Origin: Bacillus cereus
GTDB lineage: Bacteria; Bacillota; Bacilli; Bacillales; Bacillaceae_G
Length of the DNA stretch: 64,000 bases
NCBI RefSeq assembly: GCF_002584535.1
Contig: NZ_NUOT01000013.1
Coordinates: 1 to 64,000, forward strand
Reading direction: 5' to 3'
In this document: positions 1 to 64,000 of the stretch, in pieces
How positions within the stretch are numbered: position 1 is the first letter of the stretch
Layout: the number at the start of each line of letters is the position of its first letter
Translations under genes and position numbers: made by a program
Notes under the pieces: generated by a model
Databases searched by the model: none
What the model was told of the DNA's origin: nothing
Seen by the model: only the letters and a program-made list of their open reading frames with translations

Positions 1-1877
1 CATGTCCAAGTAGTCGTTCCAAGCGAACCCGTACCAGACTTCTTAGGTGCAAAAATAGCACCTTGATGACCACCAATGTTATCAATTGTCCATGATGTAC
101 CTTGTAATTGTGAATTTACGTATGATGATGGTGTATAGTTAATTGGTCCCGCAAAATCGCACCATCCGAAGAACTTTCCATAAGCATGCGTTTCAAAGAA
201 TGGAGCATTTATCGCTACGTTTCCAGATTGTCCATCAATAAATATATTGTTACCAACTGAACCATCAGCATTACGAACCCCAATCGATAATGATGCTTTG
301 GGATTCTTGATTCTTTCAATTGTCCAATACGTAATTTCTCTTCCATCTGAACCGATTGCTTGTGAAACCGTGGAAGCTGGCGAACCTGTAAGAGAATAAA
401 ATTCAATTGCGGATAAGTCTAAATTAATACCAAAACGATTATTTTTTGCTCTCATTGTTCCAGCAACAATAGATTCAGCATTAACATTAATAATGTTTGC
501 TAAGGCTGCATTTAATGTCCCTGCTGTAATAAAATCAGCAACAATGCGTCCATCCATGGTAATTGCGGTTCCGTATGGTCCATTATTCCCTGTGGAAGAA
601 TAACCTAATCCATTTATGTTCCATTGCCAAACCTTTTTAGCTGTCATTTCGTCTTCTGTATCCATGATTAAGATTCTGTCTGGATAATTACGTACATGAC
701 CACCAAAACCACTATTTATAAGGCTCGTTGCATGTTCTTTTGCTGCTTCTAATATAGACGCTGGCATATCAGATATATCATTTTGCATTTGGTCAACTTT
801 ACCTGCTATATCAGTAAATGACGCTTTGTAATTACCTATTGTAATATTCTTGTACTCTTTCTTTAATGGATCATATTTATATGCTATAACTTTCGCTTGA
901 ACGTCAATTCCATCTTCAATGTGTTTAACAGTAACAATGTCACCCATCCACACATATTGCAAAATAGCGTAATTTTTATACTCTTCGGTTTGTGAAAGCT
1001 CTTGAAATTCCACCTTATATGTCCCTTTTGGCTGGTCCACATGTTGTACATCAAACATTTCTTTAGCTGCTTGACGTAATAATTTATACGCTTCTTCGAG
1101 CGGTACTGCATCAGGATCATTTGCATTATCACCAATAGCTGCCTTTATATCTTTAAATTCCACAACTTTTATCTTAGGATGTGGATATTTATTGATAAGT
1201 GGACTATCAACATACTTTTCTGGAAGAAACAACCCATTGAATCCTTGCGGCATAATTCTAGTAATTGGACTTTTCCAATCCACATTTCCTTCGTACCCTA
1301 ATAAATCTTTTTTATGTTGAATCACAACTCCACGATCTATCCCACGATTAACTAACATTTTTACATCAAAGTTATCTCGCTTTAATTCTCCACCCCAACG
1401 ATTGATAAAGGAGTTATCCTGACCACTATCTAAAATAGCTTCAACTGGATTCTTTCTGACAATACGCGAACTGGAAATCTTAGGGATATCAGAATAAAAA
1501 GTAAAAGGATGCTTATATTGACAGCCTTCTGACATACGATGCATTGCTCCGTTCCCGTCTGTGGACTCAGGGAATATATCTTCAATTAGATTTTCCGTTA
1601 AATCGTAAAAAATGTGATAACATTGTACTTTTATTTCCCCCATGCTAACCGTTGGCGTAGAAACCCTAAATAATTGGTTACCATCAGGAGTTGGTGCTTT
1701 AACAATGCACATTCCTTGTATTTCTAAGCCATGTGGAGCGAATAGCGGATAACTAAACGTCAATGAATATAAACCATTTAATATTTCTTCAACTTCAGGT
1801 TCATAAATATTTGCATCTAACACACCAAGACCATTATGCGTAAAATCTGTTTCGTTTGGTTTATATAAGATAATCAT
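1..1877 (-). CDS. Phage tail endopeptidase / minor structural protein (C-terminus outside window)
   Basis: An open frame runs on the minus strand from ATG at 1877 to the window edge without a stop, giving about 625 residues. The ATG overlaps the stop of the upstream Dit gene (ATGA) and follows a GGTGGAG ribosome site. The N-terminal ~330 residues look like the prophage tail endopeptidase family (tail-tip hub, Prophage_tail type). The later part, with Gly/Asn-rich beta-type sequence, looks like a receptor-contact or fibre region. Its place directly after Dit in a siphovirus tail module fits a tail-associated lysin or baseplate hub. The family call is from recognition and gene order, and the C-terminal domains cannot be seen. 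Confidence 0.8.
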   Translation of the reverse strand, partial: MIILYKPNETDFTHNGLGVLDANIYEPEVEEILNGLYSLTFSYPLFAPHGLEIQGMCIVKAPTPDGNQLFRVSTPTVSMGEIKVQCYHIFYDLTENLIEDIFPESTDGNGAMHRMSEGCQYKHPFTFYSDIPKISSSRIVRKNPVEAILDSGQDNSFINRWGGELKRDNFDVKMLVNRGIDRGVVIQHKKDLLGYEGNVDWKSPITRIMPQGFNGLFLPEKYVDSPLINKYPHPKIKVVEFKDIKAAIGDNANDPDAVPLEEAYKLLRQAAKEMFDVQHVDQPKGTYKVEFQELSQTEEYKNYAILQYVWMGDIVTVKHIEDGIDVQAKVIAYKYDPLKKEYKNITIGNYKASFTDIAGKVDQMQNDISDMPASILEAAKEHATSLINSGFGGHVRNYPDRILIMDTEDEMTAKKVWQWNINGLGYSSTGNNGPYGTAITMDGRIVADFITAGTLNAALANIINVNAESIVAGTMRAKNNRFGINLDLSAIEFYSLTGSPASTVSQAIGSDGREITYWTIERIKNPKASLSIGVRNADGSVGNNIFIDGQSGNVAINAPFFETHAYGKFFGWCDFAGPINYTPSSYVNSQLQGTSWTIDNIGGHQGAIFAPKKSGTGSLGTTTWT

Positions 1878-2557
1878 ACATATCTCCACCTAGGTTTGAT
1901 TGTTATTGATTGGACTGTACCTGACCAAGTTATTTTATTACTCCCAACATTGAATACTGGAAACTCACCAACCATCTTATTATTCATAGGTGTTGTTCCT
2001 AAATACGCCTCTAAAATTTCAGAATCAACAACTACAGAGCCTTCAATGTTTTTAAGCTGAAAGGTTACATCATTTATGGTTATATTCACTGTACCTTTTG
2101 CAGTGATCACCATTTCCGGCTGTGACTTTTCTGTACCAGGGTTATATATCAACCCTGGCTCAAAAATCGTAATGCTTTCATCTTCCACATATTCAAATGG
2201 ATCTAGTGTGAAATTAACTTCAAATTCTCCATACTCTTCAATTTCATTTGCAATATCACCTATTTCTACATTCTTTATTTTTCGATAAACAACATCATCA
2301 GTGAAATACAGTATTTTCGCATTTAAAATCCATGGTTTCACACGACGAATGATGGGTTTGATATTTCCCTCTTCTAATACATTAAATTTCATTTTAAAAG
2401 GGACATCTTCATACGCCCCTTTCTTTGTAAGTGCACCGTGTCTTCCTGGCACTTCTATATATTCTACTTTTCGTTTTGCAGTTGGAATAACGGGACGCCC
2501 TACCATATAAATTCCGTAACCACTTGCCAATTCGTTATCTATTACCATGTCAAGCAA
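1874..2557 (-). CDS. Distal tail protein (Dit-like, phage tail family)
   Basis: A 227-residue protein between the tape-measure gene and the tail endopeptidase, the usual place of Dit, the ring protein that joins tail tube to tip. The N-terminus has the typical features of the siphovirus tail family: the V-x-G-R-x-G-A-L-T motif near residue 37 and a beta-rich body ending in a PRWRYV tail. It overlaps both neighbours by a few bases (translational coupling). Dit assignment rests on order, length and motif. Confidence 0.85.
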   Translation of the reverse strand: MLDMVIDNELASGYGIYMVGRPVIPTAKRKVEYIEVPGRHGALTKKGAYEDVPFKMKFNVLEEGNIKPIIRRVKPWILNAKILYFTDDVVYRKIKNVEIGDIANEIEEYGEFEVNFTLDPFEYVEDESITIFEPGLIYNPGTEKSQPEMVITAKGTVNITINDVTFQLKNIEGSVVVDSEILEAYLGTTPMNNKMVGEFPVFNVGSNKITWSGTVQSITIKPRWRYV

Positions 2558-4531
2558 ATGTATTCCTCCCTATCCCAACGTTTAAATTTTGCCCACGTTG
2601 TGCAAGTGCACTATCTATTTTTTCTACCATGCGATCAATATCACGGTCATTTCTGACCACAGGATTGTGAATATGAATTGTAGGCGATTGATTTTCCATT
2701 GTCGCAGCAATCCCTCTGCCAATAGCACCTAACGTTTTTTCGTTAAGAGGTAAAACACCTTCTGGTCCCGCTTCACCGGCTCCTTGGAAACGCCCACCAT
2801 TCATTCCGAAAATAGTTGGTCTAGTAAAAATACCACCTTTAGCACGCCAATCCACATTGATTCCTGTTGGATAAGTAATTGTTTTACCAGCAATCTCTTT
2901 ACTCCCTGTTTCTAAAGAAAAATGCGGTAGTTTTGGCATTTCAGGCTTCGGAATTTTTAATTTAAGACCATCAAAGAATCCCTTGATTTTATCAATCCAA
3001 CCCTTCACCGTATCCGCAGCATCTCTTATTGGATCAATAATATTCTGTTTTGCTGCATTAAATTTTTCTTGTGCAGCGTTTTTCACGGCATCAAATTTCT
3101 CCCTAGCACTGTTATAAATTTCTTGGAATTTATCTCTAACACTGTTATACGCATCTCGAATCGGATCAATAATATATGTTTTCGTTGTATTCCAGGCTGA
3201 AAGCGTGGCTGATTTGATATAATCCCACTTTCCAAGTATCCAAGTTGCCAAATCACTTAATTTTCCGCTTAACCAGGTATATGTCTCTTGAATAGGTTGT
3301 ACAATGTACTGCTTCACTAATGACCACGCTGCTGATGTAGCTGATTTTATCTCTTCCCATTTTCCACTTAACCAGGAAACTAGTTCACCGATTTTTCCAC
3401 TTACCCAGCTATATGCTGAATTTATTGGGTCGATAATATATTTAGATATTAAAGCCCAGGCAATTTGCGTACCTGCTTGAATTAATAGCCATCCCGCCTG
3501 TAGGACGGTAGAAATTAACGAAATAATTGGATCTAAGACTGTGAGAATAGTATTCCACGTATCCTGCCAAGCTTGTACTAATGTCCCCCACAATTGAGAT
3601 GCTGTTTCTACAAGACTTGTCCACCAAGAAGATGCTGTGTTGACAATTCCTGACCACAATTCACTAAAAAATTGACCTATTGGATCGAAAAAACTATGCA
3701 TCATTTCTACAAAGGAAGCCCAGGCTTCCGAAAAATAATTAACTGTGGAAGACCACCCATCGCTACAGACCTGAACTAATCCAGACCACAATTCACCAAA
3801 CCAATCTTTAAATTGCGACCATTTTTCGGAAAGCCAATCGGTTATGGCACCCCAATTTTGAATTACTGCTATAACACCAGCTATCACAGCGGAAAGTCCA
3901 ACTATGATACCTAATAGCGGCCATATTGCAACTCCCAAAGCTCCAAAGGATACAACTACAGCCGCAATAATAGGTGCTAAAATACCAACCACAGCAATCA
4001 ATCCAGTTAAAATAAAAACGAAGTTTTGAACCGGCTCTGGTAATTTTGAAAACCAATCCATTACTGATTTAATCCCTTCAACTAATGGAGGTAAAATAGT
4101 TTGTGCTAACTCAGCGAGTTGCTTTCCAAGCGGTTCAAATGCAGCTTGTGTTTCTCTTAACGCTTTTTGAAATTGCTGACCAAGGGATTCTTCTTGCAAC
4201 TTCTTCATTTCTTCCATTGCACCTTTGGTTTCGCCTAAACCACCGTTTAATTCATTTAGATGCAAAACAGCTTTAGCACCCATGTCTTCCCATTTAGTAC
4301 CGAATAAAGAAACACCAATTTGGTTTGCTGCAACTTGGTCATCCATTCCTTTTAAATCATTAAGAACCGCGTTAAACACATCGGCTGTCGTTGCTTTTCC
4401 TTCATTGAAACTTGCCCAAACACCTTGAGTTTCTTTTGACAATTTGCCAAAACCTTCAGAAACGCCTTTAGATCCATCTTGAACACGTATTCCAAATTCC
4501 TTTACAAGATCGTTAATATAATCGAGATTAT
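2550..4531 (-). CDS. Tape-measure protein, exon 2 (C-terminal 660 codons)
   Basis: Downstream exon of the tape-measure gene. Read alone, the frame would start only at a TTG (4442), with no ribosome site, but the same frame continues upstream to 4531 with typical tape-measure sequence (NLDYIND, KEFGIRVQDGS). Joined to the upstream exon (4755-6072) the coding length is 3,300 nt, exactly 1,100 codons including stop. The exon encodes a hydrophobic block (roughly residues 590-650 of the joined protein, possibly several membrane segments), then Trp-rich repeats of the W-L-S-G-K-W type, and a C-terminus rich in Gly/Pro (GGIFTRPT). This protein sets tail length and is ejected at infection. Confidence 0.9.
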
Positions 4532-4754
4532 CCTTAATACCCCTGCTTTCGCAGTATTTAAAAGGGAGTAGACTATACCATCAACTCAATAAGTTGCCCT
4601 TTGGTAGTCGTTGAGGGCTTCCTTTCGGCTATCCCTGCTGATTGTCCATTGTTTCATCCTTATGATTGTCACGCCATGGTACATAAGGCTTTAGGAGTTC
4701 CCAGCATATTCAGGGTTTCCTACATATTATCGCTAATATGCGGCGCAATTTCTT
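4532..4754 (-). ncRNA. Group I self-splicing intron in the tape-measure gene
   Basis: A 223-nt non-coding insert splits the tape-measure frame; removing exactly these bases joins TCG-T to AT-AAT and restores the frame (GSYNLDYIND). The RNA has group I hallmarks. P1 pairs exon 3' end AUCGU with guide GCGAU (U-G at the splice site). P4 is GCUG (4702-4705) with CAGC (4637-4640). P7 is GACUA (4605-4609), inside CAACGACUA, with UAGUC (4571-4575). P9 is CUGC-GAAA-GCAG (4543-4554). The intron ends in G, as expected for omega-G. Upstream translation would otherwise stop at TAA immediately after the exon. No homing endonuclease frame is inside; it is a minimal ribozyme. Splicing itself is inferred. 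Confidence 0.93.
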
Positions 4755-6072
4755 ACGATCCATCTCGAGTCCCATTCGCTAAAATGTTAAACATCTCATC
4801 AGCACTGAAACCAGCTTGTTTAAAGAGCGGTGCGTATTCTGAAAGGTTGTCAAACAATTCATCAGAATAGTTCAAGCCTTCTTGAGCACCTGCGGCAAGT
4901 AAATCAAATGTTTCTTGCGTAGATAAACCAAACTGAGACATTAACTGTCCTGCACCACGAGTAGCTTCATTCAAGTCTACATCATAGACTTTAGCCAGCG
5001 TTAAAACGTCCTCTGATGCCATTTGCAGTTCTTCATTTGGAACATCCCTCATGTTTTGAAAGACTTTGATAAGTGCCTGGTCAACCTCTTCAAGACTTTC
5101 ACCAAATCCCTTTTTCCAGGTATCTATCGCTATTTTTTGAAGATTTTTAGCACCTTCCCCCGTTAAACCTAAAGAAGCTTGAATCTTTCGTTGAGAGCTA
5201 TCAAAATCTATTGCTATACCTACAGCACCTTTACCAAGTTCAATCAATTGTTGTGACATACCTTGTAGTATTTCACTAGCTTCCATTAAGTTATTTAAAT
5301 CTAATTTTTTCCCTAGTTGCTCCATACTGTCTGCAGCTTGATCTCCACTCTGATCAACATCATGAAGTGAGGTTTCAAATTGCTTTAATGTAGTTTTCGC
5401 CTGATTTAATTTTGCTTCAAGTTGCTGTACTTCTGCTGAATTCTCACCATACACACGCTTTGCTGCACTTAATTGTCTCTCTAAGTTATCAACTACTCTA
5501 TTGGTCAATTGCATTTGTTGACCTAGCTGTCTTTGAGCTAACTGTAATTTATCTGCCGCACTAGCATTTGAGCCTAGTTCCGCTTGTTGCAATTTAAAAG
5601 AACTCGTTAAATTCTTTTGTTCCGCTTCAAGTCTTTTCGTATTTTCTTGTAGCTTCACCAAATCTTCTCTTGCTTCCCTAGCTTCAATTCCTTGTTGTGA
5701 AAGACCTTCATTCACTCGCTTCATTGCATTATTAAGTGAGGTTTCAGCTCGTTCAGCATCCAATAATTTTCCATACATTTTGTTAAGCTGTTCAGCTGTA
5801 GTGTTAGTATCCCTGGACATTGCTTCATATTCAGCTCGCAACATAGCTGTTCTTTTCTTTGCGGCTTCCATTTGAATCTCTAGTTTTTTCTTCTCAGCAC
5901 GGAGTTTATCAGTCATAGTGGCATCTTGACCCATTGCTGCAATATGATTCTTATATTCCTTTGCGGCGTTGTTCATAACCATATTGATTTGTTTCAGCGT
6001 GTTAGCGTACTGTACTTGTCCATCCATTTTAAAGTTAAGAACAACGTTTCTTTCTCTGTTTCCTCCTGGCAT
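4755..6072 (-). CDS. Tape-measure protein, exon 1 (N-terminal 439 codons)
   Basis: The upstream exon encodes a long, charged coiled-coil N-terminus (about residues 25-260, rich in Gln/Glu/Lys/Ala heptads) followed by a typical phage tail TP901-type core region (GFGESLEEVDQAL, MSQFGLSTQETFDLL, ANGTRDGS). The ATG at 6072 follows a GTGAGGTG ribosome site. Without splicing, translation ends at the TAA that straddles the 5' splice site (4753-4755), giving a 439-residue truncated product. The gene sits directly downstream of gpG/gpGT, the normal place for a siphovirus tape measure. Confidence 0.92.
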
Positions 6073-6085
6073 TTTCTCACCTCAC

Positions 6086-6316
6086 TTATCGAAACGGAGT
6101 CTGATCTAACGTATAGATTTGTTTTGGTTTGACTTCATTTAGTGCATCTGGATTGGTGTATCGAAGATGCATAATGAATTGTTTCAAAAAATGATTAGGA
6201 GTGATTTTCCAAAAATCATCCATACTTAAACCTAGCAACGTATTACCAACATAAAAATAAAAATCCCAGTCCAACTCGGACTGAGATTCTTCATTTTTTG
6301 TCAGTATGTTTTTTAC
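6086..6316 (-). CDS. Tail assembly chaperone gpGT extension, reached by -1 frameshift
   Basis: This frame has no convincing start of its own (only a TTG at 6274, no ribosome site), but it is open from the slippery site of the preceding gene. A -1 slip on A AAA AAG gives GTA AAA AAC ATA CTG and continues for 76 codons to a stop at 6086, for a fusion of about 204 residues. The arrangement copies lambda gpG/gpGT: the long form recruits the tape-measure protein while the short form coats it. The frame is read from sequence; frameshifting efficiency is not known. Confidence 0.85.
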   Translation of the reverse strand, partial: VKNILTKNEESQSELDWDFYFYVGNTLLGLSMDDFWKITPNHFLKQFIMHLRYTNPDALNEVKPKQIYTLDQTPFR

Positions 6317-6699
6317 TTTTTTTCTTGCTTCAGTTTCTCCATATCAGAATGTTGGAAAGTTTGACCTTGGAAAATCTCCATTACAACTTTGAAAACACCA
6401 GGTAAATCGTACATAGGTATTGAATTTTTAATTTCGTCAGGTGTACATTCAGTACCACCACTACGAACCATCGCATAAATGAGTGTACTCATTAATTTAA
6501 TTTCTTTTTCACCTAAACTAAATTGTTCTTTTGCCATCATTTCATGCAATTCTTTTTCAAACACATGATATTCTCCACCATATGACTCTTCCACATACGG
6601 AAATGAAGCCATTGTAAAAATAACAGGGATTTCTACTCCCTGTATCTTAATTTTATTTCTATTTATATCAACATTAACTAAATCACTTAAACGTGCCAT
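6313..6699 (-). CDS. Tail assembly chaperone gpG
   Basis: A 128-residue protein between the major tail protein and the tape measure, which by position and size is the gpG-type tail chaperone. Its last codons are GAA AAA AAG TAA, so the slippery heptamer A AAA AAG ends right before the stop, the setting for -1 frameshifting into the overlapping gpGT frame. ATG at 6699 follows a GGAGTGAT ribosome site. The assignment is by position and the frameshift signal; sequence resemblance to known chaperones is weak. Confidence 0.82.
   Translation of the reverse strand: MARLSDLVNVDINRNKIKIQGVEIPVIFTMASFPYVEESYGGEYHVFEKELHEMMAKEQFSLGEKEIKLMSTLIYAMVRSGGTECTPDEIKNSIPMYDLPGVFKVVMEIFQGQTFQHSDMEKLKQEKK
6316..6322 (-). 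promoter_or_regulatory. -1 ribosomal frameshift slippery site A AAA AAG
   Basis: In-frame heptamer A AAA AAG immediately before the gpG stop, the same heptamer used in E. coli dnaX. The -1 frame is open on both sides and carries the gpGT extension. A downstream stimulatory structure was not clearly found. Confidence 0.85.
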
Positions 6700-6710
6700 A
6701 TTATCACTCC

Positions 6711-7340
6711 TTATTGTCCTGTAGTTCCACCAAGCGTTGCTAATTGAGATTCATCACAAATAACTTGCTTCAAGAAATCTTCCGCCTTGATACCTGTTGC
6801 AGTAGCATCACCTGTATCTAATTCAGCCATCGTCACATCATTGTACAGTAGCGGATCAGCTGTAATTTTATATGCAATATCATCCACGGTCATTTCTTCA
6901 TTTTGTGTTTTCCAAGATTCTTCAATAGGAGCAACCGTACACTTTGGATACCAACGTAAAACCTTAGTTCCATCGTTTAATGGAAAAACAACGCCAGTTG
7001 CAAATTTAGGATATTCTTTTGCTTTTGCAGTCTCAAAAGAAACACCTTTTTTACGTATTTTAGCAAACATTTTATCTTTTACTTCACGATTTAAACCAGC
7101 TAGGTTAAATGCTAACTCAAACGCTGTGTTTTTTTGGATATTAATAATTTTTTTATTTGACGCCCATTTAACAAAGTTTGAAGACGTAGTGGAAATTGTT
7201 AAATCAGAAATATTTGTTTGTCCATAAACAGTAGCCTCATAAGTTGGTAATGTACTTGTTGTTTCATCACCTTTCATCATGCATATAAATAGGTCTTCAA
7301 TACCCACAGTATATTGAATCTCTTTATTTTCAATTGTCAT
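6711..7340 (-). CDS. Major tail (tube) protein
   Basis: A 209-residue protein in the canonical position between the tail-completion genes and the tail chaperone. It looks like the Gram-positive siphovirus major tail protein family (phi13 type): N-terminal YTVGIEDLF, central KWASNKKI and a KYPKFATGVVFPLNDG-like stretch before a beta-rich C-terminal half. It would polymerise into the tail tube around the tape measure. It is expected to be among the most strongly translated late genes. Confidence 0.86.
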   Translation of the reverse strand: MTIENKEIQYTVGIEDLFICMMKGDETTSTLPTYEATVYGQTNISDLTISTTSSNFVKWASNKKIINIQKNTAFELAFNLAGLNREVKDKMFAKIRKKGVSFETAKAKEYPKFATGVVFPLNDGTKVLRWYPKCTVAPIEESWKTQNEEMTVDDIAYKITADPLLYNDVTMAELDTGDATATGIKAEDFLKQVICDESQLATLGGTTGQ

Positions 7341-7351
7341 TTATATCATCC

Positions 7352-7729
7352 TCACATTCTATCAATTATTCTTTGAGCCAAAATGTCTGCTACCTTGTCA
7401 CCTTCTGCATCAAACGTATTTTGAGCAAAATGTAAACCTTTCACATGACCTTTGCCATTTGCTTTTTTATGACCATGTTCAGCTAAGTACCAATACCAAG
7501 CCTTGTCCTCAAATTCCACAGATACATAATCACTTTTAATAACAACTTTTAAACTATTTTTTAAATGTGTTCGTTTATTTTTATTTGAAAGCTTAATACG
7601 TTTTTTTAATTCAGCTGCAAAATATTTAGCTGCTTCTTCCAATACGTCCATACTTACTTGTTTATTCACTCGTAACAATGTGTTGATATCTTCCAAAGCA
7701 TCAGCGAATCCATTATGATTACTAGCCAT
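7352..7729 (-). CDS. Tail-completion / HK97 gp10-like protein
   Basis: A 125-residue basic protein with the look of the HK97 gp10 family: an N-terminal helix (AAKYFAAELKKRIKL), a basic loop (SNKNKRTHLKNSL) and a conserved H-x-x-K-x-N-G turn (AEHGHKKANGKGH). In HK97-like phages this protein works at the head-tail joint. It overlaps the next upstream gene by eight bases, as is usual in this module. The family call is from pattern and order. Confidence 0.78.
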   Translation of the reverse strand: MASNHNGFADALEDINTLLRVNKQVSMDVLEEAAKYFAAELKKRIKLSNKNKRTHLKNSLKVVIKSDYVSVEFEDKAWYWYLAEHGHKKANGKGHVKGLHFAQNTFDAEGDKVADILAQRIIDRM

Positions 7730-8054
7730 TAATACACCTCACATACGTTATAAATTGTGTGATTGTATCATCATTTTCATCATAGGGCATTCCTTCAAAT
7801 TGAGCATAAGATACCCCAGCTTCATTAAAAACATCCTTTAATGGTTCATAATCTTGCTCAGTACCCTTTGTAATAACTGCGACTTGATATAAAGGCATTG
7901 ACTTTAAAACCTTATTTGAAGCCCTCTTATGCTGTTCATTCACAAATTCATACACAATATAAGGGTAATCTGAACCTGTAGGAGCACCATCACGATAAAC
8001 TGGAATTCCGGATTGCTTCATGATTGCTCTTAACTGCTCAAAATTAATTTGCAT
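7722..8054 (-). CDS. Tail terminator-like minor protein
   Basis: A 110-residue protein with the pattern PVYRDGAPTGSDYPYIVYEF near the N-terminus, typical of the small tail-terminator or joining proteins of Gram-positive siphoviruses. Such proteins cap the tail tube and set the head-binding end. Overlaps with both neighbours suggest coupled translation. The exact family is not certain. Confidence 0.7.
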   Translation of the reverse strand: MQINFEQLRAIMKQSGIPVYRDGAPTGSDYPYIVYEFVNEQHKRASNKVLKSMPLYQVAVITKGTEQDYEPLKDVFNEAGVSYAQFEGMPYDENDDTITQFITYVRCING

Positions 8055-8379
8055 TAGATAAATTCAACTCCATAATCCGTTCATCTTCACGGACATAAAC
8101 TCTATCAATGTTGTAAATCGTATCTTTAATTTTGATACGATAATCTTTTTGATTTTCTTCAATCGCTCGATCTAAACGAACTTCAATCTTTTTCATGATT
8201 TCATTTCCATCCTGGCGACTGAAATGTTTATCAGTAACCGTTACGCCAATATTGTTATAGAGAATATTCCTTTCAAATGGATATCCCATCACAACACGAT
8301 CTGTATCTGGATCAATCGTTTCACCAAGCTTTAATAAATCAGCTCTCCATTTTAATTTATTCGTCTGTCTCTTCGGCAT
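8044..8379 (-). CDS. Head-tail adaptor / head closure protein
   Basis: The start is taken at ATG 8379, which follows GGAGGTG at good spacing; the frame is open seven codons further up but without a ribosome site. The protein (111 residues, MPKRQTNK start) resembles phage head-tail adaptor proteins (SPP1 gp16/HK97 gp7-like): basic N-terminus, a D-R-V region, and a C-terminal half with alternating charged beta strands (YRIKIKDTIYNIDRV). It closes the portal after packaging. Function is inferred from size and order. Confidence 0.75.
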   Translation of the reverse strand: MPKRQTNKLKWRADLLKLGETIDPDTDRVVMGYPFERNILYNNIGVTVTDKHFSRQDGNEIMKKIEVRLDRAIEENQKDYRIKIKDTIYNIDRVYVREDERIMELNLSNAN

Positions 8380-8620
8380 CGCTAAACACCTCCAGGACAA
8401 AGAAAGGAGTCATTGCATCAAGTGCTTGTTCTAATTCCTTTTCAGATACACGATATTCATACATAATGCCGGCAACCATAATCACTAAGTATTCGGTCTG
8501 TGAGCCTGTCGCATTCTGAACATACTTTTGTGCAGTGGTTAAATAAAAAGAGAGCATGGATTCATCCATCCCCTCTTCCCAATGAATATGAGATTTTAAT
8601 TTCTCAATTAATTCATCCAT
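8357..8620 (-). CDS. Head-tail connector (gp6-like)
   Basis: An 87-residue acidic helical protein directly after the major capsid gene. The first residues (MDELIEKLKSHIHWEEGMDE) and the following YLTTAQKYVQNATG match the pattern of phage gp6-like or DNA-packaging connector proteins, which form the ring under the portal. It overlaps the adaptor gene by 23 bases. Confidence 0.78.
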   Translation of the reverse strand: MDELIEKLKSHIHWEEGMDESMLSFYLTTAQKYVQNATGSQTEYLVIMVAGIMYEYRVSEKELEQALDAMTPFFVLEVFSDAEETDE

Positions 8621-8621
8621 A

Positions 8622-9932
8622 TTAAGCTCCAGTTGTTTCTTTTAAAACATACTTGTAAACTGGCACTTCAAATGGTGAATGAATTAGTTGTGCATCTAGT
8701 AAGTTCCAAATACGGAAACCCACACGGTTTGTACGTGAGAATAACTCAACTAATTTTTGTACTTCTAATGATCCAATGACATCTTGAATGTAGAATTTAG
8801 AGAAGTCACCAAAATAGAAGACTGGCGTATCTGGTTCGCCTGTAATGTCAATTGCATCTTCTTCCTCAACAGGGAATCCTAATAATGTATAACCAATTCC
8901 ACCTTCCGCTTGATTAAATGGACGGAGTAATGGGAAACCATCATCTGTTTTCATTGTTTCAATTTTTGTTAGAGCTGCTGTGTTTAATACCCATCGTGCT
9001 TTTTTACGTACTTCTTTAACAGGTGTATTTTTCATTATTACTAATGCATTGTATAGATCCTTTTCTTCCGTTTTAAATTCAACGGCTTTCTTTGCCAATG
9101 CACCATCATTTATATTATTAGCTTCATCACCATTAACCATATATTGAGTTTCTTTACGAACATAAGCTTTTTTCAGCTCGTCCATAACGATTTGTTCAAT
9201 CGGTAAACCTGTACGTGCTAATAGTTTTTTCGTTACTGTAGCAAGTGCATCAAACTCCGTTGGTGATAATTCAATTTCATCGAACTCAATATCAGTTTCC
9301 GGAATTTCATTATTTGTTCGCTCATTTTTATGACCTTGGGCTTCTGCCTTTTTAACTAAAACAGGATACTTAATATTTTCTTTTGTTTTTACTCCTGTTC
9401 CTAATCGACGTAAGAAGTTTTCTTCTTGAGCATACGTAATAATTTCTTTACTTAAAAAATCTGGAATCGTAACAGAGCCATTACCAGTAACTAAGCCTAA
9501 TGCACGAGCTTCCTTCTCATCAATATTACCCACAATATAATTAGCAAACGCTGAACGAGTTTCCGTTTCTTTGTTTTTAGTAGATTTATGACCTTTAGTA
9601 GAAAGACCTGTTCCAATAGCTGCCATGATTTCAGAACGTTGCTCTTCTGACAGTTCAGTTTTTGCATCTGGATTTTCTTTTGCTGCTGGATCTTCTTTTT
9701 TCTCTGGGTCCTCATCCTTCTTTTTGTCTGGATCTTCTTCTTTTTCTTCCTCTTCTAATTTCGCAATTACATCAGCAAGGGTTTTCGCTTCTTCTGTTAA
9801 TGCTTCTACTTCAGCCTTAACTGCTGCTAATTCTTCTGAACGAACTTCACCCTTCTCTACTTTACCTTGCAATTCTGCTAATCGAGCTTTATTTCGTGCT
9901 TGAGATGCTTTTAAGATTTCTTTTAATTTCAT
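8622..9932 (-). CDS. Major capsid protein, HK97 fold
   Basis: The start is set at ATG 9932 (MKLKEILK), which has a GGAGGAAATGTGAC ribosome site; a longer frame begins 21 bases upstream without support. The 436-residue product has an N-terminal charged coiled coil of about 120 residues (delta/scaffold domain, with a very acidic Glu/Asp/Lys block near residues 65-95), then an HK97-type body (SKEIITYAQEENFLRRLGTGV, PTEFDALATVTKKLLA, DIEQ-like loops). The adjoining prohead protease probably removes the delta domain. Confidence 0.9.
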   Translation of the reverse strand: MKLKEILKASQARNKARLAELQGKVEKGEVRSEELAAVKAEVEALTEEAKTLADVIAKLEEEEKEEDPDKKKDEDPEKKEDPAAKENPDAKTELSEEQRSEIMAAIGTGLSTKGHKSTKNKETETRSAFANYIVGNIDEKEARALGLVTGNGSVTIPDFLSKEIITYAQEENFLRRLGTGVKTKENIKYPVLVKKAEAQGHKNERTNNEIPETDIEFDEIELSPTEFDALATVTKKLLARTGLPIEQIVMDELKKAYVRKETQYMVNGDEANNINDGALAKKAVEFKTEEKDLYNALVIMKNTPVKEVRKKARWVLNTAALTKIETMKTDDGFPLLRPFNQAEGGIGYTLLGFPVEEEDAIDITGEPDTPVFYFGDFSKFYIQDVIGSLEVQKLVELFSRTNRVGFRIWNLLDAQLIHSPFEVPVYKYVLKETTGA

Positions 9933-9933
9933 G

Positions 9934-10515
9934 TCACATTTCCTCCAAAACATTTTTTATTTGTTTAATAAGATTGTTTCTTTCTTCTGTATCATCTTCC
10001 ACAACTGTTTTTACAGCTACTTCTGTACTTCTCATTTCAATCATGGTTGCATTTTCGCCCCTGGTTTCAATTGAAGTTGCAACATATGCTGGTGTCATAT
10101 CCAAAATAGAAACTTCCAAAAGCTCTAATTCTTCAATAGATCGTTTTTGAACACCAGATTCGCCTTCTTCCCATGAATCTTTTTCAGAAACAAAACCAAA
10201 TGACCAGCCACGCAATTCTTTATTCCTTGCCTTCTCAATCACTTGTTCATCTGTAACCGTAGCAATGGCTCTTAAGCCGATATTATCTTCATACAATTCT
10301 AAATTTCCGTTTTCAATGGAACCAAGCTTTCTATTTTTATCATGGTTAAAAAGCAAGTCCACGTTTTGAGCCTTCTTTAACGCCTTTTCAAACGTCTTAG
10401 GAACAATTTTTTCTTTGAAATATCCCCTTGGAGAAGGTAACATCCGACTTTCTCTGTCCACAACATTTACATAACCATCAAGTATGACTTGATTTCCTCG
10501 AACTTCAATTTTCAT
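9934..10515 (-). CDS. HK97-family prohead protease
   Basis: ATG 10515 follows GGGAGGGGGTGAAGAGA and is preferred over the longer frame. The 193-residue protein has the serine-protease features of the HK97 U35 family: NHD in LLFNHDKNRKLG (candidate catalytic His) and GWSFGF (candidate Ser). It would cleave the capsid delta domain during prohead maturation, which fits its place between portal and capsid genes. The start overlaps the end of the portal gene. Confidence 0.88.
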   Translation of the reverse strand: MKIEVRGNQVILDGYVNVVDRESRMLPSPRGYFKEKIVPKTFEKALKKAQNVDLLFNHDKNRKLGSIENGNLELYEDNIGLRAIATVTDEQVIEKARNKELRGWSFGFVSEKDSWEEGESGVQKRSIEELELLEVSILDMTPAYVATSIETRGENATMIEMRSTEVAVKTVVEDDTEERNNLIKQIKNVLEEM

Positions 10516-11689
10516 TCTCTTCACCCCCTCCCAATGAACCATCTGTTGCTTCTTTCTTGCCGATTTCGGTTAAATCATTTGAAATATAAATAGCTTGTGA
10601 TTCTTTTGTATTTTGTTTAGGGAATCCAAGCATACCAGCAACATTGTCAGGTGAAGTAATGGCTGTCCGCACAAGGTTATAACCGATATTCGTTTTGTTG
10701 CTATAAGTGACAAAATCAAGAATATTAATTTTGAATTTAATTCGTTTCCCCGAATTTTGACCATAAAAAAGAAGACTCAAATGGTCTTCAAAATTTTTCA
10801 TTATCGGTCTCACTGCTTTGTTGTGAATATACATCATCGCTTTTTCAATATCTTCTTTGATTAACTCTGTGTATGTATCCACATTTATCCCTAAAAACTT
10901 ACCCAAATCCTTTTTGTATACATTTAGATATGCTAGGGTCTTTTCATCGTCTAGCGGGCTTTTAAGCGTTTCTATTGAATACCCTTTTCCAAGAGGAATC
11001 ATTTTTACAGACCTTGATTCATCGATTGATTCCAGTTGGTCTAAAATTGCATTAATTAACTTTGACTGCGCACCATTCTGTGGATTGATATGGGCATCCA
11101 AATTTAACAAGAATGCTAATAGTCCACCCTTTTTATATTTGTCAGTTAAAGTTTTCTCAGCTGACATAACACCCTCCAGTGTATCTCTTCCCAAATCAAG
11201 AAGACCTTTTCCTCTTAAATGATCTGCACCAATATTTTTCACATGACGAATCATAAATGGAGGGATTTCTTCCCCACCAATATTAAAATGCTCTACTAAA
11301 TTATCATCTAACTCTGTAAAAACATTTGAAGCTAAATGTATTTGAGCACCATTTAATATCGGGAATGTTTCTCCCTCCAGTAAATAGGTATTAGTCATTA
11401 ATTTAATGAATTCAGATTGCGTTAGATAATTATTAGGATTCTTTAAAATACGAAGTGCAATATCATCTTTAATTTCATTACCGAATTCATCTTCCACAAC
11501 AATATCAGCCAATACCATTTGATTACTAATATCTTGTAACAATTCGTAAACATCACTAGATTGTAAGATATTTGAATCTGTAACATACACACCGCCGTAA
11601 CGAATGCTTTTTCCTAAAACATCATCAAGATAACCACGCTTTTCAGCCTTTTTAAATAAATAATTTGAAAACCTATCCCTTAAACCCAA
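10505..11689 (-). CDS. Phage portal protein (HK97 type)
   Basis: A 394-residue portal, the dodecameric ring through which DNA enters and leaves the head. Recognisable parts are an N-terminal helical region (NQMVLADIVVEDEFG), the NPNNYLTQSEFIKL motif, and the C-terminal SLLFYGQNSGKRIKF and GFPKQNTKESQ regions. It is near the low end of the HK97 portal size range. It lies between the terminase and the protease as usual. Confidence 0.9.
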   Translation of the reverse strand: MGLRDRFSNYLFKKAEKRGYLDDVLGKSIRYGGVYVTDSNILQSSDVYELLQDISNQMVLADIVVEDEFGNEIKDDIALRILKNPNNYLTQSEFIKLMTNTYLLEGETFPILNGAQIHLASNVFTELDDNLVEHFNIGGEEIPPFMIRHVKNIGADHLRGKGLLDLGRDTLEGVMSAEKTLTDKYKKGGLLAFLLNLDAHINPQNGAQSKLINAILDQLESIDESRSVKMIPLGKGYSIETLKSPLDDEKTLAYLNVYKKDLGKFLGINVDTYTELIKEDIEKAMMYIHNKAVRPIMKNFEDHLSLLFYGQNSGKRIKFKINILDFVTYSNKTNIGYNLVRTAITSPDNVAGMLGFPKQNTKESQAIYISNDLTEIGKKEATDGSLGGGEENEN

Positions 11690-11704
11690 TTTCTCACCAC
11701 CTCT

Positions 11705-13429
11705 CTATCTATAAATATCACCAATCAATTCATCCATGCCTTCTTCAGTTATGCTATCCATAACCATCATCGTTTCTTTATGAGCACATAAAAAAGCAAC
11801 AAATCCATCAATCTTCTTTTTGGACTGTCGCTTACTTGGGGCTTTCATTCCGTTAATATTTGTTACTACTACAACATTAAGAGCGCAATAAACAAATAAA
11901 GGATTATCTGTAATTAAACGCTTTTCATAAATTAGTATTTCTGAATCATCAAGCATTGCGTTCATAACGTTTGGATATTGATTTACTGCAATACACTCTA
12001 AACCTAGATTTTCAAGCTTTTCTATTAACTTTTGAGACATCGCCGGATCGTAGTTTATTTGTTGCACATCGTACAAATCCATGCATTCAACGATATATTC
12101 CATAACTTGATCCTGATCAATCATCTTTCCATCACAAAACGTAGCAAAACCACGTTCAACCATATCAGTATATGGAACATTGTCCTCTTTTTCTTTAAAA
12201 TCAATATTTTCATTAGGAAGGAAATACATCTGTTTCACTTTTATAATTGACCTTCCTTCATCATCATGTGAAGGGAAGTTTAAACTTACACATGTTAAGT
12301 CTGTTGTTTTAGATAAGTCCAATCCTAAATAACAAATTTCACCTGTAAGATCACCTAAATCTTCCACAAGAACATGTTGTACTTGATCATGCTCAAAATA
12401 ATTATCAGCACCATTTACAAAAACATTTAAGTGTTTGGAAAGGAACTCAGCTTTTGAGTGTGCGGACTGCTTCGCTTTTTTGAATTCAATCTCAAGTTGT
12501 TCCATCGTAACGGAAACACCAATATTCGGGTTAACCATTTCCCAAACTTTACGATCTTCCCAATCATAATTTTTATTTGGTTCCCAGATTGCAACAAACA
12601 AAGAATCATCATCGTCATTTTCAAGAACAAGTTTCGCATATTTATAAACACGCATACCTACAGATGAAGCACCCTTACCAGCCGTTGAAATATTAAGCAT
12701 CATTGGTTGTTCACGAGAAATCTGAGCTGACTTCAAGTTATCGTACATGTCCATATTTTCTTGTGCATGGAGTTCGTCATTCAACACAAAATAAGGGTTC
12801 TTTCCTTCAAGACCCTTGGTGTTTTTCGTTAATACCTTGAATTTATTTTGATATGCAATTCCGTTGATGCTATATCGATACATAGCACCACTAACTGTGC
12901 CATTAACACCTTTATAAATTTGTGTAGGTCGTGCCAGTGGCTCAGAATTTTCTATCGCTTGTGCAATTGGTTCGGCTGCGTTTTGCGCTTGTTCATAGTC
13001 TGATGCTGCACAATAACAATCGGCTCCAAGTTCAAGTTCTCCATACATAGCATAGAGCAATGCGCCTGCTGCGATAATTGTTTTCCCGTTCTTCTTTGGT
13101 ACTTGAACATATGATTCACGAATAACACGAACTGTTTTCCCTTTTTCGTTTTTATGATACCAACCATACATATTCGCAAAAACAAACATTTCCCAAAGTT
13201 CTAATTCCATCAATTGACCTGCAAGCGGACCTTTAACATGACGGATGAACGACTGAACAAAATCCAACATTTCATTTGCCCGATCTACATCAAACCAAAT
13301 ATCTTTACGCTTTTTCCACTTCTTATAACGTTCTACAGCAAGAATGATCGATTTCGGGTATTTCTTTTTATTACGCATGACGTTATTCGCATACTTGTCA
13401 GCGTAGTTAACACCTGGTGTAATAATCAA
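11705..13429 (-). CDS. Terminase large subunit
   Basis: A 574-residue packaging motor. The ATPase half shows a Walker A-like P-K-K-N-G-K-T and an acidic NDELH motif (FVLNDELHAQENMD). The nuclease half has an N-terminal acidic cluster (GLDLSKTTDLTCVS), a second in YDPAMSQ, and a C-terminal K-K-I-D-G-F-V-A loop. It looks like the large-terminase family paired with P27-type small terminases. It is followed by the portal at a 15-base distance and preceded by TerS with a 4-base overlap. Confidence 0.93.
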   Translation of the reverse strand: MIITPGVNYADKYANNVMRNKKKYPKSIILAVERYKKWKKRKDIWFDVDRANEMLDFVQSFIRHVKGPLAGQLMELELWEMFVFANMYGWYHKNEKGKTVRVIRESYVQVPKKNGKTIIAAGALLYAMYGELELGADCYCAASDYEQAQNAAEPIAQAIENSEPLARPTQIYKGVNGTVSGAMYRYSINGIAYQNKFKVLTKNTKGLEGKNPYFVLNDELHAQENMDMYDNLKSAQISREQPMMLNISTAGKGASSVGMRVYKYAKLVLENDDDDSLFVAIWEPNKNYDWEDRKVWEMVNPNIGVSVTMEQLEIEFKKAKQSAHSKAEFLSKHLNVFVNGADNYFEHDQVQHVLVEDLGDLTGEICYLGLDLSKTTDLTCVSLNFPSHDDEGRSIIKVKQMYFLPNENIDFKEKEDNVPYTDMVERGFATFCDGKMIDQDQVMEYIVECMDLYDVQQINYDPAMSQKLIEKLENLGLECIAVNQYPNVMNAMLDDSEILIYEKRLITDNPLFVYCALNVVVVTNINGMKAPSKRQSKKKIDGFVAFLCAHKETMMVMDSITEEGMDELIGDIYR

Positions 13430-13851
13430 TTAGATTTCCGCCATTTATTCCGATGAGCCGCTAATTCATCTTTAGGCTCATTAGATTGGATATTCTCTGC
13501 TTTTTTAGGTGTTTTTTGTACACTTTTCCCCTTATTCGTCATTCCAAGAGATTCTAACATTTTGTTCTTCTTATCATTCCAAGTTTCAACTTGTTGAGCA
13601 AGTGGATGTTTCATTTCATTTGTTGCTCCAGCCTTATTCTTATGCATTTTTGTGGCTGCAAATCCATCCGCTTTCCATTCATCAAACATAGTTTTATAAA
13701 TGATAAAAGCATCTAAATAGTTTTCGATTAATGGTTCTAATGAAGGTGTGAAATTGTCATCCTCAGTCAATAATTTTATGATTCTATTTCGTTCTTTGTC
13801 CCTTGCAACATCTAGCATTTCCAACTTTTTCTTCTTTGACATTCGAGCCAT
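13426..13851 (-). CDS. Terminase small subunit (P27 family)
   Basis: The start is ATG 13851 (MARMSKKKK), after a GGGGGGTGTG ribosome site; six codons upstream are open but unsupported. The 141-residue basic protein has the P27-type pattern: a basic N-terminal arm, then a helical core (LEPLIENYLDAFIIYKTMFDEW) and a basic C-terminus. It recognises the packaging site and feeds DNA to TerL. Its ATG-proximal region is just after the GC-rich intergenic patch that may hold cos. Confidence 0.86.
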   Translation of the reverse strand: MARMSKKKKLEMLDVARDKERNRIIKLLTEDDNFTPSLEPLIENYLDAFIIYKTMFDEWKADGFAATKMHKNKAGATNEMKHPLAQQVETWNDKKNKMLESLGMTNKGKSVQKTPKKAENIQSNEPKDELAAHRNKWRKSN

Positions 13852-13954
13852 TTTCACACCCCCCTTCATTTTTTAAAAATGGTGCAACTATTGATGTGCC
13901 CCCTACGCTACCTATCCTTCCCAAACCAAAAATTTTATTTTTTGACAGGGGGGC
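13852..13954. other. Intergenic patch between TerS and HNH; candidate cos/packaging region
   Basis: This short gap holds runs of G on the minus strand (a CCCCCC tract around 13949) and inverted A/T-rich flanks, and lies exactly where HNH-TerS-TerL phages of Gram-positive hosts usually have cos. No cleavage site can be named from sequence alone. Confidence 0.35.
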
Positions 13955-14329
13955 TTATCCAAAATAACTCGGAAAAACTTTTTTGGGTTTATCTTCATTT
14001 TCTTCTTTGATATGACATTTTGGACAAAGTAGCATTAAATTGTTTGGATCTAATTTAAGTGTTGGACCATCTTTAATTGAAATAATGTGATGAACATGAG
14101 CCCGCCTACCAAATACAAACTTCTTACATCGTTGACAGTAACCTCTCTCACGTTCATATACATATGCTCTAACATACTTCCATTCTTTTGAATTATAGAA
14201 AGACTTGTTATCATGATGGTAGATGTTCTTCTTGTCTTTCTTCTTCCTTGGTTTGTTACGCTTATGCTCTTCACAATAACGCCCTTTGTTTATCTTGTTA
14301 TGACAGCCGTTGAAGTCACAGTATTTCAT
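13955..14329 (-). CDS. HNH endonuclease of the packaging module
   Basis: A 124-residue HNH nuclease. Two zinc-binding CxxC pairs (CQRC and CPKC) flank the catalytic HVHHII stretch, with the H-N-H set completed by the N of DPNNLMLLCPKCH. The protein starts at an ATGA overlap with the upstream gene. HNH proteins next to TerS/TerL are needed for cos cleavage in several HK97-like phages, so this is most likely a packaging factor, not a homing nuclease. Confidence 0.9.
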   Translation of the reverse strand: MKYCDFNGCHNKINKGRYCEEHKRNKPRKKKDKKNIYHHDNKSFYNSKEWKYVRAYVYERERGYCQRCKKFVFGRRAHVHHIISIKDGPTLKLDPNNLMLLCPKCHIKEENEDKPKKVFPSYFG

Positions 14330-14607
14330 GCTAATAAAGCAATAATGTCTTCTTTCTTTTTAACATCAGCTGGAATCTCAACGTTAATCGATGCAGCATA
14401 CTCATGTAATTGTTTCACTGTCATACCATTTAAATTAACTACTGTCTTATCAGGTTCACTTGATAAGTCCATGCCCAGGATCATACTCTCAGGATTAACA
14501 GTTACTTCGAATCCTGGTTCTTCGCCAGTTGGTACAAACAGACTTCGCTTTTCTTTGTTATCCCAATACTCTGTACCTGATATTGTTTTTCTAATTTCAG
14601 TAATCAT
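14326..14607 (-). CDS. Small phage protein with C-terminal HeH/Rho-N-like motif
   Basis: A 93-residue protein upstream of the HNH gene. The last third (MTVKQLHEYAASINVEIP-type) resembles the HeH/SAP/Rho-N helix-extended-helix fold, a small nucleic-acid-binding motif often found in this position. Its job is not known, and a DNA-packaging or DNA-binding role is an inference from motif and context. Confidence 0.7.
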   Translation of the reverse strand: MITEIRKTISGTEYWDNKEKRSLFVPTGEEPGFEVTVNPESMILGMDLSSEPDKTVVNLNGMTVKQLHEYAASINVEIPADVKKKEDIIALLA

Positions 14608-14628
14608 TTAGATTCACCCTTTCATTTA

Positions 14629-14733
14629 TCAATCTAATTCTTTTACTTCCTTTGCTTTGAGGAACTGAATCATGATTAGCAAACACACTATAAATCCTGT
14701 GCCACATCCAAGAAAGTAACTAAACCAACTCAT
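14629..14733 (-). CDS. 34-residue membrane protein
   Basis: A very short frame: ATG 14733 follows GGAAGTGATGAG, and the product has one hydrophobic segment (SYFLGCGTGFIVCLLIMIQF) followed by a basic tail (KAKEVKELD). It is a single-pass membrane protein of unknown role, close to the late genes. A good ribosome site and TM segment are the only support. Confidence 0.55.
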   Translation of the reverse strand: MSWFSYFLGCGTGFIVCLLIMIQFLKAKEVKELD

Positions 14734-14751
14734 CTCATCACTTCCTTATCC

Positions 14752-14778
14752 AAAATAAAAAGCACCCGAATGGATGCT
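14752..14778 (-). terminator. Intrinsic terminator after the 14789 gene
   Basis: Hairpin AGCATCC...GGGTGCT followed by TTTTATTTT on the minus strand, directly downstream of the small acidic-tailed protein gene. Confidence 0.75.
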
Positions 14779-14788
14779 TAGATTAAAC

Positions 14789-14956
14789 TTATTCATTATT
14801 ACTTTCTCTACTTTCATCATTATCTGATTTAGGGTCTAACAAGCTTCCTATATCAGGCGGCATAGTTAACTCTATACCAGCTACTGGCTGATTATCCTCA
14901 TTAAAATAATACTTCTTCACTTTTTTCAATTCTTCATTTTTCTTATTTTCACTCAT
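14789..14956 (-). CDS. Small hydrophilic protein, unknown function
   Basis: ATG 14956 (MSENKKNEELKK) follows AGGCGGGG; eleven upstream codons lack a ribosome site. The 55-residue product has a Lys-rich N-terminus, a short core (IELTMPPDIGSLL) and an acidic Asp/Ser/Glu/Asn tail. It has its own terminator, like its two right-hand neighbours, so it may be a separately transcribed accessory gene. No family recognised. Confidence 0.55.
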   Translation of the reverse strand: MSENKKNEELKKVKKYYFNEDNQPVAGIELTMPPDIGSLLDPKSDNDESRESNNE

Positions 14957-15062
14957 ATTACCCCGCCTTTTATGTATGATATTAAACACTTTACTTAATA
15001 TTTACATTGAGAAAGATAATATACTATTTTTTCAACTCTCACACGACTTATATAATTTTTGC

Positions 15063-15094
15063 ATAATAAAAAGCACTCCTATAAGGAATGCTTT
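15063..15094 (-). terminator. Terminator overlapping the end of the 15079 gene
   Basis: Hairpin AAAGCATTCC-TTAT-AGGAGTGCTTT with a TTTATTATG tail on the minus strand, overlapping the stop codon of the HEPN-like gene. Confidence 0.8.
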
Positions 15095-15555
15095 TCACTA
15101 ACTTTATAAACAATATATTCCCCTTTGGAAATTAGATAAGCAACTAGTAACATACAGAATCCTCTCAGCGTCCCTATAATACTTGGGTCATTGAGAGTAT
15201 ACTCCTGGGCAAACCATTTCCTATCTTGAGGTAATGCGCTATACAATTCATTAATCAATTTCTCATCAATTTCTTGATTATAATAATGTGCTATATTATT
15301 TCTTACACGATTAAATTTATTATAAGCCCCTCGCATATCATCACTTATTATATCCAAGGCATGAACCAATTGAAGCTTTTGGGCAAAGCTAAAATTATTT
15401 AAATCAATTGCTTTAGAATTAGGTAAATTCTTTTCAAGAATTTGTATCATTATAGATTCAATATATAAGTGAGATTTTAAAAAAACATATAATGGCTCTT
15501 CGTTTTTCATATCTTTACTAAACTTAGCAAGTATAATATTTACTGACTCCTTCAC
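15079..15555 (-). CDS. Small HEPN-like protein, possible accessory or defence gene
   Basis: A 158-residue helical protein with GTG start at 15555 after AAGGAGGGATAGTAT. The middle has the pattern FNRVRNNIAHYY, an R-x4-H motif of the HEPN type (also seen in the MltR/DUF4145-like relatives), preceded by FAQKLQLVHALDII. HEPN domains act as RNases in toxin-antitoxin and abortive infection systems; others are non-catalytic, so activity cannot be assumed. It has its own terminator and lies beside a second protein with an equivalent motif. Confidence 0.62.
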   Translation of the reverse strand: MKESVNIILAKFSKDMKNEEPLYVFLKSHLYIESIMIQILEKNLPNSKAIDLNNFSFAQKLQLVHALDIISDDMRGAYNKFNRVRNNIAHYYNQEIDEKLINELYSALPQDRKWFAQEYTLNDPSIIGTLRGFCMLLVAYLISKGEYIVYKVSEKHSL

Positions 15556-15600
15556 ATACTATCCCTCCTTAAACATATAATACCGATCTCTTTAATTTTT

Positions 15601-15628
15601 TATAATAAAAAGCACCCTAGAAGTTGCT
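15601..15628 (-). terminator. Terminator after the 15630 gene
   Basis: Minus-strand hairpin AGCA...TGCT followed by TTTTATTATA; its GGGTGCTTTTTATT half matches the terminators at 14752 and 15063. Confidence 0.65.
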
Positions 15629-15629
15629 T

Positions 15630-16589
15630 TTACTTTTTAATAGAATTTTTTAACACGTCATATGAATACCTAAGACCCTTTAAAATAGCATTAAAGCGTT
15701 TAGAGTTTTCTTCATATCCTTTTGCAAACTCTTCATAATCTTTTGCATGCTCTTCATAAGCTTTTACATGCACTTCAATTCCAGTTTCAATCTTCTTGAT
15801 TTCATCTTGAATATCCTGAGTACAGGTATTATTCTGTTCTCTCTTTAATTCATCTACTCTATCTCGCATTTCATCTACGCTATTTCGGATTTCATCTACA
15901 CTATTTCGCATTTTAAAAACAGAACCTTTATAATCATTCAAGAACTTTTCAACCATTTGTATTTGCATTAGTATTGTATTCTCTGCCGTTAAAACCTTTT
16001 TGTATTCTTCTCTACCCTCAAATTCACCTAAGAAAATTCTATTAACTAAAGTATAATATATATACTTAAAGGTAAATATAAACCTGTCTTTAGCAGATGT
16101 ATCTTTCTTTATTGGATTTAACTCTAATTGTGGTAACTCACCAGTCTCTTCGCTTGGAAATGGAATTGATTGTGGTACAAAACAGTTCTTAGGAATTTCA
16201 AAATTTCTACACACATTAATAATATCAGGGTTTTTAAATGAAATATCAACAAACTGATGCGCAAATTTATTTCTAATTCTTTGTAGATAAGTAATATTTG
16301 ATTTTTCGTTTTGTGATATTAATCCCAAATAATAAGACATTTGTATTTTTGAATCAAAAGTTCCTAATACACCATTAACTTTAAATAAATCTTTTTCAAC
16401 ACTATCAGATTTAATAAGCAAAGTTTTTAATAGTTCGTTTAACAACTGGTCTATTATAGAACCACAAACTAACACCAGTCCTCTATCACTACTATTTTCA
16501 ACTTCCTTTTCAAACTCTTTAAATGCTATATCATATTCATTATTTTTAATAAAACGTTCATTAAAATTATTTGCTATTTTGTTTCCCAT
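15630..16589 (-). CDS. MltR/HEPN-like protein with coiled-coil tail, possible accessory or defence gene
   Basis: A 319-residue protein with ATG 16589 after GGAGAGATGAA. Residues ~30-140 match the MltR-like pattern: SSDRGLVLVCGSIIDQLLNE, then LGTFDSKIQMSYYLGLIS, then RIRNKFAHQF with an R-x4-H motif like that of HEPN. The C-terminal third is coiled coil, with 7-residue repeats (R-N-S-V-D-E) made of 21-bp DNA repeats, and a second set of the A-x-x-Y-E-E type. MltR proteins are regulators in Enterobacteria, but an RNase or abortive-infection role is equally open here. Its place beside another R-x4-H protein suggests a shared job (inference). Confidence 0.65.
   Translation of the reverse strand: MGNKIANNFNERFIKNNEYDIAFKEFEKEVENSSDRGLVLVCGSIIDQLLNELLKTLLIKSDSVEKDLFKVNGVLGTFDSKIQMSYYLGLISQNEKSNITYLQRIRNKFAHQFVDISFKNPDIINVCRNFEIPKNCFVPQSIPFPSEETGELPQLELNPIKKDTSAKDRFIFTFKYIYYTLVNRIFLGEFEGREEYKKVLTAENTILMQIQMVEKFLNDYKGSVFKMRNSVDEIRNSVDEMRDRVDELKREQNNTCTQDIQDEIKKIETGIEVHVKAYEEHAKDYEEFAKGYEENSKRFNAILKGLRYSYDVLKNSIKK
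15800..15915 (-). repeat. 21-bp in-frame repeats encoding coiled-coil heptads
   Basis: About four imperfect 21-bp units (based on ATTTCATCTAC and CTATTTCG) lie in tandem inside the MltR-like gene and give the V-D-E-[MI]-R-[ND]-[SR] heptads. Confidence 0.7.
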
Positions 16590-17232
16590 TTCATCTCTCC
16601 TTCTGCATATCTATATTTCGACAAAATGAGGTGTTTTCCTGCATATTTTTTAATATATACTTTTAGTTCATCCTAATAGCTCTTTTCATTCGTTTATACG
16701 TATCACGATTAGTTCCCATTAAATCCTTTTAATCTCTATGACTTAAATTCTCTTTTTTCCTTTATTTAGGTTTTAAGCCTAGTTTTCATACCATTTACCC
16801 TTCATCAAAACTATCTTATCTTTGTTTTTATTCTTCTCCCAATCACCGCATTTTTTATTTCTGACTACACGCCATGTGTCGGTGACTAGGAGAAGAGCAA
16901 AAAGCTCCCCCAGGAAATATATTTTAATTTGTATTGAGATGTAAAGTGTTTCCGCACCTGCACCTCTTTGAATCAACACAAATGGTAAACTTATTGACTC
17001 AAAGAAGAGCAGAAGCTCTTCCATAGACCGTTTAGATTAATGAAATATTGTTCTTATTACGTTTAGTATTACAAAGAGGTTCGCAACTCCCCTTTGTAAT
17101 ACAGTGTATTGAAAAAATCTCCTACAAACGCTGATTCATTCAAACAGCAACTTATAGGAACTGGTTCGGCAACCTTCATATATAGGTGGCATTATGATGA
17201 CAAAAATACACGTTTTTATAACAAAAACCTTA
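16590..17232. other. Non-coding stretch upstream of the accessory cassette
   Basis: No convincing gene. An 81-codon minus-strand frame at 16779-17024 has no ribosome site and no recognisable family. The stretch holds two hairpins: GAAGAGC/GCTCTTC (17003-17021) and an 11-bp-arm repeat GTATTACAAAG/CTTTGTAATAC (17066-17102). It probably contains the promoter for the accessory genes, and an end point for the regulator transcript. Confidence 0.5.
17066..17102. repeat. Inverted repeat with 11-bp arms
   Basis: GTATTACAAAG and CTTTGTAATAC around a 15-base centre, which itself has G-C pairs (GG/CC). No T-tract on either side; could be an operator or processed RNA hairpin. Confidence 0.6.
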
Positions 17233-17730
17233 TCAATTTATACAAAAAAGACTTTCACTTAATTGTTTTGCTATTTTTTTATCTGCTCTACGCAAAATTT
17301 GTTGAATTGTACTTCGTGTTACTTTCAACTCCTTGGAGATTTCTTCCTGCGTTAACATTCCACCTTTGTACATTATAAATATCTCTTTTTCATGCTCCGT
17401 TAAAGCGGACAATGCATCTTCTAGTTTAATACGCTCCCAATGTGAAATAACATTCTCTTTTCCTTCACAATCCCACTCGTATTGTGTTTCTGTACTTCTT
17501 AAATATCTTTGCATCAATAATGGATTCACTAACTTCTCGCGTTGATATGCTGATCTACGTTCGATTCCTCTTTTACTTTCTGGTTTCTTTGCTGTGCGCA
17601 TCCATTCCAGTGCATAACGTACATCACTAATCATTCCTTCGAGTACTTTTAAATCTGCTTCTATTGCTGTTTCTTTTACTTTCTCTAATTGACGTAATGT
17701 TTTGTTATACTGATCAATTAACTCTTTCAT
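17233..17730 (-). CDS. Phage sigma-like late-gene regulator (sigma-70 region 4 HTH)
   Basis: The start is ATG 17730 (MKELIDQ), after AAGGAGGGAATACAACAT; the upstream 15 codons include no ribosome site. The 165-residue protein has a helical N-terminal half and a C-terminal region 4-like HTH: LSALTEHEKEIFIMYKGG, then LTQEEISKELKVTRSTIQQIL. This is the pattern of Xpf/ArpU-type positive regulators that turn on late genes in Gram-positive phages. It stands between the early and late blocks, as expected for that job. Confidence 0.82.
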   Translation of the reverse strand: MKELIDQYNKTLRQLEKVKETAIEADLKVLEGMISDVRYALEWMRTAKKPESKRGIERRSAYQREKLVNPLLMQRYLRSTETQYEWDCEGKENVISHWERIKLEDALSALTEHEKEIFIMYKGGMLTQEEISKELKVTRSTIQQILRRADKKIAKQLSESLFCIN

Positions 17731-17868
17731 ATGTTGTATTCCCTCCTTAATAAAAAGAGGACGTTGGTTATACATAGGATTTCTTCCTATACATAATCAA
17801 CGCCCTCAAATGTGGACTATTCATTTTGTTTTCTATTTTTCTTAATTTAATACGATATGTGAAATTAT

Positions 17869-18195
17869 TTAATTTAACATTCTCTTTTTAAGTTGGAATC
17901 TAATCTGTTCTCCTCTTACTACTCCCAGTACTTTAGCTATTTCATTGTATGACATCCCTTCTTCTCTCATAGCAGCAGCTTTTATACAAAGTTCATCCCA
18001 ATCCTTTGCTGTTCTTATCTTCTTTTTATTTGCGACATTTTGACCACCTAAGCAAACACCTAGATTATTCATACGTTTTCCTATTTCGCATTTATTCCAA
18101 CAATACTCTGCATTACGGTCATATCTATGTTCACAACGCCTACAATTCTTATCCTGCAAATCTATAACCTCTAAACGAATGGCTGCTTTATTCAT
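17869..18195 (-). CDS. Zinc-finger/HTH phage protein
   Basis: A 108-residue protein with a zinc-binding cluster of four Cys (CRRC...CWNKC) in the N-terminal half and a C-terminal HTH-like segment (EEGMSYNEIAKVLGV). The ATGA overlap couples it to recU. Proteins of this type are common next to recU in Bacillus phages; they may help DNA handling or late control, but the function is unknown. Confidence 0.72.
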   Translation of the reverse strand: MNKAAIRLEVIDLQDKNCRRCEHRYDRNAEYCWNKCEIGKRMNNLGVCLGGQNVANKKKIRTAKDWDELCIKAAAMREEGMSYNEIAKVLGVVRGEQIRFQLKKRMLN

Positions 18196-18722
18196 ACCAG
18201 GTCAGTCCATTCCATTTTTTCTACATTAAGCAGGTAATCTACTAATGCACGGTCTGTATGATCTACTACATATGCACGTTTGTTAAATTCTTCTCTTGGG
18301 ATAGATTTACGTCCATTATCATATAACATTGCTTGATAGTACTCTGTTACCAACGAGACCGGAACAAAATAAACTACCTTATCTTTCTTAAACTCTATTA
18401 AGAAAAAACAAATAGCTCCCATTGCTTGTGTATCTTCTAAATAATCAATTTGATGCCGATGTATATTATCTAGTGGGAATCTTGTTGTTTCTTCTGTTGA
18501 TTTCGCTTCAAAATAAACTGCTCTTCCTTTGTATACACCATCATAATCTACTGTTGATTTCTCTTGCCAACAACTTTTTATTATCTCTCCTTTTTTATTT
18601 GTCTTTAAAACTTTAATAGGAGTAGCACGTTTGTTAAATATCCCTATATTTCTTTCCTTATACATACGGTTCGTAATATTGAGTAATAGTTCAAAACTCA
18701 TTCCCCTATTTCCGTAACCCAC
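18192..18722 (-). CDS. recU: Holliday junction resolvase RecU
   Basis: A 176-residue RecU homologue. The N-terminus has the invariant GNRGMSFE motif, then the catalytic acidic core TVDYDGVYKGRAVYFEAKST (Asp, then E-x-K), and the C-terminal RecU fold. It resolves four-way junctions made during phage recombination, replacing a RusA-type enzyme. It heads the short operon with the zinc-finger gene, with the overlap ATGA between them. The size is close to but below chromosomal RecU of about 200 residues. Confidence 0.92.
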   Translation of the reverse strand: MGYGNRGMSFELLLNITNRMYKERNIGIFNKRATPIKVLKTNKKGEIIKSCWQEKSTVDYDGVYKGRAVYFEAKSTEETTRFPLDNIHRHQIDYLEDTQAMGAICFFLIEFKKDKVVYFVPVSLVTEYYQAMLYDNGRKSIPREEFNKRAYVVDHTDRALVDYLLNVEKMEWTDLV

Positions 18723-18967
18723 GTTAATTCCTCACTTTCCACATAAAAAATCCAAATCTCGTAAAACATGTTTATTTTCCACTTTGAGACGTTTTATACT
18801 ATCCTAGACTTATCGCACTAGAAAATTTTTAAAACCTAAATTCACCCTGTTTTATGAAGCCGTTTTTTCTACAAAATGAAATTTTTATTATATTTTTGCA
18901 CCTTGAAGAGCAACTAGCATACATTATCATGTGTGCCACATTCTACTTTGAGGACCCGTCTTACTTT

Positions 18968-19001
18968 GAGCACTTTAATTTAGTGCTCTTTTTGATTTTT
19001 T
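18968..19001 (+). terminator. Plus-strand intrinsic terminator
   Basis: GAGCACT-TTAATTT-AGTGCTC followed by TTTTTGATTTTTT. No open plus-strand gene upstream, so it may end a short RNA starting near 18900. Confidence 0.8.
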
Positions 19002-19274
19002 AAATAGACATATCCTTTTTACATATTTTCAAAAAGGATGCACACACTATCCATAAGCCGTTCGAACTAGCGGCTTCACTCCCTCTCTCTATGAGTATGC
19101 CATTAGTTAATCTCACAAACTCATGAGACCCACAGGCAGGCAACTAAAAATGTTGTCTGCCAAATCATTAACAAATTTTGTATAATCAATACTGATTTTG
19201 TACATACTCTTTAAAAAGCTATTGACATTTTCATAATTTCTCTGACGGACTCCCCACCGTTATCCAAGGGCTTT

Positions 19275-19313
19275 AATAACAGACAACTTTTTCAGTTGTC
19301 TGTTATTTTTTTG
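19275..19313 (+). terminator. Strong plus-strand terminator (14-bp stem)
   Basis: Arms AATAACAGACAACT and AGTTGTCTGTTATT with a five-base loop and a T-tract. It follows a structured segment (19010-19270) with no ORF. Confidence 0.88.
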
Positions 19314-19414
19314 TATAATCCTTTTCCATTCACACATACTATTCATGAGTCAATTTACCAATACGAGTCATTTGGGTACTTTTAAAATCTTCCTAAGTTA
19401 ATTTACTCCTCATG

Positions 19415-19442
19415 GGACAAGCAATTTCGCTTGTCCTATTTG
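19415..19442 (+). terminator. Third plus-strand terminator-like hairpin
   Basis: GGACAAGC-AATTTC-GCTTGTCC followed by TATTTGTAATT; a moderate T-tract. Confidence 0.6.
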
Positions 19443-19582
19443 TAATTAAAATTTTATCTTTATGCCCCTTTCCCAATTCTCTGTATTTAAATTTATTTTT
19501 TTATTTAGTATTAAATGTAAAAATGTGCACATTATAAAAAATATTGCTCACTACTACGTGGGAACAAAAGGAGGATTTTATA

Positions 19583-20020
19583 ATGGACAAACGAACAGAG
19601 AAACAAGTTGAAGCTGTAGCACGTAAAGCTGCTGATTTAGAAGTTTCACAAGAATTAACTAGTCTTAAAAATCAAATTCAACAGTTACAACAGTCTTTAT
19701 CTCAAGCAACTCAAGGGCAACAACAACAACAACAACCGCAACAAGGATTACAACAAGCTAATCAACTGATGCAACAGCTTCAACAATTCAACCAACAGTC
19801 TCAACAACAAATGCAACAAGCTGATCAACAATTACAACAAACTATTCAACAAGCTATTCAAACACTAAATCAAGGATTACAATATCTACAAGCTAATCAG
19901 ACATTAAGTCAAGTAAATCAAGCTATTTCTCAAGCTCAATCACAAGTTGGCCAAATAGGCGGTCAACAAGGTCAGCAAGGGCAACAAATGGGTAACCAAC
20001 AAGGGCAGCAGCTATTTTAA
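19583..20020 (+). CDS. Glutamine-rich protein of unknown function
   Basis: Start at ATG 19583 after AAAGGAGGATTTTATA. The 145-residue protein is about 40 % Gln (58 residues), with a charged N-terminus (MDKRTEKQVEAVARKAADLEV), long Q/L/A heptad-like stretches in the middle (probably helical coiled coil), and a Gly/Gln-rich C-terminus. It lies on the opposite strand from nearly all prophage genes and has its own terminator, so it looks like an independently expressed cargo gene. No family is recognised; low-complexity Q-rich proteins can self-assemble, but that is inference. Confidence 0.75.
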   Translation: MDKRTEKQVEAVARKAADLEVSQELTSLKNQIQQLQQSLSQATQGQQQQQQPQQGLQQANQLMQQLQQFNQQSQQQMQQADQQLQQTIQQAIQTLNQGLQYLQANQTLSQVNQAISQAQSQVGQIGGQQGQQGQQMGNQQGQQLF

Positions 20021-20145
20021 TAAACGCATTCTTAACAATCCAAGAAGCAGTAAATTTTCCGTATCTTATATAACAGTAAGTAAACTCCAATTTCTTTTTG
20101 TTAGTCATTTTTAGTATCAAATAAACAGCAATACAGTTCTTGTAA

Positions 20146-20176
20146 GAGCACTTTTATATAGTGCTCTTTTTATTTG
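20146..20176 (+). terminator. Terminator of the Gln-rich gene
   Basis: GAGCACT...AGTGCTC plus TTTTTATTTG. The stem is the same as that of the 18968 terminator. Confidence 0.8.
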
Positions 20177-20304
20177 CCATTAAAATAGCGTTTTTATTAA
20201 AATCACCTTAAATCTTCGTTAGATTCCGACTATGAAATATAACAATATAGTAAAATGATAGTTGCAATACTAATATTTGTAATTTCTAGGAGGTTAGCCA
20301 ATAT

Positions 20305-20427
20305 ATGCATCCTTTTGTTGAAAAACTCACTATACTATTTTCTTGTATGGGTGTACTTCTTCTCATCATTGGAACAGTTCATCTTTCAAAGAAAATTAAG
20401 GAAAAGAAAGATAACAAAGAATCTTAA
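20305..20427 (+). CDS. 40-residue single-pass membrane protein
   Basis: ATG 20305 after a strong AGGAGGTTAGCC. The product begins MHPFVEKL, has one hydrophobic segment (residues 8-24) and ends in a Lys-rich tail with KESstop. A terminator follows directly. Too short for family assignment; membrane placement is clear. It is a second plus-strand cargo gene. Confidence 0.7.
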   Translation: MHPFVEKLTILFSCMGVLLLIIGTVHLSKKIKEKKDNKES

Positions 20428-20463
20428 ACAGGTCGGTTAATTTAACTAACCTGTTTTTTATTA
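20427..20463 (+). terminator. Terminator of the 40-residue membrane protein gene
   Basis: AACAGGT...ACCTGTT followed by TTTTTATT. Confidence 0.75.
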
Positions 20464-20483
20464 AAATAAGGATTTTGTACTAA

Positions 20484-20786
20484 TTACCATTCATCATGTT
20501 CACGAATAATTTCCAGTTGTTCCTGCGTTATCTTCATATCAATCGGATCATAGTTTTTCTTGATAAATTCCACATCATTATTGAATGGAAGACTTCCCAT
20601 AAACTTATAAAAGTTTTGCACATCTTCTTCAGTCGGCTTTTTCAAATCGTTTTTTATAATGTGAAGAGCATCTGTAATTTCTTGTGTATCTAAAAATTCG
20701 TCGCTCCAGTCACCGCAATCTGGTCCATTACATAAATAACGGTTTTCCTTGTTTTTAGCTTTGAATACTACTGTTGGTATTTTCAT
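20484..20786 (-). CDS. Conserved-looking small phage protein, unknown
   Basis: A 100-residue acidic protein with ATG 20786 after GGAGAATGAAAG. It has a Cys pair (LCNGPDCGDW) in the N-terminal half, then a charged C-terminal half. It belongs to the minus-strand early block. No family recognised. Confidence 0.6.
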   Translation of the reverse strand: MKIPTVVFKAKNKENRYLCNGPDCGDWSDEFLDTQEITDALHIIKNDLKKPTEEDVQNFYKFMGSLPFNNDVEFIKKNYDPIDMKITQEQLEIIREHDEW

Positions 20787-20909
20787 CTTTCATTCTCCTT
20801 TGTTCATATTTTTGTAACACCTATACTCGAATTTGTGTGTTAAACTAAGCTCATTCGAAGAAGTTATTCGTTATTAATAAAATCAACAATTCTTAATCCC
20901 CTGTCCCCT

Positions 20910-20940
20910 GCCCTAGCCCCCCTGCTAGGGCTTTTTATTG
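20910..20940 (+). terminator. Plus-strand terminator without a gene upstream
   Basis: GCCCTAGC-CCCCCT-GCTAGGGC followed by TTTTTATTG. The 120 bases before it have no plus-strand ORF of useful length, so it may end a small RNA. Confidence 0.75.
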
Positions 20941-21067
20941 TTTAAAATAACTATTTTATTAAATTTCTCTACTTACTAAAGTAATACTCTTGAAAAAGTA
21001 TTCATATAAATTTATCGAATGCACTTTGGATTCTTTAGAAAATCCAATACTTTAGGAGCTGATTAAC

Positions 21068-21277
21068 ATGGAGAATAAATCACTAAAATTAACAATTCCT
21101 CCTGACATGAAAATCAGATTTACATTTTTTTCATCTTCTGGCGAGATAATTTTCAAACAATCTCTAGCGAATGAAACTTTAGACCCCATAACACTTCCTG
21201 TCCATTGTCCTACTGAATACAAAAGATTTGAGGCTGAAAAAATCCCATTATCAAAAAAAATAATTAACCATACATAG
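21068..21277 (+). CDS. Small plus-strand protein, unknown
   Basis: ATG 21068 follows TTTAGGAGCTGATTAAC. The 69-residue protein (MENKSLKLTIPPDMKIRF start) is basic with a likely beta-rich N-terminal half (FTFFSSSGEIIFKQSL). It has its own terminator and stands apart from the minus-strand operon, like the other two plus-strand genes to its left. The minus-strand 81-codon frame over the same bases looks like a shadow. Confidence 0.65.
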   Translation: MENKSLKLTIPPDMKIRFTFFSSSGEIIFKQSLANETLDPITLPVHCPTEYKRFEAEKIPLSKKIINHT

Positions 21278-21290
21278 ATGTTTACCAAAA

Positions 21291-21316
21291 TCCCCATTAA
21301 TTTCAGGGGGTTTTTC
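21291..21316 (+). terminator. Terminator of the 21068 gene
   Basis: CCCC...GGGG short hairpin with TTTTT; modest strength. Confidence 0.6.
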
Positions 21317-21352
21317 TATATAAAATAACGCTTTTGTTCAAATTGAATTGCT

Positions 21353-21643
21353 TTATTTCTCCCAACTCGCCTTATAAATTTCACCTGTTTCAATGTTCTG
21401 TAGTTGACGGAGTTTATCTGCATCAATAACTCTTAATCCATATTTCTCTAACATCTCTGAGTTATCTTCATTATCCAACTGACCCGAAAAAATCATTTCA
21501 CCTGAATCAATCTCATACACATCGAATTCGTAATTCCAAGCAAAGTATATTGCTTCTACAACATTTTCCATTGGGATGGCATAGAATCGACCTTCGTCCC
21601 AATCCCACATTTTAAATTTGTAATTATTCTTCAAGAAAATCAT
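21353..21643 (-). CDS. Hypothetical phage protein
   Basis: A 96-residue acidic protein (MIFLKNNYKFKMWDWDEGRF start), part of the early minus-strand block right after the dUTPase gene. No family recognised; the aromatic N-terminus and acidic C-terminus suggest a small globular protein. Confidence 0.6.
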   Translation of the reverse strand: MIFLKNNYKFKMWDWDEGRFYAIPMENVVEAIYFAWNYEFDVYEIDSGEMIFSGQLDNEDNSEMLEKYGLRVIDADKLRQLQNIETGEIYKASWEK

Positions 21644-21671
21644 CTCACTTTCTTATAAAATTCAAATTTGA

Positions 21672-22244
21672 TTAATATCCGTTATCCTGGCGTTTAAAGT
21701 TCTCTGCATTCTTTTCCTTATACGTTTGTACAATGTCCTTGTATGTAAAGCCGTATAAATAACAGATGCGGAAGAAAACACCGAACATTTGTCGTATTTC
21801 TGATACAGGGAAAATCCGATATACTACCCATTGCTTTTTCGCTTTAAATACTATCTTGCTCCACATTTCGAATAAACGATTGATACTATAAATATGTCTG
21901 CTGTGCATCTTCGCATAGTTGAAACATCCAATATAATTATGTGATCCTCGTGCAGAAGCATTAATGTCTAGTACTATAGATAAAAGGAAATGTAATCCGT
22001 CTACTAATTCACCCAGAAGTTTATTTTTATCTGGCGTTTTAAATTTTGCACTCCAATACTTGAATGATTTTGTTTCATTCCAAGCTTCATTAATTTCTAC
22101 GTTTAATGAATAAAACTTTAATTCAATACGATCTTCTCCACGATAATCAATGCGTTTATCTAATTCTTTTTGCATAGCAAATAATTCACGTAAATTAAAC
22201 TTTGTATGTAGTTCTTCATCTGTAATTCTGTGTAGTTCCATCAT
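21672..22244 (-). CDS. Dimeric-type dUTPase
   Basis: A 190-residue protein with the all-alpha dUTPase (dUTPase_2, MazG-related) pattern: an N-terminal FNLRELFAMQKELDKRI helix, the metal-binding E-x-N-E-x-x-E (VEINEAWNETKSFKYW) and ELVDGLHFLL. It turns dUTP into dUMP and keeps uracil out of phage DNA. It overlaps the small FbpA-like gene upstream. The family call is good; active-site details are read from the motif only. Confidence 0.85.
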   Translation of the reverse strand: MMELHRITDEELHTKFNLRELFAMQKELDKRIDYRGEDRIELKFYSLNVEINEAWNETKSFKYWSAKFKTPDKNKLLGELVDGLHFLLSIVLDINASARGSHNYIGCFNYAKMHSRHIYSINRLFEMWSKIVFKAKKQWVVYRIFPVSEIRQMFGVFFRICYLYGFTYKDIVQTYKEKNAENFKRQDNGY

Positions 22245-22374
22245 TGTTCCGCTCCCTTTTTAACAGTTCTTGGAGTTCTTTGGCAGACAGCTCGTATAAC
22301 TGTCTGCCGTCCTCCATTTTGTAAATACGATGATTACTAATTAATTGTTCTATAATCCATTCTTTTAAATCCAT
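22216..22374 (-). CDS. Small FbpA-like (Fur-regulated basic protein) protein
   Basis: ATG 22374 follows GGAGGATTA; the start overlaps the stop of the upstream 34-codon gene (TAATG), and the 3' end overlaps the dUTPase start. The 52-residue product has the FbpA-type core IYKMEDGRQLYELSAKELQE. In Bacillus the related FbpA acts with an sRNA in iron sparing; whether the phage copy does anything like that is unknown. Too short for a standard ORF call. Confidence 0.65.
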   Translation of the reverse strand: MDLKEWIIEQLISNHRIYKMEDGRQLYELSAKELQELLKRERNNDGTTQNYR

Positions 22375-22478
22375 TAATCCTCCGAGCTGTTATTTTTACG
22401 CTTATGATCCAATTTATCTAACGTCCGAAACACAATCATGATTAACAATAAACCGAATATTAAAATTATTAGTTTCAT
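22374..22478 (-). CDS. 34-residue membrane protein
   Basis: ATG 22478 with upstream GCAGGTTAAGTT (weak SD). The product is one hydrophobic helix (LIILIFGLLLIMIVF) followed by a basic, polar tail. It is translationally coupled to the FbpA-like gene. Function unknown. Confidence 0.5.
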   Translation of the reverse strand: MKLIILIFGLLLIMIVFRTLDKLDHKRKNNSSED

Positions 22479-22481
22479 AAC

Positions 22482-22922
22482 TTAACCTGCTATATCCTCT
22501 TTGAAAAATAACGGCTGTAAATCTTCTGCTTTAATGTCATATGTTTGGTTTGAATTAATAACACCAGCTGTAACAACATCTCCTGTTTGGTATAAAACTG
22601 TGAGTGCATAAACGTCATTTGACACAAAATCCCCTGGTTCAAATTGCCCTGGCTTTCTTCCTTTACGCTTGAACACCTGGCGCCAACCTTCATCATCAAT
22701 TTCTATCGCTGTAGCAAGACGGCATTTATCGATATGATTGCAACCCCATTCACCTTCAATTGAACCCTCACTATGCCAATGTCCCCATAACTCCACTTTG
22801 TTGTTGATTGTATCTTTAATAATTCTTTCAACTTGTGTAATTAATGGATCATCCTCTGTTTCACAAACAACCCAATGACCAACCGCAACCTTTGTATTAC
22901 TTTTACCAATTTGTAAATTCAT
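22482..22922 (-). CDS. Hypothetical phage protein with a C-terminal mixed beta fold
   Basis: ATG 22922 (MNLQIGKSNTK) follows GGGGAGAAAGGC; the longer frame has no ribosome site. The 146-residue protein has motifs KVAVGHWVVCETEDDP and GCNHIDKCRLATAI (two Cys and a His, possibly a metal site) and a Gly/Pro turn RKPGQFEPGDF. It overlaps the next upstream gene. No family recognised. Confidence 0.6.
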   Translation of the reverse strand: MNLQIGKSNTKVAVGHWVVCETEDDPLITQVERIIKDTINNKVELWGHWHSEGSIEGEWGCNHIDKCRLATAIEIDDEGWRQVFKRKGRKPGQFEPGDFVSNDVYALTVLYQTGDVVTAGVINSNQTYDIKAEDLQPLFFKEDIAG

Positions 22923-23383
22923 TCGCCTTTCTCCCCTTCTAATGTAATAACTATCTGCTGATCTAAAATTGCTCCTATTACGGCATTCATCCATAAATGG
23001 CTATTAATCTTTCTTTTTAGAAATGTAATTATAGTGATTAATTCCGCTGTAGAAAGAGAAACGAATTCTCCTAACCTCTCCTGGTTAAACTTGCCACCAC
23101 GCTTTTCTACTTGCATTGCGATTTTATTTTCTTTTATAAACTGTCCAGCTGCAGTTAAATCAAATTGCTGTACCTTATCTCTACCAAATAAATTTATAAG
23201 TTCTTTCATGGCATCCTGCAGTACATGAAAGTTTACTACTTTTACACTTTGCTCCATTTCACCATTACATTTACTGCAAAGTGTTTTTTCGCATCCTTCA
23301 ATGTGCATAGTACGTATTTCAGTACCTTTTATTTCTTTTCCGCACACATCACACCAATTACCTACATCAAAAATATCTAGCAT
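22919..23383 (-). CDS. Phage protein with zinc-ribbon N-terminus
   Basis: A 154-residue protein. Two Cys-x2-Cys pairs near the N-terminus (CDVCGKEI, CSKCNGEM) probably bind zinc; the C-terminal two thirds is helical (LQDAMKELINLFGRDKV). It lies next to the DnaD-like gene and may help replication, but this is inference. Confidence 0.65.
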   Translation of the reverse strand: MLDIFDVGNWCDVCGKEIKGTEIRTMHIEGCEKTLCSKCNGEMEQSVKVVNFHVLQDAMKELINLFGRDKVQQFDLTAAGQFIKENKIAMQVEKRGGKFNQERLGEFVSLSTAELITIITFLKRKINSHLWMNAVIGAILDQQIVITLEGEKGE

Positions 23384-23394
23384 GTAAACATCTC

Positions 23395-24300
23395 CTAAGA
23401 CTTATATTTCTGTAATTCAGCTTGTAATCTCTTCCGCTCTTCATCTATCGAATTACTATTAGACTTTGGGGACTCTACAAGATTTTCATTCTTTTGTTGT
23501 TGTAACCATTTCGGAACTACTTCTGTTCGACCACCATAATTATTGTTAGTCCGTCTTTTATTCTTGCTACGTTCAAACCGTGCATCTAATGCCGCTACAT
23601 CATTCAATGTTTTTACATTGCTTTGTTTCCAGTTATCTAAAATCCTTAGGATATACCGCCACTTCGGAACATTTTCATCAATCGCTTTATTGATAGCATG
23701 TTTAATTACTTCACTACTAAATATGTCGCAATACTTACCTAATTCAGCTATAGCAATCTCACTTAATGGAATTCCTTTTTCTAACAAGAAGTTGTAACTG
23801 ATTTTAAAATTTCCGTTGATTAACTCATGTGATGATTTATCGTTATTATCATTATGATGATTAGTATTTTGTATATTAGTATTTAGTTTATTAGTACTTA
23901 GTATATTAGTACTTAGTAGTGTGGGATTTTCCACCGGAGGGTTTTCCACCGGTGGATTTTCCACTGGTGGCTCTTCCACTGGTGGAAAATCCGCCAATGG
24001 CTCCACTTGCGGAACTTCATGAATTACCGTTTCCCAACTGACAATCTTATTGTTTTCATTTCTAATTGGAAGGCGCTTTAAATATCCATATTCTTTTAAT
24101 TCCTTCATGCCACTTCTCAAACTATCAATACCATCTTTTGCATGTGTAGCTAACTCTTCTCTATAGAACACCCAATCATCCGGCAGTGTGAGTATATACG
24201 CTAAAATGCCTTTCGCTTTCCAAGAAAGCCTTTCATCTCTTAAACCGGTATTATTTACAACAGAATAATTTGTGTTCTTTGCTACTCTTACAATCCCCAT
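23395..24300 (-). CDS. DnaD-like replication initiator
   Basis: A 301-residue protein with a RepA/DnaD-type winged helix at the N-terminus (LSWKAKGILAYILTLPDDW, then a turn and DSLRSGMKELKEYGYL), a Pro-rich P-P-V-E-N repeat linker (residues ~108-127), an Asn/Thr-rich stretch, and a C-terminal DnaD-like domain with the W-RYILRILDNW motif. This is the common origin-binding/helicase-loading protein of Gram-positive phages. A separate DnaC-type loader was not found next to it. Confidence 0.82.
   Translation of the reverse strand: MGIVRVAKNTNYSVVNNTGLRDERLSWKAKGILAYILTLPDDWVFYREELATHAKDGIDSLRSGMKELKEYGYLKRLPIRNENNKIVSWETVIHEVPQVEPLADFPPVEEPPVENPPVENPPVENPTLLSTNILSTNKLNTNIQNTNHHNDNNDKSSHELINGNFKISYNFLLEKGIPLSEIAIAELGKYCDIFSSEVIKHAINKAIDENVPKWRYILRILDNWKQSNVKTLNDVAALDARFERSKNKRRTNNNYGGRTEVVPKWLQQQKNENLVESPKSNSNSIDEERKRLQAELQKYKS
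23931..23985 (-). repeat. Tandem Pro-Val-Glu repeat in the DnaD-like linker
   Basis: Four imperfect ~15-bp units (core TTTTCCACCGGTGG) encode the P-P-V-E-x repeats. Confidence 0.7.
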
Positions 24301-24359
24301 AATACCTACCTCACAAACTCTTGAATTGGTGCTATAATTGATTTGTTATGTTTTTTCTT

Positions 24360-24386
24360 ACAGGACCCGTTGCATCGGGTTCTTTC
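24360..24386 (+). terminator. Plus-strand hairpin in front of the DnaD-like gene
   Basis: GGACCCG-TTGCAT-CGGGTTC followed by TTTCTTT, in a place where only a short antisense or attenuated RNA could use it. It lies between the 24388 gene and the DnaD-like gene. Confidence 0.5.
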
Positions 24387-24387
24387 T

Positions 24388-24726
24388 TTATGCATTTCGC
24401 CTAATACTATCCACAACTTCTTGCCTTCCTCCTGCTTCTTCTAAACGATCCGCTACATCTAAAATTTTTTTTCTTTCCTCAGAGGAATCATTTTTTATTT
24501 TCTTAAAGTACATAGCTGATAATTCTTTTGACCTTTCTAAATCTCTTCTGATTTGCTTTTGATATAATGCATGTAGTTCAAAATAAGCGTTCTTGTCACC
24601 GTTTCGATTTGCCTGCTTCATTTGCTTATATAGAAGTTGTTGATTCTGTAAACATTCTCTACGCTCCTCTTCTAATTCCATAGCTTTTTCCAGATGCTCT
24701 GGAAGAACTCTGTTTTTTGTTCCCAC
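24388..24726 (-). CDS. Helical charged phage protein, unknown
   Basis: A 112-residue coiled-coil type protein with GTG start at 24726 after GAGGTG. It is rich in Glu/Arg/Lys/Gln and has no recognised family. It overlaps the preceding gene by 68 bases in another frame, which is unusual, so one of the two starts or ends may be off. Confidence 0.5.
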   Translation of the reverse strand: MGTKNRVLPEHLEKAMELEEERRECLQNQQLLYKQMKQANRNGDKNAYFELHALYQKQIRRDLERSKELSAMYFKKIKNDSSEERKKILDVADRLEEAGGRQEVVDSIRRNA

Positions 24727-24874
24727 TGTTTAACACCTCTCTTTCTAGGCGATCACTTTCATCAAACTTTCGCTCAATGAAAGTACCACCTTTATATAGT
24801 CCATACATAAATACCGCAAACCCTATACCAAAGATACAAACATTTTTTGTACTTTCTATCGTTGTAACATCCAT
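24659..24874 (-). CDS. 71-residue membrane protein
   Basis: ATG 24874 overlaps the stop of the DUF2303-like gene. It has one transmembrane segment (VCIFGIGFAVFMYGLYKGG) near the N-terminus and a Ser/Arg-rich C-terminal tail. Function unknown; it looks like a small phage membrane factor. Confidence 0.55.
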   Translation of the reverse strand: MDVTTIESTKNVCIFGIGFAVFMYGLYKGGTFIERKFDESDRLEREVLNSGNKKQSSSRASGKSYGIRRGA

Positions 24875-25587
24875 TAGGCTAAAATGAATACCTTTTTAGA
24901 CTCTATTTCTTGCACTAATACGTTATTTAAGTATTCTTTAATGTTATTCATCGCTTCTAACTTCCAAGCACCACCATCAGCCTCAAACAAGCCGCAACGA
25001 GCGCCTTCACGCATTCTAAAGACAAATTTACTTTCTGGTTGTTCAACTTCAACAAATGTTCTATATGGACTTAATTGAACTGGATTTGGTACTTTCGCAT
25101 TCCCTCTACTAGCAACTCCTGTTTTCACAGTTACAGCTTGTGATACACCGTCATCTCCAATTTCCTTTACACCTTCTTCTACGACGGTACCTACTACCTG
25201 TAAAACGATGTCTCGATGACTGTTTTGTACAAATCCTGATTGCAATGCAATATTAAATTCTTCTCTGTCATAAAAGCTTCCAAAATTAAAACGTGGAGTA
25301 GATGCTTGCGCTTGGATATATGTACTTCTAGCCTTATCTCCATTAACCGCAGTAAAGCAACTTACCGTTGTTGGATTTACAATATGAATCATTACAGGTT
25401 CAGTTGTGTCAAATTCTGATTTTACGTAACCTACTAAACCAGATAAACTACGTACAACAATTTCTGCAGGTGTTGGTTCTTGCACAAGATGTAATCGTTG
25501 TGTTGAATATGTCTGTTCACCGATTTTATGTGTTTCAATCGTTCCAATCTCTAATACCTTTTCAATTGCTTCTCTTGTCATAGTCAT
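24874..25587 (-). CDS. DUF2303 (YfdQ)-like phage protein
   Basis: A 237-residue protein with the DUF2303-type signature: FNIALQSGFVQNSHRDIVL, GDDGVSQAVTVKTGVAS, PNPVQLSPYRTFVEVEQP, and a C-terminal FEADGGAWKLEAMNNIKEYL. These proteins occur in the early/recombination region of many phages and have no firm role. ATG 25587 follows GGGGAAATGAAAA. The family assignment is from recalled motif pattern. Confidence 0.7.
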   Translation of the reverse strand: MTMTREAIEKVLEIGTIETHKIGEQTYSTQRLHLVQEPTPAEIVVRSLSGLVGYVKSEFDTTEPVMIHIVNPTTVSCFTAVNGDKARSTYIQAQASTPRFNFGSFYDREEFNIALQSGFVQNSHRDIVLQVVGTVVEEGVKEIGDDGVSQAVTVKTGVASRGNAKVPNPVQLSPYRTFVEVEQPESKFVFRMREGARCGLFEADGGAWKLEAMNNIKEYLNNVLVQEIESKKVFILA

Positions 25588-25605
25588 TTTTCATTTCCCC
25601 ATTTC

Positions 25606-26025
25606 TTAATTTGATTTCGTTTTTAAATAATCGATTACTACCGTTTGCTTTTCTACAGCTTTGTTTTGCTCTTCCACTTCTTCTACCGATTGTCCAACAT
25701 CTGTTTTCACATCACCTTGTAAATCCATGTAGAATTGTCCTTTGGCTCCGGAAGCTAATTCTTGCCCTACTAAATTTCCGTTTTGGTCCATATCTAATAG
25801 AATCTTAGACTCTACCGCTTCTGTTGGTGCTAGTTTCGAAGTTGCTTGAACCTGGCAATTCCATACATCACGTTTCTTATCTCCAGCAAACGAAAGTGTT
25901 AAAACAATCTTTCTTGCTTTTTTCGGATCAGTATTCAAATCCGCCATATTTTCCATTACATGCTCAAACTCTTGATGAAATCTTTCAGCAAGCGCTCCAT
26001 CAGCAAATGTGTTTAGATCAATCAT
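25606..26025 (-). CDS. Conserved phage protein, often annotated replication terminator
   Basis: A 139-residue protein starting MIDLNTFADGALAERFHQE, with a long acidic C-terminal helix. In Bacillus and Listeria phages the family has the name 'replication terminator protein', but there is no evidence here for such a role. It sits in the early operon next to the DUF2303-like gene, where it may take part in recombination. Confidence 0.6.
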   Translation of the reverse strand: MIDLNTFADGALAERFHQEFEHVMENMADLNTDPKKARKIVLTLSFAGDKKRDVWNCQVQATSKLAPTEAVESKILLDMDQNGNLVGQELASGAKGQFYMDLQGDVKTDVGQSVEEVEEQNKAVEKQTVVIDYLKTKSN

Positions 26026-26051
26026 GTTTATTTCCTCCTATTGAACTTGTT

Positions 26052-26246
26052 TTATAAAAAGTCGACATCCACTTTAACCTGAATGTTTACTGGGATTTCT
26101 TTTGTGACACGGATAGAACCAGGACTTTCACCGTTCTCAATTAATTGCGTTACTTTTTCTTTTACTCCATCTGTTGTTTCGAATTCATAAACATTAGCAG
26201 CACCAAAGCCATTATGATGAATTACTAAATATTTTTGTTCTCGCAT
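26052..26246 (-). CDS. Small phage protein, unknown
   Basis: A 64-residue protein (MREQKYLVIHHNGFGAANVYEF start), with a 22-base overlap into the gene upstream. Beta-rich, with no family recognised. Support is position in the operon and a conserved-looking sequence. Confidence 0.55.
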   Translation of the reverse strand: MREQKYLVIHHNGFGAANVYEFETTDGVKEKVTQLIENGESPGSIRVTKEIPVNIQVKVDVDFL

Positions 26247-26410
26247 GTTACTTCCTCTCTTTCTCGAATTCGTTGAGCTGCTATTCTAGGCACAGAAGTC
26301 CTCATTAAAAACGCCTTTAGAAGTTTAATAGCTTCGGGACTCGGTCCTTTACGAATCGCCTCTTTGACTTCTGTATTAGCCACTACTTCTTTAAGATTTG
26401 CCTCCATCAT
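26225..26410 (-). CDS. Small helical phage protein, unknown
   Basis: A 61-residue protein with ATG 26410 after AATAGGAGGAAAC. Basic C-terminus (RIAAQRIREREEVT) and predicted helices suggest a small DNA- or protein-binding factor. It directly follows the Rha-type gene. Confidence 0.55.
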   Translation of the reverse strand: MMEANLKEVVANTEVKEAIRKGPSPEAIKLLKAFLMRTSVPRIAAQRIREREEVTCENKNI

Positions 26411-26418
26411 GTTTCCTC

Positions 26419-27183
26419 CTATTGAACTTCTGAAAAATTCATTTGTGAGTTAACAGCTGCAATTTCTTCGCTTAACACAATTGGTAATGCATATTCACTG
26501 ATTATTTCTGATGCTCTCTCTAAATGAAATCGCTTAATAGCCTTATAACTTTTCACTCCAAATTCACGGTGTAATTGGCTGTAAATGTCACTATATACTT
26601 TCTTCCTTAATCCAACATCTTGATAAGCATTGGTATGTTTACCTCCAAGTAGCACAACTCCGCAACGTCTTACAGAATTTGAAATTTCATCACATTCAAT
26701 GGCAAATAACGGTGCATTGTCTCTCAAGTCTTTTACCTCTGATTTAATATCTTGAAGTTCTTGTTTCTGTCCTTCTAATACTTGAAATGTCAGTTTTAAA
26801 ACACTCATTGGATCTGTAGAGATTTGTTGCTGTTTTTGAATGTACTCTTTCATACGTTTGAACTCTTGGATAAACTTAATTTTCATTTGTACCGCTTCTT
26901 TTGTGTTGTAGCCCATTGCAACTAATGTAAAAGCTTCTTCTGTAAGCTTGTATTTAGGCATTATCTTGTTTTGCGAATTCATATAAGAGGACTGGTGAAA
27001 ATTTACCTGTCCGAATTCTTCCCCCGCATATTCAATTTGTTTACGAATATCCTTCAATACATTGTTATGCTCTTTTCCGAACATGTCTGCAATCATCAAG
27101 CTATCTGTTACAACTTCTCCATTAACTTCAAATACTAATTCGCTATGTACTGATTGTTCGTTTACTACAGTTAATTGATCCAT
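26419..27183 (-). CDS. Rha-family phage regulator / antirepressor with ORF6C-like C-terminus
   Basis: A 254-residue protein with a Rha-type N-terminal domain (VNGEVVTDSLMIADMFGKEHNNVLKDIR, then YKLTEEAFTLVAMGYNTKEA) and a central coiled coil (KQELQDIKSEVKDL). The C-terminal region (AYQDVGLRKKVYSDIYSQLHREFGVKSYKAI) resembles ORF6C. In phages such proteins modulate lysogeny, often as antirepressors. ATG 27183 after AGGAGGGAACAAC. Confidence 0.85.
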   Translation of the reverse strand: MDQLTVVNEQSVHSELVFEVNGEVVTDSLMIADMFGKEHNNVLKDIRKQIEYAGEEFGQVNFHQSSYMNSQNKIMPKYKLTEEAFTLVAMGYNTKEAVQMKIKFIQEFKRMKEYIQKQQQISTDPMSVLKLTFQVLEGQKQELQDIKSEVKDLRDNAPLFAIECDEISNSVRRCGVVLLGGKHTNAYQDVGLRKKVYSDIYSQLHREFGVKSYKAIKRFHLERASEIISEYALPIVLSEEIAAVNSQMNFSEVQ

Positions 27184-27198
27184 GTTGTTCCCTCCTAA

Positions 27199-27354
27199 CT
27201 ATATGTTCCGAATTACACGAATAGCATTCGTATAACGATGCACTAAATGTAATTCCTCATTTACTTTCTTAAAAATCAACCAATTATCAGGGTTTAAATT
27301 GTATAACTTAATTTGATTCTTCTCCCGCTTGGTTGGTTTCTTACCGTTTTTCAT
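27199..27354 (-). CDS. DUF6906-like small basic protein
   Basis: A 51-residue protein not in standard ORF calls: ATG 27354, product MKNGKKPTKREKNQIKLYN..., with the NPDNWLIFKKVNEELHLVHR core seen in DUF6906 proteins of Bacillus phages. It overlaps no other gene and lies between the Cro-like and Rha genes. Function unknown. Confidence 0.65.
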   Translation of the reverse strand: MKNGKKPTKREKNQIKLYNLNPDNWLIFKKVNEELHLVHRYTNAIRVIRNI

Positions 27355-27370
27355 TTTCAATCTCTCCTTA

Positions 27371-27622
27371 TCAAATAACCTTAAGTTCCTTTATAGGAAC
27401 ATCGAATCCAAAAAAATAATAATCACCACTTATACCATAATGTCTGCATATCGTTACAATTTCAGGGATAGAAAAGTTCCCGCCAGTTCCGTTGATATTT
27501 TGATTTACAGCAGAAACACTCTTTCCCAATAATTCTGCAATTTCACTTTGCTGAATGCTATTTTCAGCTAAAAATGCCTTAAATCGAAAATATGGCTTAT
27601 GATTTCTAACCACTTTAGTCAT
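27371..27622 (-). CDS. Cro-like HTH repressor
   Basis: An 83-residue HTH_3/XRE-type protein (IQQSEIAELLGKSVSAVNQNI recognition region), first gene of the early minus-strand operon. ATG 27622 follows GGGAGAGGTG. Its promoter (27669-27697) is flanked by two operator palindromes; a third is inside its own 3' end (27385-27400). It is the Cro counterpart of the divergent CI-like gene. Confidence 0.85.
   Translation of the reverse strand: MTKVVRNHKPYFRFKAFLAENSIQQSEIAELLGKSVSAVNQNINGTGGNFSIPEIVTICRHYGISGDYYFFGFDVPIKELKVI
27385..27400. promoter_or_regulatory. Operator palindrome inside the Cro-like gene
   Basis: GTTCCT-TTAT-AGGAAC, an exact match of the arms of the two operators in the intergenic switch, about 250 bp away, as a looping site would be. 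Confidence 0.75.
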
Positions 27623-27641
27623 AGTATTTCACCTCTCCCGT

Positions 27642-27657
27642 GTTCCTAAAAAGGAAC
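27642..27657. promoter_or_regulatory. Operator palindrome 1 in the switch region
   Basis: GTTCCT-AAAA-AGGAAC, perfect 6-bp arms, just downstream of the rightmost minus-strand promoter and in front of the Cro-like gene. Confidence 0.85.
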
Positions 27658-27668
27658 TTTGTGACTTA

Positions 27669-27697
27669 AATTTATCACCCAATATTTTAGATGTCAA
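27669..27697 (-). promoter_or_regulatory. Early (PR-like) promoter for the Cro-like operon
   Basis: On the minus strand TTGACA, 17-bp spacer, TAAATT. It is bracketed by operator palindromes at 27642 and 27705, so repressor binding would block it. Confidence 0.85.
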
Positions 27698-27704
27698 TAA
27701 AAAA

Positions 27705-27720
27705 GTTCCTGGAAAGGAAA
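27705..27720. promoter_or_regulatory. Operator palindrome 2 in the switch region
   Basis: GTTCCT-GGAA-AGGAAA, one base off the perfect palindrome, just upstream of the minus-strand -35. Confidence 0.8.
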
Positions 27721-27737
27721 TTTTCCAACACAAAATG

Positions 27738-27766
27738 TTGCAAAATCGGAACTTTTCTTATAAAAT
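27738..27766 (+). promoter_or_regulatory. Lysogeny (PRM-like) promoter for the CI-like gene
   Basis: TTGCAA, 17-bp spacer, TAAAAT on the plus strand, overlapping a half operator (GGAAC) in the spacer. ATG of the CI-like gene is at 27796. Confidence 0.7.
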
Positions 27767-27795
27767 TTAGATGTATCTAAAAAGGGGGCGATAAA

Positions 27796-28188
27796 ATGGA
27801 ATCATTAGGTAGTAGATTGAAAAAATACAGATTAAAAAACAAATTAACTATTGATGACTTTATAAAAAAATATAATAAGAACTTTAATGCAAGCATTAGT
27901 AAAAGCATGGTATCAAGGTGGGAGAACGACTTAGCTGAACCAAAAATTCAGGTTGGAAGAAATATTGCTATTATGTATTCTATTCCATTCGATGAACTTG
28001 TAGGAATTATAGAACCTGGTCAAATTGTCCAGGATGGAAAAATTATCGGGATTCCTCATACGGAAAACGAAAATAAAAATCTCAAAACCATAGCCGCTCA
28101 CTTAGAAGGAAAAGATATTACTGACGATAAAATGAAAGATGTATTAAATTACATTGATTTTATATTCAGAGATCAATTCGATAAGTGA
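27796..28188 (+). CDS. CI-like phage repressor
   Basis: A 130-residue XRE-type HTH protein (SLGSRLKKYRLKNKLTIDDF, with recognition helix region SISKSMVSRWE) followed by a C-terminal acidic region. ATG 27796 after GGGGGCGATAA. It faces away from the Cro-like gene across three GTTCCT operators. There is no LexA-like protease domain; the neighbour ImmA-like protease is the likely route for inactivation. Confidence 0.87.
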   Translation: MESLGSRLKKYRLKNKLTIDDFIKKYNKNFNASISKSMVSRWENDLAEPKIQVGRNIAIMYSIPFDELVGIIEPGQIVQDGKIIGIPHTENENKNLKTIAAHLEGKDITDDKMKDVLNYIDFIFRDQFDK

Positions 28189-28204
28189 TGAAAGGTGGTA
28201 ACAA

Positions 28205-28660
28205 ATGTATACATCGTACGAAAGGCTACTGTGTAAATACGAAAATGAAGTCCAAGTAAAAGAAACAGAATTATCTCATGGTTTTAAGGGGTTGTATTAT
28301 GATGGAAGAATCTTAATCGATTCAAGTCTTAAGGAAAATGAAAAACACTGCATTCTCGCCGAAGAAATAGGGCACCATTATACATCCTACGGCAATATTA
28401 TTGATCAAAAAAGCATTGAAAATAGAAAACAAGAACAAAAAGCGAGAAATTGGGGATATAAAAATGTTATTCCTTTTGCAAAATTAGTGGCAGCAAAACA
28501 GGCTCATTGTAATACTTATTATGAAATCGCCGAATTCCTTGATGTGACACAAGAATTTTTAGAGGCATCTATTGGGTACTATTTTCAAAAATACGGAAAA
28601 CAAATAAGATGGCGAAACTACCTAATAACATTCGAACCTTTAGATGTTATTAAGCTCTAG
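28205..28660 (+). CDS. ImmA/IrrE-type metallopeptidase
   Basis: A 151-residue protein with the ImmA-type zinc site: HCILAEEIGHHYTSYG, in which E-E-I-G-H-H stands in for the usual HEXXH, as in other phage ImmA proteins. It follows the CI-like gene by 16 bases and could cleave the repressor on DNA damage, as in ICEBs1 and phi105-type elements. ATG 28205 after AAAGGTGG. Confidence 0.82.
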   Translation: MYTSYERLLCKYENEVQVKETELSHGFKGLYYDGRILIDSSLKENEKHCILAEEIGHHYTSYGNIIDQKSIENRKQEQKARNWGYKNVIPFAKLVAAKQAHCNTYYEIAEFLDVTQEFLEASIGYYFQKYGKQIRWRNYLITFEPLDVIKL

Positions 28661-28690
28661 ACTCACCTAAATGAATTGGGGGAATAAAGA

Positions 28691-30136
28691 ATGAGATGCG
28701 CAATCTATGCCCGTGTTTCAACAGAAGAACAAGCATTGGAAGGTTACTCCATTTCTGCTCAAAAGAAAAAACTTAAATCATATTGCGATGCTCAAGATTG
28801 GGATGTTGTTGGATATTATGTAGATGAAGGGATATCTGCTAAAAATACTAATCGCCCAGAATTAAAACGTATGATAGAACATATCGAAAAAGGATTAATT
28901 GATTGCGTTTTAGTTTATCGCCTAGATCGCCTTACTCGTTCAGTGTTAGATTTATATACACTACTGGATGTTTTTGAAAAGCATGATTGTAAATTTAAAA
29001 GTGCAACAGAAGTTTATGATACAACTACAGCAATAGGTAGGTTATTTATCACTATAATTGCCGCACTTGCCCAATGGGAACGAGAAAACATTGGAGAACG
29101 AGTTCGAGTAGGTCAACAAGAAAAAGTAAGACAAGGTAAATATACATCTGGCAGGAAGCCTTATGGATATAGCGTAGATCATAAAAAAGGAACTTTGAAG
29201 ATTATCGAAGAGGAAGCGAAAGTTGTACGTTCTATTTTTAATGATTACTTAAAAGGTTATAGTGCAATGCGAATTAGTAAAAAGTTAAATACCCTTGGAA
29301 CTCCTGGACGTGATTATTGGAATGAAAAAGCCATAATGTATATTCTAGAAAATCCACTATACATCGGTACTTTACGATGGAGAAAGGAAACAGAGCATTA
29401 CTTTGAAGTTCCGGATTCCGTACCAACAATTATAGAACAAGAAATATTTGATAATGTGCAAAAGTTAAGAGAATCTAGACGTGACTCACACCCACGTAGT
29501 CAATATGGCAGTTACATTTTTTCTGGTATTATAAAATGCCCACGGTGTGGTGGCCCGCTCGTCGGTAACTACGTAAAAGCAAAAAAACAAGATGGAACTG
29601 TCACTAAATATAAACATTACTTCTGTAGAGGTCGAAGATTAAATGTTTGTAATATGGGAAGTATGTCTGAACGAAAGCTTGAAAAAATAATAATTCCACA
29701 TATCCTCTCTTTCTACGTTGACGCAACAGAGGAAATAAGTGATGAAGAAGTTACAATTGGAAATAGTAATATAGAAGATGAAATAACGCAGATTAAAAAC
29801 GAATTAAAAGTCATAGAAAAACGACGTAAAAAGTGGCAATACGCTTGGGCAAATGATCACTTAAAAGATGAAGAGTTTACCGAACTTATGCAAGAAGAAA
29901 ACGAAAGAGAAAAGTCACTAACAGAAGCATTGTACAAATTAAAACCAGCTGAAAATAAAAAACTCAACACTGAAGAACTAAAAAGCATTCTAAAGGATAT
30001 CAAGCTGAATTGGAGCAATTTAAATGACGAAGAAAAGAAAATGTTTATGCAAATCATACTTAAAAAAATAGTTGTTGAAAGAAGCGATCAATGGTACGCC
30101 TATGAATTAAAAATTGTAGAAACAGAGTTTAATTGA
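28691..30136 (+). CDS. Large serine integrase
   Basis: A 481-residue serine recombinase: N-terminal resolvase domain with YARVSTEEQ (catalytic Ser about residue 10) and LVYRLDRLTRS, the recombinase domain (GRKPYGYSVDHKKG, NPLYIGTLRWRK), a zinc ribbon (CPRCGGPL...CNMGS), and a C-terminal coiled coil (residues ~370-450). Large serine integrases insert phage DNA at a specific att site. This one lies at the prophage end next to the comK remnant. ATG 28691 after GGGGGAATAAAG. Confidence 0.95.
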   Translation: MRCAIYARVSTEEQALEGYSISAQKKKLKSYCDAQDWDVVGYYVDEGISAKNTNRPELKRMIEHIEKGLIDCVLVYRLDRLTRSVLDLYTLLDVFEKHDCKFKSATEVYDTTTAIGRLFITIIAALAQWERENIGERVRVGQQEKVRQGKYTSGRKPYGYSVDHKKGTLKIIEEEAKVVRSIFNDYLKGYSAMRISKKLNTLGTPGRDYWNEKAIMYILENPLYIGTLRWRKETEHYFEVPDSVPTIIEQEIFDNVQKLRESRRDSHPRSQYGSYIFSGIIKCPRCGGPLVGNYVKAKKQDGTVTKYKHYFCRGRRLNVCNMGSMSERKLEKIIIPHILSFYVDATEEISDEEVTIGNSNIEDEITQIKNELKVIEKRRKKWQYAWANDHLKDEEFTELMQEENEREKSLTEALYKLKPAENKKLNTEELKSILKDIKLNWSNLNDEEKKMFMQIILKKIVVERSDQWYAYELKIVETEFN

Positions 30137-30162
30137 TGGTATAGTTGATTAAACTCTATTTA
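30124..30162 (+). terminator. Terminator of the integrase gene
   Basis: AGAGTTTAAT...ATTAAACTCT around the stop codon, followed by ATTTATG; imperfect T-tract. Confidence 0.55.
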
Positions 30163-30178
30163 TGTGTTATCAGAGGTT

Positions 30179-30376
30179 TTAGCCTAAAAAACTAGATCCG
30201 TTCTTACGGCAACTCCGCTCTACAATATCAAGAGGCTTTTGAAACATGAAAAAAGAGTCTTCTACTTCAACCACTCGCGTTACAATACGTTTTTCACCTA
30301 AAATAATCGGAAGTAAGGCCATAGTATTCTTGTTTACGACATAACTTTCAACATAGCGTTCTGCTTGTTCCCCCAT
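30179..30376 (-). pseudogene. comK: 5' part of comK, cut by prophage integration
   Basis: ATG 30376 after AAGGAGAGAGTGTAGG starts a 65-residue frame with ComK features: SYVVNKNTMALLP, then KPLDIVERSCR and a GSS. Full ComK is around 190 residues, so only the N-terminal third is left, and after about residue 57 (VERSCR) the expected aromatic pair is replaced by Lys-Asn, then the frame ends within 8 codons. The remaining comK should lie beyond the left prophage end (outside the window). ComK is the competence master regulator, and such a break should silence it unless the prophage excises. Confidence 0.8.
30185..30208. other. Probable attachment-site (att) junction between prophage and comK
   Basis: ComK-like codons continue up to about 30208 on the minus strand; beyond this the frame reads into unrelated sequence and stops at 30179. 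The junction must lie here, but the crossover bases cannot be fixed without the left end. Confidence 0.55.
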
Positions 30377-30881
30377 CCTACACTCTCTCCTTCATCATTT
30401 TTTTACAATTTATAACAGCAGCTGCATGGATAATTGTAGCACTTAAAAAAACAAAACTGTTTACATTTTCAAATATTTTACATTTTCTTATAAAACTTTA
30501 AAGTTTCATAATATTCCTTCATATAAATATCTATATGAAATCTTCATATTTCTCTACCATAAAAGATGTATCGTTATAGAAAAATAAACTTTTTCCTTTT
30601 TGAAATATTTGTAACATAGAAAGTGTATGATTCGTTCAACATACATACTTTCATAAATTATGTATTCGATATGTATACTTACATTCATTTCATGCACCTT
30701 TTTTCGTATATTTCATATTGTAAACATGAAAAGGTGTGTGTAATTGTTGCTTTTAATTCATATAAAACAGCACTTATTAATCATTGAACTCCCCCACCTT
30801 CACTCCGTTTAGGGTAGAAAGGCTTCTCGGTTAAAATGATAAATATTCTACCTACAAATTTCATATTAAGGAGAATCATAA
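30377..30881. other. Non-coding region between comK and the Tyr/His-rich gene
   Basis: Holds the comK promoter (a possible TACAAT -10 on the minus strand near 30433) and upstream sequence of the plus-strand gene at 30882. A hairpin CACCTTTT...AAAAGGTG sits near 30697-30736. No gene. Confidence 0.5.
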
Positions 30882-31145
30882 ATGAATATAGTTTGGAATA
30901 GAATGCATACTCCTCATTTGATATATCACCCTGGATATAGCAGCTTTCCCGTTTCTTATACCTATCATATAAAACCGATTTACTTTCAATATTCTCCACC
31001 AGCTTCTACTTCTCACCATTACCCGCTACATCCAGTTTATCCGACACATTCCACACAGCATTCATATCCCGGTAATAACATATATAAAACTCCCTTTTTT
31101 AAACATTTTAATCATATAGTGAAGGCACAAACGTGGGAAAGTTAA
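30882..31145 (+). CDS. Tyr/His/Pro-rich protein, unknown
   Basis: An 87-residue protein with ATG 30882 after TTAAGGAGAATCAT. It is rich in Tyr, His, Pro and Ser (SHHYPLHPVYPTHSTQHSYPG region). Such compositions occur among spore-coat and surface proteins of Bacillus, but no family is recognised. It lies in host DNA next to the comK remnant. Confidence 0.6.
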   Translation: MNIVWNRMHTPHLIYHPGYSSFPVSYTYHIKPIYFQYSPPASTSHHYPLHPVYPTHSTQHSYPGNNIYKTPFFKHFNHIVKAQTWES

Positions 31146-31255
31146 GAAATTAGAAAGCAAATTTACTACGTTTCTATGTCCCATGTCTCGGGATATGAAA
31201 CAAGAAGGCTAGCAGGAAATCAACAGAATTTCTCCCACACGAAGTATTTTTTATC

Positions 31256-31319
31256 CATATAAAAAAGAAGAAGCTGTCTCCAAAAGGTCATTCAAAACGA
31301 CCTTTTGGGACAGCTTCTT
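31256..31319 (-). terminator. Cold-shock gene terminator
   Basis: A stem with two long complementary blocks (AAGAAGCTGTC and CCAAAAGGTC with their reverse copies) followed on the minus strand by CTTTTTT. Confidence 0.85.
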
Positions 31320-31339
31320 TCTTATCACATACTATAAAA

Positions 31340-31543
31340 TTATAGTTTTACAACGTTTTTAGCTTGAGGTCCGCGGTTGCCATCTTCGATTTCGAAGCTA
31401 ACTTTTTCGCCTTCTTCTAAAGATTTGAAACCTTCAGTTGTGATTGCAGAGAAGTGAACGAATACGTCGTTTCCGCCTGGAACTTCGATGAAACCGAAAC
31501 CTTTTTCATTGTTAAACCATTTTACTTGTCCTGTTACTGTCAT
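31340..31543 (-). CDS. Cold-shock protein (CspA family)
   Basis: A 67-residue CSD protein with RNP1 (KGFGFIEV) and RNP2 (VFVHFSA) motifs and the full-length small Csp size. It binds single-stranded nucleic acid and works as an RNA chaperone. ATG 31543 after AGGAGGAAATAA. A promoter is about 170 bp upstream, giving a long leader as in other csp genes. Which csp paralogue it is cannot be told. Confidence 0.93.
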
Positions 31544-31711
31544 AATTATTTCCTCCTAAGAAAATAGAAATTTTTTTAGTTTTCATACATAAAAAAAGAA
31601 TCCACACATTATCAAATACGAAACATAAAACAGTTCTCACATACTTTTTCTCGTTCGTTTTCAGCACTTGATAATATATGGATTGCTTGATTTAGTTATT
31701 CAACTAGATTC

Positions 31712-31741
31712 ATCATAGCATACTTAAAATAGAATGTACAA
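31712..31741 (-). promoter_or_regulatory. Probable csp promoter
   Basis: TTGTAC and TATGAT with an 18-bp spacer, about 170 bases before the csp ATG. Confidence 0.6.
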
Positions 31742-31872
31742 TATTTTTCAGGAATATTTTTTCTAATTTTTGGTATCCCTCATGAATGAAACAATTATCA
31801 TAAGTTTTACTTCATATAAAGTGAAACTTTCTTACTCCATCGCTGATAAACAACTTTCAGCCCTTAATATAC

Positions 31873-31913
31873 ATCAAAAATAAAAGCAGGTGCCCTTAAA
31901 GGACATCCGCTTT
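31873..31913 (-). terminator. aceA terminator
   Basis: Hairpin AAAGCGGATGTCC...GGGCACCTGCTTT followed on the minus strand by TATTTTTG. Confidence 0.75.
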
Positions 31914-31918
31914 CACAC

Positions 31919-33196
31919 TTATTTCGTAAACTGCGCCTCTTCTGTAGATCCTTTCAGCGCTGTTGTGGAAGATGTTCCGCCTGTAATCACTTGCGCTACT
32001 TCATCAAAGTAACCCGTTCCAACTTCACGTTGATGGCGCGTTGCAGAGTAACCGTGCTCTTCTGCCGCAAACTCTGCTTGTTGCAGTTCAGAATATGCTG
32101 CCATGCCGCGCTCTTTATAACCACGTGCGAGTTCAAACATACCGTAGTTTAGCGCATGGAATCCTGCTAGTGTTACGAATTGGAACTTGTATCCGTATGA
32201 AGCAATTTCTTTTTGGAAGGTTGCAATTGTTTTTTCATCTAGTTTTTGTTTCCAGTTAAAAGATGGTGAGCAGTTATATGCTAGTAATTTCCCTGGATAT
32301 TTCTCATGAATCGCTTCTGCAAAACGCTTCGCATCTTCTAAATTCGGTTCAGATGTTTCACACCAAACAAGATCTGCATATGGCGCATACGCTAAACCGC
32401 GCGCAATTGCTTGATCAAGTCCTGCTTTTGTACGGTAGAAGCCTTCTGGTGTTCTTTCGCCTGTAATAAATTCTTGATCAACTGGATCAATATCACTCGT
32501 AATTAAATCAGCAGCGTCTGCATCTGTTCTTGCTACAATAATTGTCGGCACACCCATTACATCCGCAGCAAGTCTAGCAGAAATTAAATTACGCACCGCT
32601 GTTTGCGTTGGTAGTAATACTTTTCCGCCTAAATGTCCGCATTTCTTTTCTGAAGATAACTGGTCTTCAAAGTGCACGCCGGATGCACCTGCCTCAATCA
32701 TACCTTTCATTAATTCAAACACGTTTAATTGCCCGCCAAATCCCGCTTCAGCATCTGCCACGATCGGTACAAAATAATCTGTATCACCGCTACCTTCCAT
32801 ATGCTGAATTTGATCCGCACGTTGCAGCGTTTGATTAATCCGTTTTACAACAGCTGGTACACTGTTCGCTGGATATAAACTTTGGTCTGGATACATGTGC
32901 CCGGATAAATTGGCATCCGCTGCCACTTGCCAACCGCTTAAATAAATTGCTTTTAATCCTGCTTTCACCTGCTGCATCGCTTGGTTTCCTGTTAACGCAC
33001 CGAGCGCATTAATATAGTCTTCTGTATGAAGCGATTGCCAAAGTTTCTCCGCCCCGCGGTGTGCTAATGTATGTTCAATATCAATTGACCCGCGAAGACG
33101 AATTACATCCTCAGCAGAATATGGACGCGTTACCCCTTTCCAACGTTCGTTTAACTCCCAGCTTTCTTGTAATTTTTGTACTCTTTCGTTTGTCAT
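31919..33196 (-). CDS. aceA: Isocitrate lyase
   Basis: A 425-residue enzyme (start [12 protein letters not shown] 33196 after GGGGATGGAAGAG; 12 more codons are open but less likely). It splits isocitrate into glyoxylate and succinate, the first step of the glyoxylate shunt. Catalytic KKCGH loop ([10 protein letters not shown]), Mg-binding DAEAGFGG and NCSPSFNW are present. It is encoded immediately after aceB, 22 bases apart, in one operon. Confidence 0.95.
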
Positions 33197-33218
33197 CTCT
33201 TCCATCCCCTTTTCTTTT

Positions 33219-34808
33219 TTATAAAATTTCATAACCCGGTAATGTTAAAAATGTTTCAAATTCATCATTACGCACCAAATTAGTAAAAAGCTTTGTTGCT
33301 TCTACGAATCTACCTTTCTCAAATGCCTCTTTGCCAATCTCCTGTTCTATTTTCGTTAGTTCTTCCGCCTTGAACTCTTCCACTAAAGCAAATGTAATCT
33401 TTCGTCCGTCATTTAGCTTTCCGCCTTCATGACGAATCCATTGCCACACTTGCGCCCTTGAAATTTCTGCCGTTGCTGCATCTTCCATTAAATTATAAAT
33501 CGGTGCTGCCCCGCGGCCGCTTAACCAAGATGCAATATATTGAATACCGACGCTAATATTCATACGAAGCCCTTCTTCTGTAATCGTTCCCACTGGTACT
33601 TCTAACAAATCCTTTTCTGTTACATAAATTTCTTCACGTTTTCTAAAAATTTGATTCGGCGTTTTCATAACGTGATTAAACACTTCCATCGCAACCGGTA
33701 CAAGTCCCGGATGGGCAACCCAAGTCCCATCATGGCCGTCTAAAGCCTCACGTTCTTTATCCATGCGAACCTTTTCAAAAGCAACCTCATTTGCTTCCGG
33801 ATTATTTTTAATCGGAATTTGTGCTGCCATGCCGCCAATTGCTGGTGCATTCCGGCGATGGCACGTTTGAATTACTTTTAAAGAATACGCACGCATAAAC
33901 GGAGCCGTCATCGTAACTTGCGCCCTATCTGGAAGTAGAAATTCATTATGATTACGAAAGCTTTTTAAGAAACTAAAAATATAATCCCATCGCCCGCAAT
34001 TAAGCCCCGCTGAGTGATCACGGAGTTCATATAAAATTTCATCCATTTCAAAAGAAGCGTGGATTGTTTCTAATAAAACTGTTGCTTTAATTGTTCCATT
34101 TGGAATCCCAATATATTTCTGCGCAAAAATAAACACATCATTCCACAATCGTGCTTCTAAATAGCTCTCCATTTTCGGTAAGTAAAAATATGGCCCGCTT
34201 CCTTTTTCTAATAACGTTTTTGCATTATGGAAAAAGTACAAACCAAAGTCAACAAGACTACCTGACATCTTTTCTCCATCAACTAGCATATGTTTTTCTT
34301 CTAAATGCCAGCCTCGCGGACGCACAATAAGGACAGCGGTTTTATCACCTAAACGATATTCCTTACCACTAGGATTCTTATATGAAATCGTTCCCTTCAC
34401 TGCATCTCTTAAATTAATTTGACCATCCATCGCATTATGCCACGTTGGCGAATTAGAATCTTCAAAGTCTGCCATAAAGAGATGTGCACCCGAATTTAAA
34501 GCATTAATCACCATCTTACGATCTACTGGACCTGTAATCTCCACACGACGATCTTCTAAATCTTTTGGAAGCGGAGCAATCGTCCAATCTCCAGCACGTA
34601 TATGTGCTGTTTCTGGTAAAAAACTTGGAAACTCCCCTGCATCAATCCTTTTTTGTTTTTCCACACGTTTTTGTAACAACTCTTTACGGCGTGTATTAAA
34701 ATTCTCATGCAGCTCTTTCAAAAAAGTGAGCGCTTCCGGTGTCAAAATTTCTCCATACGCCGGTAATACTTCTAGAGCGAGTGTAACCCGTGAAGTTTGC
34801 GTCGACAT
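33219..34808 (-). CDS. aceB: Malate synthase A
   Basis: A 529-residue enzyme condensing glyoxylate and acetyl-CoA to malate. Motifs: [20 protein letters not shown] near the catalytic Asp region, and PHPGL-type GTWVAHPGL. Its length is typical of AceB. It is first in the aceB-aceA operon. The shunt allows growth on acetate and fatty acids and during sporulation. Confidence 0.95.
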
Positions 34809-35020
34809 ATTAGCATCTCCCTCTCCAACTGTTTTATAACAGATTTGATTTTATGTTTTATATTATATAACAAATTTTCAAAAAAATCTTCCTTTTTCGA
34901 AAATTTATCCTTTTTTCCATAACATCCATCTATTCAAAACCCGCACTTTTCTTACTAGTAAATGAGGTATCATCGTATTTTGCGGCATATTTAAAGCTCT
35001 CATCTGTTACCCTTTACTAA

Positions 35021-35066
35021 AACAAAACGATCGTGATTGTTATATAACAATCACGATCATTTTGTT
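35021..35066. terminator. Bidirectional hairpin downstream of the EamA gene
   Basis: Large near-perfect inverted repeat (AACAAAA...TTTTGTT outside, TCGTGATTGTT/AACAATCACGA inside) directly after the stop of the EamA gene. Confidence 0.75.
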
Positions 35067-35068
35067 GA

Positions 35069-36010
35069 TTATGCTTTACTTTCACTTTCTTCTAATACTA
35101 CTGTCTTTGTTTTGGATTTTTGAAAAGTAAGTACCATTCCAGCAAAAATGAGGATAATCCCTACTGTCTGCATGATAGTCGGGCGAAATCCTGTAAATAC
35201 TGTGTCTAATAGAATTGCTACACCCGGATCCAAAAAGACTAATACAGAAATGAGTCTTGTTGGTAAATCTCGTAAGCTATCAAAGAATAAATAGTAAACA
35301 AAACCAGTATGGATCAGTCCTGTTGCGGTAATCGCAATCCAGTTACTCTCTGTTAACCCTTGAAACGCTCCAAAGTCTACAAATGGTAGTAATAGAAATA
35401 TCCCTAAAAAAGTTTGTAAAAATGTCATCGCATACGCACTGGTTTGTTTAATCCCTTTCCCTAACAAGGTGGTAAATGCATAAAATAATGCCGCAAGAAG
35501 TGCCCAAACCATCCCTGAAGACATCAGCTTTTCTATAGATACACTTCCATCTATACCCGCGACTAACACAGTGCCTACAAAACAAATCAAAATTGAAATA
35601 ATAGACAGTACTGTTAATCTTTCCTTAAACACAACACTCCCAATCATTAATACGATAATGGGCGCAAGATGATATACAGAAATGGCAATCGTCACTGACA
35701 TAACTTCAAAAGCTTTAAATAAGAATACCCAGTTAAAAACAAGAAATACACCGCAAGCTAGTATTTGCAGCACTTCTTTTTTATTCCACTTTTCTTCTTT
35801 AAATTGACCTGTCGCAATCCAGCATAATGTTAAGAAGATCGTGGCACAAATGCAACGAACAAACACCAATTCAAATGAAGGTAAATTTGTTTTCACTGAG
35901 AAAAATCCGATGGAACCGAAAATAGACATTGATACTATCATTTTTATTGCTGGTAATGATTTTGTTTGAAATAGTACATTTGTAGCACTTTTTTGAAACA
36001 ATAAAAACAA
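35069..36010 (-). CDS. EamA/DMT-family transporter
   Basis: A 313-residue membrane protein with ten hydrophobic segments in two EamA repeats, typical of the drug/metabolite transporter family (e.g. PFELVFVRC, VYHLAPIIV, TATGLIHTGFVYY and PGVAILLD). It probably exports an amino acid or metabolite, substrate unknown. The first codon is uncertain: the frame opens with TTG at 36010, and another TTG at 36001 has a similar GGGGG ahead of it. Confidence 0.85.
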   Translation of the reverse strand: MFLLFQKSATNVLFQTKSLPAIKMIVSMSIFGSIGFFSVKTNLPSFELVFVRCICATIFLTLCWIATGQFKEEKWNKKEVLQILACGVFLVFNWVFLFKAFEVMSVTIAISVYHLAPIIVLMIGSVVFKERLTVLSIISILICFVGTVLVAGIDGSVSIEKLMSSGMVWALLAALFYAFTTLLGKGIKQTSAYAMTFLQTFLGIFLLLPFVDFGAFQGLTESNWIAITATGLIHTGFVYYLFFDSLRDLPTRLISVLVFLDPGVAILLDTVFTGFRPTIMQTVGIILIFAGMVLTFQKSKTKTVVLEESESKA

Positions 36011-36398
36011 CCCCCATTAATCTGAAACACACATTCACATGCGGAATTTCATAATCTTCTAAATTTTAAACCTACACGTAAGTCGTTTCTTATGAAGTAG
36101 CATTGACAATACGTATTCCTCTTACCATATACAATATCATTTTGCCAAATAAAGCAACAATGGAAATAATAGAAATACTCGTTTTCCCTGTTATAGCTAC
36201 CTTTATATTTTACCATATTTTACATGAAGATACTTTTTTCTAACAATCTATTTTGATTTTCTAATATATACATTACGGTCCTGCAAACAAAAAAGTTCTT
36301 TTCTCTATTATTTCGTGCAGCATAAGGCGTCTACAGCACATGGACAGAGCCTGTTGTAGATTTAGAATTGACATGAAGTTAGATTAAAGTTAAACTGT

Positions 36399-36414
36399 CA
36401 GTAACATGTTACTG
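36399..36414. promoter_or_regulatory. Palindrome, candidate PadR operator
   Basis: CAGTAACATGTTACTG, a perfect 16-base palindrome, 11 bases from a TATAAT. Confidence 0.65.
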
Positions 36415-36435
36415 TTAACGACAGTATAATGTTAT

Positions 36436-36454
36436 TAACAGTGTATTGCTGTTA
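36436..36454. promoter_or_regulatory. Inverted repeat, second candidate PadR operator
   Basis: TAACAG-N7-CTGTTA, sharing the half-site TAACAG/CTGTTA with the 36399 palindrome. Confidence 0.6.
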
Positions 36455-36502
36455 TGATAACAAAACTATTTTTAACATTTCATTAAGGAGGTTAGATGTT
36501 TT

Positions 36503-36844
36503 ATGAAACACACAGGAAGACATACAGGTGCATTTCTTTTGCTGTTTTTAACAGAGGGAGATAGTTATGGAGGGAAACTTCTGCAGAAATGTGAGGAAGA
36601 GCTTCCCATCAATCCAATTGATAGTGCCATCATATATCGTACACTCAAAAAATTAGAGGTAGAAGGTGCTGTTGAGTCTTATTTGGATACATCTGATCAA
36701 GATAAGCCGATAAAAATGTACAAAATTACTACAGTTGGAAAAGAAAAATTAGACGATTTTCAAATAGATATTGAAGAAAAAATTAAAAACTTATCATTTT
36801 TCTTAGACAAATATAAAGACTGGAAAGAATCGAATCATGATTAA
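36503..36844 (+). CDS. PadR-family transcriptional regulator
   Basis: A 113-residue winged-helix protein with PadR pattern (LLLFLTEGDSYGGKLLQKC, then IDSAIIYRTLKKLEVEGAVES, YKITTVGKEKL). ATG 36503 after AAGGAGGTTAGATGTTTT. It overlaps the start of the first permease gene, so the three-gene operon is coupled. It probably represses its own operon by the palindromes upstream. Confidence 0.88.
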   Translation: MKHTGRHTGAFLLLFLTEGDSYGGKLLQKCEEELPINPIDSAIIYRTLKKLEVEGAVESYLDTSDQDKPIKMYKITTVGKEKLDDFQIDIEEKIKNLSFFLDKYKDWKESNHD

Positions 36845-37319
36845 TGGCGCTCTCCTTTACTCTTTAGCCATTATTCTTGTCAGTATTTCTTTTGTAAAGG
36901 ATCGAAGTAAAACAAAAGAGGCTCTATTAAAGTCATGGAAAATGTTTCGTAATCTAATACCTTCCATGCTATCAATTATGCTTTTCGTTGGACTATCACT
37001 ATCTATATTAACACCTTCCTTCATTTCTTCTATCATCGGAGAAAAATCTGGGTTCATCGGTATTATTTATTCAGCAATAATTGGCTCCGTTGCACTCATT
37101 CCAAGCTTTATTGTGTTTCCTCTTGGAAATACATTAGTCCAAAATGGTGCGGGACTTCCTCAAGTTGCGGCATTAATGTCTACATTAATGTCAGTAGGAA
37201 TCACAACTTTACCGATGGAACAAAAAATATTTGGACGAAGTTTTGCTTATTCTCGTAATGCATCTGCATTGTTAATGTCTCTCCTATTCTCGTATATTAT
37301 TTGGGTGGTGATGGGATGA
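36837..37319 (+). CDS. Half-size permease, ArsP/DUF318-like (1)
   Basis: A 160-residue protein with four or five membrane helices and motifs such as SSIIGEKSGFIGIIYSAIIGSVALIPSFIVFPLG. Its sequence resembles one half of a predicted permease (ArsP-type DUF318 or the GATE/SpmA-like fold). The second half is encoded next. ATG 36837 overlaps PadR stop. No substrate can be stated. Confidence 0.7.
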   Translation: MINGALLYSLAIILVSISFVKDRSKTKEALLKSWKMFRNLIPSMLSIMLFVGLSLSILTPSFISSIIGEKSGFIGIIYSAIIGSVALIPSFIVFPLGNTLVQNGAGLPQVAALMSTLMSVGITTLPMEQKIFGRSFAYSRNASALLMSLLFSYIIWVVMG

Positions 37320-37843
37320 ATGAATTAAGAAGATATCGTTTCTTTTTCATTTTACTACTCGGGCTCACTATATTGACTTTTATAAACCAATCGCTCGGAT
37401 GGAGTGCATTTCAATTAACAGGAAAAAGCATTTTAGATATGCTTTTTCTACTGCCCCCTGTTTTAATATTCGTAGGGTTGCTTGACCAGTGGGTGAAGAA
37501 AGAAACATTAATTAAATATATGGGGAAAAAATCTGGTATCTATGGCATCTTGTTTTCCCTATTATTAGGAGGAATTGCAGCCGGTCCCCTCTATGTTGCT
37601 TTTCCAATCGCAGCGCTTTTATTAAAAAAAGGAGCGAGCATACGATACATTGTATTTTTTCTAGGAGTTTGGACAACTGCAAAGTTACCAGTTATGGTGT
37701 ATGAATTTGCTTCATTTGGAGCTAAATTTACACTCATTCACATTTGTTTTGGTCTATTATTTTTCTATTTAATGGGTATTATTTATGAGAAGTTTTATGA
37801 CCAACGACAATTGTTGAAATATGATATAACAAAAGAAATATAG
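37316..37843 (+). CDS. Half-size permease, ArsP/DUF318-like (2)
   Basis: Start taken at ATG 37316 (MNELRRYRF), overlapping the stop of the first permease (ATGA), with five fewer codons than the open frame. The 175-residue protein has a similar K-x-G-I-x-G-x-L-x-S-L-L-L-G-G-x-A-x-G-P core, helices and a charged C-terminus. The two halves probably form one heteromeric transporter under PadR control (inference). Confidence 0.7.
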   Translation: MNELRRYRFFFILLLGLTILTFINQSLGWSAFQLTGKSILDMLFLLPPVLIFVGLLDQWVKKETLIKYMGKKSGIYGILFSLLLGGIAAGPLYVAFPIAALLLKKGASIRYIVFFLGVWTTAKLPVMVYEFASFGAKFTLIHICFGLLFFYLMGIIYEKFYDQRQLLKYDITKEI

Positions 37844-37914
37844 ATCTTGAGGAACGATTTTTTAATTCTCCCATCCTAGCCCCTTTTGAGTTTGATCAAA
37901 AAAAACTTTATAAA

Positions 37915-37936
37915 GGAGCAGCGTCCCCGCTGCTCC
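37915..37936. terminator. Bidirectional terminator between permease and M48 genes
   Basis: GGAGCAGCG-TCCC-CGCTGCTCC, with T-rich sequence on both sides, between convergent genes. Confidence 0.85.
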
Positions 37937-39199
37937 TCATTTTCTTTCTTTCTCATACTGTTCAAACGCATGAATTCTTTCAAAAATTGGCGGATGTGTA
38001 TACAAGAAAAACTTCACTAACGCCGGTGGATTCACTTGACTTAAACTTGTTTTCGATAAATACTGGAACGTCTTCACACCGGCCTTTCCATCCTTTGTCA
38101 TATCTAAAGCATACTGATCTGCCGCCCGTTCTTCTATACGTGATACATAGTTTGATAGTGGGCTTACTGCAAAAGATAACACAGAGGAAATAAGAAAAAA
38201 TAATGGGATAATCGATAAACACGCCATCCTTGATAGGCGCAATGTATCACCCCATTTTCTGAGGCACATATTGATAATACGGCTAATTAAATACATCCCT
38301 ACAAACGTCAACACAATATAACTCGCCACACCCCAATATATATGTTTCATCACGTAATGTCCCATTTCATGCGCCATAATAAATAAAATCTCTTTATCTT
38401 TTAACTGCTGGAGCGTTGTATTCCACAATACAATTCGAGAATTCAATCCAATGCCTGTTACATATGCGTTTAACGCGTTCGTTTTTTCAGACATGTTCAC
38501 TTCATATACATGATTGGCTGGAATGTCTGCCTGATCAGCGAGTGATAAAATTTTCTCCTCTAACTCTTTATTTTGTAATGTGGAAAAATCATTGTATAAC
38601 GGATCAATTACAACGGGCTGTACAAATGTTAAAAAAATTGTAAATGGTACAGATAACGCCCATCCCGCTAACCACCACCGCTTCGGAAATTTATGAATCA
38701 GCCCTAAAAGGACAGAGACGACGAGAAACATCATAATATAATTTACCCAAAAATCAATCACATGATCTTTTATCCAGCTCGCTGTGGATTGCGTTGAAAT
38801 ACCGTAATCAATTGAGATTTGATGCCCCATCCATTGCAGAGGTAATGCAAGAGCGGTTGTAAGCAATGATAAATAAAAGAGATAGATAGCAACTTGAATA
38901 ACTCGTACTTTCGTCGTTTCTTTTGACCATTTTTCAAAGCGATTTGATATACCTAAAACAAGGACGAACAATAAAATAATCCATTCAAGAGGCGTTGCTA
39001 AAAAAAAGAGTAAATTTTTCACACGCGAATAATCTTGGCTTAATGTAAGTTCCTTTGCGTCCATAAATGTCTGTGGATCAGCACTCGTTCCTTTATACAT
39101 GTCTGGAATAATTTCATGATTCCATCCAAATAAATACCAATATATAAATAATGCAAAACCAACGTACAAAAAAAGTGACCACTTCACAACCTTCTTCAC
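37937..39199 (-). CDS. M48-family membrane metallopeptidase (Ste24-like)
   Basis: GTG 39199 (VKKVVKWS), after GGAGGAGATACC, is preferred over 29 further upstream codons. The 420-residue protein has seven or so membrane segments and the zinc site HEMGH (FIMAHEMGHYVMKH), with a downstream E-x-x-A-D (RIEERAADQYALD) for the third ligand. It resembles CAAX prenyl protease 1/Ste24 family peptidases of bacteria. Role in membrane-protein turnover is inferred. Confidence 0.9.
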   Translation of the reverse strand: MKKVVKWSLFLYVGFALFIYWYLFGWNHEIIPDMYKGTSADPQTFMDAKELTLSQDYSRVKNLLFFLATPLEWIILLFVLVLGISNRFEKWSKETTKVRVIQVAIYLFYLSLLTTALALPLQWMGHQISIDYGISTQSTASWIKDHVIDFWVNYIMMFLVVSVLLGLIHKFPKRWWLAGWALSVPFTIFLTFVQPVVIDPLYNDFSTLQNKELEEKILSLADQADIPANHVYEVNMSEKTNALNAYVTGIGLNSRIVLWNTTLQQLKDKEILFIMAHEMGHYVMKHIYWGVASYIVLTFVGMYLISRIINMCLRKWGDTLRLSRMACLSIIPLFFLISSVLSFAVSPLSNYVSRIEERAADQYALDMTKDGKAGVKTFQYLSKTSLSQVNPPALVKFFLYTHPPIFERIHAFEQYEKERK

Positions 39200-39357
39200 G
39201 GTATCTCCTCCTCTATGCTGCCTGTCTCTTATTATTGTAAGTTCGTTCCTTCTAAAATAGAACAAGCTAATACATCGAATTGTCATGCAATTTTCAATCC
39301 CTCCTCATGAATTTTCGGATTTTTCTTATAAAATAAAACTGGAAGGGAGAGGGAAAA

Positions 39358-39942
39358 ATGAAAAAAATTTATATTACGTTTACATTAAGTTTAGTCATCG
39401 TAATTGGAATTGGAATTTACTATTTTACAGATTATCGTAAAGCTTCTGCTGAAATACCAAGTGGAATCGTTATGGAGGATGTAAATGGTACAACGCTATC
39501 TTTTGATCAATTACCAAAAAAGCTTAAACTTGTAGAATTTATATACACAAAATGCCCTGATATTTGTCCTGTTACTACATACAAAATGAAACATTTACGA
39601 GACAAATTAGAGAAAGAGAAACTGTTTGGAACAAAGGTTGAATTTATAACAATTACCATTGATCCTAAGTTCGACACAAAAGAAGTATTAACTACATATT
39701 CCAATACATTTGAAATGAAAAAAACAAAAGGATGGCACTTACTACGTGGTGATGAAGATGAAACAAAAAAACTAGCAGACACATTTAACTTTCAGTACCG
39801 CGATCCCGGAAGCGGACTCTATATTCATACTTCTAACTCCTATCTACTCGATGAAAATGATCGTTTAATTGAAGTGTTTGGTATGGGAGAACGTGGGTTT
39901 AACAGTAACAAAGTACTTGAGAAAATTAAAAATGCATTATAA
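39358..39942 (+). CDS. Sco1/SenC-family copper/thioredoxin-like protein
   Basis: A 194-residue membrane-anchored protein: an N-terminal TM helix (residues 3-25), then a thioredoxin-like fold with the Sco C-x3-C motif (KCPDICP) and a His around 156 (YIHTSNSYL). Sco proteins deliver copper to cytochrome c oxidase or act on redox. ATG 39358 after GGAGAGGG. The gene is divergent from the M48 gene. Confidence 0.88.
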   Translation: MKKIYITFTLSLVIVIGIGIYYFTDYRKASAEIPSGIVMEDVNGTTLSFDQLPKKLKLVEFIYTKCPDICPVTTYKMKHLRDKLEKEKLFGTKVEFITITIDPKFDTKEVLTTYSNTFEMKKTKGWHLLRGDEDETKKLADTFNFQYRDPGSGLYIHTSNSYLLDENDRLIEVFGMGERGFNSNKVLEKIKNAL

Positions 39943-39973
39943 AACCTCTTCATCATTCGAAGAGGTTTTTCAC
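39942..39973 (+). terminator. Terminator of the Sco1-like gene
   Basis: AAACCTCTTC...GAAGAGGTTT followed by TTCAC. Confidence 0.85.
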
Positions 39974-40013
39974 ACATATTATTCTATATAAACTATGCTG
40001 CAAAAATTAAATA

Positions 40014-40199
40014 CTATCTCTCTGTATGTTTCTTCGGCTCATATGTTGGAATAAGAAATGCACTCCCAATCCAACAAATAAGGCCGAAACCACTTAGATA
40101 TTTCCCATATTCATAATCGTTTACATACACTTTCCCTACAATAATTAAGATAAATCCAAGTAAAACAACTGCATAGCCAACTTGTTTTTTCGACAACAT
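40014..40199 (-). CDS. Small two-helix membrane protein
   Basis: A 61-residue protein with two hydrophobic segments (YAVVLLGFILIIVGKVYV and LSGFGLICWIGSAFLIP) and a basic tail. It sits just downstream of the 40212 gene, probably in one transcript. Function unknown. Confidence 0.6.
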   Translation of the reverse strand: MLSKKQVGYAVVLLGFILIIVGKVYVNDYEYGKYLSGFGLICWIGSAFLIPTYEPKKHTER

Positions 40200-40211
40200 A
40201 ACTCAACATCC

Positions 40212-40511
40212 TTATTGAAAAATATTAATGAAAAAATTTAAGTCCCGAAAAGAAATGGAGCTATATTTCATAATTCCTTGTACAGCTAGAAGTATTATAA
40301 GACCAAGCACGCATATATAATTAATTCCATCTTCACTTCTTTTCTCAACTACAATTCCGCCCCCAATGCATAGTAGGCCTAGAAGATGAAGTGCTAAATA
40401 GACAAAAAAGTATGCTTCCTCCCAGCGAAACCCTACATTCACTGTCGTAATCACAATTAAACTCACCATGATCACATAAAACAATTTATTTGATCGAATC
40501 GTTTCATTCAT
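40212..40511 (-). CDS. Small membrane protein, unknown
   Basis: Start at ATG 40511 (MNETIRSNK) is most likely; 36 further codons upstream are less convincing. A 99-residue protein with three hydrophobic segments (LFYVIMVSLIVIT..., LALHLLGLLCIGGG, ICVLGLIILLAV). No family recognised. It may be co-transcribed with the small gene at 40014. Confidence 0.6.
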   Translation of the reverse strand: MNETIRSNKLFYVIMVSLIVITTVNVGFRWEEAYFFVYLALHLLGLLCIGGGIVVEKRSEDGINYICVLGLIILLAVQGIMKYSSISFRDLNFFINIFQ

Positions 40512-40665
40512 AGAATCATATTCATTCCTTTCTATATAAATCTTGTTTGATTTTCCAGCATATAAATTACTCCTATGCATGGACGGATGCTCTCTCCGTT
40601 CTAAGAAAGGAGGCATCACTTTTTCAATTCTTTATATTCTGATTATTTAACGGATAATACGTTTC

Positions 40666-41493
40666 CTATAACTCTCTCATTTTATTTGTATATACTACCG
40701 GCACCTCTTTATTTATATAACGGCGATTCATGAACAAAAAGATGAGTACAAAATTTAATCCAATGATAAAAATAATAAGTCCTGTAAAAAATGGAGTTTG
40801 ATTAGAAAAATCCGCAAAGCTTATCATTTCTTCCTTGCTGAACATAAAAGATGTAATAAGTACAATTGCATTATTTAACATATGAATACTAATCGGCATC
40901 AGTAAGCTTTTCGTACGAATGTATACAATTGATAGTACAATACTAAATATAACCGCACTGAGGAAATCAATGTGAAAACATCCGAAAAGAATCGCTACAA
41001 TAACCATCGCTTTTCCCGTTCCCCATTTCGCCGCAAAGCGCTGAAATAGAAATCCCCTAAATATAAATTCACATACAATAGGAGCTACTAGTACGATTAT
41101 GATAAATTGATAAATGTATCCCCCCGCACTCCCTATAATCGGTTCATGTAATATATTTATAATATAATCTGGTGTAATCCATACAAAGCTATACATATAC
41201 AATACAAGATATCCATAACTAAAAAGGCATAGCATTCCCGTAATCATTAAAACTTGTAAAAGATTAAATGATTCTCTTCTATTCACAAATAAAGTAAATG
41301 GAACACGATGGCGCTTACATTGACAGCATAGCCAAAGTGATGGAATGATGTAGAGTACAAGTATGCTTACAAAAGAAGAAATTGATATATGAAATGTATT
41401 CTCTAGCAATTGTTTACTAACACGTTCAATCAAAACAAGTAGTGTAAATACAATTAAAAAATATCTGGCTCGCATCGCACAAAACGGATTCAC
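40666..41493 (-). CDS. CPBP-family intramembrane metalloprotease
   Basis: A 275-residue protein with seven or so membrane helices and CPBP (Abi) signature motifs: EFIFRGF (motif 1), FHIDF (motif 2) and HMLNN (motif 3). Members are relatives of CAAX prenyl endopeptidases and are often linked to bacteriocin immunity or signalling. It is divergent from a response regulator gene at 41635, so the pair may work together (inference). Confidence 0.85.
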   Translation of the reverse strand: MNPFCAMRARYFLIVFTLLVLIERVSKQLLENTFHISISSFVSILVLYIIPSLWLCCQCKRHRVPFTLFVNRRESFNLLQVLMITGMLCLFSYGYLVLYMYSFVWITPDYIINILHEPIIGSAGGYIYQFIIIVLVAPIVCEFIFRGFLFQRFAAKWGTGKAMVIVAILFGCFHIDFLSAVIFSIVLSIVYIRTKSLLMPISIHMLNNAIVLITSFMFSKEEMISFADFSNQTPFFTGLIIFIIGLNFVLIFLFMNRRYINKEVPVVYTNKMREL

Positions 41494-41634
41494 AACCCTC
41501 TCCTCCCCTATGTTACATTTATCATATCATTCGAATCTTATTTTTAAGCAAAGAAAACCTTAAATTTTCCTTAAAAATTCCATAACTTACAAGAAAATGT
41601 TATGATATTCGATGAAAATAGGGGGCGATTCAAA

Positions 41635-42339
41635 TTGTATACTGCAAATATTTTACTTGTTGATGATGAAACGGCTATTTTACAACTATTAACTACTATT
41701 CTACAAAAAGAAGGATTTTCTCATATTACAACTGCTACATCTGCAGAAGAAGCTTTACTATTCGTAGAACAAAATCGTTATGATTTAATGATTCTAGACG
41801 TCATGCTTCCTGGACAATCTGGTTTTGACATTTGTCCAATCATTCGCCAAAAAACAGATTGCCCAATTTTCTTCCTAACAGCAAAATCATCTGATTTAGA
41901 TAAAGTATCTGGCTTCTTATACGGAGCAGACGACTATATTACAAAACCATTCAATCCACTAGAAGTTGTCGCTCGTATGAAAGCGCAACTTCGAAGACAC
42001 ATGAAACAAATATCACAACCTACGAAAGAAACACACTTTATTTCATTTGGAAGATTTCAAGTCGATAAACATGCAGCCGAATTACAAGTAGACGGAAAGG
42101 TTGTTGAATGTTCAGCTCAGCTCTTTCAACTACTACTTTTTTTCTGTGAACATCCGAATTACGTATTTTCAAAAGAAGAAATATACGAAAAAGTATGGGG
42201 GGCACCCGCCTATAATGGAGATGACAACACAGTTATGGTTCATATTCGAAAACTACGTGAAAAAATTGAGCTTGATCCAAGTAACCCACAATACATAAAA
42301 ACCGTTCGCGGACTTGGCTATAAATTCATCGCAAAGTAG
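41635..42339 (+). CDS. OmpR-family response regulator
   Basis: Start at TTG 41635 (LYTANILLVDDE), with AGGGGGCGATTCAAA, is preferred. The 234-residue protein has receiver motifs (VDDE, LILDVMLPG with the phospho-acceptor Asp, FFLTAKS, KPFNPLE) and an OmpR/PhoB winged helix (DGKVVECSAQLFQLL ... VMVHIRKLREKIE). It is the partner of the following histidine kinase. Confidence 0.9.
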   Translation: MYTANILLVDDETAILQLLTTILQKEGFSHITTATSAEEALLFVEQNRYDLMILDVMLPGQSGFDICPIIRQKTDCPIFFLTAKSSDLDKVSGFLYGADDYITKPFNPLEVVARMKAQLRRHMKQISQPTKETHFISFGRFQVDKHAAELQVDGKVVECSAQLFQLLLFFCEHPNYVFSKEEIYEKVWGAPAYNGDDNTVMVHIRKLREKIELDPSNPQYIKTVRGLGYKFIAK

Positions 42340-42348
42340 GTACCAACT

Positions 42349-44109
42349 ATGAATTTAAGTAGAAGGATTATTATCCAATTTATTATACAGCATATTTTCG
42401 TTTTGTTTACTTTACTAATTGCAGTCATCATTGCCTTTGGCTATTTAGTTTATCTTTTCAATACGAGCCTTTATGAACCAAACGTTCCCGAACTTGATAA
42501 CTTCACTATTTCTCAAAACGTTTCTTCAGAAAACGGGCGTATAACATTAAGTTCTGAGGTAAAAGAAATGATTGAGAAAAAAAATGATTGGCTTCAAATT
42601 GTTGATGAAAGCGGAAAGGTACTGTATGACTTTAATTCTCCTGAAGATGTTCCTGGTTCTTATACGAAAACATCCCTAGTTGCTTATTTACAGCATGATA
42701 TACAAAATCCTTACAAATTGACGTATTGGAACATTGAATTAGAGGAAAAAACAGCAATTATGATTTATGGCGGGAAGCTAAAAAGTAATACATTACTTCA
42801 AGAATTAAAACAAGAACACGGTTCACCATTATCAGCTGCATTTTCTTTAACAGAAAAAGAAAAGAAACGGCTTACCGCAGAAGGTGCTACGCTGCAAATA
42901 TTTAACGCACAAGGAGAAGAGATTTTTGCTTATCCTGAAACAAAAAGAAAATCCTTTTCAGCCATTCAAGCTGTACTTTCTGAAAAAGAGCCTTGGAATC
43001 ACAAAGAAAATGTCTCAAGTTTGTATAATCCAGAGGACCAAACCTTATTTACCATAACAGTACAGAATGAATATTACTATCCATCTGATATGAATGAAGA
43101 TATATTCGCAAAAAAATTCTTAATGGGATTTGGCGTTATTATTTTAATTGCGTTTGTCTACTTAGTTATTCTTTCTATTTGGTACGGAAGAAAATTTGGT
43201 AAACCGTTATTACATACCATGCGCTGGCTCAAAAATATCGCTGGTGGAACATACGAAGAACCAGTCAGTAAAAAAGGAAAAACAGTCCGTTTTCGGCGCT
43301 CGGGTAAAGAAAAGTGGTCATTCCGTCTTTTTAAAGATGTGACAAATGCTCTAGAGCACCTTTCTATTACACTCAAAAAAAATGAGTCCATACGACAAGT
43401 TATTCAACAAACACGAGAGGAATGGATTACTGGTCTCACTCATGATTTAAAAACACCGCTCAGTTCTATTTACGGGTATTCTCTATTACTAGAATCGAAA
43501 CAATATAAATGGGACGATAAAGACATTCAAGAGTTTGGACGTGTCATGCGAGAAAAATCTCAATATATGACAACATTAATTGACGACTTAAGCTTAACGT
43601 ATCAATTAAAAAACAATGCGATTCCCACTCACCATGTCGAAGTTGAGATTAATCAATTTGTCCAAAAAGTCTTATTACAATTTATTAACAACCCGACACT
43701 TCAAAATCAAAACATAGAATTTGTTCCTAGCTCTAGTAACATTCATTATTCTATTGAAGAAAAATGGTTCCAGCGTATCATTGAGAACTTATTAGCAAAT
43801 GCAGTCAAACATAATAATGAAACAACCAATGTCATTGTAAGTCTTGGACAGAACAAACACGCTTTCACACTTTCTATTTCTGATAATGGAAAAGGCATGG
43901 ATGAACAAACGAAAGAACTTCTATTCGAAAGATATTACCGCGGTACAAATACGGAAGAAAATAATGCTGGAACAGGCCTTGGCTTAGCGATTACAAAACA
44001 ACTTGTTCTCGCACATCACGGTACGATTTCTATTGAAAGTGAGCTTGGGAAAGGGACAACCATTAATATGGTATTTCCTTTCTCGCCTAATAACAAAAGA
44101 ACTTCCTAG
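42349..44109 (+). CDS. Sensor histidine kinase
   Basis: A 586-residue kinase: two transmembrane helices enclosing a large extracellular loop (about residues 38-255), a basic HAMP-like linker, H-box THDLKTPLSSIYGYS, N-box NLLANAVKHNN, and G-boxes (DNGKGMD, GTGLGLAI). It begins ten bases after the response regulator and may sense an outside ligand or envelope stress; the divergent CPBP protease may be a target or partner. Confidence 0.93.
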   Translation: MNLSRRIIIQFIIQHIFVLFTLLIAVIIAFGYLVYLFNTSLYEPNVPELDNFTISQNVSSENGRITLSSEVKEMIEKKNDWLQIVDESGKVLYDFNSPEDVPGSYTKTSLVAYLQHDIQNPYKLTYWNIELEEKTAIMIYGGKLKSNTLLQELKQEHGSPLSAAFSLTEKEKKRLTAEGATLQIFNAQGEEIFAYPETKRKSFSAIQAVLSEKEPWNHKENVSSLYNPEDQTLFTITVQNEYYYPSDMNEDIFAKKFLMGFGVIILIAFVYLVILSIWYGRKFGKPLLHTMRWLKNIAGGTYEEPVSKKGKTVRFRRSGKEKWSFRLFKDVTNALEHLSITLKKNESIRQVIQQTREEWITGLTHDLKTPLSSIYGYSLLLESKQYKWDDKDIQEFGRVMREKSQYMTTLIDDLSLTYQLKNNAIPTHHVEVEINQFVQKVLLQFINNPTLQNQNIEFVPSSSNIHYSIEEKWFQRIIENLLANAVKHNNETTNVIVSLGQNKHAFTLSISDNGKGMDEQTKELLFERYYRGTNTEENNAGTGLGLAITKQLVLAHHGTISIESELGKGTTINMVFPFSPNNKRTS

Positions 44110-44136
44110 TCTAAAAGTCTAGGAAGTTCTTTTATA
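44101..44136 (+). terminator. Terminator of the two-component operon
   Basis: ACTTCCTAG...CTAGGAAGT followed by TCTTTTAT, overlapping the stop codon. Confidence 0.8.
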
Positions 44137-44286
44137 TTTATTTAATACTGGTAAATGTTCTTTGAAGACTTACATCCTGAATCTAGTCAATAAGCCATAG
44201 ATAAGTCGAAATATAGTTGTTCCTTCCGAACATATTTTAGAAACTAGGAGGGGATGAAGATTGCGTTTCTATAGAAGAATTAAATA

Positions 44287-44724
44287 TTATACGTCATCTT
44301 CCTCTAATCGTTTTTTTTGTAAATAGTAAACAAAAGAAAAAGGAATGAGAAAACAAACAAAAACCACACTGCCTACAAGTAGGGCTTGACTGTTATTACT
44401 GTGATCTGGACCGAATTTTGCTAGGAGTGCTAAAGCAGTACCAACCAATGCAGAAAGAATTACAATTCGGTAATAAGGACGGGGCTTTTTCTGTTCATTT
44501 GCATTATCATACACATCAAGGGAAATTTTGAGATTCAGCCAACTTAAAACAACCACAGTAAGCATAAATACTAACCATAATGGATTATCTCTAGCCTCCA
44601 TAACCCCTTCTGTAATCGCCTCATAAAGTAAAATGGCAAGTATCCCTATCGTTTGGACCATAAAGGCAATACGAATATTTTTCAAACTTTGCATTTGTAA
44701 TCGTTCATCTTTAATTATCTTCAT
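44287..44724 (-). CDS. Membrane protein paired with an HTH regulator
   Basis: Start at ATG 44724 (MKIIKDERLQ), after GAGGAGGAGCAGATAT. The 145-residue protein has four hydrophobic segments and belongs to a group of short membrane proteins encoded with small HTH genes (YozG/DUF-type pair). It overlaps the preceding HTH gene by 14 bases. A membrane-modulated regulator pair is the natural guess, but the exact function is not known. Confidence 0.65.
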   Translation of the reverse strand: MKIIKDERLQMQSLKNIRIAFMVQTIGILAILLYEAITEGVMEARDNPLWLVFMLTVVVLSWLNLKISLDVYDNANEQKKPRPYYRIVILSALVGTALALLAKFGPDHSNNSQALLVGSVVFVCFLIPFSFVYYLQKKRLEEDDV

Positions 44725-44929
44725 ATATCTGCTCCTCCTCGCTAATCCAAAATATTTCATCCAACGTCTTATTCACTGCATAACAAATCTCCAAGCACAA
44801 TTTTAGTGTAGGGTTATATGCACCTTTTTCAATCAAGCTAATGGTTTGCCGCGTGACGCCAACTTTCTGTGCCAGTTGTTGTTGCGTTAAGTCTACTTGG
44901 ACACGAGCTATCTTTACTTTATTCCTCAC
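44711..44929 (-). CDS. Small XRE-family regulator
   Basis: A 72-residue HTH protein (QVDLTQQQLAQKVGVTRQTISLIEKG recognition), similar to the YozG/HTH_3 small regulators. It starts with ATG 44929 and is coupled to the membrane-protein gene. It may repress its own operon. Confidence 0.8.
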   Translation of the reverse strand: MRNKVKIARVQVDLTQQQLAQKVGVTRQTISLIEKGAYNPTLKLCLEICYAVNKTLDEIFWISEEEQIYEDN

Positions 44930-45051
44930 CTATATTATCCCTCCTTAACCAAATTGTAACATATATATTACATAATTCAATGTATATGTTACATAACAGG
45001 CGCTAAAATTATCGCTATGTAATTTTATAATACGATTAACCTTAAATCTCA

Positions 45052-45081
45052 TACAAAAAAGTTTCCTAGAATCTAGGAAAC
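45052..45081 (-). terminator. Terminator of the AraC-type gene
   Basis: GTTTCCTAGA/TCTAGGAAAC stem followed on the minus strand by TTTTTTG. Confidence 0.85.
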
Positions 45082-45093
45082 TTTCTTCTCTTC

Positions 45094-46002
45094 TTATTGT
45101 TGTTTCTTCTGCACTGGCAGCCAAATCTCAACTTGCGCAAACTCACTCTTATCTTCATGGCTACGCTCATCATATAACTCGAACTCTGTAACGCCCGCAT
45201 GTTCATAGCCTGAGTGGGGGAACCATTCTGAAAAAATACTCTTCCATGTTTGTTGGAGAGACGATACCATGTCTTTATGAGGTACTTTTGGTGTTGTAAA
45301 TACAGCATATGTTGCTTCTGGGAACGTACGCTGCGCTAATTCATTTGATACCCCATCAAAACTTGTAACTTCCATTCCAATAATATAAGTGAAGTCCCCT
45401 GCTTCTAAATTAAAATCCGTGCACATTCCAAGCTCTACATACTGATCTGTATGTTTACGGTTTGTAATGTTACTTGCAAGATTGTTTTGTAAATAACGAT
45501 CCCAGAATACCGGAATATCTTTAAGGTTTTTTCCTTCTTTATTAGACGTCTTCATCTCATATCCAGCTACATGAAACGCTGGTTTTTTTTCAATACGAAA
45601 TTCCATTTGTATTCCCCCTAAATATGGATTGAACTTTCGCTGCTTCACATTTGCTTTATAATACATCGGTGTCTTAATCCCTTGCTTTCGGTAGCTACTT
45701 GGCGTCATCTGAAACAACTTTTTAAAGGCTCGAATGAACGTTTCATGAGATTGAAAGCCATGTTCTAATGCGATATCAAGGATTTTTTCTTCCGTATGAG
45801 AAAGCTGATAAGCTGCCCGGGCTAGCCTCCTCTTACGAACATACTCCATGACAGTATCGCCTACTAGCGCTTGGAATACGCGATGAAAATGATATTCCGA
45901 GAACCCTGCAATACGAGCCAAATTACTTAATGTTTGTTTTTCCATTACATTTACTTCAATGTAATCAATTGCTTTTTGAATTTGTGTTTCATAGCTTTCC
46001 AT
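45094..46002 (-). CDS. AraC-family regulator with GyrI-like effector domain
   Basis: A 302-residue protein. N-terminal AraC HTH (LSNLARIAGFSEYHFHRVFQALVG ... ALEHGFQSHETFIRAFKK) and a C-terminal GyrI-like/ligand-binding domain (residues ~130-302, with MEVTSFDGV and GMCTDFNL). Such fusions bind hydrophobic drugs or metabolites. It reads as a stand-alone regulator. Confidence 0.88.
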   Translation of the reverse strand: MESYETQIQKAIDYIEVNVMEKQTLSNLARIAGFSEYHFHRVFQALVGDTVMEYVRKRRLARAAYQLSHTEEKILDIALEHGFQSHETFIRAFKKLFQMTPSSYRKQGIKTPMYYKANVKQRKFNPYLGGIQMEFRIEKKPAFHVAGYEMKTSNKEGKNLKDIPVFWDRYLQNNLASNITNRKHTDQYVELGMCTDFNLEAGDFTYIIGMEVTSFDGVSNELAQRTFPEATYAVFTTPKVPHKDMVSSLQQTWKSIFSEWFPHSGYEHAGVTEFELYDERSHEDKSEFAQVEIWLPVQKKQQ

Positions 46003-46138
46003 CTCTGTTCACCCGCCTTATATGTATTATGATAAAAGAGAAGAGAATTCTTTTCTTGACGTTTCTTGCTTTTATTTTACAGAAATTTGTAACTTTTTCA
46101 TATTACATTCGTTGTTATAAGTGAAGGGAGGAATATCC

Positions 46139-46621
46139 GTGAAAAAACAAACACTTGAGGAAATTTATAAACAGCATATGCATGACCTTTTTCGCTATCT
46201 TCTCTCCCTAACAGGACATTTCCACTGGGCAGAGGATTTGATGCAAGAAACCTTTTATCGGATGCTCGTCCACATTGACTATTACAAAGGTGAAGAAGTT
46301 AGGAATTGGTTATTTACAATCGCCTACCACGCCTTTATTGATTGGCACCGAAAAGAAGCAAAATATAAAACAACAACACTAGAAGATTTTCATTTACCTG
46401 ATGTTCCAAGTACAGAAAATGCCTATTTCACAAAGTATGAAATTACAGAGTGGTTACAACGCCTCTCTTCCCTTCCTATCGTCAGGCGAAATATTCTCTT
46501 ACTGCGAGATTACTATGGATTCTCCTATAAAGAAATCACCAAGATGACTAGACTTACACTAGCAAAAGTCAAAATTGAACTGCACCGTGGCCGAAAAGAA
46601 ATGCGATCAGCAAAGGAGTGA
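46139..46621 (+). CDS. ECF-type sigma factor
   Basis: GTG 46139 after GGGAGGAATATCC. The 160-residue protein has sigma-70 region 2 (MHDLFRYLLSLTGHFHWAEDLMQETFYRML) and region 4 (PIVRRNILLLRDYYGFSYKEITKMTRLT). It directly precedes a zinc-finger anti-sigma gene, as usual for SigM/SigX/SigW-type pairs. The regulon is unknown. Confidence 0.88.
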   Translation: MKKQTLEEIYKQHMHDLFRYLLSLTGHFHWAEDLMQETFYRMLVHIDYYKGEEVRNWLFTIAYHAFIDWHRKEAKYKTTTLEDFHLPDVPSTENAYFTKYEITEWLQRLSSLPIVRRNILLLRDYYGFSYKEITKMTRLTLAKVKIELHRGRKEMRSAKE

Positions 46622-46626
46622 TATCA

Positions 46627-47768
46627 ATGACTTGCATGCAATACAAAGAGCTTTGGAAAAAATATGAACAAGATACGATTACAGCTGAAGAACAAGAAAA
46701 GCTAGAAAACCATATTGAGACTTGTACGATATGTGAAACCCATTTAGATAGACTGCTTACAGAAACAGAAAAGATAAAGAAAAACTCCCGCCAGTCTCTA
46801 ATATTCAAGTGCCTTTTCGAAAGATTAAATGGAAACATCGTTTGCAAACTCTTGCTTTTCTACTTGCAGTTTGTATGGTTCTATATATGATCGGCGGCGT
46901 CCTATCTTCAATCTATTTTCAAGTGAACAATGAACAAAAGCTAAAAGAAGTTAGGGACGTCCCTGCACTGGCACTAGAAGCAACAATCCCAAATAGCCGA
47001 GTTACCGGCGGAGGGACGAATGTAGAAGTCTTCTTTCGTACACACGGTAATATCCGCTTAGTCAAAACAGTTGGTAAAGGGGAGTTTAAACTTGGCACCG
47101 TCCAAATTGACAGTTTTCTTTCATCTGTAAAGGTAGAACAAACATGGGCTGACACAGCATATCAACAAAATCTCTTCTTTGTTCATCCAAAAACGAAAGA
47201 GATGACAAATTTCCAAGAAGATATAAAAAAAGTGTGGGAGACACTGCAAAAAATACCTGATGGAACCGTAGCAGAACTCGCTATTTCTTTTGATAAATCT
47301 TACACATTGCAAGAATTAGAACCTATTCTTTATAGTGTATTTGAGGCGCAAGAAATGCCACCAACTCCTGTATGGTACGCTTTAGATACAGGGTTAGAAG
47401 CAGCAAGTGACGACCGCCCTCGTATATCTAGTTTTGAAGCTTTCAGATTCCCAGAACATATACATTTTGGCAACCTTGAAACAAAACAGGTGAAAACAAA
47501 GGAAGAAGAGGTACTAGAAATGATGCGCGTTTTATCACAGCATGAAGAAATCGTAAAACAAGTTACCCAGCGTAGCAGTAAAGAATTAAACCTACAAAAA
47601 CAATATCAATATGTGAAAAAACATGGTATCAAAGTTTACGGTATTGTCATTACTGGCCCATCGAAAGAATTATTAAAATTACAAAATTCTCCTCATGTTC
47701 GTGACGCTACTCTTGGAGATATTGAATTTTGGAATTGGTTTGACCGTCCAAGTGGTTCTCGTCACTAA
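46627..47768 (+). pseudogene. Anti-sigma factor gene with a one-base frameshift in a poly-A run
   Basis: ATG 46627 after GGAGTGATATCA starts a zf-HC2 anti-sigma protein (MTCMQYKELWKKYEQD, HIETCTICETHL). After about residue 50 the frame changes at A5 (46780-46784). One more A would join KIKK to LPPVSNIQVPFRKIKWKHRL, the N-terminal side of the large frame that follows (46809 to 47768), with one TM segment and a ~290-residue extracytoplasmic part. Hence this is either a true frameshift, a sequencing error, or A-run slippage. Without it, the zinc finger would be separate from the membrane part. Confidence 0.8.
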
Positions 47769-47812
47769 AAATGAAACAACCATTCAAAGCTGAATGGTTG
47801 TTTCATTTTTAT
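47769..47812. terminator. Bidirectional terminator (18-bp stem)
   Basis: Perfect stem of 18 pairs around a four-base loop between the anti-sigma and phosphoesterase genes, which are convergent; T-rich on both sides. Confidence 0.9.
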
Positions 47813-47813
47813 C

Positions 47814-48920
47814 TCAATTAAAATTCACATCGACCTGAATGACTTCCGACCGGCTTCCAAGTCTAAGCGGCGGACCCCAAAATCCGAATCCTGAAGAAAC
47901 AATCGCATGAAATGTTTCCTTTTGTAAATATCCCCAGTCTAGTTCATACATTCTTCTCGTAATCAAATGATTCGGTGCCATTTGTCCTCTATGCGTATGG
48001 CCCGATAGTAATAAATCAACGCCAGATTCCGCTGCCTGTTTTAATTCAAACGGCTGATGATCCATCGCGATAACGGGAAGCGATTTATCTACAGTGCTCA
48101 TTAGCGCTTCGAAACTTTGACGATCTCGCTCTGTTTTATCCCTTCTACCAACAAGATAAAAACTATCTTCAACTTTGATCACTTCATCTAACATGATATG
48201 GATATCAATTTTATCCATCTCTTGCAGAAACTCCGGAATTGCTCGTCCATAATATTCATGATTTCCAAGCACTCCATACACACCAAGAGGTGCCTGCATC
48301 TCTTTCATCACATGCCCCATGTTTTTCTTAATGAATTCTCCAGGATGATCATCGATAATATCTCCTGGTAACAAGATGATATCAGGCTTCATTTCATTTA
48401 CATGGTGCACGAGTCTTTTCAAATGAGAAACACCTGACAACTTACCAAAATGCATATCAGAAGCCATTGCAATGCGAAGTGTTTTACGCTCCCTCGCTTC
48501 TTTTGGTATGTGAATCTCATACTTTCGAACAACCGGACTATACGCATTAAATGTTCCATAGCCAAAAATGAAAATAAACATACTAAGCGTAACAATCCCC
48601 GTCCACATAATGGCTGTATCTACCGGAACTGATAACTGCAGGATAAATACAGCTATATCAGCAAGTGGTAACAATATAAGAGCATATTGTATCACCGCAA
48701 ACCAATAAGAACCAATCGTCCGTAAGAAAGGCATGAATTTGAAAACCTGGACAATTAAATACGCATACGAGAGCAACCCAACTACTGCAGCGTAATACCC
48801 CCAAGATTCCCAACCAAACATGGTTTGAAGCCAAACCCATCCGTTCCATCCAATGTAAAACATCAGTAATGTATATATAAGAAAAATAGTAACTATATTG
48901 AAATATTGACTAATCTTCAC
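47814..48920 (-). CDS. Membrane-bound calcineurin-like phosphoesterase
   Basis: A 368-residue protein with four N-terminal membrane helices, then a metallophosphoesterase domain: SDMHFG, LPGDIIDD, GNHEYYG, MDHQPF and SGHTHRGQ. This is the YkuE/YaeI-type architecture; the natural substrate is unknown (possibly a lipid or UDP-DAG-type phosphoester). ATG 48920. Confidence 0.9.
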   Translation of the reverse strand: MKISQYFNIVTIFLIYTLLMFYIGWNGWVWLQTMFGWESWGYYAAVVGLLSYAYLIVQVFKFMPFLRTIGSYWFAVIQYALILLPLADIAVFILQLSVPVDTAIMWTGIVTLSMFIFIFGYGTFNAYSPVVRKYEIHIPKEARERKTLRIAMASDMHFGKLSGVSHLKRLVHHVNEMKPDIILLPGDIIDDHPGEFIKKNMGHVMKEMQAPLGVYGVLGNHEYYGRAIPEFLQEMDKIDIHIMLDEVIKVEDSFYLVGRRDKTERDRQSFEALMSTVDKSLPVIAMDHQPFELKQAAESGVDLLLSGHTHRGQMAPNHLITRRMYELDWGYLQKETFHAIVSSGFGFWGPPLRLGSRSEVIQVDVNFN

Positions 48921-49198
48921 AATATGCCTCCTTTTCTATTTCTTTTATTATAACCTGCAATCTTTTCATACTGTGAATCATATGTACTGCCAAGGATTAT
49001 AAAAATAAAAAAGCACGAAACAATTTGTCTAGTGCTGCTTATTTCCCCATATTTAAGATTGCAATTGTACTTTTATCTTTGTCAACAACTAACATTTATT
49101 TAACAATAAAAATATAATTATAATAAATAAAATTTTATTGTAAAACGATAAATGATATGTTAAATTCAAATTTACAATAAATAAGTGAGGTGCTTTTT

Positions 49199-49675
49199 AT
49201 GAAACAAGTATCAACGCTCTTTTTAAAGATCGCTGTTATGCTTATTGGAATTCCAATTCTTGCTTTATGTATATTTAGCTTACCTTGGTTAGCTAATAAT
49301 CCAGTAAATCCAGATTATGCTCATATACTATATCCCGTTTTAATCATTATGTATGTATCAGTGCTACCATTTTTCATTGCATTGTATCAGGCGTTTCGAC
49401 TTCTAATTTACATTGACAAGAGCAAAGCTTTCTCGGAATTATCTGTCCGAGCTTTAAAAAATATCAAATACTGTGCAATCACAATCAGTGTCTTGTATGC
49501 GGTAGGCATGCCATTCTTTTACTTCATAGCGGAGATAGACGACGCTCCAGGTATCATATTAATTGGCTTAGTCGTTATTTTTGCTTCAATGGTAATTGCA
49601 GTATTTGCTGCTGTTCTTCAAAAACTGTTAAAAGAAGCGATTGATATAAAATCAGAAAATGACTTAACGGTCTGA
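49199..49675 (+). CDS. DUF2975 membrane protein
   Basis: ATG 49199 after GTGAGGTGCTTTTT. A 158-residue protein with four membrane helices and a DUF2975 pattern (LPWLANNPVNPDY, ALYQAFRLLIYIDKSKAFSELSVRALKNIKYCA). These proteins are nearly always encoded together with a small HTH_26 regulator, as here. Confidence 0.85.
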   Translation: MKQVSTLFLKIAVMLIGIPILALCIFSLPWLANNPVNPDYAHILYPVLIIMYVSVLPFFIALYQAFRLLIYIDKSKAFSELSVRALKNIKYCAITISVLYAVGMPFFYFIAEIDDAPGIILIGLVVIFASMVIAVFAAVLQKLLKEAIDIKSENDLTV

Positions 49676-49685
49676 GGTGATGAAC

Positions 49686-49907
49686 ATGGCAATAATAATC
49701 AATATTGATGTGATGTTAGCTAGAAGGAAAATGAGCGTAACAGAGCTTTCAGAAAGGGTTGGAATAACAATGGCTAACCTTTCTATATTGAAAAATGGAA
49801 AGGCAAAAGCAATTAGATTTTCTACTTTAGAGGCTATTTGTAAAGCATTGGAATGCCAACCTGGAGACATTTTAGAATACAAAAATGACGAAGACAATCA
49901 AGATTAA
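49686..49907 (+). CDS. HTH_26/XRE small regulator (YozG type)
   Basis: ATG 49686 after CTGAGGTGATGAAC. A 73-residue HTH protein (MSVTELSERVGITMANLSILKNGKAKAIRFSTLEAICKAL) with the YozG-type C-terminus CQPGDILEY. It partners the DUF2975 protein; the two probably form a regulatory pair. Confidence 0.87.
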   Translation: MAIIINIDVMLARRKMSVTELSERVGITMANLSILKNGKAKAIRFSTLEAICKALECQPGDILEYKNDEDNQD

Positions 49908-49925
49908 TAAAGTGAGGCACAAACC

Positions 49926-50717
49926 ATGAGAGCTCTAAAACAACTCGTTCATTTTGGCTGGGAGCAGGCCCTATCGTGCTTGTTTCCTGTCGTTATTTTT
50001 GCCTCTTTGGCTTTTACACAAATCATGCCACTTCCCTTCCTACCACGGTATGACTGGCTGCTCATCATCTGTCTTCTGATGCAGTGGTGGATGGTGCATT
50101 CTGGGCTTGAAACACGTGATGAACTAAAGGTTATCACGTTGTTCCATCTTATTGGACTTGCTCTTGAACTTTTTAAGGTACATATGGGCTCCTGGTCTTA
50201 TCCCGAGGCAGGCCATTTCAAAATTTTTGGAGTGCCTTTATATAGCGGATTCATGTATGCAAGTGTAGTGAGTTATCTTTGCCAGGCTTGGAGAAGGTTG
50301 AAAGTTGAATTAATTAAGTGGCCACCGTTTTTAGTAGTTGTCCCTCTTGCAACTGCGATTTATTTAAATTTTTTCATCCACCATTATTGGATTGACGTTC
50401 GTTGGTGGTTATCTGGACTTGTAATCATCGTTTTTTGGCAATCATGGGTCACATACGAAGTTGATGGAACTCGTTATCGTATGCCAATCGCACTTTCTTT
50501 TGTGCTCATCGGATTTTTTATATGGATAGCTGAAAATATCGCAACGTTCTTTGGAGCTTGGAAGTATCCAAACCAAACCGATGCATGGAATCTCGTTCAT
50601 CTAGGAAAGGTGAGTTCATGGCTTTTATTAGTGATTGTTAGCTTTCTTATAGTAGCGACGTTAAAGCAAGTTAAGGAAAAAAACTCCACCCAGGCAGATA
50701 CTAGTCAATTTTTATAA
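49926..50717 (+). CDS. DUF817 membrane protein
   Basis: A 263-residue membrane protein with seven or so helices and typical DUF817 motifs (KVHMGSWSYPE, SGFMYASVVSYLCQAW, WKYPNQTDAW). Function unknown; a tryptophan-rich integral membrane protein. ATG 49926. It may be co-expressed with the preceding DUF2975/HTH pair. Confidence 0.85.
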   Translation: MRALKQLVHFGWEQALSCLFPVVIFASLAFTQIMPLPFLPRYDWLLIICLLMQWWMVHSGLETRDELKVITLFHLIGLALELFKVHMGSWSYPEAGHFKIFGVPLYSGFMYASVVSYLCQAWRRLKVELIKWPPFLVVVPLATAIYLNFFIHHYWIDVRWWLSGLVIIVFWQSWVTYEVDGTRYRMPIALSFVLIGFFIWIAENIATFFGAWKYPNQTDAWNLVHLGKVSSWLLLVIVSFLIVATLKQVKEKNSTQADTSQFL

Positions 50718-51061
50718 CAGATAAGAACTCTCTTAAAAAAATCATATCCCTAGGACTTTTTATTGTACAAAATTCCGAATCAGATACATTGGAAAAAGCC
50801 TTGGATAGTATTGCAGAAATACATGTATTAAATTAGCTTGTAAAACTATTCATTTAAACTATAAGGGGCTAATATTCAACAAAAAATACCGTAGTATGAT
50901 TAAACAATTTCATACAAATTCCATCTACATTTAAAACTATAGAATCCATTTTGATTGTTTTTTTCAAAATGGATTCTTTGAGTTCTCCGTAACATGCAGG
51001 TTTCTGCTTTATTTTTGATCAAACTTTAGTCCGGGAGCTACCGTATGTTAATTAAAAAACA
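50718..51061. other. Intergenic region with a possible gene remnant
   Basis: Between 50725 and 50836 a plus-strand frame reads LGLFIVQNSESDTLEKALDSI and stops at TAG, with no start or ribosome site; it looks like the end of a decayed gene. A hairpin/terminator lies at 50941-50977. Confidence 0.45.
50941..50977 (+). terminator. Terminator-like hairpin
   Basis: AGAATCCATTTTG...CAAAATGGATTCT, 13-bp arms with a T-rich loop and TTTG after it. Confidence 0.6.
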
Positions 51062-52594
51062 TTATACATTTAACGCCTTTTCCCTCAGCGCTCTTCTCAA
51101 GAGTTTACCTGTCGTATTCTTCGGCAACTCTTCCAAAAACTCTATACTCTTTGGCACCTTATATTTTGCAAGATGTAAAGAACAGTATTGCGTTAACTCC
51201 TCTTCTGTTACCGCACCATTCTTCAGAACAACATAGGCGCGCACTGCTTCTCCTAAGTTTTCATCTGGAACACCAATTGCGACAACTTCTGCAACTGCTT
51301 CGTGCTGGTATAATACTTCCTCTACTTCACGAGGATATACGTTATAACCACCTACAAGGACAATATCCTTTTTACGATCAACAATATAGATGTAGCCTTC
51401 ATCATCCATTCTTGCTAAGTCCCCTGTATACAGCCATCCATCACGAAGCGTTGCCGCTGTATCTTCTGGTGCATTATAATATCCCTTCATCACATTTGGA
51501 CCGCGGACAATTAATTCCCCAACTTCATCCACAGGCACTTCTTCTCCAAGCTCATTGACAATTTTATTTTCTACATGCCAAATATTCGTTCCAATTGAAC
51601 CTGGTTTACGCGGACGATCTAGCGGATTAAAACAAGTAACTGGTGAAGCCTCTGATAATCCATATCCCTCTGAAACAATAACATTAAAGCGATTTTCAAA
51701 GTTTTTCAGAAGCGCAACAGGCATAGAAGCTCCACCCGAAATACAGAGACGAAGCGTCTTAACATCCTCTGCACTTGCTTCTTCATATAAATATAAATAA
51801 TTGTACATCGTCGGTACTCCAGCAAAGATTGTTGGTTCATATGTACGACAAATACGAAATACTTCTTTCGGACTAAACTTCGGCAACATTAAAATCGTCG
51901 CACCGTTAACAATTGGAGCATTCACAGCTACCGTTAAACAAAATACATGGAACATTGGAAGCGCAGCAACAACGCGATCATCTGCAGTATATTGTAAATA
52001 CGATGCTACATCGCTAGCATTACTATATAAATTTTTATGTGTTAACATAGCACCCTTTGGTTTTCCAGTTGTTCCTGAAGTGTACAAAATAACAGCTACA
52101 TCTTCTTCATCTAGCTCCGGACCTTCATAGGATAGGTCACCGTTTCCTATAAGACTAGTAAACGTTTTCATTTTTTCGGTTTCTGTATGATTGAAATCTG
52201 TTGAGGTTTCACATATGATGATATGTTCAAGAGAAGGAAGTCTTGTTGTAAGAGATTGTATAACAGGTAGAAGGACGTCGAGTGTGATGATTGTTTTTAC
52301 ATCTCCATTTTGTAAAATATAATGCATTTCGTCTGCTGTATAAATTGGGTTAATTGGAATGACAGTTGCTCCGGCTTTCATCGTCCCATATAAACCAACT
52401 AAAAAATGCGGTGAATTACCAACAATTAATGCGACATTGTCCCCTTTTCCAATGCCCATTTTTGCTAAACTACTAGAAAACTTCGTGACCGTTTTGTTTA
52501 ATTGGTCATACGAGACCGACTGATCCATAAATATATACGCCGGTTTCTCCCCTTTCTTTTTTGCTGTTTCAGCCAAAGATTGAACGAGATTCAC
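51062..52594 (-). CDS. lcfB: Long-chain fatty-acid--CoA ligase, LcfB type
   Basis: A 510-residue AMP-binding enzyme. Motifs: LYTSGTTGKPKGAM (P-loop), GYGLSEASP, GWLYTGDLARMDDEGY and IVDRKKD, VGGYNVYPREVEEVLY, and a C-terminal Lys at NTTGKLLRR. Sequence resembles Bacillus LcfB (YhfL). It activates fatty acids for beta-oxidation. In B. subtilis the gene is near lplJ and yhfI, as in this window. Confidence 0.92.
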   Translation of the reverse strand: MNLVQSLAETAKKKGEKPAYIFMDQSVSYDQLNKTVTKFSSSLAKMGIGKGDNVALIVGNSPHFLVGLYGTMKAGATVIPINPIYTADEMHYILQNGDVKTIITLDVLLPVIQSLTTRLPSLEHIIICETSTDFNHTETEKMKTFTSLIGNGDLSYEGPELDEEDVAVILYTSGTTGKPKGAMLTHKNLYSNASDVASYLQYTADDRVVAALPMFHVFCLTVAVNAPIVNGATILMLPKFSPKEVFRICRTYEPTIFAGVPTMYNYLYLYEEASAEDVKTLRLCISGGASMPVALLKNFENRFNVIVSEGYGLSEASPVTCFNPLDRPRKPGSIGTNIWHVENKIVNELGEEVPVDEVGELIVRGPNVMKGYYNAPEDTAATLRDGWLYTGDLARMDDEGYIYIVDRKKDIVLVGGYNVYPREVEEVLYQHEAVAEVVAIGVPDENLGEAVRAYVVLKNGAVTEEELTQYCSLHLAKYKVPKSIEFLEELPKNTTGKLLRRALREKALNV

Positions 52595-52763
52595 ATAAAC
52601 CCCACCTTTATAAAATTTAGAAAATTTAAAAATTCTAAATACATTATATTAAAAGAAAATTAAACTAGCAAGTAAAATCCAAATACTTGCATATAAATGA
52701 GCATTCATTCATTTTTCAATGAGAGGCTCTATCCCTTGTTTTTATACGTTTTTTTGCAACAAA

Positions 52764-52799
52764 ATAAAAAACAGTCATACGGATACTATGACTGTTTTT
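52764..52799 (-). terminator. Terminator of lplJ
   Basis: AAACAGTCATA...TATGACTGTTT with T-tracts on both sides; it lies 5 bp from the lplJ stop. Confidence 0.8.
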
Positions 52800-52804
52800 A
52801 CGAG

Positions 52805-53794
52805 TTAAAAGAATAATGCTAAGAAATCTTCTTTTGTTATATTACCAAAGTAGCGTTTGACATCTACATCTTCTAACGCCTTAGCAAAAGCTTCTTTATC
52901 AAACTGTACTCCTATTAAACGCTCTTCAATATCATGAACATCTAGTGCGCCGAAGAAATCACCGTATACTTTACACTCTGTTACCGTTCCTTTTGTCACC
53001 TCTAAGCGAACATCAACTTGTCCAACTGGGAAACGGTGTGAATGTTGTAAGTTGAACTTAGGAGACTTTCCGTAGTTCCAATCCCAATTACGGTAGCGCT
53101 CTTCAGAAATTTTATAGATTTCTTTCCAATCTTCTTCTGCTAACTCATATGTTGGAATTTCTGTTTCCCCTTCAAAAATCGTCGCTAGAAGAAGTTGTTT
53201 AAACTCTTCTGTTGTCATCTTTTCATTTAAAAATTCCGTAATGTTCGCTACGCGGCTACGGATTGACTTAATTCCTTTTGATTGAATCTTGTCCATTTTT
53301 ACTTTTAGTGCAGATACAACATGTTCAATTTCAGAATCAAATAGTAATGTACCGTGACTAAACATACGGCCTTTCGTTGAGAACTGCGCATTACCTGAGA
53401 TTTTTCTACCTTCCGCTAAAATATCATTACGGCCACTAAGCTCTGCATTTACGCCTAATTTTCCAAGCGCTTTCGTAACAGGCTCTGTGAACTTTTTAAA
53501 GTTATGAAAACTATCCCCATCATCCTTCGTAATAAAACTGAAGTTTAAGTTTCCTAAATCATGATATACAGCGCCACCACCTGATAAGCGACGTACAACA
53601 TGAATCCCTTTTTCTTTTACATAATCCGCATTAATTTCTTCTACTGTGTTTTGGTTTTTTCCAATAATAATGGAAGGTTCATTAATGTAGAACAAAAGGT
53701 ACGTTTCATTAATATCTAAATTTTTCACGCAATATTCTTCAATCGCTAAGTTAATCGTAGGATCTGTAATCCCTTTATTATCAATAAATAACAT
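52805..53794 (-). CDS. lplJ: Lipoate-protein ligase LplJ
   Basis: A 329-residue ligase that attaches lipoate to E2/GcvH. Motifs: RRLSGGGAVYHDLGNLNFSFI, ISGNAQF and KG-x-FSHGTLLFD. It has the C-terminal accessory domain of full LplA-type ligases. Preceded at nine bases by yhfI, so they may be one transcript. Similar to B. subtilis LplJ (YhfJ). Confidence 0.93.
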   Translation of the reverse strand: MLFIDNKGITDPTINLAIEEYCVKNLDINETYLLFYINEPSIIIGKNQNTVEEINADYVKEKGIHVVRRLSGGGAVYHDLGNLNFSFITKDDGDSFHNFKKFTEPVTKALGKLGVNAELSGRNDILAEGRKISGNAQFSTKGRMFSHGTLLFDSEIEHVVSALKVKMDKIQSKGIKSIRSRVANITEFLNEKMTTEEFKQLLLATIFEGETEIPTYELAEEDWKEIYKISEERYRNWDWNYGKSPKFNLQHSHRFPVGQVDVRLEVTKGTVTECKVYGDFFGALDVHDIEERLIGVQFDKEAFAKALEDVDVKRYFGNITKEDFLALFF

Positions 53795-53803
53795 CTAATC
53801 ACC

Positions 53804-54538
53804 TCATGAGTTCCAAACGTAACCGCTATGCGCAAGCACAATAGGGCCACTGAAAATTTGTTTTGCTTCTTCTACTAAATCAGATGGGTTTCCTGTATGC
53901 GGCAAGTGAGTTAATAGGAGTTCCTTAACATTTGCATGTTTTGCAATATCCGCTACTTCTGTACTATTCATATGTCCTGCCTTAGCAGCTTCTTGATGTG
54001 CATACATATTACATTCACAAATAAATAAATCCGCATCTTTTGTAAATGGAATAAATTCAGGAATGTAACTGGAATCAGCACTATATACAACAACTTTATC
54101 CCCTACTGTAATCCGCATCGCATAGCAGATAACGGGATGAACTGTTTTTAAAAAGGAAATAGAAAATGGTCCAATCTGCACCGTTTCTTCCGGATTGTAC
54201 ACAATCCCTTTCGTATACGGTTCATGTGTTAAGGAAGAAAATCCTTGCACATCAAATCCATGTCCATAAATCGGTAATTGTGGTAATTGCCCTTTTACCA
54301 TGCTTGAAATTAATCTTGCATATTGCAACACTCCAATATCCGCAACATGATCGTGATGATAATGTGACAACAGAACTGCATCTATATCAGATGGTGTTAT
54401 ATATTTTTGAAGCTGTGCTAGTACACCACTGCCACAGTCAACAAGCAAACGAAAACCATCGTGTTCAAACAAATACCCCGACGTTGCTTCTCCCACTTCT
54501 GGAAAGCCACCCCAAAAGCCAACAACAGTCATTTTCAT
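53804..54538 (-). CDS. yhfI: Metallo-beta-lactamase-fold hydrolase, YhfI type
   Basis: A 244-residue MBL protein with SHYHHDH zinc motif (HxHxDH), DCGSGVL, HPVICYAMRI and YSADSSY. It resembles B. subtilis YhfI, and to some degree RNase Z-like enzymes. Substrate unknown. It sits upstream of lplJ as in B. subtilis. Confidence 0.87.
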   Translation of the reverse strand: MKMTVVGFWGGFPEVGEATSGYLFEHDGFRLLVDCGSGVLAQLQKYITPSDIDAVLLSHYHHDHVADIGVLQYARLISSMVKGQLPQLPIYGHGFDVQGFSSLTHEPYTKGIVYNPEETVQIGPFSISFLKTVHPVICYAMRITVGDKVVVYSADSSYIPEFIPFTKDADLFICECNMYAHQEAAKAGHMNSTEVADIAKHANVKELLLTHLPHTGNPSDLVEEAKQIFSGPIVLAHSGYVWNS

Positions 54539-54739
54539 ATGTATCCATCCTTTCTAAACCGCTAGAAATGCAGTATTCTTCCATCTATTGAGAAAGATTT
54601 TTACTTACACTCTACAGTTTTAACTATAATCCATTTCCTAAACTTTTTCATTATTTTTCACTTTGTTATAAAACAGTTGTTGACATTTGTTTTTTGTACT
54701 AATACAATGATACTAAGAAATGGAAATGGAGGGATTTAC

Positions 54740-54868
54740 ATGATCGATCAACCGATGGAATTTTTCAGAAATTTGCCAACAAAAACGTGTGCACATTGCG
54801 GAAAAGAAATTGATGAGCAACACGAAGCATATCATAATAAATGTGACGACTGCGTTCACGAAGAATAG
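54740..54868 (+). CDS. yhfH: YhfH-family small zinc-finger protein
   Basis: ATG 54740 after GGAGGGATTTAC. The 42-residue protein has four Cys in two CxxC pairs (CAHCGKEI, CDDCVHEE), preceded by EFFRNLPTKT, as in Bacillus YhfH. It probably binds zinc. It diverges from yhfI as in B. subtilis. Confidence 0.8.
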   Translation: MIDQPMEFFRNLPTKTCAHCGKEIDEQHEAYHNKCDDCVHEE

Positions 54869-54881
54869 TAGTTTCTAAACA

Positions 54882-54913
54882 TAAGAAAAACCTAGCAGAC
54901 ATCGTCTACTAGG
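54882..54913 (-). terminator. Terminator of the LacI-type gene
   Basis: CCTAG-AGAC...GTCT-CTAGG hairpin, then TTTTTCTTATG on the minus strand, overlapping the stop codon region. Confidence 0.75.
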
Positions 54914-55922
54914 CTAGTAACATTGTATCCTTCGTCGTTGAACCTTTCACCAAGAGCTCTAGTTCAAACTCATACAATTCTTTTTTACGATAATTTTTCG
55001 TATGGATTTTATCCATCATTAAATCGACAACTTTATGGGCCATTTCATCAATTGGCTGTTCAATTGTCGTAATACCAGGCTCTGAAATCTGTGATAAAAT
55101 TTGATTATCAAAGCCAACTACAGCTAAATCATCAGGAATGCTCCAGCCATGGCGTTTCGCTTCTGCGATAATTCCAGCTGCGACTTCATCGCCTCCTGCC
55201 AAAATAGCGGTAGGATTTTTTTTGTCCTTTAATACTTCATGGAACATTCTTTTTCCATCTTCCCAAGAGAAAGCGTTTTCAAGAAAATCGATCGCTTCTA
55301 CTTCTTTGCTCTTCTCAGTGATTGCACGTAAAAAGCCCATTTTTCGCTGTTGGCTCACTACTTTCGTTTCATTTCCACGACAAAAAATAAGGTTGCGATA
55401 ACCTTGTTCTAATACATGCTTCGCAGCGATATAAGCCCCTTGTGCATGATCAAATTTAACCGTTGGAATATTTGCTTCTTCAATGTACTCATTACATAAC
55501 ACGATTGGACCGTGTTGTAAGTATGGCTCCACATTCTCCCATGGATTCTCAAGTGAACATAAGATAATCCCATCAACTTGTTTTGTTGATAACAGTTGTA
55601 AGTATTCCATCTCTTTTTCCGGTAAGTATCTTGTTTGGCAAATAATCAGTTTATATTTATGTTCAGAAGCAGCAATTTCAATCGCTTCAATAAATCTACT
55701 GAAAAACGGATTTGTAATCCTTGGAACAAGCACCGCAATTGTTTCTGTTTTCTGTTTACGGAGCCTTCTTGCTGCAGAATTAGGAACGAATCCTAAATGC
55801 TTCATCGCCAATTGAACCCTCTTTTTCTTCTCATCTGACACATACGGATGGTTGTTAATCACCCGAGAAACCGTTGTTCTTGATAACCCCGCTAATTTCG
55901 CCACGTCCTCGATCGTTGACAC
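54909..55922 (-). CDS. LacI-family transcriptional regulator
   Basis: A 337-residue protein with LacI HTH (IEDVAKLAGLSRTTVSRVINNHPYVSDEKKKRVQLAM) and a periplasmic-binding-like sensor domain (LVPRITNPFFSRFIEAIE, GFDNQILSQISEPGITTIEQP). The effector is unknown. A GAAAACGTTTTC palindrome sits 20 bases upstream, so autoregulation is likely. Confidence 0.9.
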   Translation of the reverse strand: MSTIEDVAKLAGLSRTTVSRVINNHPYVSDEKKKRVQLAMKHLGFVPNSAARRLRKQKTETIAVLVPRITNPFFSRFIEAIEIAASEHKYKLIICQTRYLPEKEMEYLQLLSTKQVDGIILCSLENPWENVEPYLQHGPIVLCNEYIEEANIPTVKFDHAQGAYIAAKHVLEQGYRNLIFCRGNETKVVSQQRKMGFLRAITEKSKEVEAIDFLENAFSWEDGKRMFHEVLKDKKNPTAILAGGDEVAAGIIAEAKRHGWSIPDDLAVVGFDNQILSQISEPGITTIEQPIDEMAHKVVDLMMDKIHTKNYRKKELYEFELELLVKGSTTKDTMLLA

Positions 55923-55942
55923 GAAATTCTCCCCCTTTGTAT

Positions 55943-55954
55943 GAAAACGTTTTC
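55943..55954. promoter_or_regulatory. LacI/CcpA-type operator
   Basis: GAAAACGTTTTC, a perfect palindrome with the central CG of LacI-family operators, about 20 bases in front of the LacI-type gene. Confidence 0.75.
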
Positions 55955-56122
55955 TTAACTAGATTATATAGTATATTATTGGAAACTGCAATATAAGTTC
56001 GTAGGATTTTACTATATTAATATTATTCATAGTAAAAAGTCTGTATTTGCAGGAGAAATAATTGTAGCTTTCGAACATTCCATTATAAAGATTATCATCA
56101 AATAAATAAGGAATGATACATA

Positions 56123-57064
56123 ATGAATCGAACTGATCGTTTACTCGCTATTCTCATAGAGTTACAGCGAAAACAAATTGTCACGGCCAAAAGTTTAGCT
56201 GAAAAATTCGAGACATGTACGAGAACGATATACCGTGATATGCAAGCCTTGAGTGCATCTGGCGTTCCCATCTTTTCAATGCCCGGACAAGGCTATTCTT
56301 TAATGGATGGGTATTTCTTGCCGCCTATTCAATTTAAACCAGAAGAAGCAGTAACGCTTTTATTAGGGAGCAATTATGTTGAGAATAATTTTGATTCTGC
56401 TTTTTCTACACATGCAAAGTCTGCTAAAGAAAAATTAGAATCCATTCTCCCTTCCGAACAACAAAAGAAGGTTAAGGAGTTAATCGGAACTTTCCGCTTC
56501 CTCTCCGGGACTTTCTCTCATCAAAAATTTGCTCAAGAACTACTCGAAAAACAGCTGATTCTCTTACAAGAAGCCATTCAAAAACAACAATGTGTTTCCT
56601 TTTCTTATCGCAAGCCTAATCAAAATGACAAAACGGCTCGCACCGTCAATCCTTATGGCTTAGTGAATATCTCAGGGATTTGGTACCTTGTCGCTCATTG
56701 CCTTCTTCGACAACAAATACGGCATTTTCGTTTAGACCGTATGAGTGATTTACAAGAAGAACATAAATTCTTTCAAAAACCAGAAGAATTCTATTTACCA
56801 GACTATGAGCCAAAAGATGATCGAACCGTTATCATTCATCTATTATTTCACCCTACTATCTCTCATAAAGTTATAGAGTCTCGTTATTTTTATATCGATA
56901 CATACGAACTTAAAAAGGATGGTTTTCATGTTTTCTTAAAAACAAGAGGTATAGATGAAGTATTTCCATGGGTGCTGAGCTGGGGAAGCCAAGTAAAAGT
57001 ATTAGAACCTACTATTCTTTCTGAGAAAGTTCGAGAAGAGGCAAAAAAATTGCTGCAAATTTAA
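56123..57064 (+). CDS. WYL-domain regulator (YafY type)
   Basis: A 313-residue protein with an N-terminal HTH_11 (TAKSLAEKFETCTRTIYRDMQAL) and a WYL domain (VNPYGLVNISGIWYLVAHCLLRQQIRHFRLDRM). Such proteins sense nucleic acids or other ligands. ATG 56123 after AAGGAATGATACATA. It precedes a DinB-family gene. Confidence 0.88.
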   Translation: MNRTDRLLAILIELQRKQIVTAKSLAEKFETCTRTIYRDMQALSASGVPIFSMPGQGYSLMDGYFLPPIQFKPEEAVTLLLGSNYVENNFDSAFSTHAKSAKEKLESILPSEQQKKVKELIGTFRFLSGTFSHQKFAQELLEKQLILLQEAIQKQQCVSFSYRKPNQNDKTARTVNPYGLVNISGIWYLVAHCLLRQQIRHFRLDRMSDLQEEHKFFQKPEEFYLPDYEPKDDRTVIIHLLFHPTISHKVIESRYFYIDTYELKKDGFHVFLKTRGIDEVFPWVLSWGSQVKVLEPTILSEKVREEAKKLLQI

Positions 57065-57154
57065 TTTTTTCACTACTGACATAATGGTGTCAACATCAGT
57101 CATTTATAGTAGTCCTTAAGAATTAAATCTTATACAAGAAAAGGAGTTAACACG

Positions 57155-57679
57155 ATGAACCCAAATGCCATTTTAGAGAAATTCGAAAGTATAGCCACGT
57201 ACTACATCAACGAATTAGAAAAATACTCCCTTGAACAATTTAGAAAAAAGCCTTCTGAAGAAGAATGGTCACTCGGACAAATGTATAATCATTTACTTGC
57301 AGCTTCAAATATGCAATTAGATGCCATCGCAACATGTACAGCTGAATCTGCCACTTTAGATGGCAAAAAAACCGAAATGGGTGAGCAAGTGTATAAGATG
57401 GGTGCTTTTCCTCCAATACAAATAAAAGTACCTAATCGCCCAGGGTATACACCGGCCAATCCAACAGATAAAGAAACGATTCAAAAAACACTGTTACAAC
57501 TTATTGAAAAGATAAAAGAGCTTGAACCAAAACTCTCGTCGATTCCAGACAATCAAAAGGTAGAGCACCCGGGACTTGGGTATTTAAATGCTGTAGAATG
57601 GTTTCAATTGATTTATATGCATTTTGCACACCATCTTCGTCAGAAAGAAAGGCTGGAACAAAGTATTATTCTAAAATAA
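57155..57679 (+). CDS. DinB-family protein
   Basis: A 174-residue four-helix protein of the DinB/YfiT-like superfamily: His in MYNHLLAAS, and MHFAHHLRQKERL near the C-terminus provide metal ligands. Family members act as thiol-dependent transferases or are uncharacterised. ATG 57155 after AAAAGGAG. Possibly regulated by the WYL protein in front of it. Confidence 0.82.
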   Translation: MNPNAILEKFESIATYYINELEKYSLEQFRKKPSEEEWSLGQMYNHLLAASNMQLDAIATCTAESATLDGKKTEMGEQVYKMGAFPPIQIKVPNRPGYTPANPTDKETIQKTLLQLIEKIKELEPKLSSIPDNQKVEHPGLGYLNAVEWFQLIYMHFAHHLRQKERLEQSIILK

Positions 57680-57696
57680 ATCTCCCTATAAAATTT

Positions 57697-57726
57697 AAAA
57701 AAGCCTAGAGGATTACTCCCCTAGGC
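57697..57726. terminator. Convergent terminator between dinB-type gene and yhgE
   Basis: AAGCCTAG...CTAGGCTT with inner GG/CC pairs, at the convergent end of the two genes and overlapping the yhgE stop. Confidence 0.8.
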
Positions 57727-60309
57727 TTCTATCGATTTCTCCTCTACTAAATTACGATACTGCCGCTTATGCATCCAAGTCAACGAACCAATCGTTCCAA
57801 GTGACAACAGAACAATAAAGATCATTAATATACCTGCGCTTTGCCACATAAATCCGAAGTCTCCGCTTGACACAACTGCTTTAAATCCAGATACAGAGTA
57901 CGTCATTGGTAACCATGCATTAAATACTTGTAGTGGTTTTGGAATTAACTCAAGCGGGAATGTACCTGCACTTGTTGTTAATTGTAGAATTAATGTTAAA
58001 ATCGCGATAAAACGTCCAGCATCGCTGAAAGTAGTTACTAAGAACTGAATTAAAGCGATAAACGATAGACTTGTAAGAATACTAAACAATACGAAATATG
58101 CCACACTTTGTACTTCAATACCTAATCCTAATAATAATACAGCATCTGCAACAAGCGCTTGAATTACGCCAACTGCAAGTAGTACACCGAACTTACTAAT
58201 AAACCAGCTAAACCCTGACTTTGGTATACCAACTGTCTCACGTAATGGAAATACAATCGATAATAGAAGTGCCCCAACAAATAAACCAAGCGATAAGAAG
58301 TATGGTGTAAATCCTGTTCCGTAGTTTGGAACTTCTGCCATCTTCTCAGTTTGTACTTTCACTGGATCTGCAAACATATCGTATGTTTTATCAGTTCCTT
58401 TTATTTCCCCTGTTTTCTCAGCACCCTCGCCAAGTTTTTCAGCAAGTTCACCAGTTCCGTCATTTACTTTTACTAAACCGTCTGTTACTTTTCCGGAGCC
58501 GTCTGCTAGTTTGTTTACTCCGTCGATTAATTGGCCTGAGCCATCTAACATTTTATTTAGCCCACCATTTAGCGTGTCTAAACCGTTTGTCACTTTATTT
58601 GAGCCTTCTGCCAACTTACCAATTCCACCAATCATTTCATTTGATTTTGTTGATAATTGAACTAGACCGTTTGTCACTTTATTTGAACCATCTGCTAGCT
58701 TACCAATTCCACCAATCATTTCATCTGATTTTGTTGCTAATTGAACTAGACCATTTGTCACTTTATTTGAACCGTCTGCTAGCTTATTTACACCTTGAAT
58801 TAATTTTTCGGATCCTTTAGATAAGCTACCTGCACCAGATGTTGCTGTATCTAACTTCTCACCAAATTTATGGAAATTAGTTACGAATTTCATTTGATCT
58901 TGTTCTAATTGATTAATGCCATTCGCTAAATTCGTCAATTGATTTGTATCTGGTAGCTTCACTTGTAATCCACTTACTTTTTCCTTTAACTCGCTCGTTC
59001 CACCCGCAATGATGGCTGATTGCTTTTGAACTGCAGCCATGTTATTCGTAGCACTCTTCATAAGAGGCTGTAACTTATCTTGAGATTCTTTTGGTAAACT
59101 GTTAATCGCATTTTGTAAAGCAACTAAATCATCCATCGTTTCCTTCGATGCTTTAACATTCTCTTGTGATACTTGACTTAACCCTTCCACTTTTTGTGAA
59201 GCCGCACCCAATTCTGCAAGTTTTGGCTCTAAATCTTTCAAACTTGATATAGAGGCTTGCACCTTACTATTTAAAGTATGAATGCCATTTTGAATATCTT
59301 TTGCACCTGTCTCTAGTTCACTTTGTGCATTGGCAAGCCCAGTCATTCCCGTAGCCAAATCTGTTGTACCTTTTTGCAATGTAGCTGATTGATTTGCGAG
59401 TAAATGTAAACCATCTGTCACCTGATTTGATCCATCTACTAACTGACCAACTCCATTTTTCAATTCACCTGTTTTACTGTTTAACAGGTTCAAACCACCT
59501 GATACTTGACCTGATCCATCTACTAACTGACCAACTCCATTTTTCAATTCACCTGTTTTACTGTTTAATAAGTTTAAACCACTTGATACTTGACCTGATC
59601 CATCTAGCAATTTTCCAGATCCACCTACTAACTGACCAACTCCATTCTTCATCTCTCCAGACTTCCCTTGCAATGTATGCAAGCCGTCTGTTACCTTGCC
59701 AGATCCATCTTGCAGCTCCCCAGCACCATCGTGTAACTTATTCGCTCCATCCGATCCATCAGCAAATCCTTGTGAAACATCTTTTAGGGAATCAAACATT
59801 TTCTCTGCATACGTTTTGGTTAACGTATTAGATACTTCTCCTTTAATTTTTTCAATCGCAGTCCCGCCGATTTGTGAAGATAAGAAGTTTAAGCTTTCAT
59901 TTGGTATATATTCTAAGTTTAATCGTCTTGGATTTTCTTTCAGCAGCGTTGTTGCATTGTCTGAGAAATTCTCTGGAATACGAACTAACATATAATATTT
60001 TCGATTTTCCATTCCCTCTTTTGCCGTTTTTTCACTCACAAACTCCCATTTAAAACTTTTATTATCCTTTAACTCGTCGACTAATCCTTTACCAACTTCA
60101 ATTGATTTGCCGTCAAATACTGCACCTTTATCAAGATTAACTACTGCAACTGGCAAATCATCTAATTGATCATACGGGTCCCAAAACGCCCATAAAAACA
60201 TACCAGCGTATAAAAGTGGTACAAATAAAACAGCTATAATAGGTATTAAAATTTTTTTACTTTTAATAATTTCCGTAAATTCCTTACCAAGTAACGTAAA
60301 TCCTCTCAT
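57721..60309 (-). CDS. yhgE: YhgE/Pip-type membrane protein
   Basis: An 862-residue protein with one N-terminal and five or six C-terminal membrane helices (ABC-2-like), and a large extracellular part between, with periodic L-x-D-G-S and T-x-G-L repeats. It looks like B. subtilis YhgE and phage-infection protein (Pip). Pip is a phage receptor in Lactococcus and related proteins take part in secretion (ESX-like YueB group). The next gene (TetR) controls it. Two operator sites precede it. Confidence 0.92.
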   Translation of the reverse strand: MRGFTLLGKEFTEIIKSKKILIPIIAVLFVPLLYAGMFLWAFWDPYDQLDDLPVAVVNLDKGAVFDGKSIEVGKGLVDELKDNKSFKWEFVSEKTAKEGMENRKYYMLVRIPENFSDNATTLLKENPRRLNLEYIPNESLNFLSSQIGGTAIEKIKGEVSNTLTKTYAEKMFDSLKDVSQGFADGSDGANKLHDGAGELQDGSGKVTDGLHTLQGKSGEMKNGVGQLVGGSGKLLDGSGQVSSGLNLLNSKTGELKNGVGQLVDGSGQVSGGLNLLNSKTGELKNGVGQLVDGSNQVTDGLHLLANQSATLQKGTTDLATGMTGLANAQSELETGAKDIQNGIHTLNSKVQASISSLKDLEPKLAELGAASQKVEGLSQVSQENVKASKETMDDLVALQNAINSLPKESQDKLQPLMKSATNNMAAVQKQSAIIAGGTSELKEKVSGLQVKLPDTNQLTNLANGINQLEQDQMKFVTNFHKFGEKLDTATSGAGSLSKGSEKLIQGVNKLADGSNKVTNGLVQLATKSDEMIGGIGKLADGSNKVTNGLVQLSTKSNEMIGGIGKLAEGSNKVTNGLDTLNGGLNKMLDGSGQLIDGVNKLADGSGKVTDGLVKVNDGTGELAEKLGEGAEKTGEIKGTDKTYDMFADPVKVQTEKMAEVPNYGTGFTPYFLSLGLFVGALLLSIVFPLRETVGIPKSGFSWFISKFGVLLAVGVIQALVADAVLLLGLGIEVQSVAYFVLFSILTSLSFIALIQFLVTTFSDAGRFIAILTLILQLTTSAGTFPLELIPKPLQVFNAWLPMTYSVSGFKAVVSSGDFGFMWQSAGILMIFIVLLSLGTIGSLTWMHKRQYRNLVEEKSIEA
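58480..58800 (-). repeat. 28-residue (84-bp) repeats in yhgE, second array
   Basis: About three and a half units such as G-K-L-A-D-G-S-N-K-V-T-N-G-L-V-Q-L with highly similar DNA. Confidence 0.8.
59394..59730 (-). repeat. 28-residue (84-bp) repeats in yhgE, first array
   Basis: Units with V-G-Q-L-V-D-G-S and L-N-S-K-T-G-E-L-K-N, identical over more than 40 bp; for example a block starting at 59436 returns at 59520, 84 bp on. Confidence 0.85.
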
Positions 60310-60329
60310 TGTTTCCCCTCCCTTTATTT

Positions 60330-60354
60330 ATGACCGCAATGTTCAATTAGTCAT
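60330..60354. promoter_or_regulatory. TetR-type operator in front of yhgE
   Basis: A 25-bp site: ATGAC at the left, GTCAT at the right, sharing the inner GTTCAATTA block with the site at 60509. Confidence 0.75.
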
Positions 60355-60508
60355 TTTAAACCAAATAAAAAAGACCATATTCTGCTATAAGTATTATCTA
60401 ACCCCAACTTTTATCATCTTCTCTCTATACTATGCACTTTTTTATTTTAAATGACTATTTAAACCATTTGGTCAATGTAAACAGATTAAAAATTAACATT
60501 CGATACTT

Positions 60509-60533
60509 ATGACTATTTCGTTCAATTAGTCAT
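60509..60533. promoter_or_regulatory. Second TetR-type operator
   Basis: 25-bp element with 7-bp arms ATGACTA and TAGTCAT; GTTCAATTAG in common with the 60330 site. It lies in the 3' side of yhgD. Confidence 0.8.
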
Positions 60534-60558
60534 TTTCAACTATATTAAAAGGATTATC

Positions 60559-61131
60559 TTAATTTGACAATCCTTTTAATAAATAAAGTTCAAACAGTTC
60601 TGCGATTCGTTCTTTATCTAGTGGTTCATGATTTTTTTCCCAATCAAAAATAAGTGATACGTATAAGCGAAGCATAATAAACGCCGTAATTTCCGGGTCA
60701 CATTCACTAATTTCGCCCTTTTCAATTGCAATTTCTAAGTAAGATTGAATAACTGATACAATTTCAGTCTCTACTTGTTGCATGCCGTCTTGTACTTCTT
60801 TCGTGCCCATATCTCGTTCTTCTTGAATGAGTTTAATCATCAATTGATGTTCTTTTCTGAATTCTAAAATACCATATAATGCTTTATGTACATTTTCAAA
60901 AAATGAAACGTCTGGACGAATTGCTTCTTTGGCTACCTGTCTCATTTCTGTAATTAAATTAGAAATAATTTCGCCAAACAATTCTTCTTTATTTTTGAAA
61001 AACGTATAAATCGTTCCCTTCCCAACATTCGCTAACTTTGCGACTTGGTCCATTGTTGTTGCTTTGTAGCCAAACGCTGAAAAAGACTTTGTTGCAGCTT
61101 CAATAATCGAATGCTTTCGATCTATTGCCAC
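60559..61131 (-). CDS. yhgD: TetR-family regulator (YhgD type)
   Basis: A 190-residue TetR protein: HTH TMDQVAKLANVGKGTIYTFFKNKEELF, helical ligand-binding C-terminal domain. It lies right upstream of yhgE as in B. subtilis, and the inverted-repeat operators in the intergenic region suggest it represses yhgE and possibly itself. ATG 61131. Confidence 0.9.
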   Translation of the reverse strand: MAIDRKHSIIEAATKSFSAFGYKATTMDQVAKLANVGKGTIYTFFKNKEELFGEIISNLITEMRQVAKEAIRPDVSFFENVHKALYGILEFRKEHQLMIKLIQEERDMGTKEVQDGMQQVETEIVSVIQSYLEIAIEKGEISECDPEITAFIMLRLYVSLIFDWEKNHEPLDKERIAELFELYLLKGLSN

Positions 61132-61317
61132 ATCTTCACCTCCGAAGTGACCATATGGATAATATAGTCAATTAGTACACACTTGATATTATCACAGTCT
61201 TCTCTCCTATACAAGGTCTCTTTTTAATTATTCCCCGCATCATTTTTTTTCTAATCAAATTTTTAACATATATCGAGTAATTGACGAGTCAAAAGGTACG
61301 GCTTGTCCAAAGCAAAT

Positions 61318-61356
61318 TTACCTCATGAGTAAAGTGAAACTTTACTCATGAGGTAA
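61318..61356. repeat. Perfect 18-bp inverted repeat, three-base loop
   Basis: Arms TTACCTCATGAGTAAAGT and ACTTTACTCATGAGGTAA with GAA between. No T-tract follows on either strand. Confidence 0.9.
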
Positions 61357-61428
61357 TTCCCCTACTGATTATTAGCCCTCATCCATCTGATTTTTACAGC
61401 CAATTCATGCGGGATACAGTTCGTTTTT

Positions 61429-61466
61429 CATACTAATCACATCCTATTTTAAATGATTAGTATGAG
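61429..61466. repeat. 12-bp inverted repeat with 14-base loop
   Basis: TCATACTAATCA and TGATTAGTATGA, downstream of the MFS gene. Confidence 0.85.
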
Positions 61467-61534
61467 AATCAACAAGTTTAAAAGATGCTCAGCCCTCAAA
61501 AGTCAGAAGAATCAAGTAAATGTAGAATAACAAA

Positions 61535-62788
61535 TTAATTTACATCGGAAGAGTGATTAACTTCCACTTTATTATTCCTTAAACTCATTATCGGAATCAT
61601 GACTAAAATACCTATAATAAAAAAGATGGCAGAGAATTGATAAATGGTGAATAGAGAAAACTGCTCTTTTAATAGACCAGAAATACTCATACTAATTACC
61701 ATAGTCCCTGTAAATAATGGTGTCAGAATTCCATTTACGCGGCCCACAAAATTTTCTTCGGTGTTGTTTAAAATGATTGTATTTATCCCAATAAGCAACC
61801 CGGGTGTGAATAAACCTATTATGAATTGAGTAATTAGGGTGACCCAGAACACTGTAGATGATCCTAACATAAAAATCCCTACAGTCATGATCGTCATTCC
61901 CACCATTATAATCTTTTGTGGCACGATTTTGCTTGAAAAAATCATGACAATAACTCCACCTATAATCATAGCTGCTCCATCAACAGCAAAAAGCCACTGT
62001 AGATATTCTTTATCTAAATGAAGCCTCTCAGTTATTAAAAAGATGGATAACGGTCTTATTAACCCTAAACCTAAGCCCGCAACCATAAAAACAAATCCTA
62101 AAGTCCTTAATATTTGATGAACCCAAACATATTTGAAGCCAACTTTCATGTCCATCCAAACTGAGGATTCCTGGTCAGTTATGGAAATGTTTTGATCTTT
62201 TGGTATGAACATCAATGTCATGGCAGACAATAAAAACATCATTCCCACTAATGCCATTGAAACATGGATACCAAACTGTTCAAATATAAATGTACCTAAA
62301 ATCGGGCCGAATATCATGAAAGAAGATATTATAGTTTGAAATAATGACATTCCTTTCTGCATTTGTTCTTCACTCAAGTGCTTCTTAAACAACTTCATCG
62401 ATAAAGGCTGTGAAAACTGAGATAGAGTCGCTGAAATGAAAGTAACAAAGAACACAACCTTCCAAGTAGTATAAATAAGGGTAATTAATATTAAAAACAC
62501 TGATAATGCACTTAGAAGATCACACCATATCATCGTTCGCTTTGGTTTCCAACGATCTGCAAAGGCACCACCAATAAATGAGAATATAAATATCGGAAGG
62601 AATTCTGCAACCGATATAAGTGACACGGCAAATGCATCTCCATCAGTCACTGACACAACAAATAATAAAATAGCAAAATTCCTAATCCAAATACCTATTT
62701 GCATAAAACAACTAGCAATTAGAATGACCAGAATGAAACGATTTCTTAAAAGTGAAGTTGCAGACGAATTTGTTTTTTCTAATGGCAT
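61535..62788 (-). CDS. MFS exporter (EntS-like)
   Basis: A 417-residue transporter with 12 membrane helices and the MFS_3 / EntS signature near the N-terminus (FIGGAFADRWKPKRTM). Homologues export siderophores or peptides (enterobactin exporter, kurstakin-type transporters). It lies next to an SbnI-like gene and a PPTase, so it probably exports a product of an NRPS-type locus (inference). ATG 62788 after AGGTGCC. Confidence 0.82.
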   Translation of the reverse strand: MPLEKTNSSATSLLRNRFILVILIASCFMQIGIWIRNFAILLFVVSVTDGDAFAVSLISVAEFLPIFIFSFIGGAFADRWKPKRTMIWCDLLSALSVFLILITLIYTTWKVVFFVTFISATLSQFSQPLSMKLFKKHLSEEQMQKGMSLFQTIISSFMIFGPILGTFIFEQFGIHVSMALVGMMFLLSAMTLMFIPKDQNISITDQESSVWMDMKVGFKYVWVHQILRTLGFVFMVAGLGLGLIRPLSIFLITERLHLDKEYLQWLFAVDGAAMIIGGVIVMIFSSKIVPQKIIMVGMTIMTVGIFMLGSSTVFWVTLITQFIIGLFTPGLLIGINTIILNNTEENFVGRVNGILTPLFTGTMVISMSISGLLKEQFSLFTIYQFSAIFFIIGILVMIPIMSLRNNKVEVNHSSDVN

Positions 62789-62868
62789 AAGGCACCTCTT
62801 AATTTTATTTACAAATTATTTGTTAACAACGAGTTAAGGTATAGTTCCCTCATATAGAACACAATCAT

Positions 62869-62893
62869 CCGAATATTTATTTTTAATATTCGG
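62869..62893 (-). terminator. Hairpin after the SbnI-like gene
   Basis: CCGAATAT...ATATTCGG at the 3' end of the SbnI-like gene; T-tract weak. Confidence 0.5.
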
Positions 62894-62896
62894 AAA

Positions 62897-63652
62897 TTAA
62901 TTGATGCATACCACCGGAAATTCACACACCTGAAATCCGCACGTTTTTTCGTAAAAACATATCCACTCCGCTTCTTCTCCGTTTTCTAAGAGGGAAAGAG
63001 GCACTTCTAAGTTTAAAACTTTATAAGGAATTTTAAATCTCGACAAACCAGGTGGCATTAAGTTTCCTTTTAATGCATTATTTATAATCGTCTCTAAGCT
63101 TATGCCACTATATTGAACCCATGATTCATTTTGAGGCATTGTACTTTGGCGATAAAATCGATTAACTCCATAAGAATGGTATATATCTTGAATAGAGGCA
63201 AAGATATCGTTAATGTTTTGATTCTTCCCCCTCATAATCCCCTCAGAATCTTTACATTTATACTCGGCAATCGTTACACCAACGTTTAAATGAATAGTAT
63301 CAGATAATTGAGGTTTCCAGTTAGGATCACCAATTACATGATACCAATAATCTAAAACGATTGAATCCTGGCTTACAATTTGAATAGGTGCCCTTTTATA
63401 ACCTAATCCTTTTAGTGACGCTAATCTATGATGTCCATCCAGAACGATGAATTTATCATCATACTTGATACAAGGAATAGTATGTTTTACGAAGCCACTA
63501 TCTTTTATCCCCTCAGAAACTGTTTTGATTTTTTTTAAATCTACTTCTTCGTGTGGTATCAATTTATCAATATCAACTACAGCTAATTCGATCTTGTGAT
63601 TATTACATAGAAATGAGTGTACATATACAGATTCTCTCATTAAATTAACCAT
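62897..63652 (-). CDS. SbnI-like ParB-fold protein (possible free-serine kinase)
   Basis: A 251-residue protein with the ParB/sulfiredoxin-type fold: IVLDGHHRLASLKGLGYKRAPIQIV in the N-terminal half and PPGLSRFKIPYKVLNLEV in the C-terminal half. Both blocks resemble Staphylococcus SbnI, a heme-regulated free L-serine kinase that makes O-phosphoserine for staphyloferrin B. The neighbours (exporter, PPTase) fit a siderophore or NRP locus. ATG 63652 after GGAGGAATAATATA. Activity is inferred, and a regulator role is possible. Confidence 0.75.
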   Translation of the reverse strand: MVNLMRESVYVHSFLCNNHKIELAVVDIDKLIPHEEVDLKKIKTVSEGIKDSGFVKHTIPCIKYDDKFIVLDGHHRLASLKGLGYKRAPIQIVSQDSIVLDYWYHVIGDPNWKPQLSDTIHLNVGVTIAEYKCKDSEGIMRGKNQNINDIFASIQDIYHSYGVNRFYRQSTMPQNESWVQYSGISLETIINNALKGNLMPPGLSRFKIPYKVLNLEVPLSLLENGEEAEWICFYEKTCGFQVCEFPVVCIN

Positions 63653-63712
63653 TATATTATTCCTCCTGTAATCAACATACTAATTTTTGACGTTACTTCA
63701 GAATGAAATAAC

Positions 63713-64000
63713 TTACTTAATTAACTCTTTCCAACAGATTTTTTTTGATATAAATGTATGTTTGATGCCTTCTGCATTTTTAACTGCTACTGATGCTACA
63801 TAGTCCTTCAGTGGCGAATAAGTAAAATAGTTAAAGTCTTCTGCAGTATTTTCATCTAATTGATACGGTACACGAAACGATAATGGTGACAGTGAAAATC
63901 CTAACCCTTTCGCTTTAACTAACGCCTCTTTTCTTGTCCACAAATGGAAAAACCTAATTAACTTCGTTTCATATGATGACCCTGCATTTATATACTTTAT
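63713..64000 (-). CDS. 4'-phosphopantetheinyl transferase, Sfp type (N-terminus outside window)
   Basis: The frame is open from 63713 to the window edge (95 codons), so only the C-terminal half is seen. It has the Sfp motif FFHLWTRKEALVKAKGLGFSL (W-x-x-K-E-A) and then a beta region ending in DYVASVAV. Sfp enzymes load the phosphopantetheine arm on NRPS/PKS carriers. With the SbnI-like and MFS genes it marks the edge of a probable biosynthetic locus. Confidence 0.85.
   Translation of the reverse strand: MKYINAGSSYETKLIRFFHLWTRKEALVKAKGLGFSLSPLSFRVPYQLDENTAEDFNYFTYSPLKDYVASVAVKNAEGIKHTFISKKICWKELIK

Follow-up and report, generated by a model that had tools for sequence, protein, structure and literature searches.

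The stretch of DNA analysed here (hereafter the window; 64,000 nucleotides of the Bacillus cereus contig NZ_NUOT01000013.1) carries two minus-strand open reading frames, 6072-4753 (439 aa) and 4442-2550 (630 aa from the first listed start), which flank the segment 4754-4532. Both belong to one tape-measure profile, where exon 1 corresponds to positions 85-452 and exon 2 to positions 507-1022 of phrog_58, in this order, and the protein encoded by the 5' exon shares 67-94% identity (best segment) with the 80 viral relatives kept for comparison. Among the eight proteins given to PHROGs, the neighbours were identified as terminase large subunit, portal, major tail protein, tail assembly chaperone, Dit and HNH nuclease. 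Since a serine recombinase is encoded at 28691-30136 and host-type genes (isocitrate lyase, malate synthase) lie beyond it, we regard the region as a prophage, which runs off the window edge at position 1; the GC content is low (35%). The Pfam search in the window comprised 30 proteins, 24 of them from the prophage (13426-30136) and six from the host side, and left out several small ORFs of the scanned region and most of 1-13400. Two adjacent prophage proteins (15079-16589), one with a HEPN match below and one with an MtlR match above the cut-off, are possibly accessory or defence genes. In host DNA just outside the prophage, a 67-aa ORF is covered by a sub-threshold match to the cspA thermoregulator (31278-31639; 67.7 bits against a cut-off of 78). 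The features of the tape-measure locus, together with the HNH gene, are compiled in Table 1.

Table 1. Features of the interrupted tape-measure gene, helices of the intron RNA and the HNH nuclease gene (window coordinates).
Feature	Position	Strand	Description and support
Group I intron, 223 nt	4532..4754	-	Starts AAGAAATT, ends TATTAAGG, terminal G; RF00028 match, empty site in relatives, covariation
Tape-measure 5' exon, 1,318 nt (439 codons + 1 nt)	4755..6072	-	phrog_58 tail length tape measure, E 3.9e-66
Tape-measure 3' exon, 1,982 nt (2 nt + 660 codons incl. stop)	2550..4531	-	phrog_58; abuts the 5' exon in uninterrupted relatives
P1	4744..4757	-	Exon CGU + intron AA with UUGCG, loop GAAA, U-G wobble at the 5' splice site; 5/5 pairs in 4/4 introns; Rfam alignment
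P2 hairpin	4722..4741	-	8 bp, GCGA loop; one compensatory pair
P3	4597..4715	-	CCCU 4715-4712 with AGGG 4600-4597; 16/16 cells paired; one pair varies one-sidedly, U-A to U-G
P4	4636..4706	-	UGCUG 4706-4702 with CAGCA 4640-4636, encloses P5 and P5a; P4 invariant
P5a	4688-4682 / 4664-4658	-	Two compensatory pairs
P6/P6a	4615..4635	-	GGG/CCC + CC-GAAA-GG; invariant, all paired
P7 (guanosine site)	4571..4609	-	GACUA 4609-4605 with UAGUC 4575-4571; invariant, all paired; aligned in the RF00028 match
P8	4596-4582	-	Enclosed by P7; never varies
P9	4540..4566	-	CCC/GGG + CUGC-GAAA-GCAG; three compensatory pairs, all from intron L209
HNH nuclease gene	13955..14329	-	Near terminase genes; PF01844, phrog_144; not specific to intron-bearing phages

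The intervening segment had been described as a minimal group I intron within the tape-measure gene, and an Rfam match, empty sites, homologous inserts and covariation agree with this placement at exactly the ends proposed. Joining of the two frames yields 3,300 nt, which by arithmetic only are the expected 1,100 codons if the stop is counted, i.e., 1,099 residues. In the unspliced frame, translation stops after 439 aa, as had been noted, at a UAA composed of the last exon U and the first intron AA. The claim that an endonuclease gene is absent from the intron is likewise supported, as 223 nt (at most 74 codons) are too short for the usual one. The term “minimal” is fair, but the size is not exceptional, as group I introns of near 200 nt are known.

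Comparison with phage relatives provided the most direct view of the junction. Relatives of exon 1 are encoded in 101 viral stretches; the best 80 of them were retained, and in 75 of these 80 loci a tape-measure homologue covers the joined junction, the exact site being uninterrupted without any extra base. Four loci (L013, L060, L061, L062) hold a homologous 222-nt insert at the same point, and one (L069) ends before the junction, leaving 79 that could be judged. Two intron patterns each led to the same six contigs, all with the intron in tape-measure genes at this point; these comprise four contigs found again (L205, the contig of L060; L061; L206, that of L013; L209, that of L062) as well as the two new contigs L208 and L207, the latter being divergent (protein identity of 55.8% in the exon 1 part and 35.5% in the exon 2 part). 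Counting the window, seven contigs hold an insert of 222-223 nt at the same point, representing four distinct introns. A scan of the genome collection added two distant tape-measure relatives, one of them from Priestia, and DNA searches gave partial intron matches in 19 phage and three plasmid records, none of which covered 80% of the query. Nine tape-measure relatives (L071-L077, L079, L080) feature an exon 1 region that is longer by about 119 codons, and in L073, which is one of these nine, the frame is uninterrupted.

For the analysis of RNA structure, the four distinct introns (distinctness was judged by eye) were aligned over 256 columns and helices P1-P9 were drawn on the window copy. 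Each of the 54 pairs in this drawing is standard in every intron (216/216 cells), while controls with slid partners were paired to at most 46.3%. Because the structure was drawn from one of these sequences and only four introns were available, compensatory pairs weigh more than the percentage paired. Six such pairs were found (one in P2, two in P5a and three in P9) against a mean of 2.1 in shuffled alignments, and none of 500 shuffles was as good; additional pair types are unremarkable (57/500 shuffles). The core of P3, P4, P6, P7 and P8, with its crossing P3/P7 arrangement, has only standard pairs in all four introns. Most core pairs are invariant, the covariation coming from P2, P5a and P9, and P4, P6, P7 and P8 without variation are silent for or against the structure.

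Several elements named in the preliminary description, namely P4, P7, the GAAA-capped P9 hairpin and a final G (position 4532 in the window, with the homologous base in the other three introns), recur in all four distinct introns. A U-G pair at the 5' splice site with the exon ending in U is equally present in 4/4 introns. P1 itself had to be revised: the AUCGU/GCGAU pairing originally suggested shows one mismatch each in L207 and L209 (two of four introns), and the partner chosen for it falls within P2, partly in the hairpin loop and partly in its stem. It was rejected in favour of CGUAA/UUGCG, which forms 5/5 pairs in all four. A P10 pairing was not found by eye. The minimum-energy fold does not discriminate (z -0.59; 56/200 shuffles as good), and since the unconstrained thermodynamic fold does not surpass that of shuffled sequences, homology and covariation carry the case for the intron. 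An unremarkable fold would also be expected if there were no ribozyme here at all and the insert reflected an accidental insertion, a frameshift or an assembly error; such an origin is, however, extremely improbable for an insert of 222-223 nt that occupies the same point in seven contigs and shows covariation.

Assignment to a curated family was less straightforward. The covariance search with the Rfam model Intron_gpI (RF00028), proposed earlier as a check, did return the intron in a 501-nt scan (33.4 bits, E 7.6e-7; 4765-4550, spanning the full length of the model), but below the curated cut-off of 50, and the sister intron in L207 also stayed under this value (31.8 bits, 501-nt scan). The cut-off is a curation threshold and not a structural feature. 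In the scan of the whole window against Rfam no intron appeared at gathering level or at E 0.1, and full-length scans of L206, L207 and L209 miss the intron as well. A model built from the four distinct introns (R1), whose E-values are rough, gave 24 matches in the 19 viral loci searched with it, partly by construction, as these loci were taken from 120 stretches found with the core pattern of the window intron. R1 matches occur in 97 of 397 genomes from the order of the Priestia relative (E up to 1e-4). Among 13 R1-matched loci scanned, a gathering-level RF00028 match overlaps the R1 match in seven (L085, L093 and L152, which had been chosen by the core pattern taken from the window intron, and L215, L216, L217 and L236), lies elsewhere in L211, and was not obtained in the remaining five (L212, L213, L218, L219, L230). 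In L240, RF00028 overlaps an R1 match at 84.9 bits, and no RF00028 match at E 0.001 was obtained for L210 and L242, whose R1 matches are the best ones outside this set. In 14 tape-measure loci, of which ten have a proven empty site, R1 detected nothing intron-sized; its best match there, at the empty site of L007 and L028, reached 13.7 bits and spanned 25 bases. Via R1, the window intron is homologous to introns that pass the curated Rfam cut-off.

The weak Rfam score could point to a decayed intron that no longer splices, in a dead prophage whose tape-measure gene is thereby broken. Yet none of the 54 drawn pairs is disrupted in the window copy, and the substitutions by which copies differ are compensated; moreover, both exons are open and close to those of relatives, and six further contigs carry the same intron, which makes decay very improbable. 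We consider the prophage tape-measure gene to be interrupted by a small and apparently self-splicing group I intron, which is real but ordinary.

The distribution of the intron was traced on an exon 1 tree (84 rows, 73 of them different). Its presence implies four gains or losses, at least three of which are forced by starred branches, and carriers cluster more than in shuffles (1/500 as low), although three rows among the six carriers are identical; L207 is only half filled and long-branched, and its placement is unsure. The six nearest kin of the window (L001-L006), up to 94% identical, are all devoid of the intron. Sequence comparison establishes the identity of the intron, its ends, its conserved structure and its patchy presence.

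Regarding the route of spread, the introns are 83.8-92.4% identical, whereas the exon DNA located 30-300 nt away reaches 50-82% (ungapped comparison). Directly beside the intron, the window, L206 and L207 share 93-100% identity over 15 nt to either side, and the nearest kin of the window differ at a few bases within these flanks. Five empty alleles (L007-L010, L028) share the flank of the intron alleles and are one base off on the 3' side. In L209, the flanks differ (73% and 60%), but its intron is still 87.9% identical to that of the window and 90.5% to that of L207. The exon end CGT, which is needed for P1, is found in all four distinct intron alleles and in 23 of the 75 empty ones. This pattern looks like a transfer of the intron together with a short flank, and conserved protein sequence as well as losses could contribute to it. 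We infer lateral movement of the intron, and losses could explain part of its present distribution. A passive, laterally moved intron fits best, so that the “passive parasite” offered as one of two options in the preliminary description is better supported than the other, given 75 of 79 judged loci without the intron and four changes on the tree. A more far-reaching but rather unlikely scenario would be an endonuclease-free intron lineage that has specialised on one conserved point of the tape-measure gene, moves between divergent phages with short flanks and makes tail production dependent on splicing in a manner open to selection.

As regards genes for homing functions, the HNH family PF01844 was present in seven of ten records, comprising two of four with the intron and five of six without, some records being fragments; it occurs in the window and also in the intronless kin G007, G008 and G009. 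GIY-YIG and HNH_3 were detected in none of nine records (four with and five without the intron, some of them fragments). Across these three families in related records and Pfam on the 30 window proteins, the HNH gene near the terminase was the only hit in the search for a dedicated endonuclease.

The other option raised earlier was that splicing serves as a late-stage switch, being held back until late infection or suitable growth and in this way controlling tail assembly. In favour of this idea, the unspliced message can yield only the 439-aa fragment, and T4 introns reportedly need translation and follow the growth state, as far as the title of the 2007 study by Sandegren and Sjoberg indicates. 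Nevertheless, 75 of 79 judged viral relatives manage without the intron, including all six nearest kin, and no regulatory RNA family had a match within the prophage portion of the window; no riboswitch family was matched in the window as a whole, the sub-threshold cspA hit in host DNA being the sole match of the whole-window scans. We found no evidence for a switch and regard regulated splicing as very improbable; the intron presumably has no regulatory role.

Taken together, the locus very probably harbours a self-splicing group I intron without a protein of its own, which is most likely passively carried by the prophage. In the late mRNA, P1 with its U-G wobble would offer the 5' splice site to attack by a guanosine bound at P7. 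The freed 5' exon would subsequently attack after the terminal G, and joining of the exons would restore a split tyrosine codon (T|AT) and thereby a single tape-measure protein of 1,099 residues, while translation of any unspliced message would end at once at the border UAA. The intron probably reaches the same site in other phages by recombination between the conserved flanks, perhaps aided by an endonuclease acting in trans.

Spliced introns have precedents in phage tail genes. Introns in tape-measure genes are already known from phage ICP1, where spliced transcripts were demonstrated by RNA-seq and RT-PCR, and the tape-measure gene has been called frequently interrupted (PMC10448857). As in the window, ICP1 introns break the tape-measure gene and some are without an endonuclease gene; in contrast, ICP1 is a different phage with three introns, usually one of them with an HNH-3 endonuclease, instead of one short intron, and the available text does not state the group of its tape-measure introns (PMC10448857). 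Mycobacteriophage BAKA carries a 265-bp tail-gene intron with splicing confirmed by RT-PCR, which is likewise short, endonuclease-free and ends in G after an exon U, and which was also found by comparison with an uninterrupted relative (PMC3706429). It differs in residing in a minor tail gene of a mycobacterial phage (PMC3706429).

Further candidates emerged from the R1 searches. On the Clostridioides difficile plasmid NZ_CP029155 (L240), an R1 match of 132.8 bits lies in a gene annotated as tape measure on both sides; unlike the window, this is another tape-measure gene, with two adjacent intron matches around a very short exon-like stretch. There (1323-1894), the R1 matches of 132.8 and 43.4 bits, the second being the one recovered by RF00028, flank an open stretch of about nine codons, which suggests a micro-exon. 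L210, from the same order as the Priestia relative, carries an intron in a tape-measure gene (R1 185.2 bits), and the phrog_1272 match of its upstream frame extends to position 414, which is also where the match of window exon 1 stops. A match of 94.4 bits lies in an annotated tape-measure gene of a Priestia aryabhattai plasmid (L241). Flanking frames were scanned for 20 of 30 R1 loci from the genomes of that order; 11 of these loci match ribonucleotide reductase, one a tape measure, one a minor head or tail protein and one an unknown family, and six gave no match. L223 features two R1 matches 73 nt apart (1501-2054), with an upstream frame lacking a PHROG match at 1e-5. In the Prevotella phage Lak-B1 (L242; R1 161.4 bits), the flanks resemble, by eye, an anaerobic ribonucleotide reductase if TAG is read as an amino acid.

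Within the Bacillus cereus group itself, group I introns of recA, nrdE, nrdF and prophages were reportedly covered by Tourasse and Kolsto in 2008. Like the intron of the window, these introns are thought to have spread through phages (PMC3984707). Literature searches retrieved no title or abstract naming the intron described here, most subscription papers being out of their scope.

The intron is one more case in line with published work in which tape-measure genes emerge as frequent targets of introns (PMC10448857). For the annotation of phage genomes, it illustrates that a tape-measure gene can look split where a small intron scores under the Rfam cut-off. Finally, the coexistence of four loci with and 75 without the intron, together with nearly identical flanks in some empty alleles, provides a natural setting in which to test how introns lacking an endonuclease of their own spread among temperate phages.
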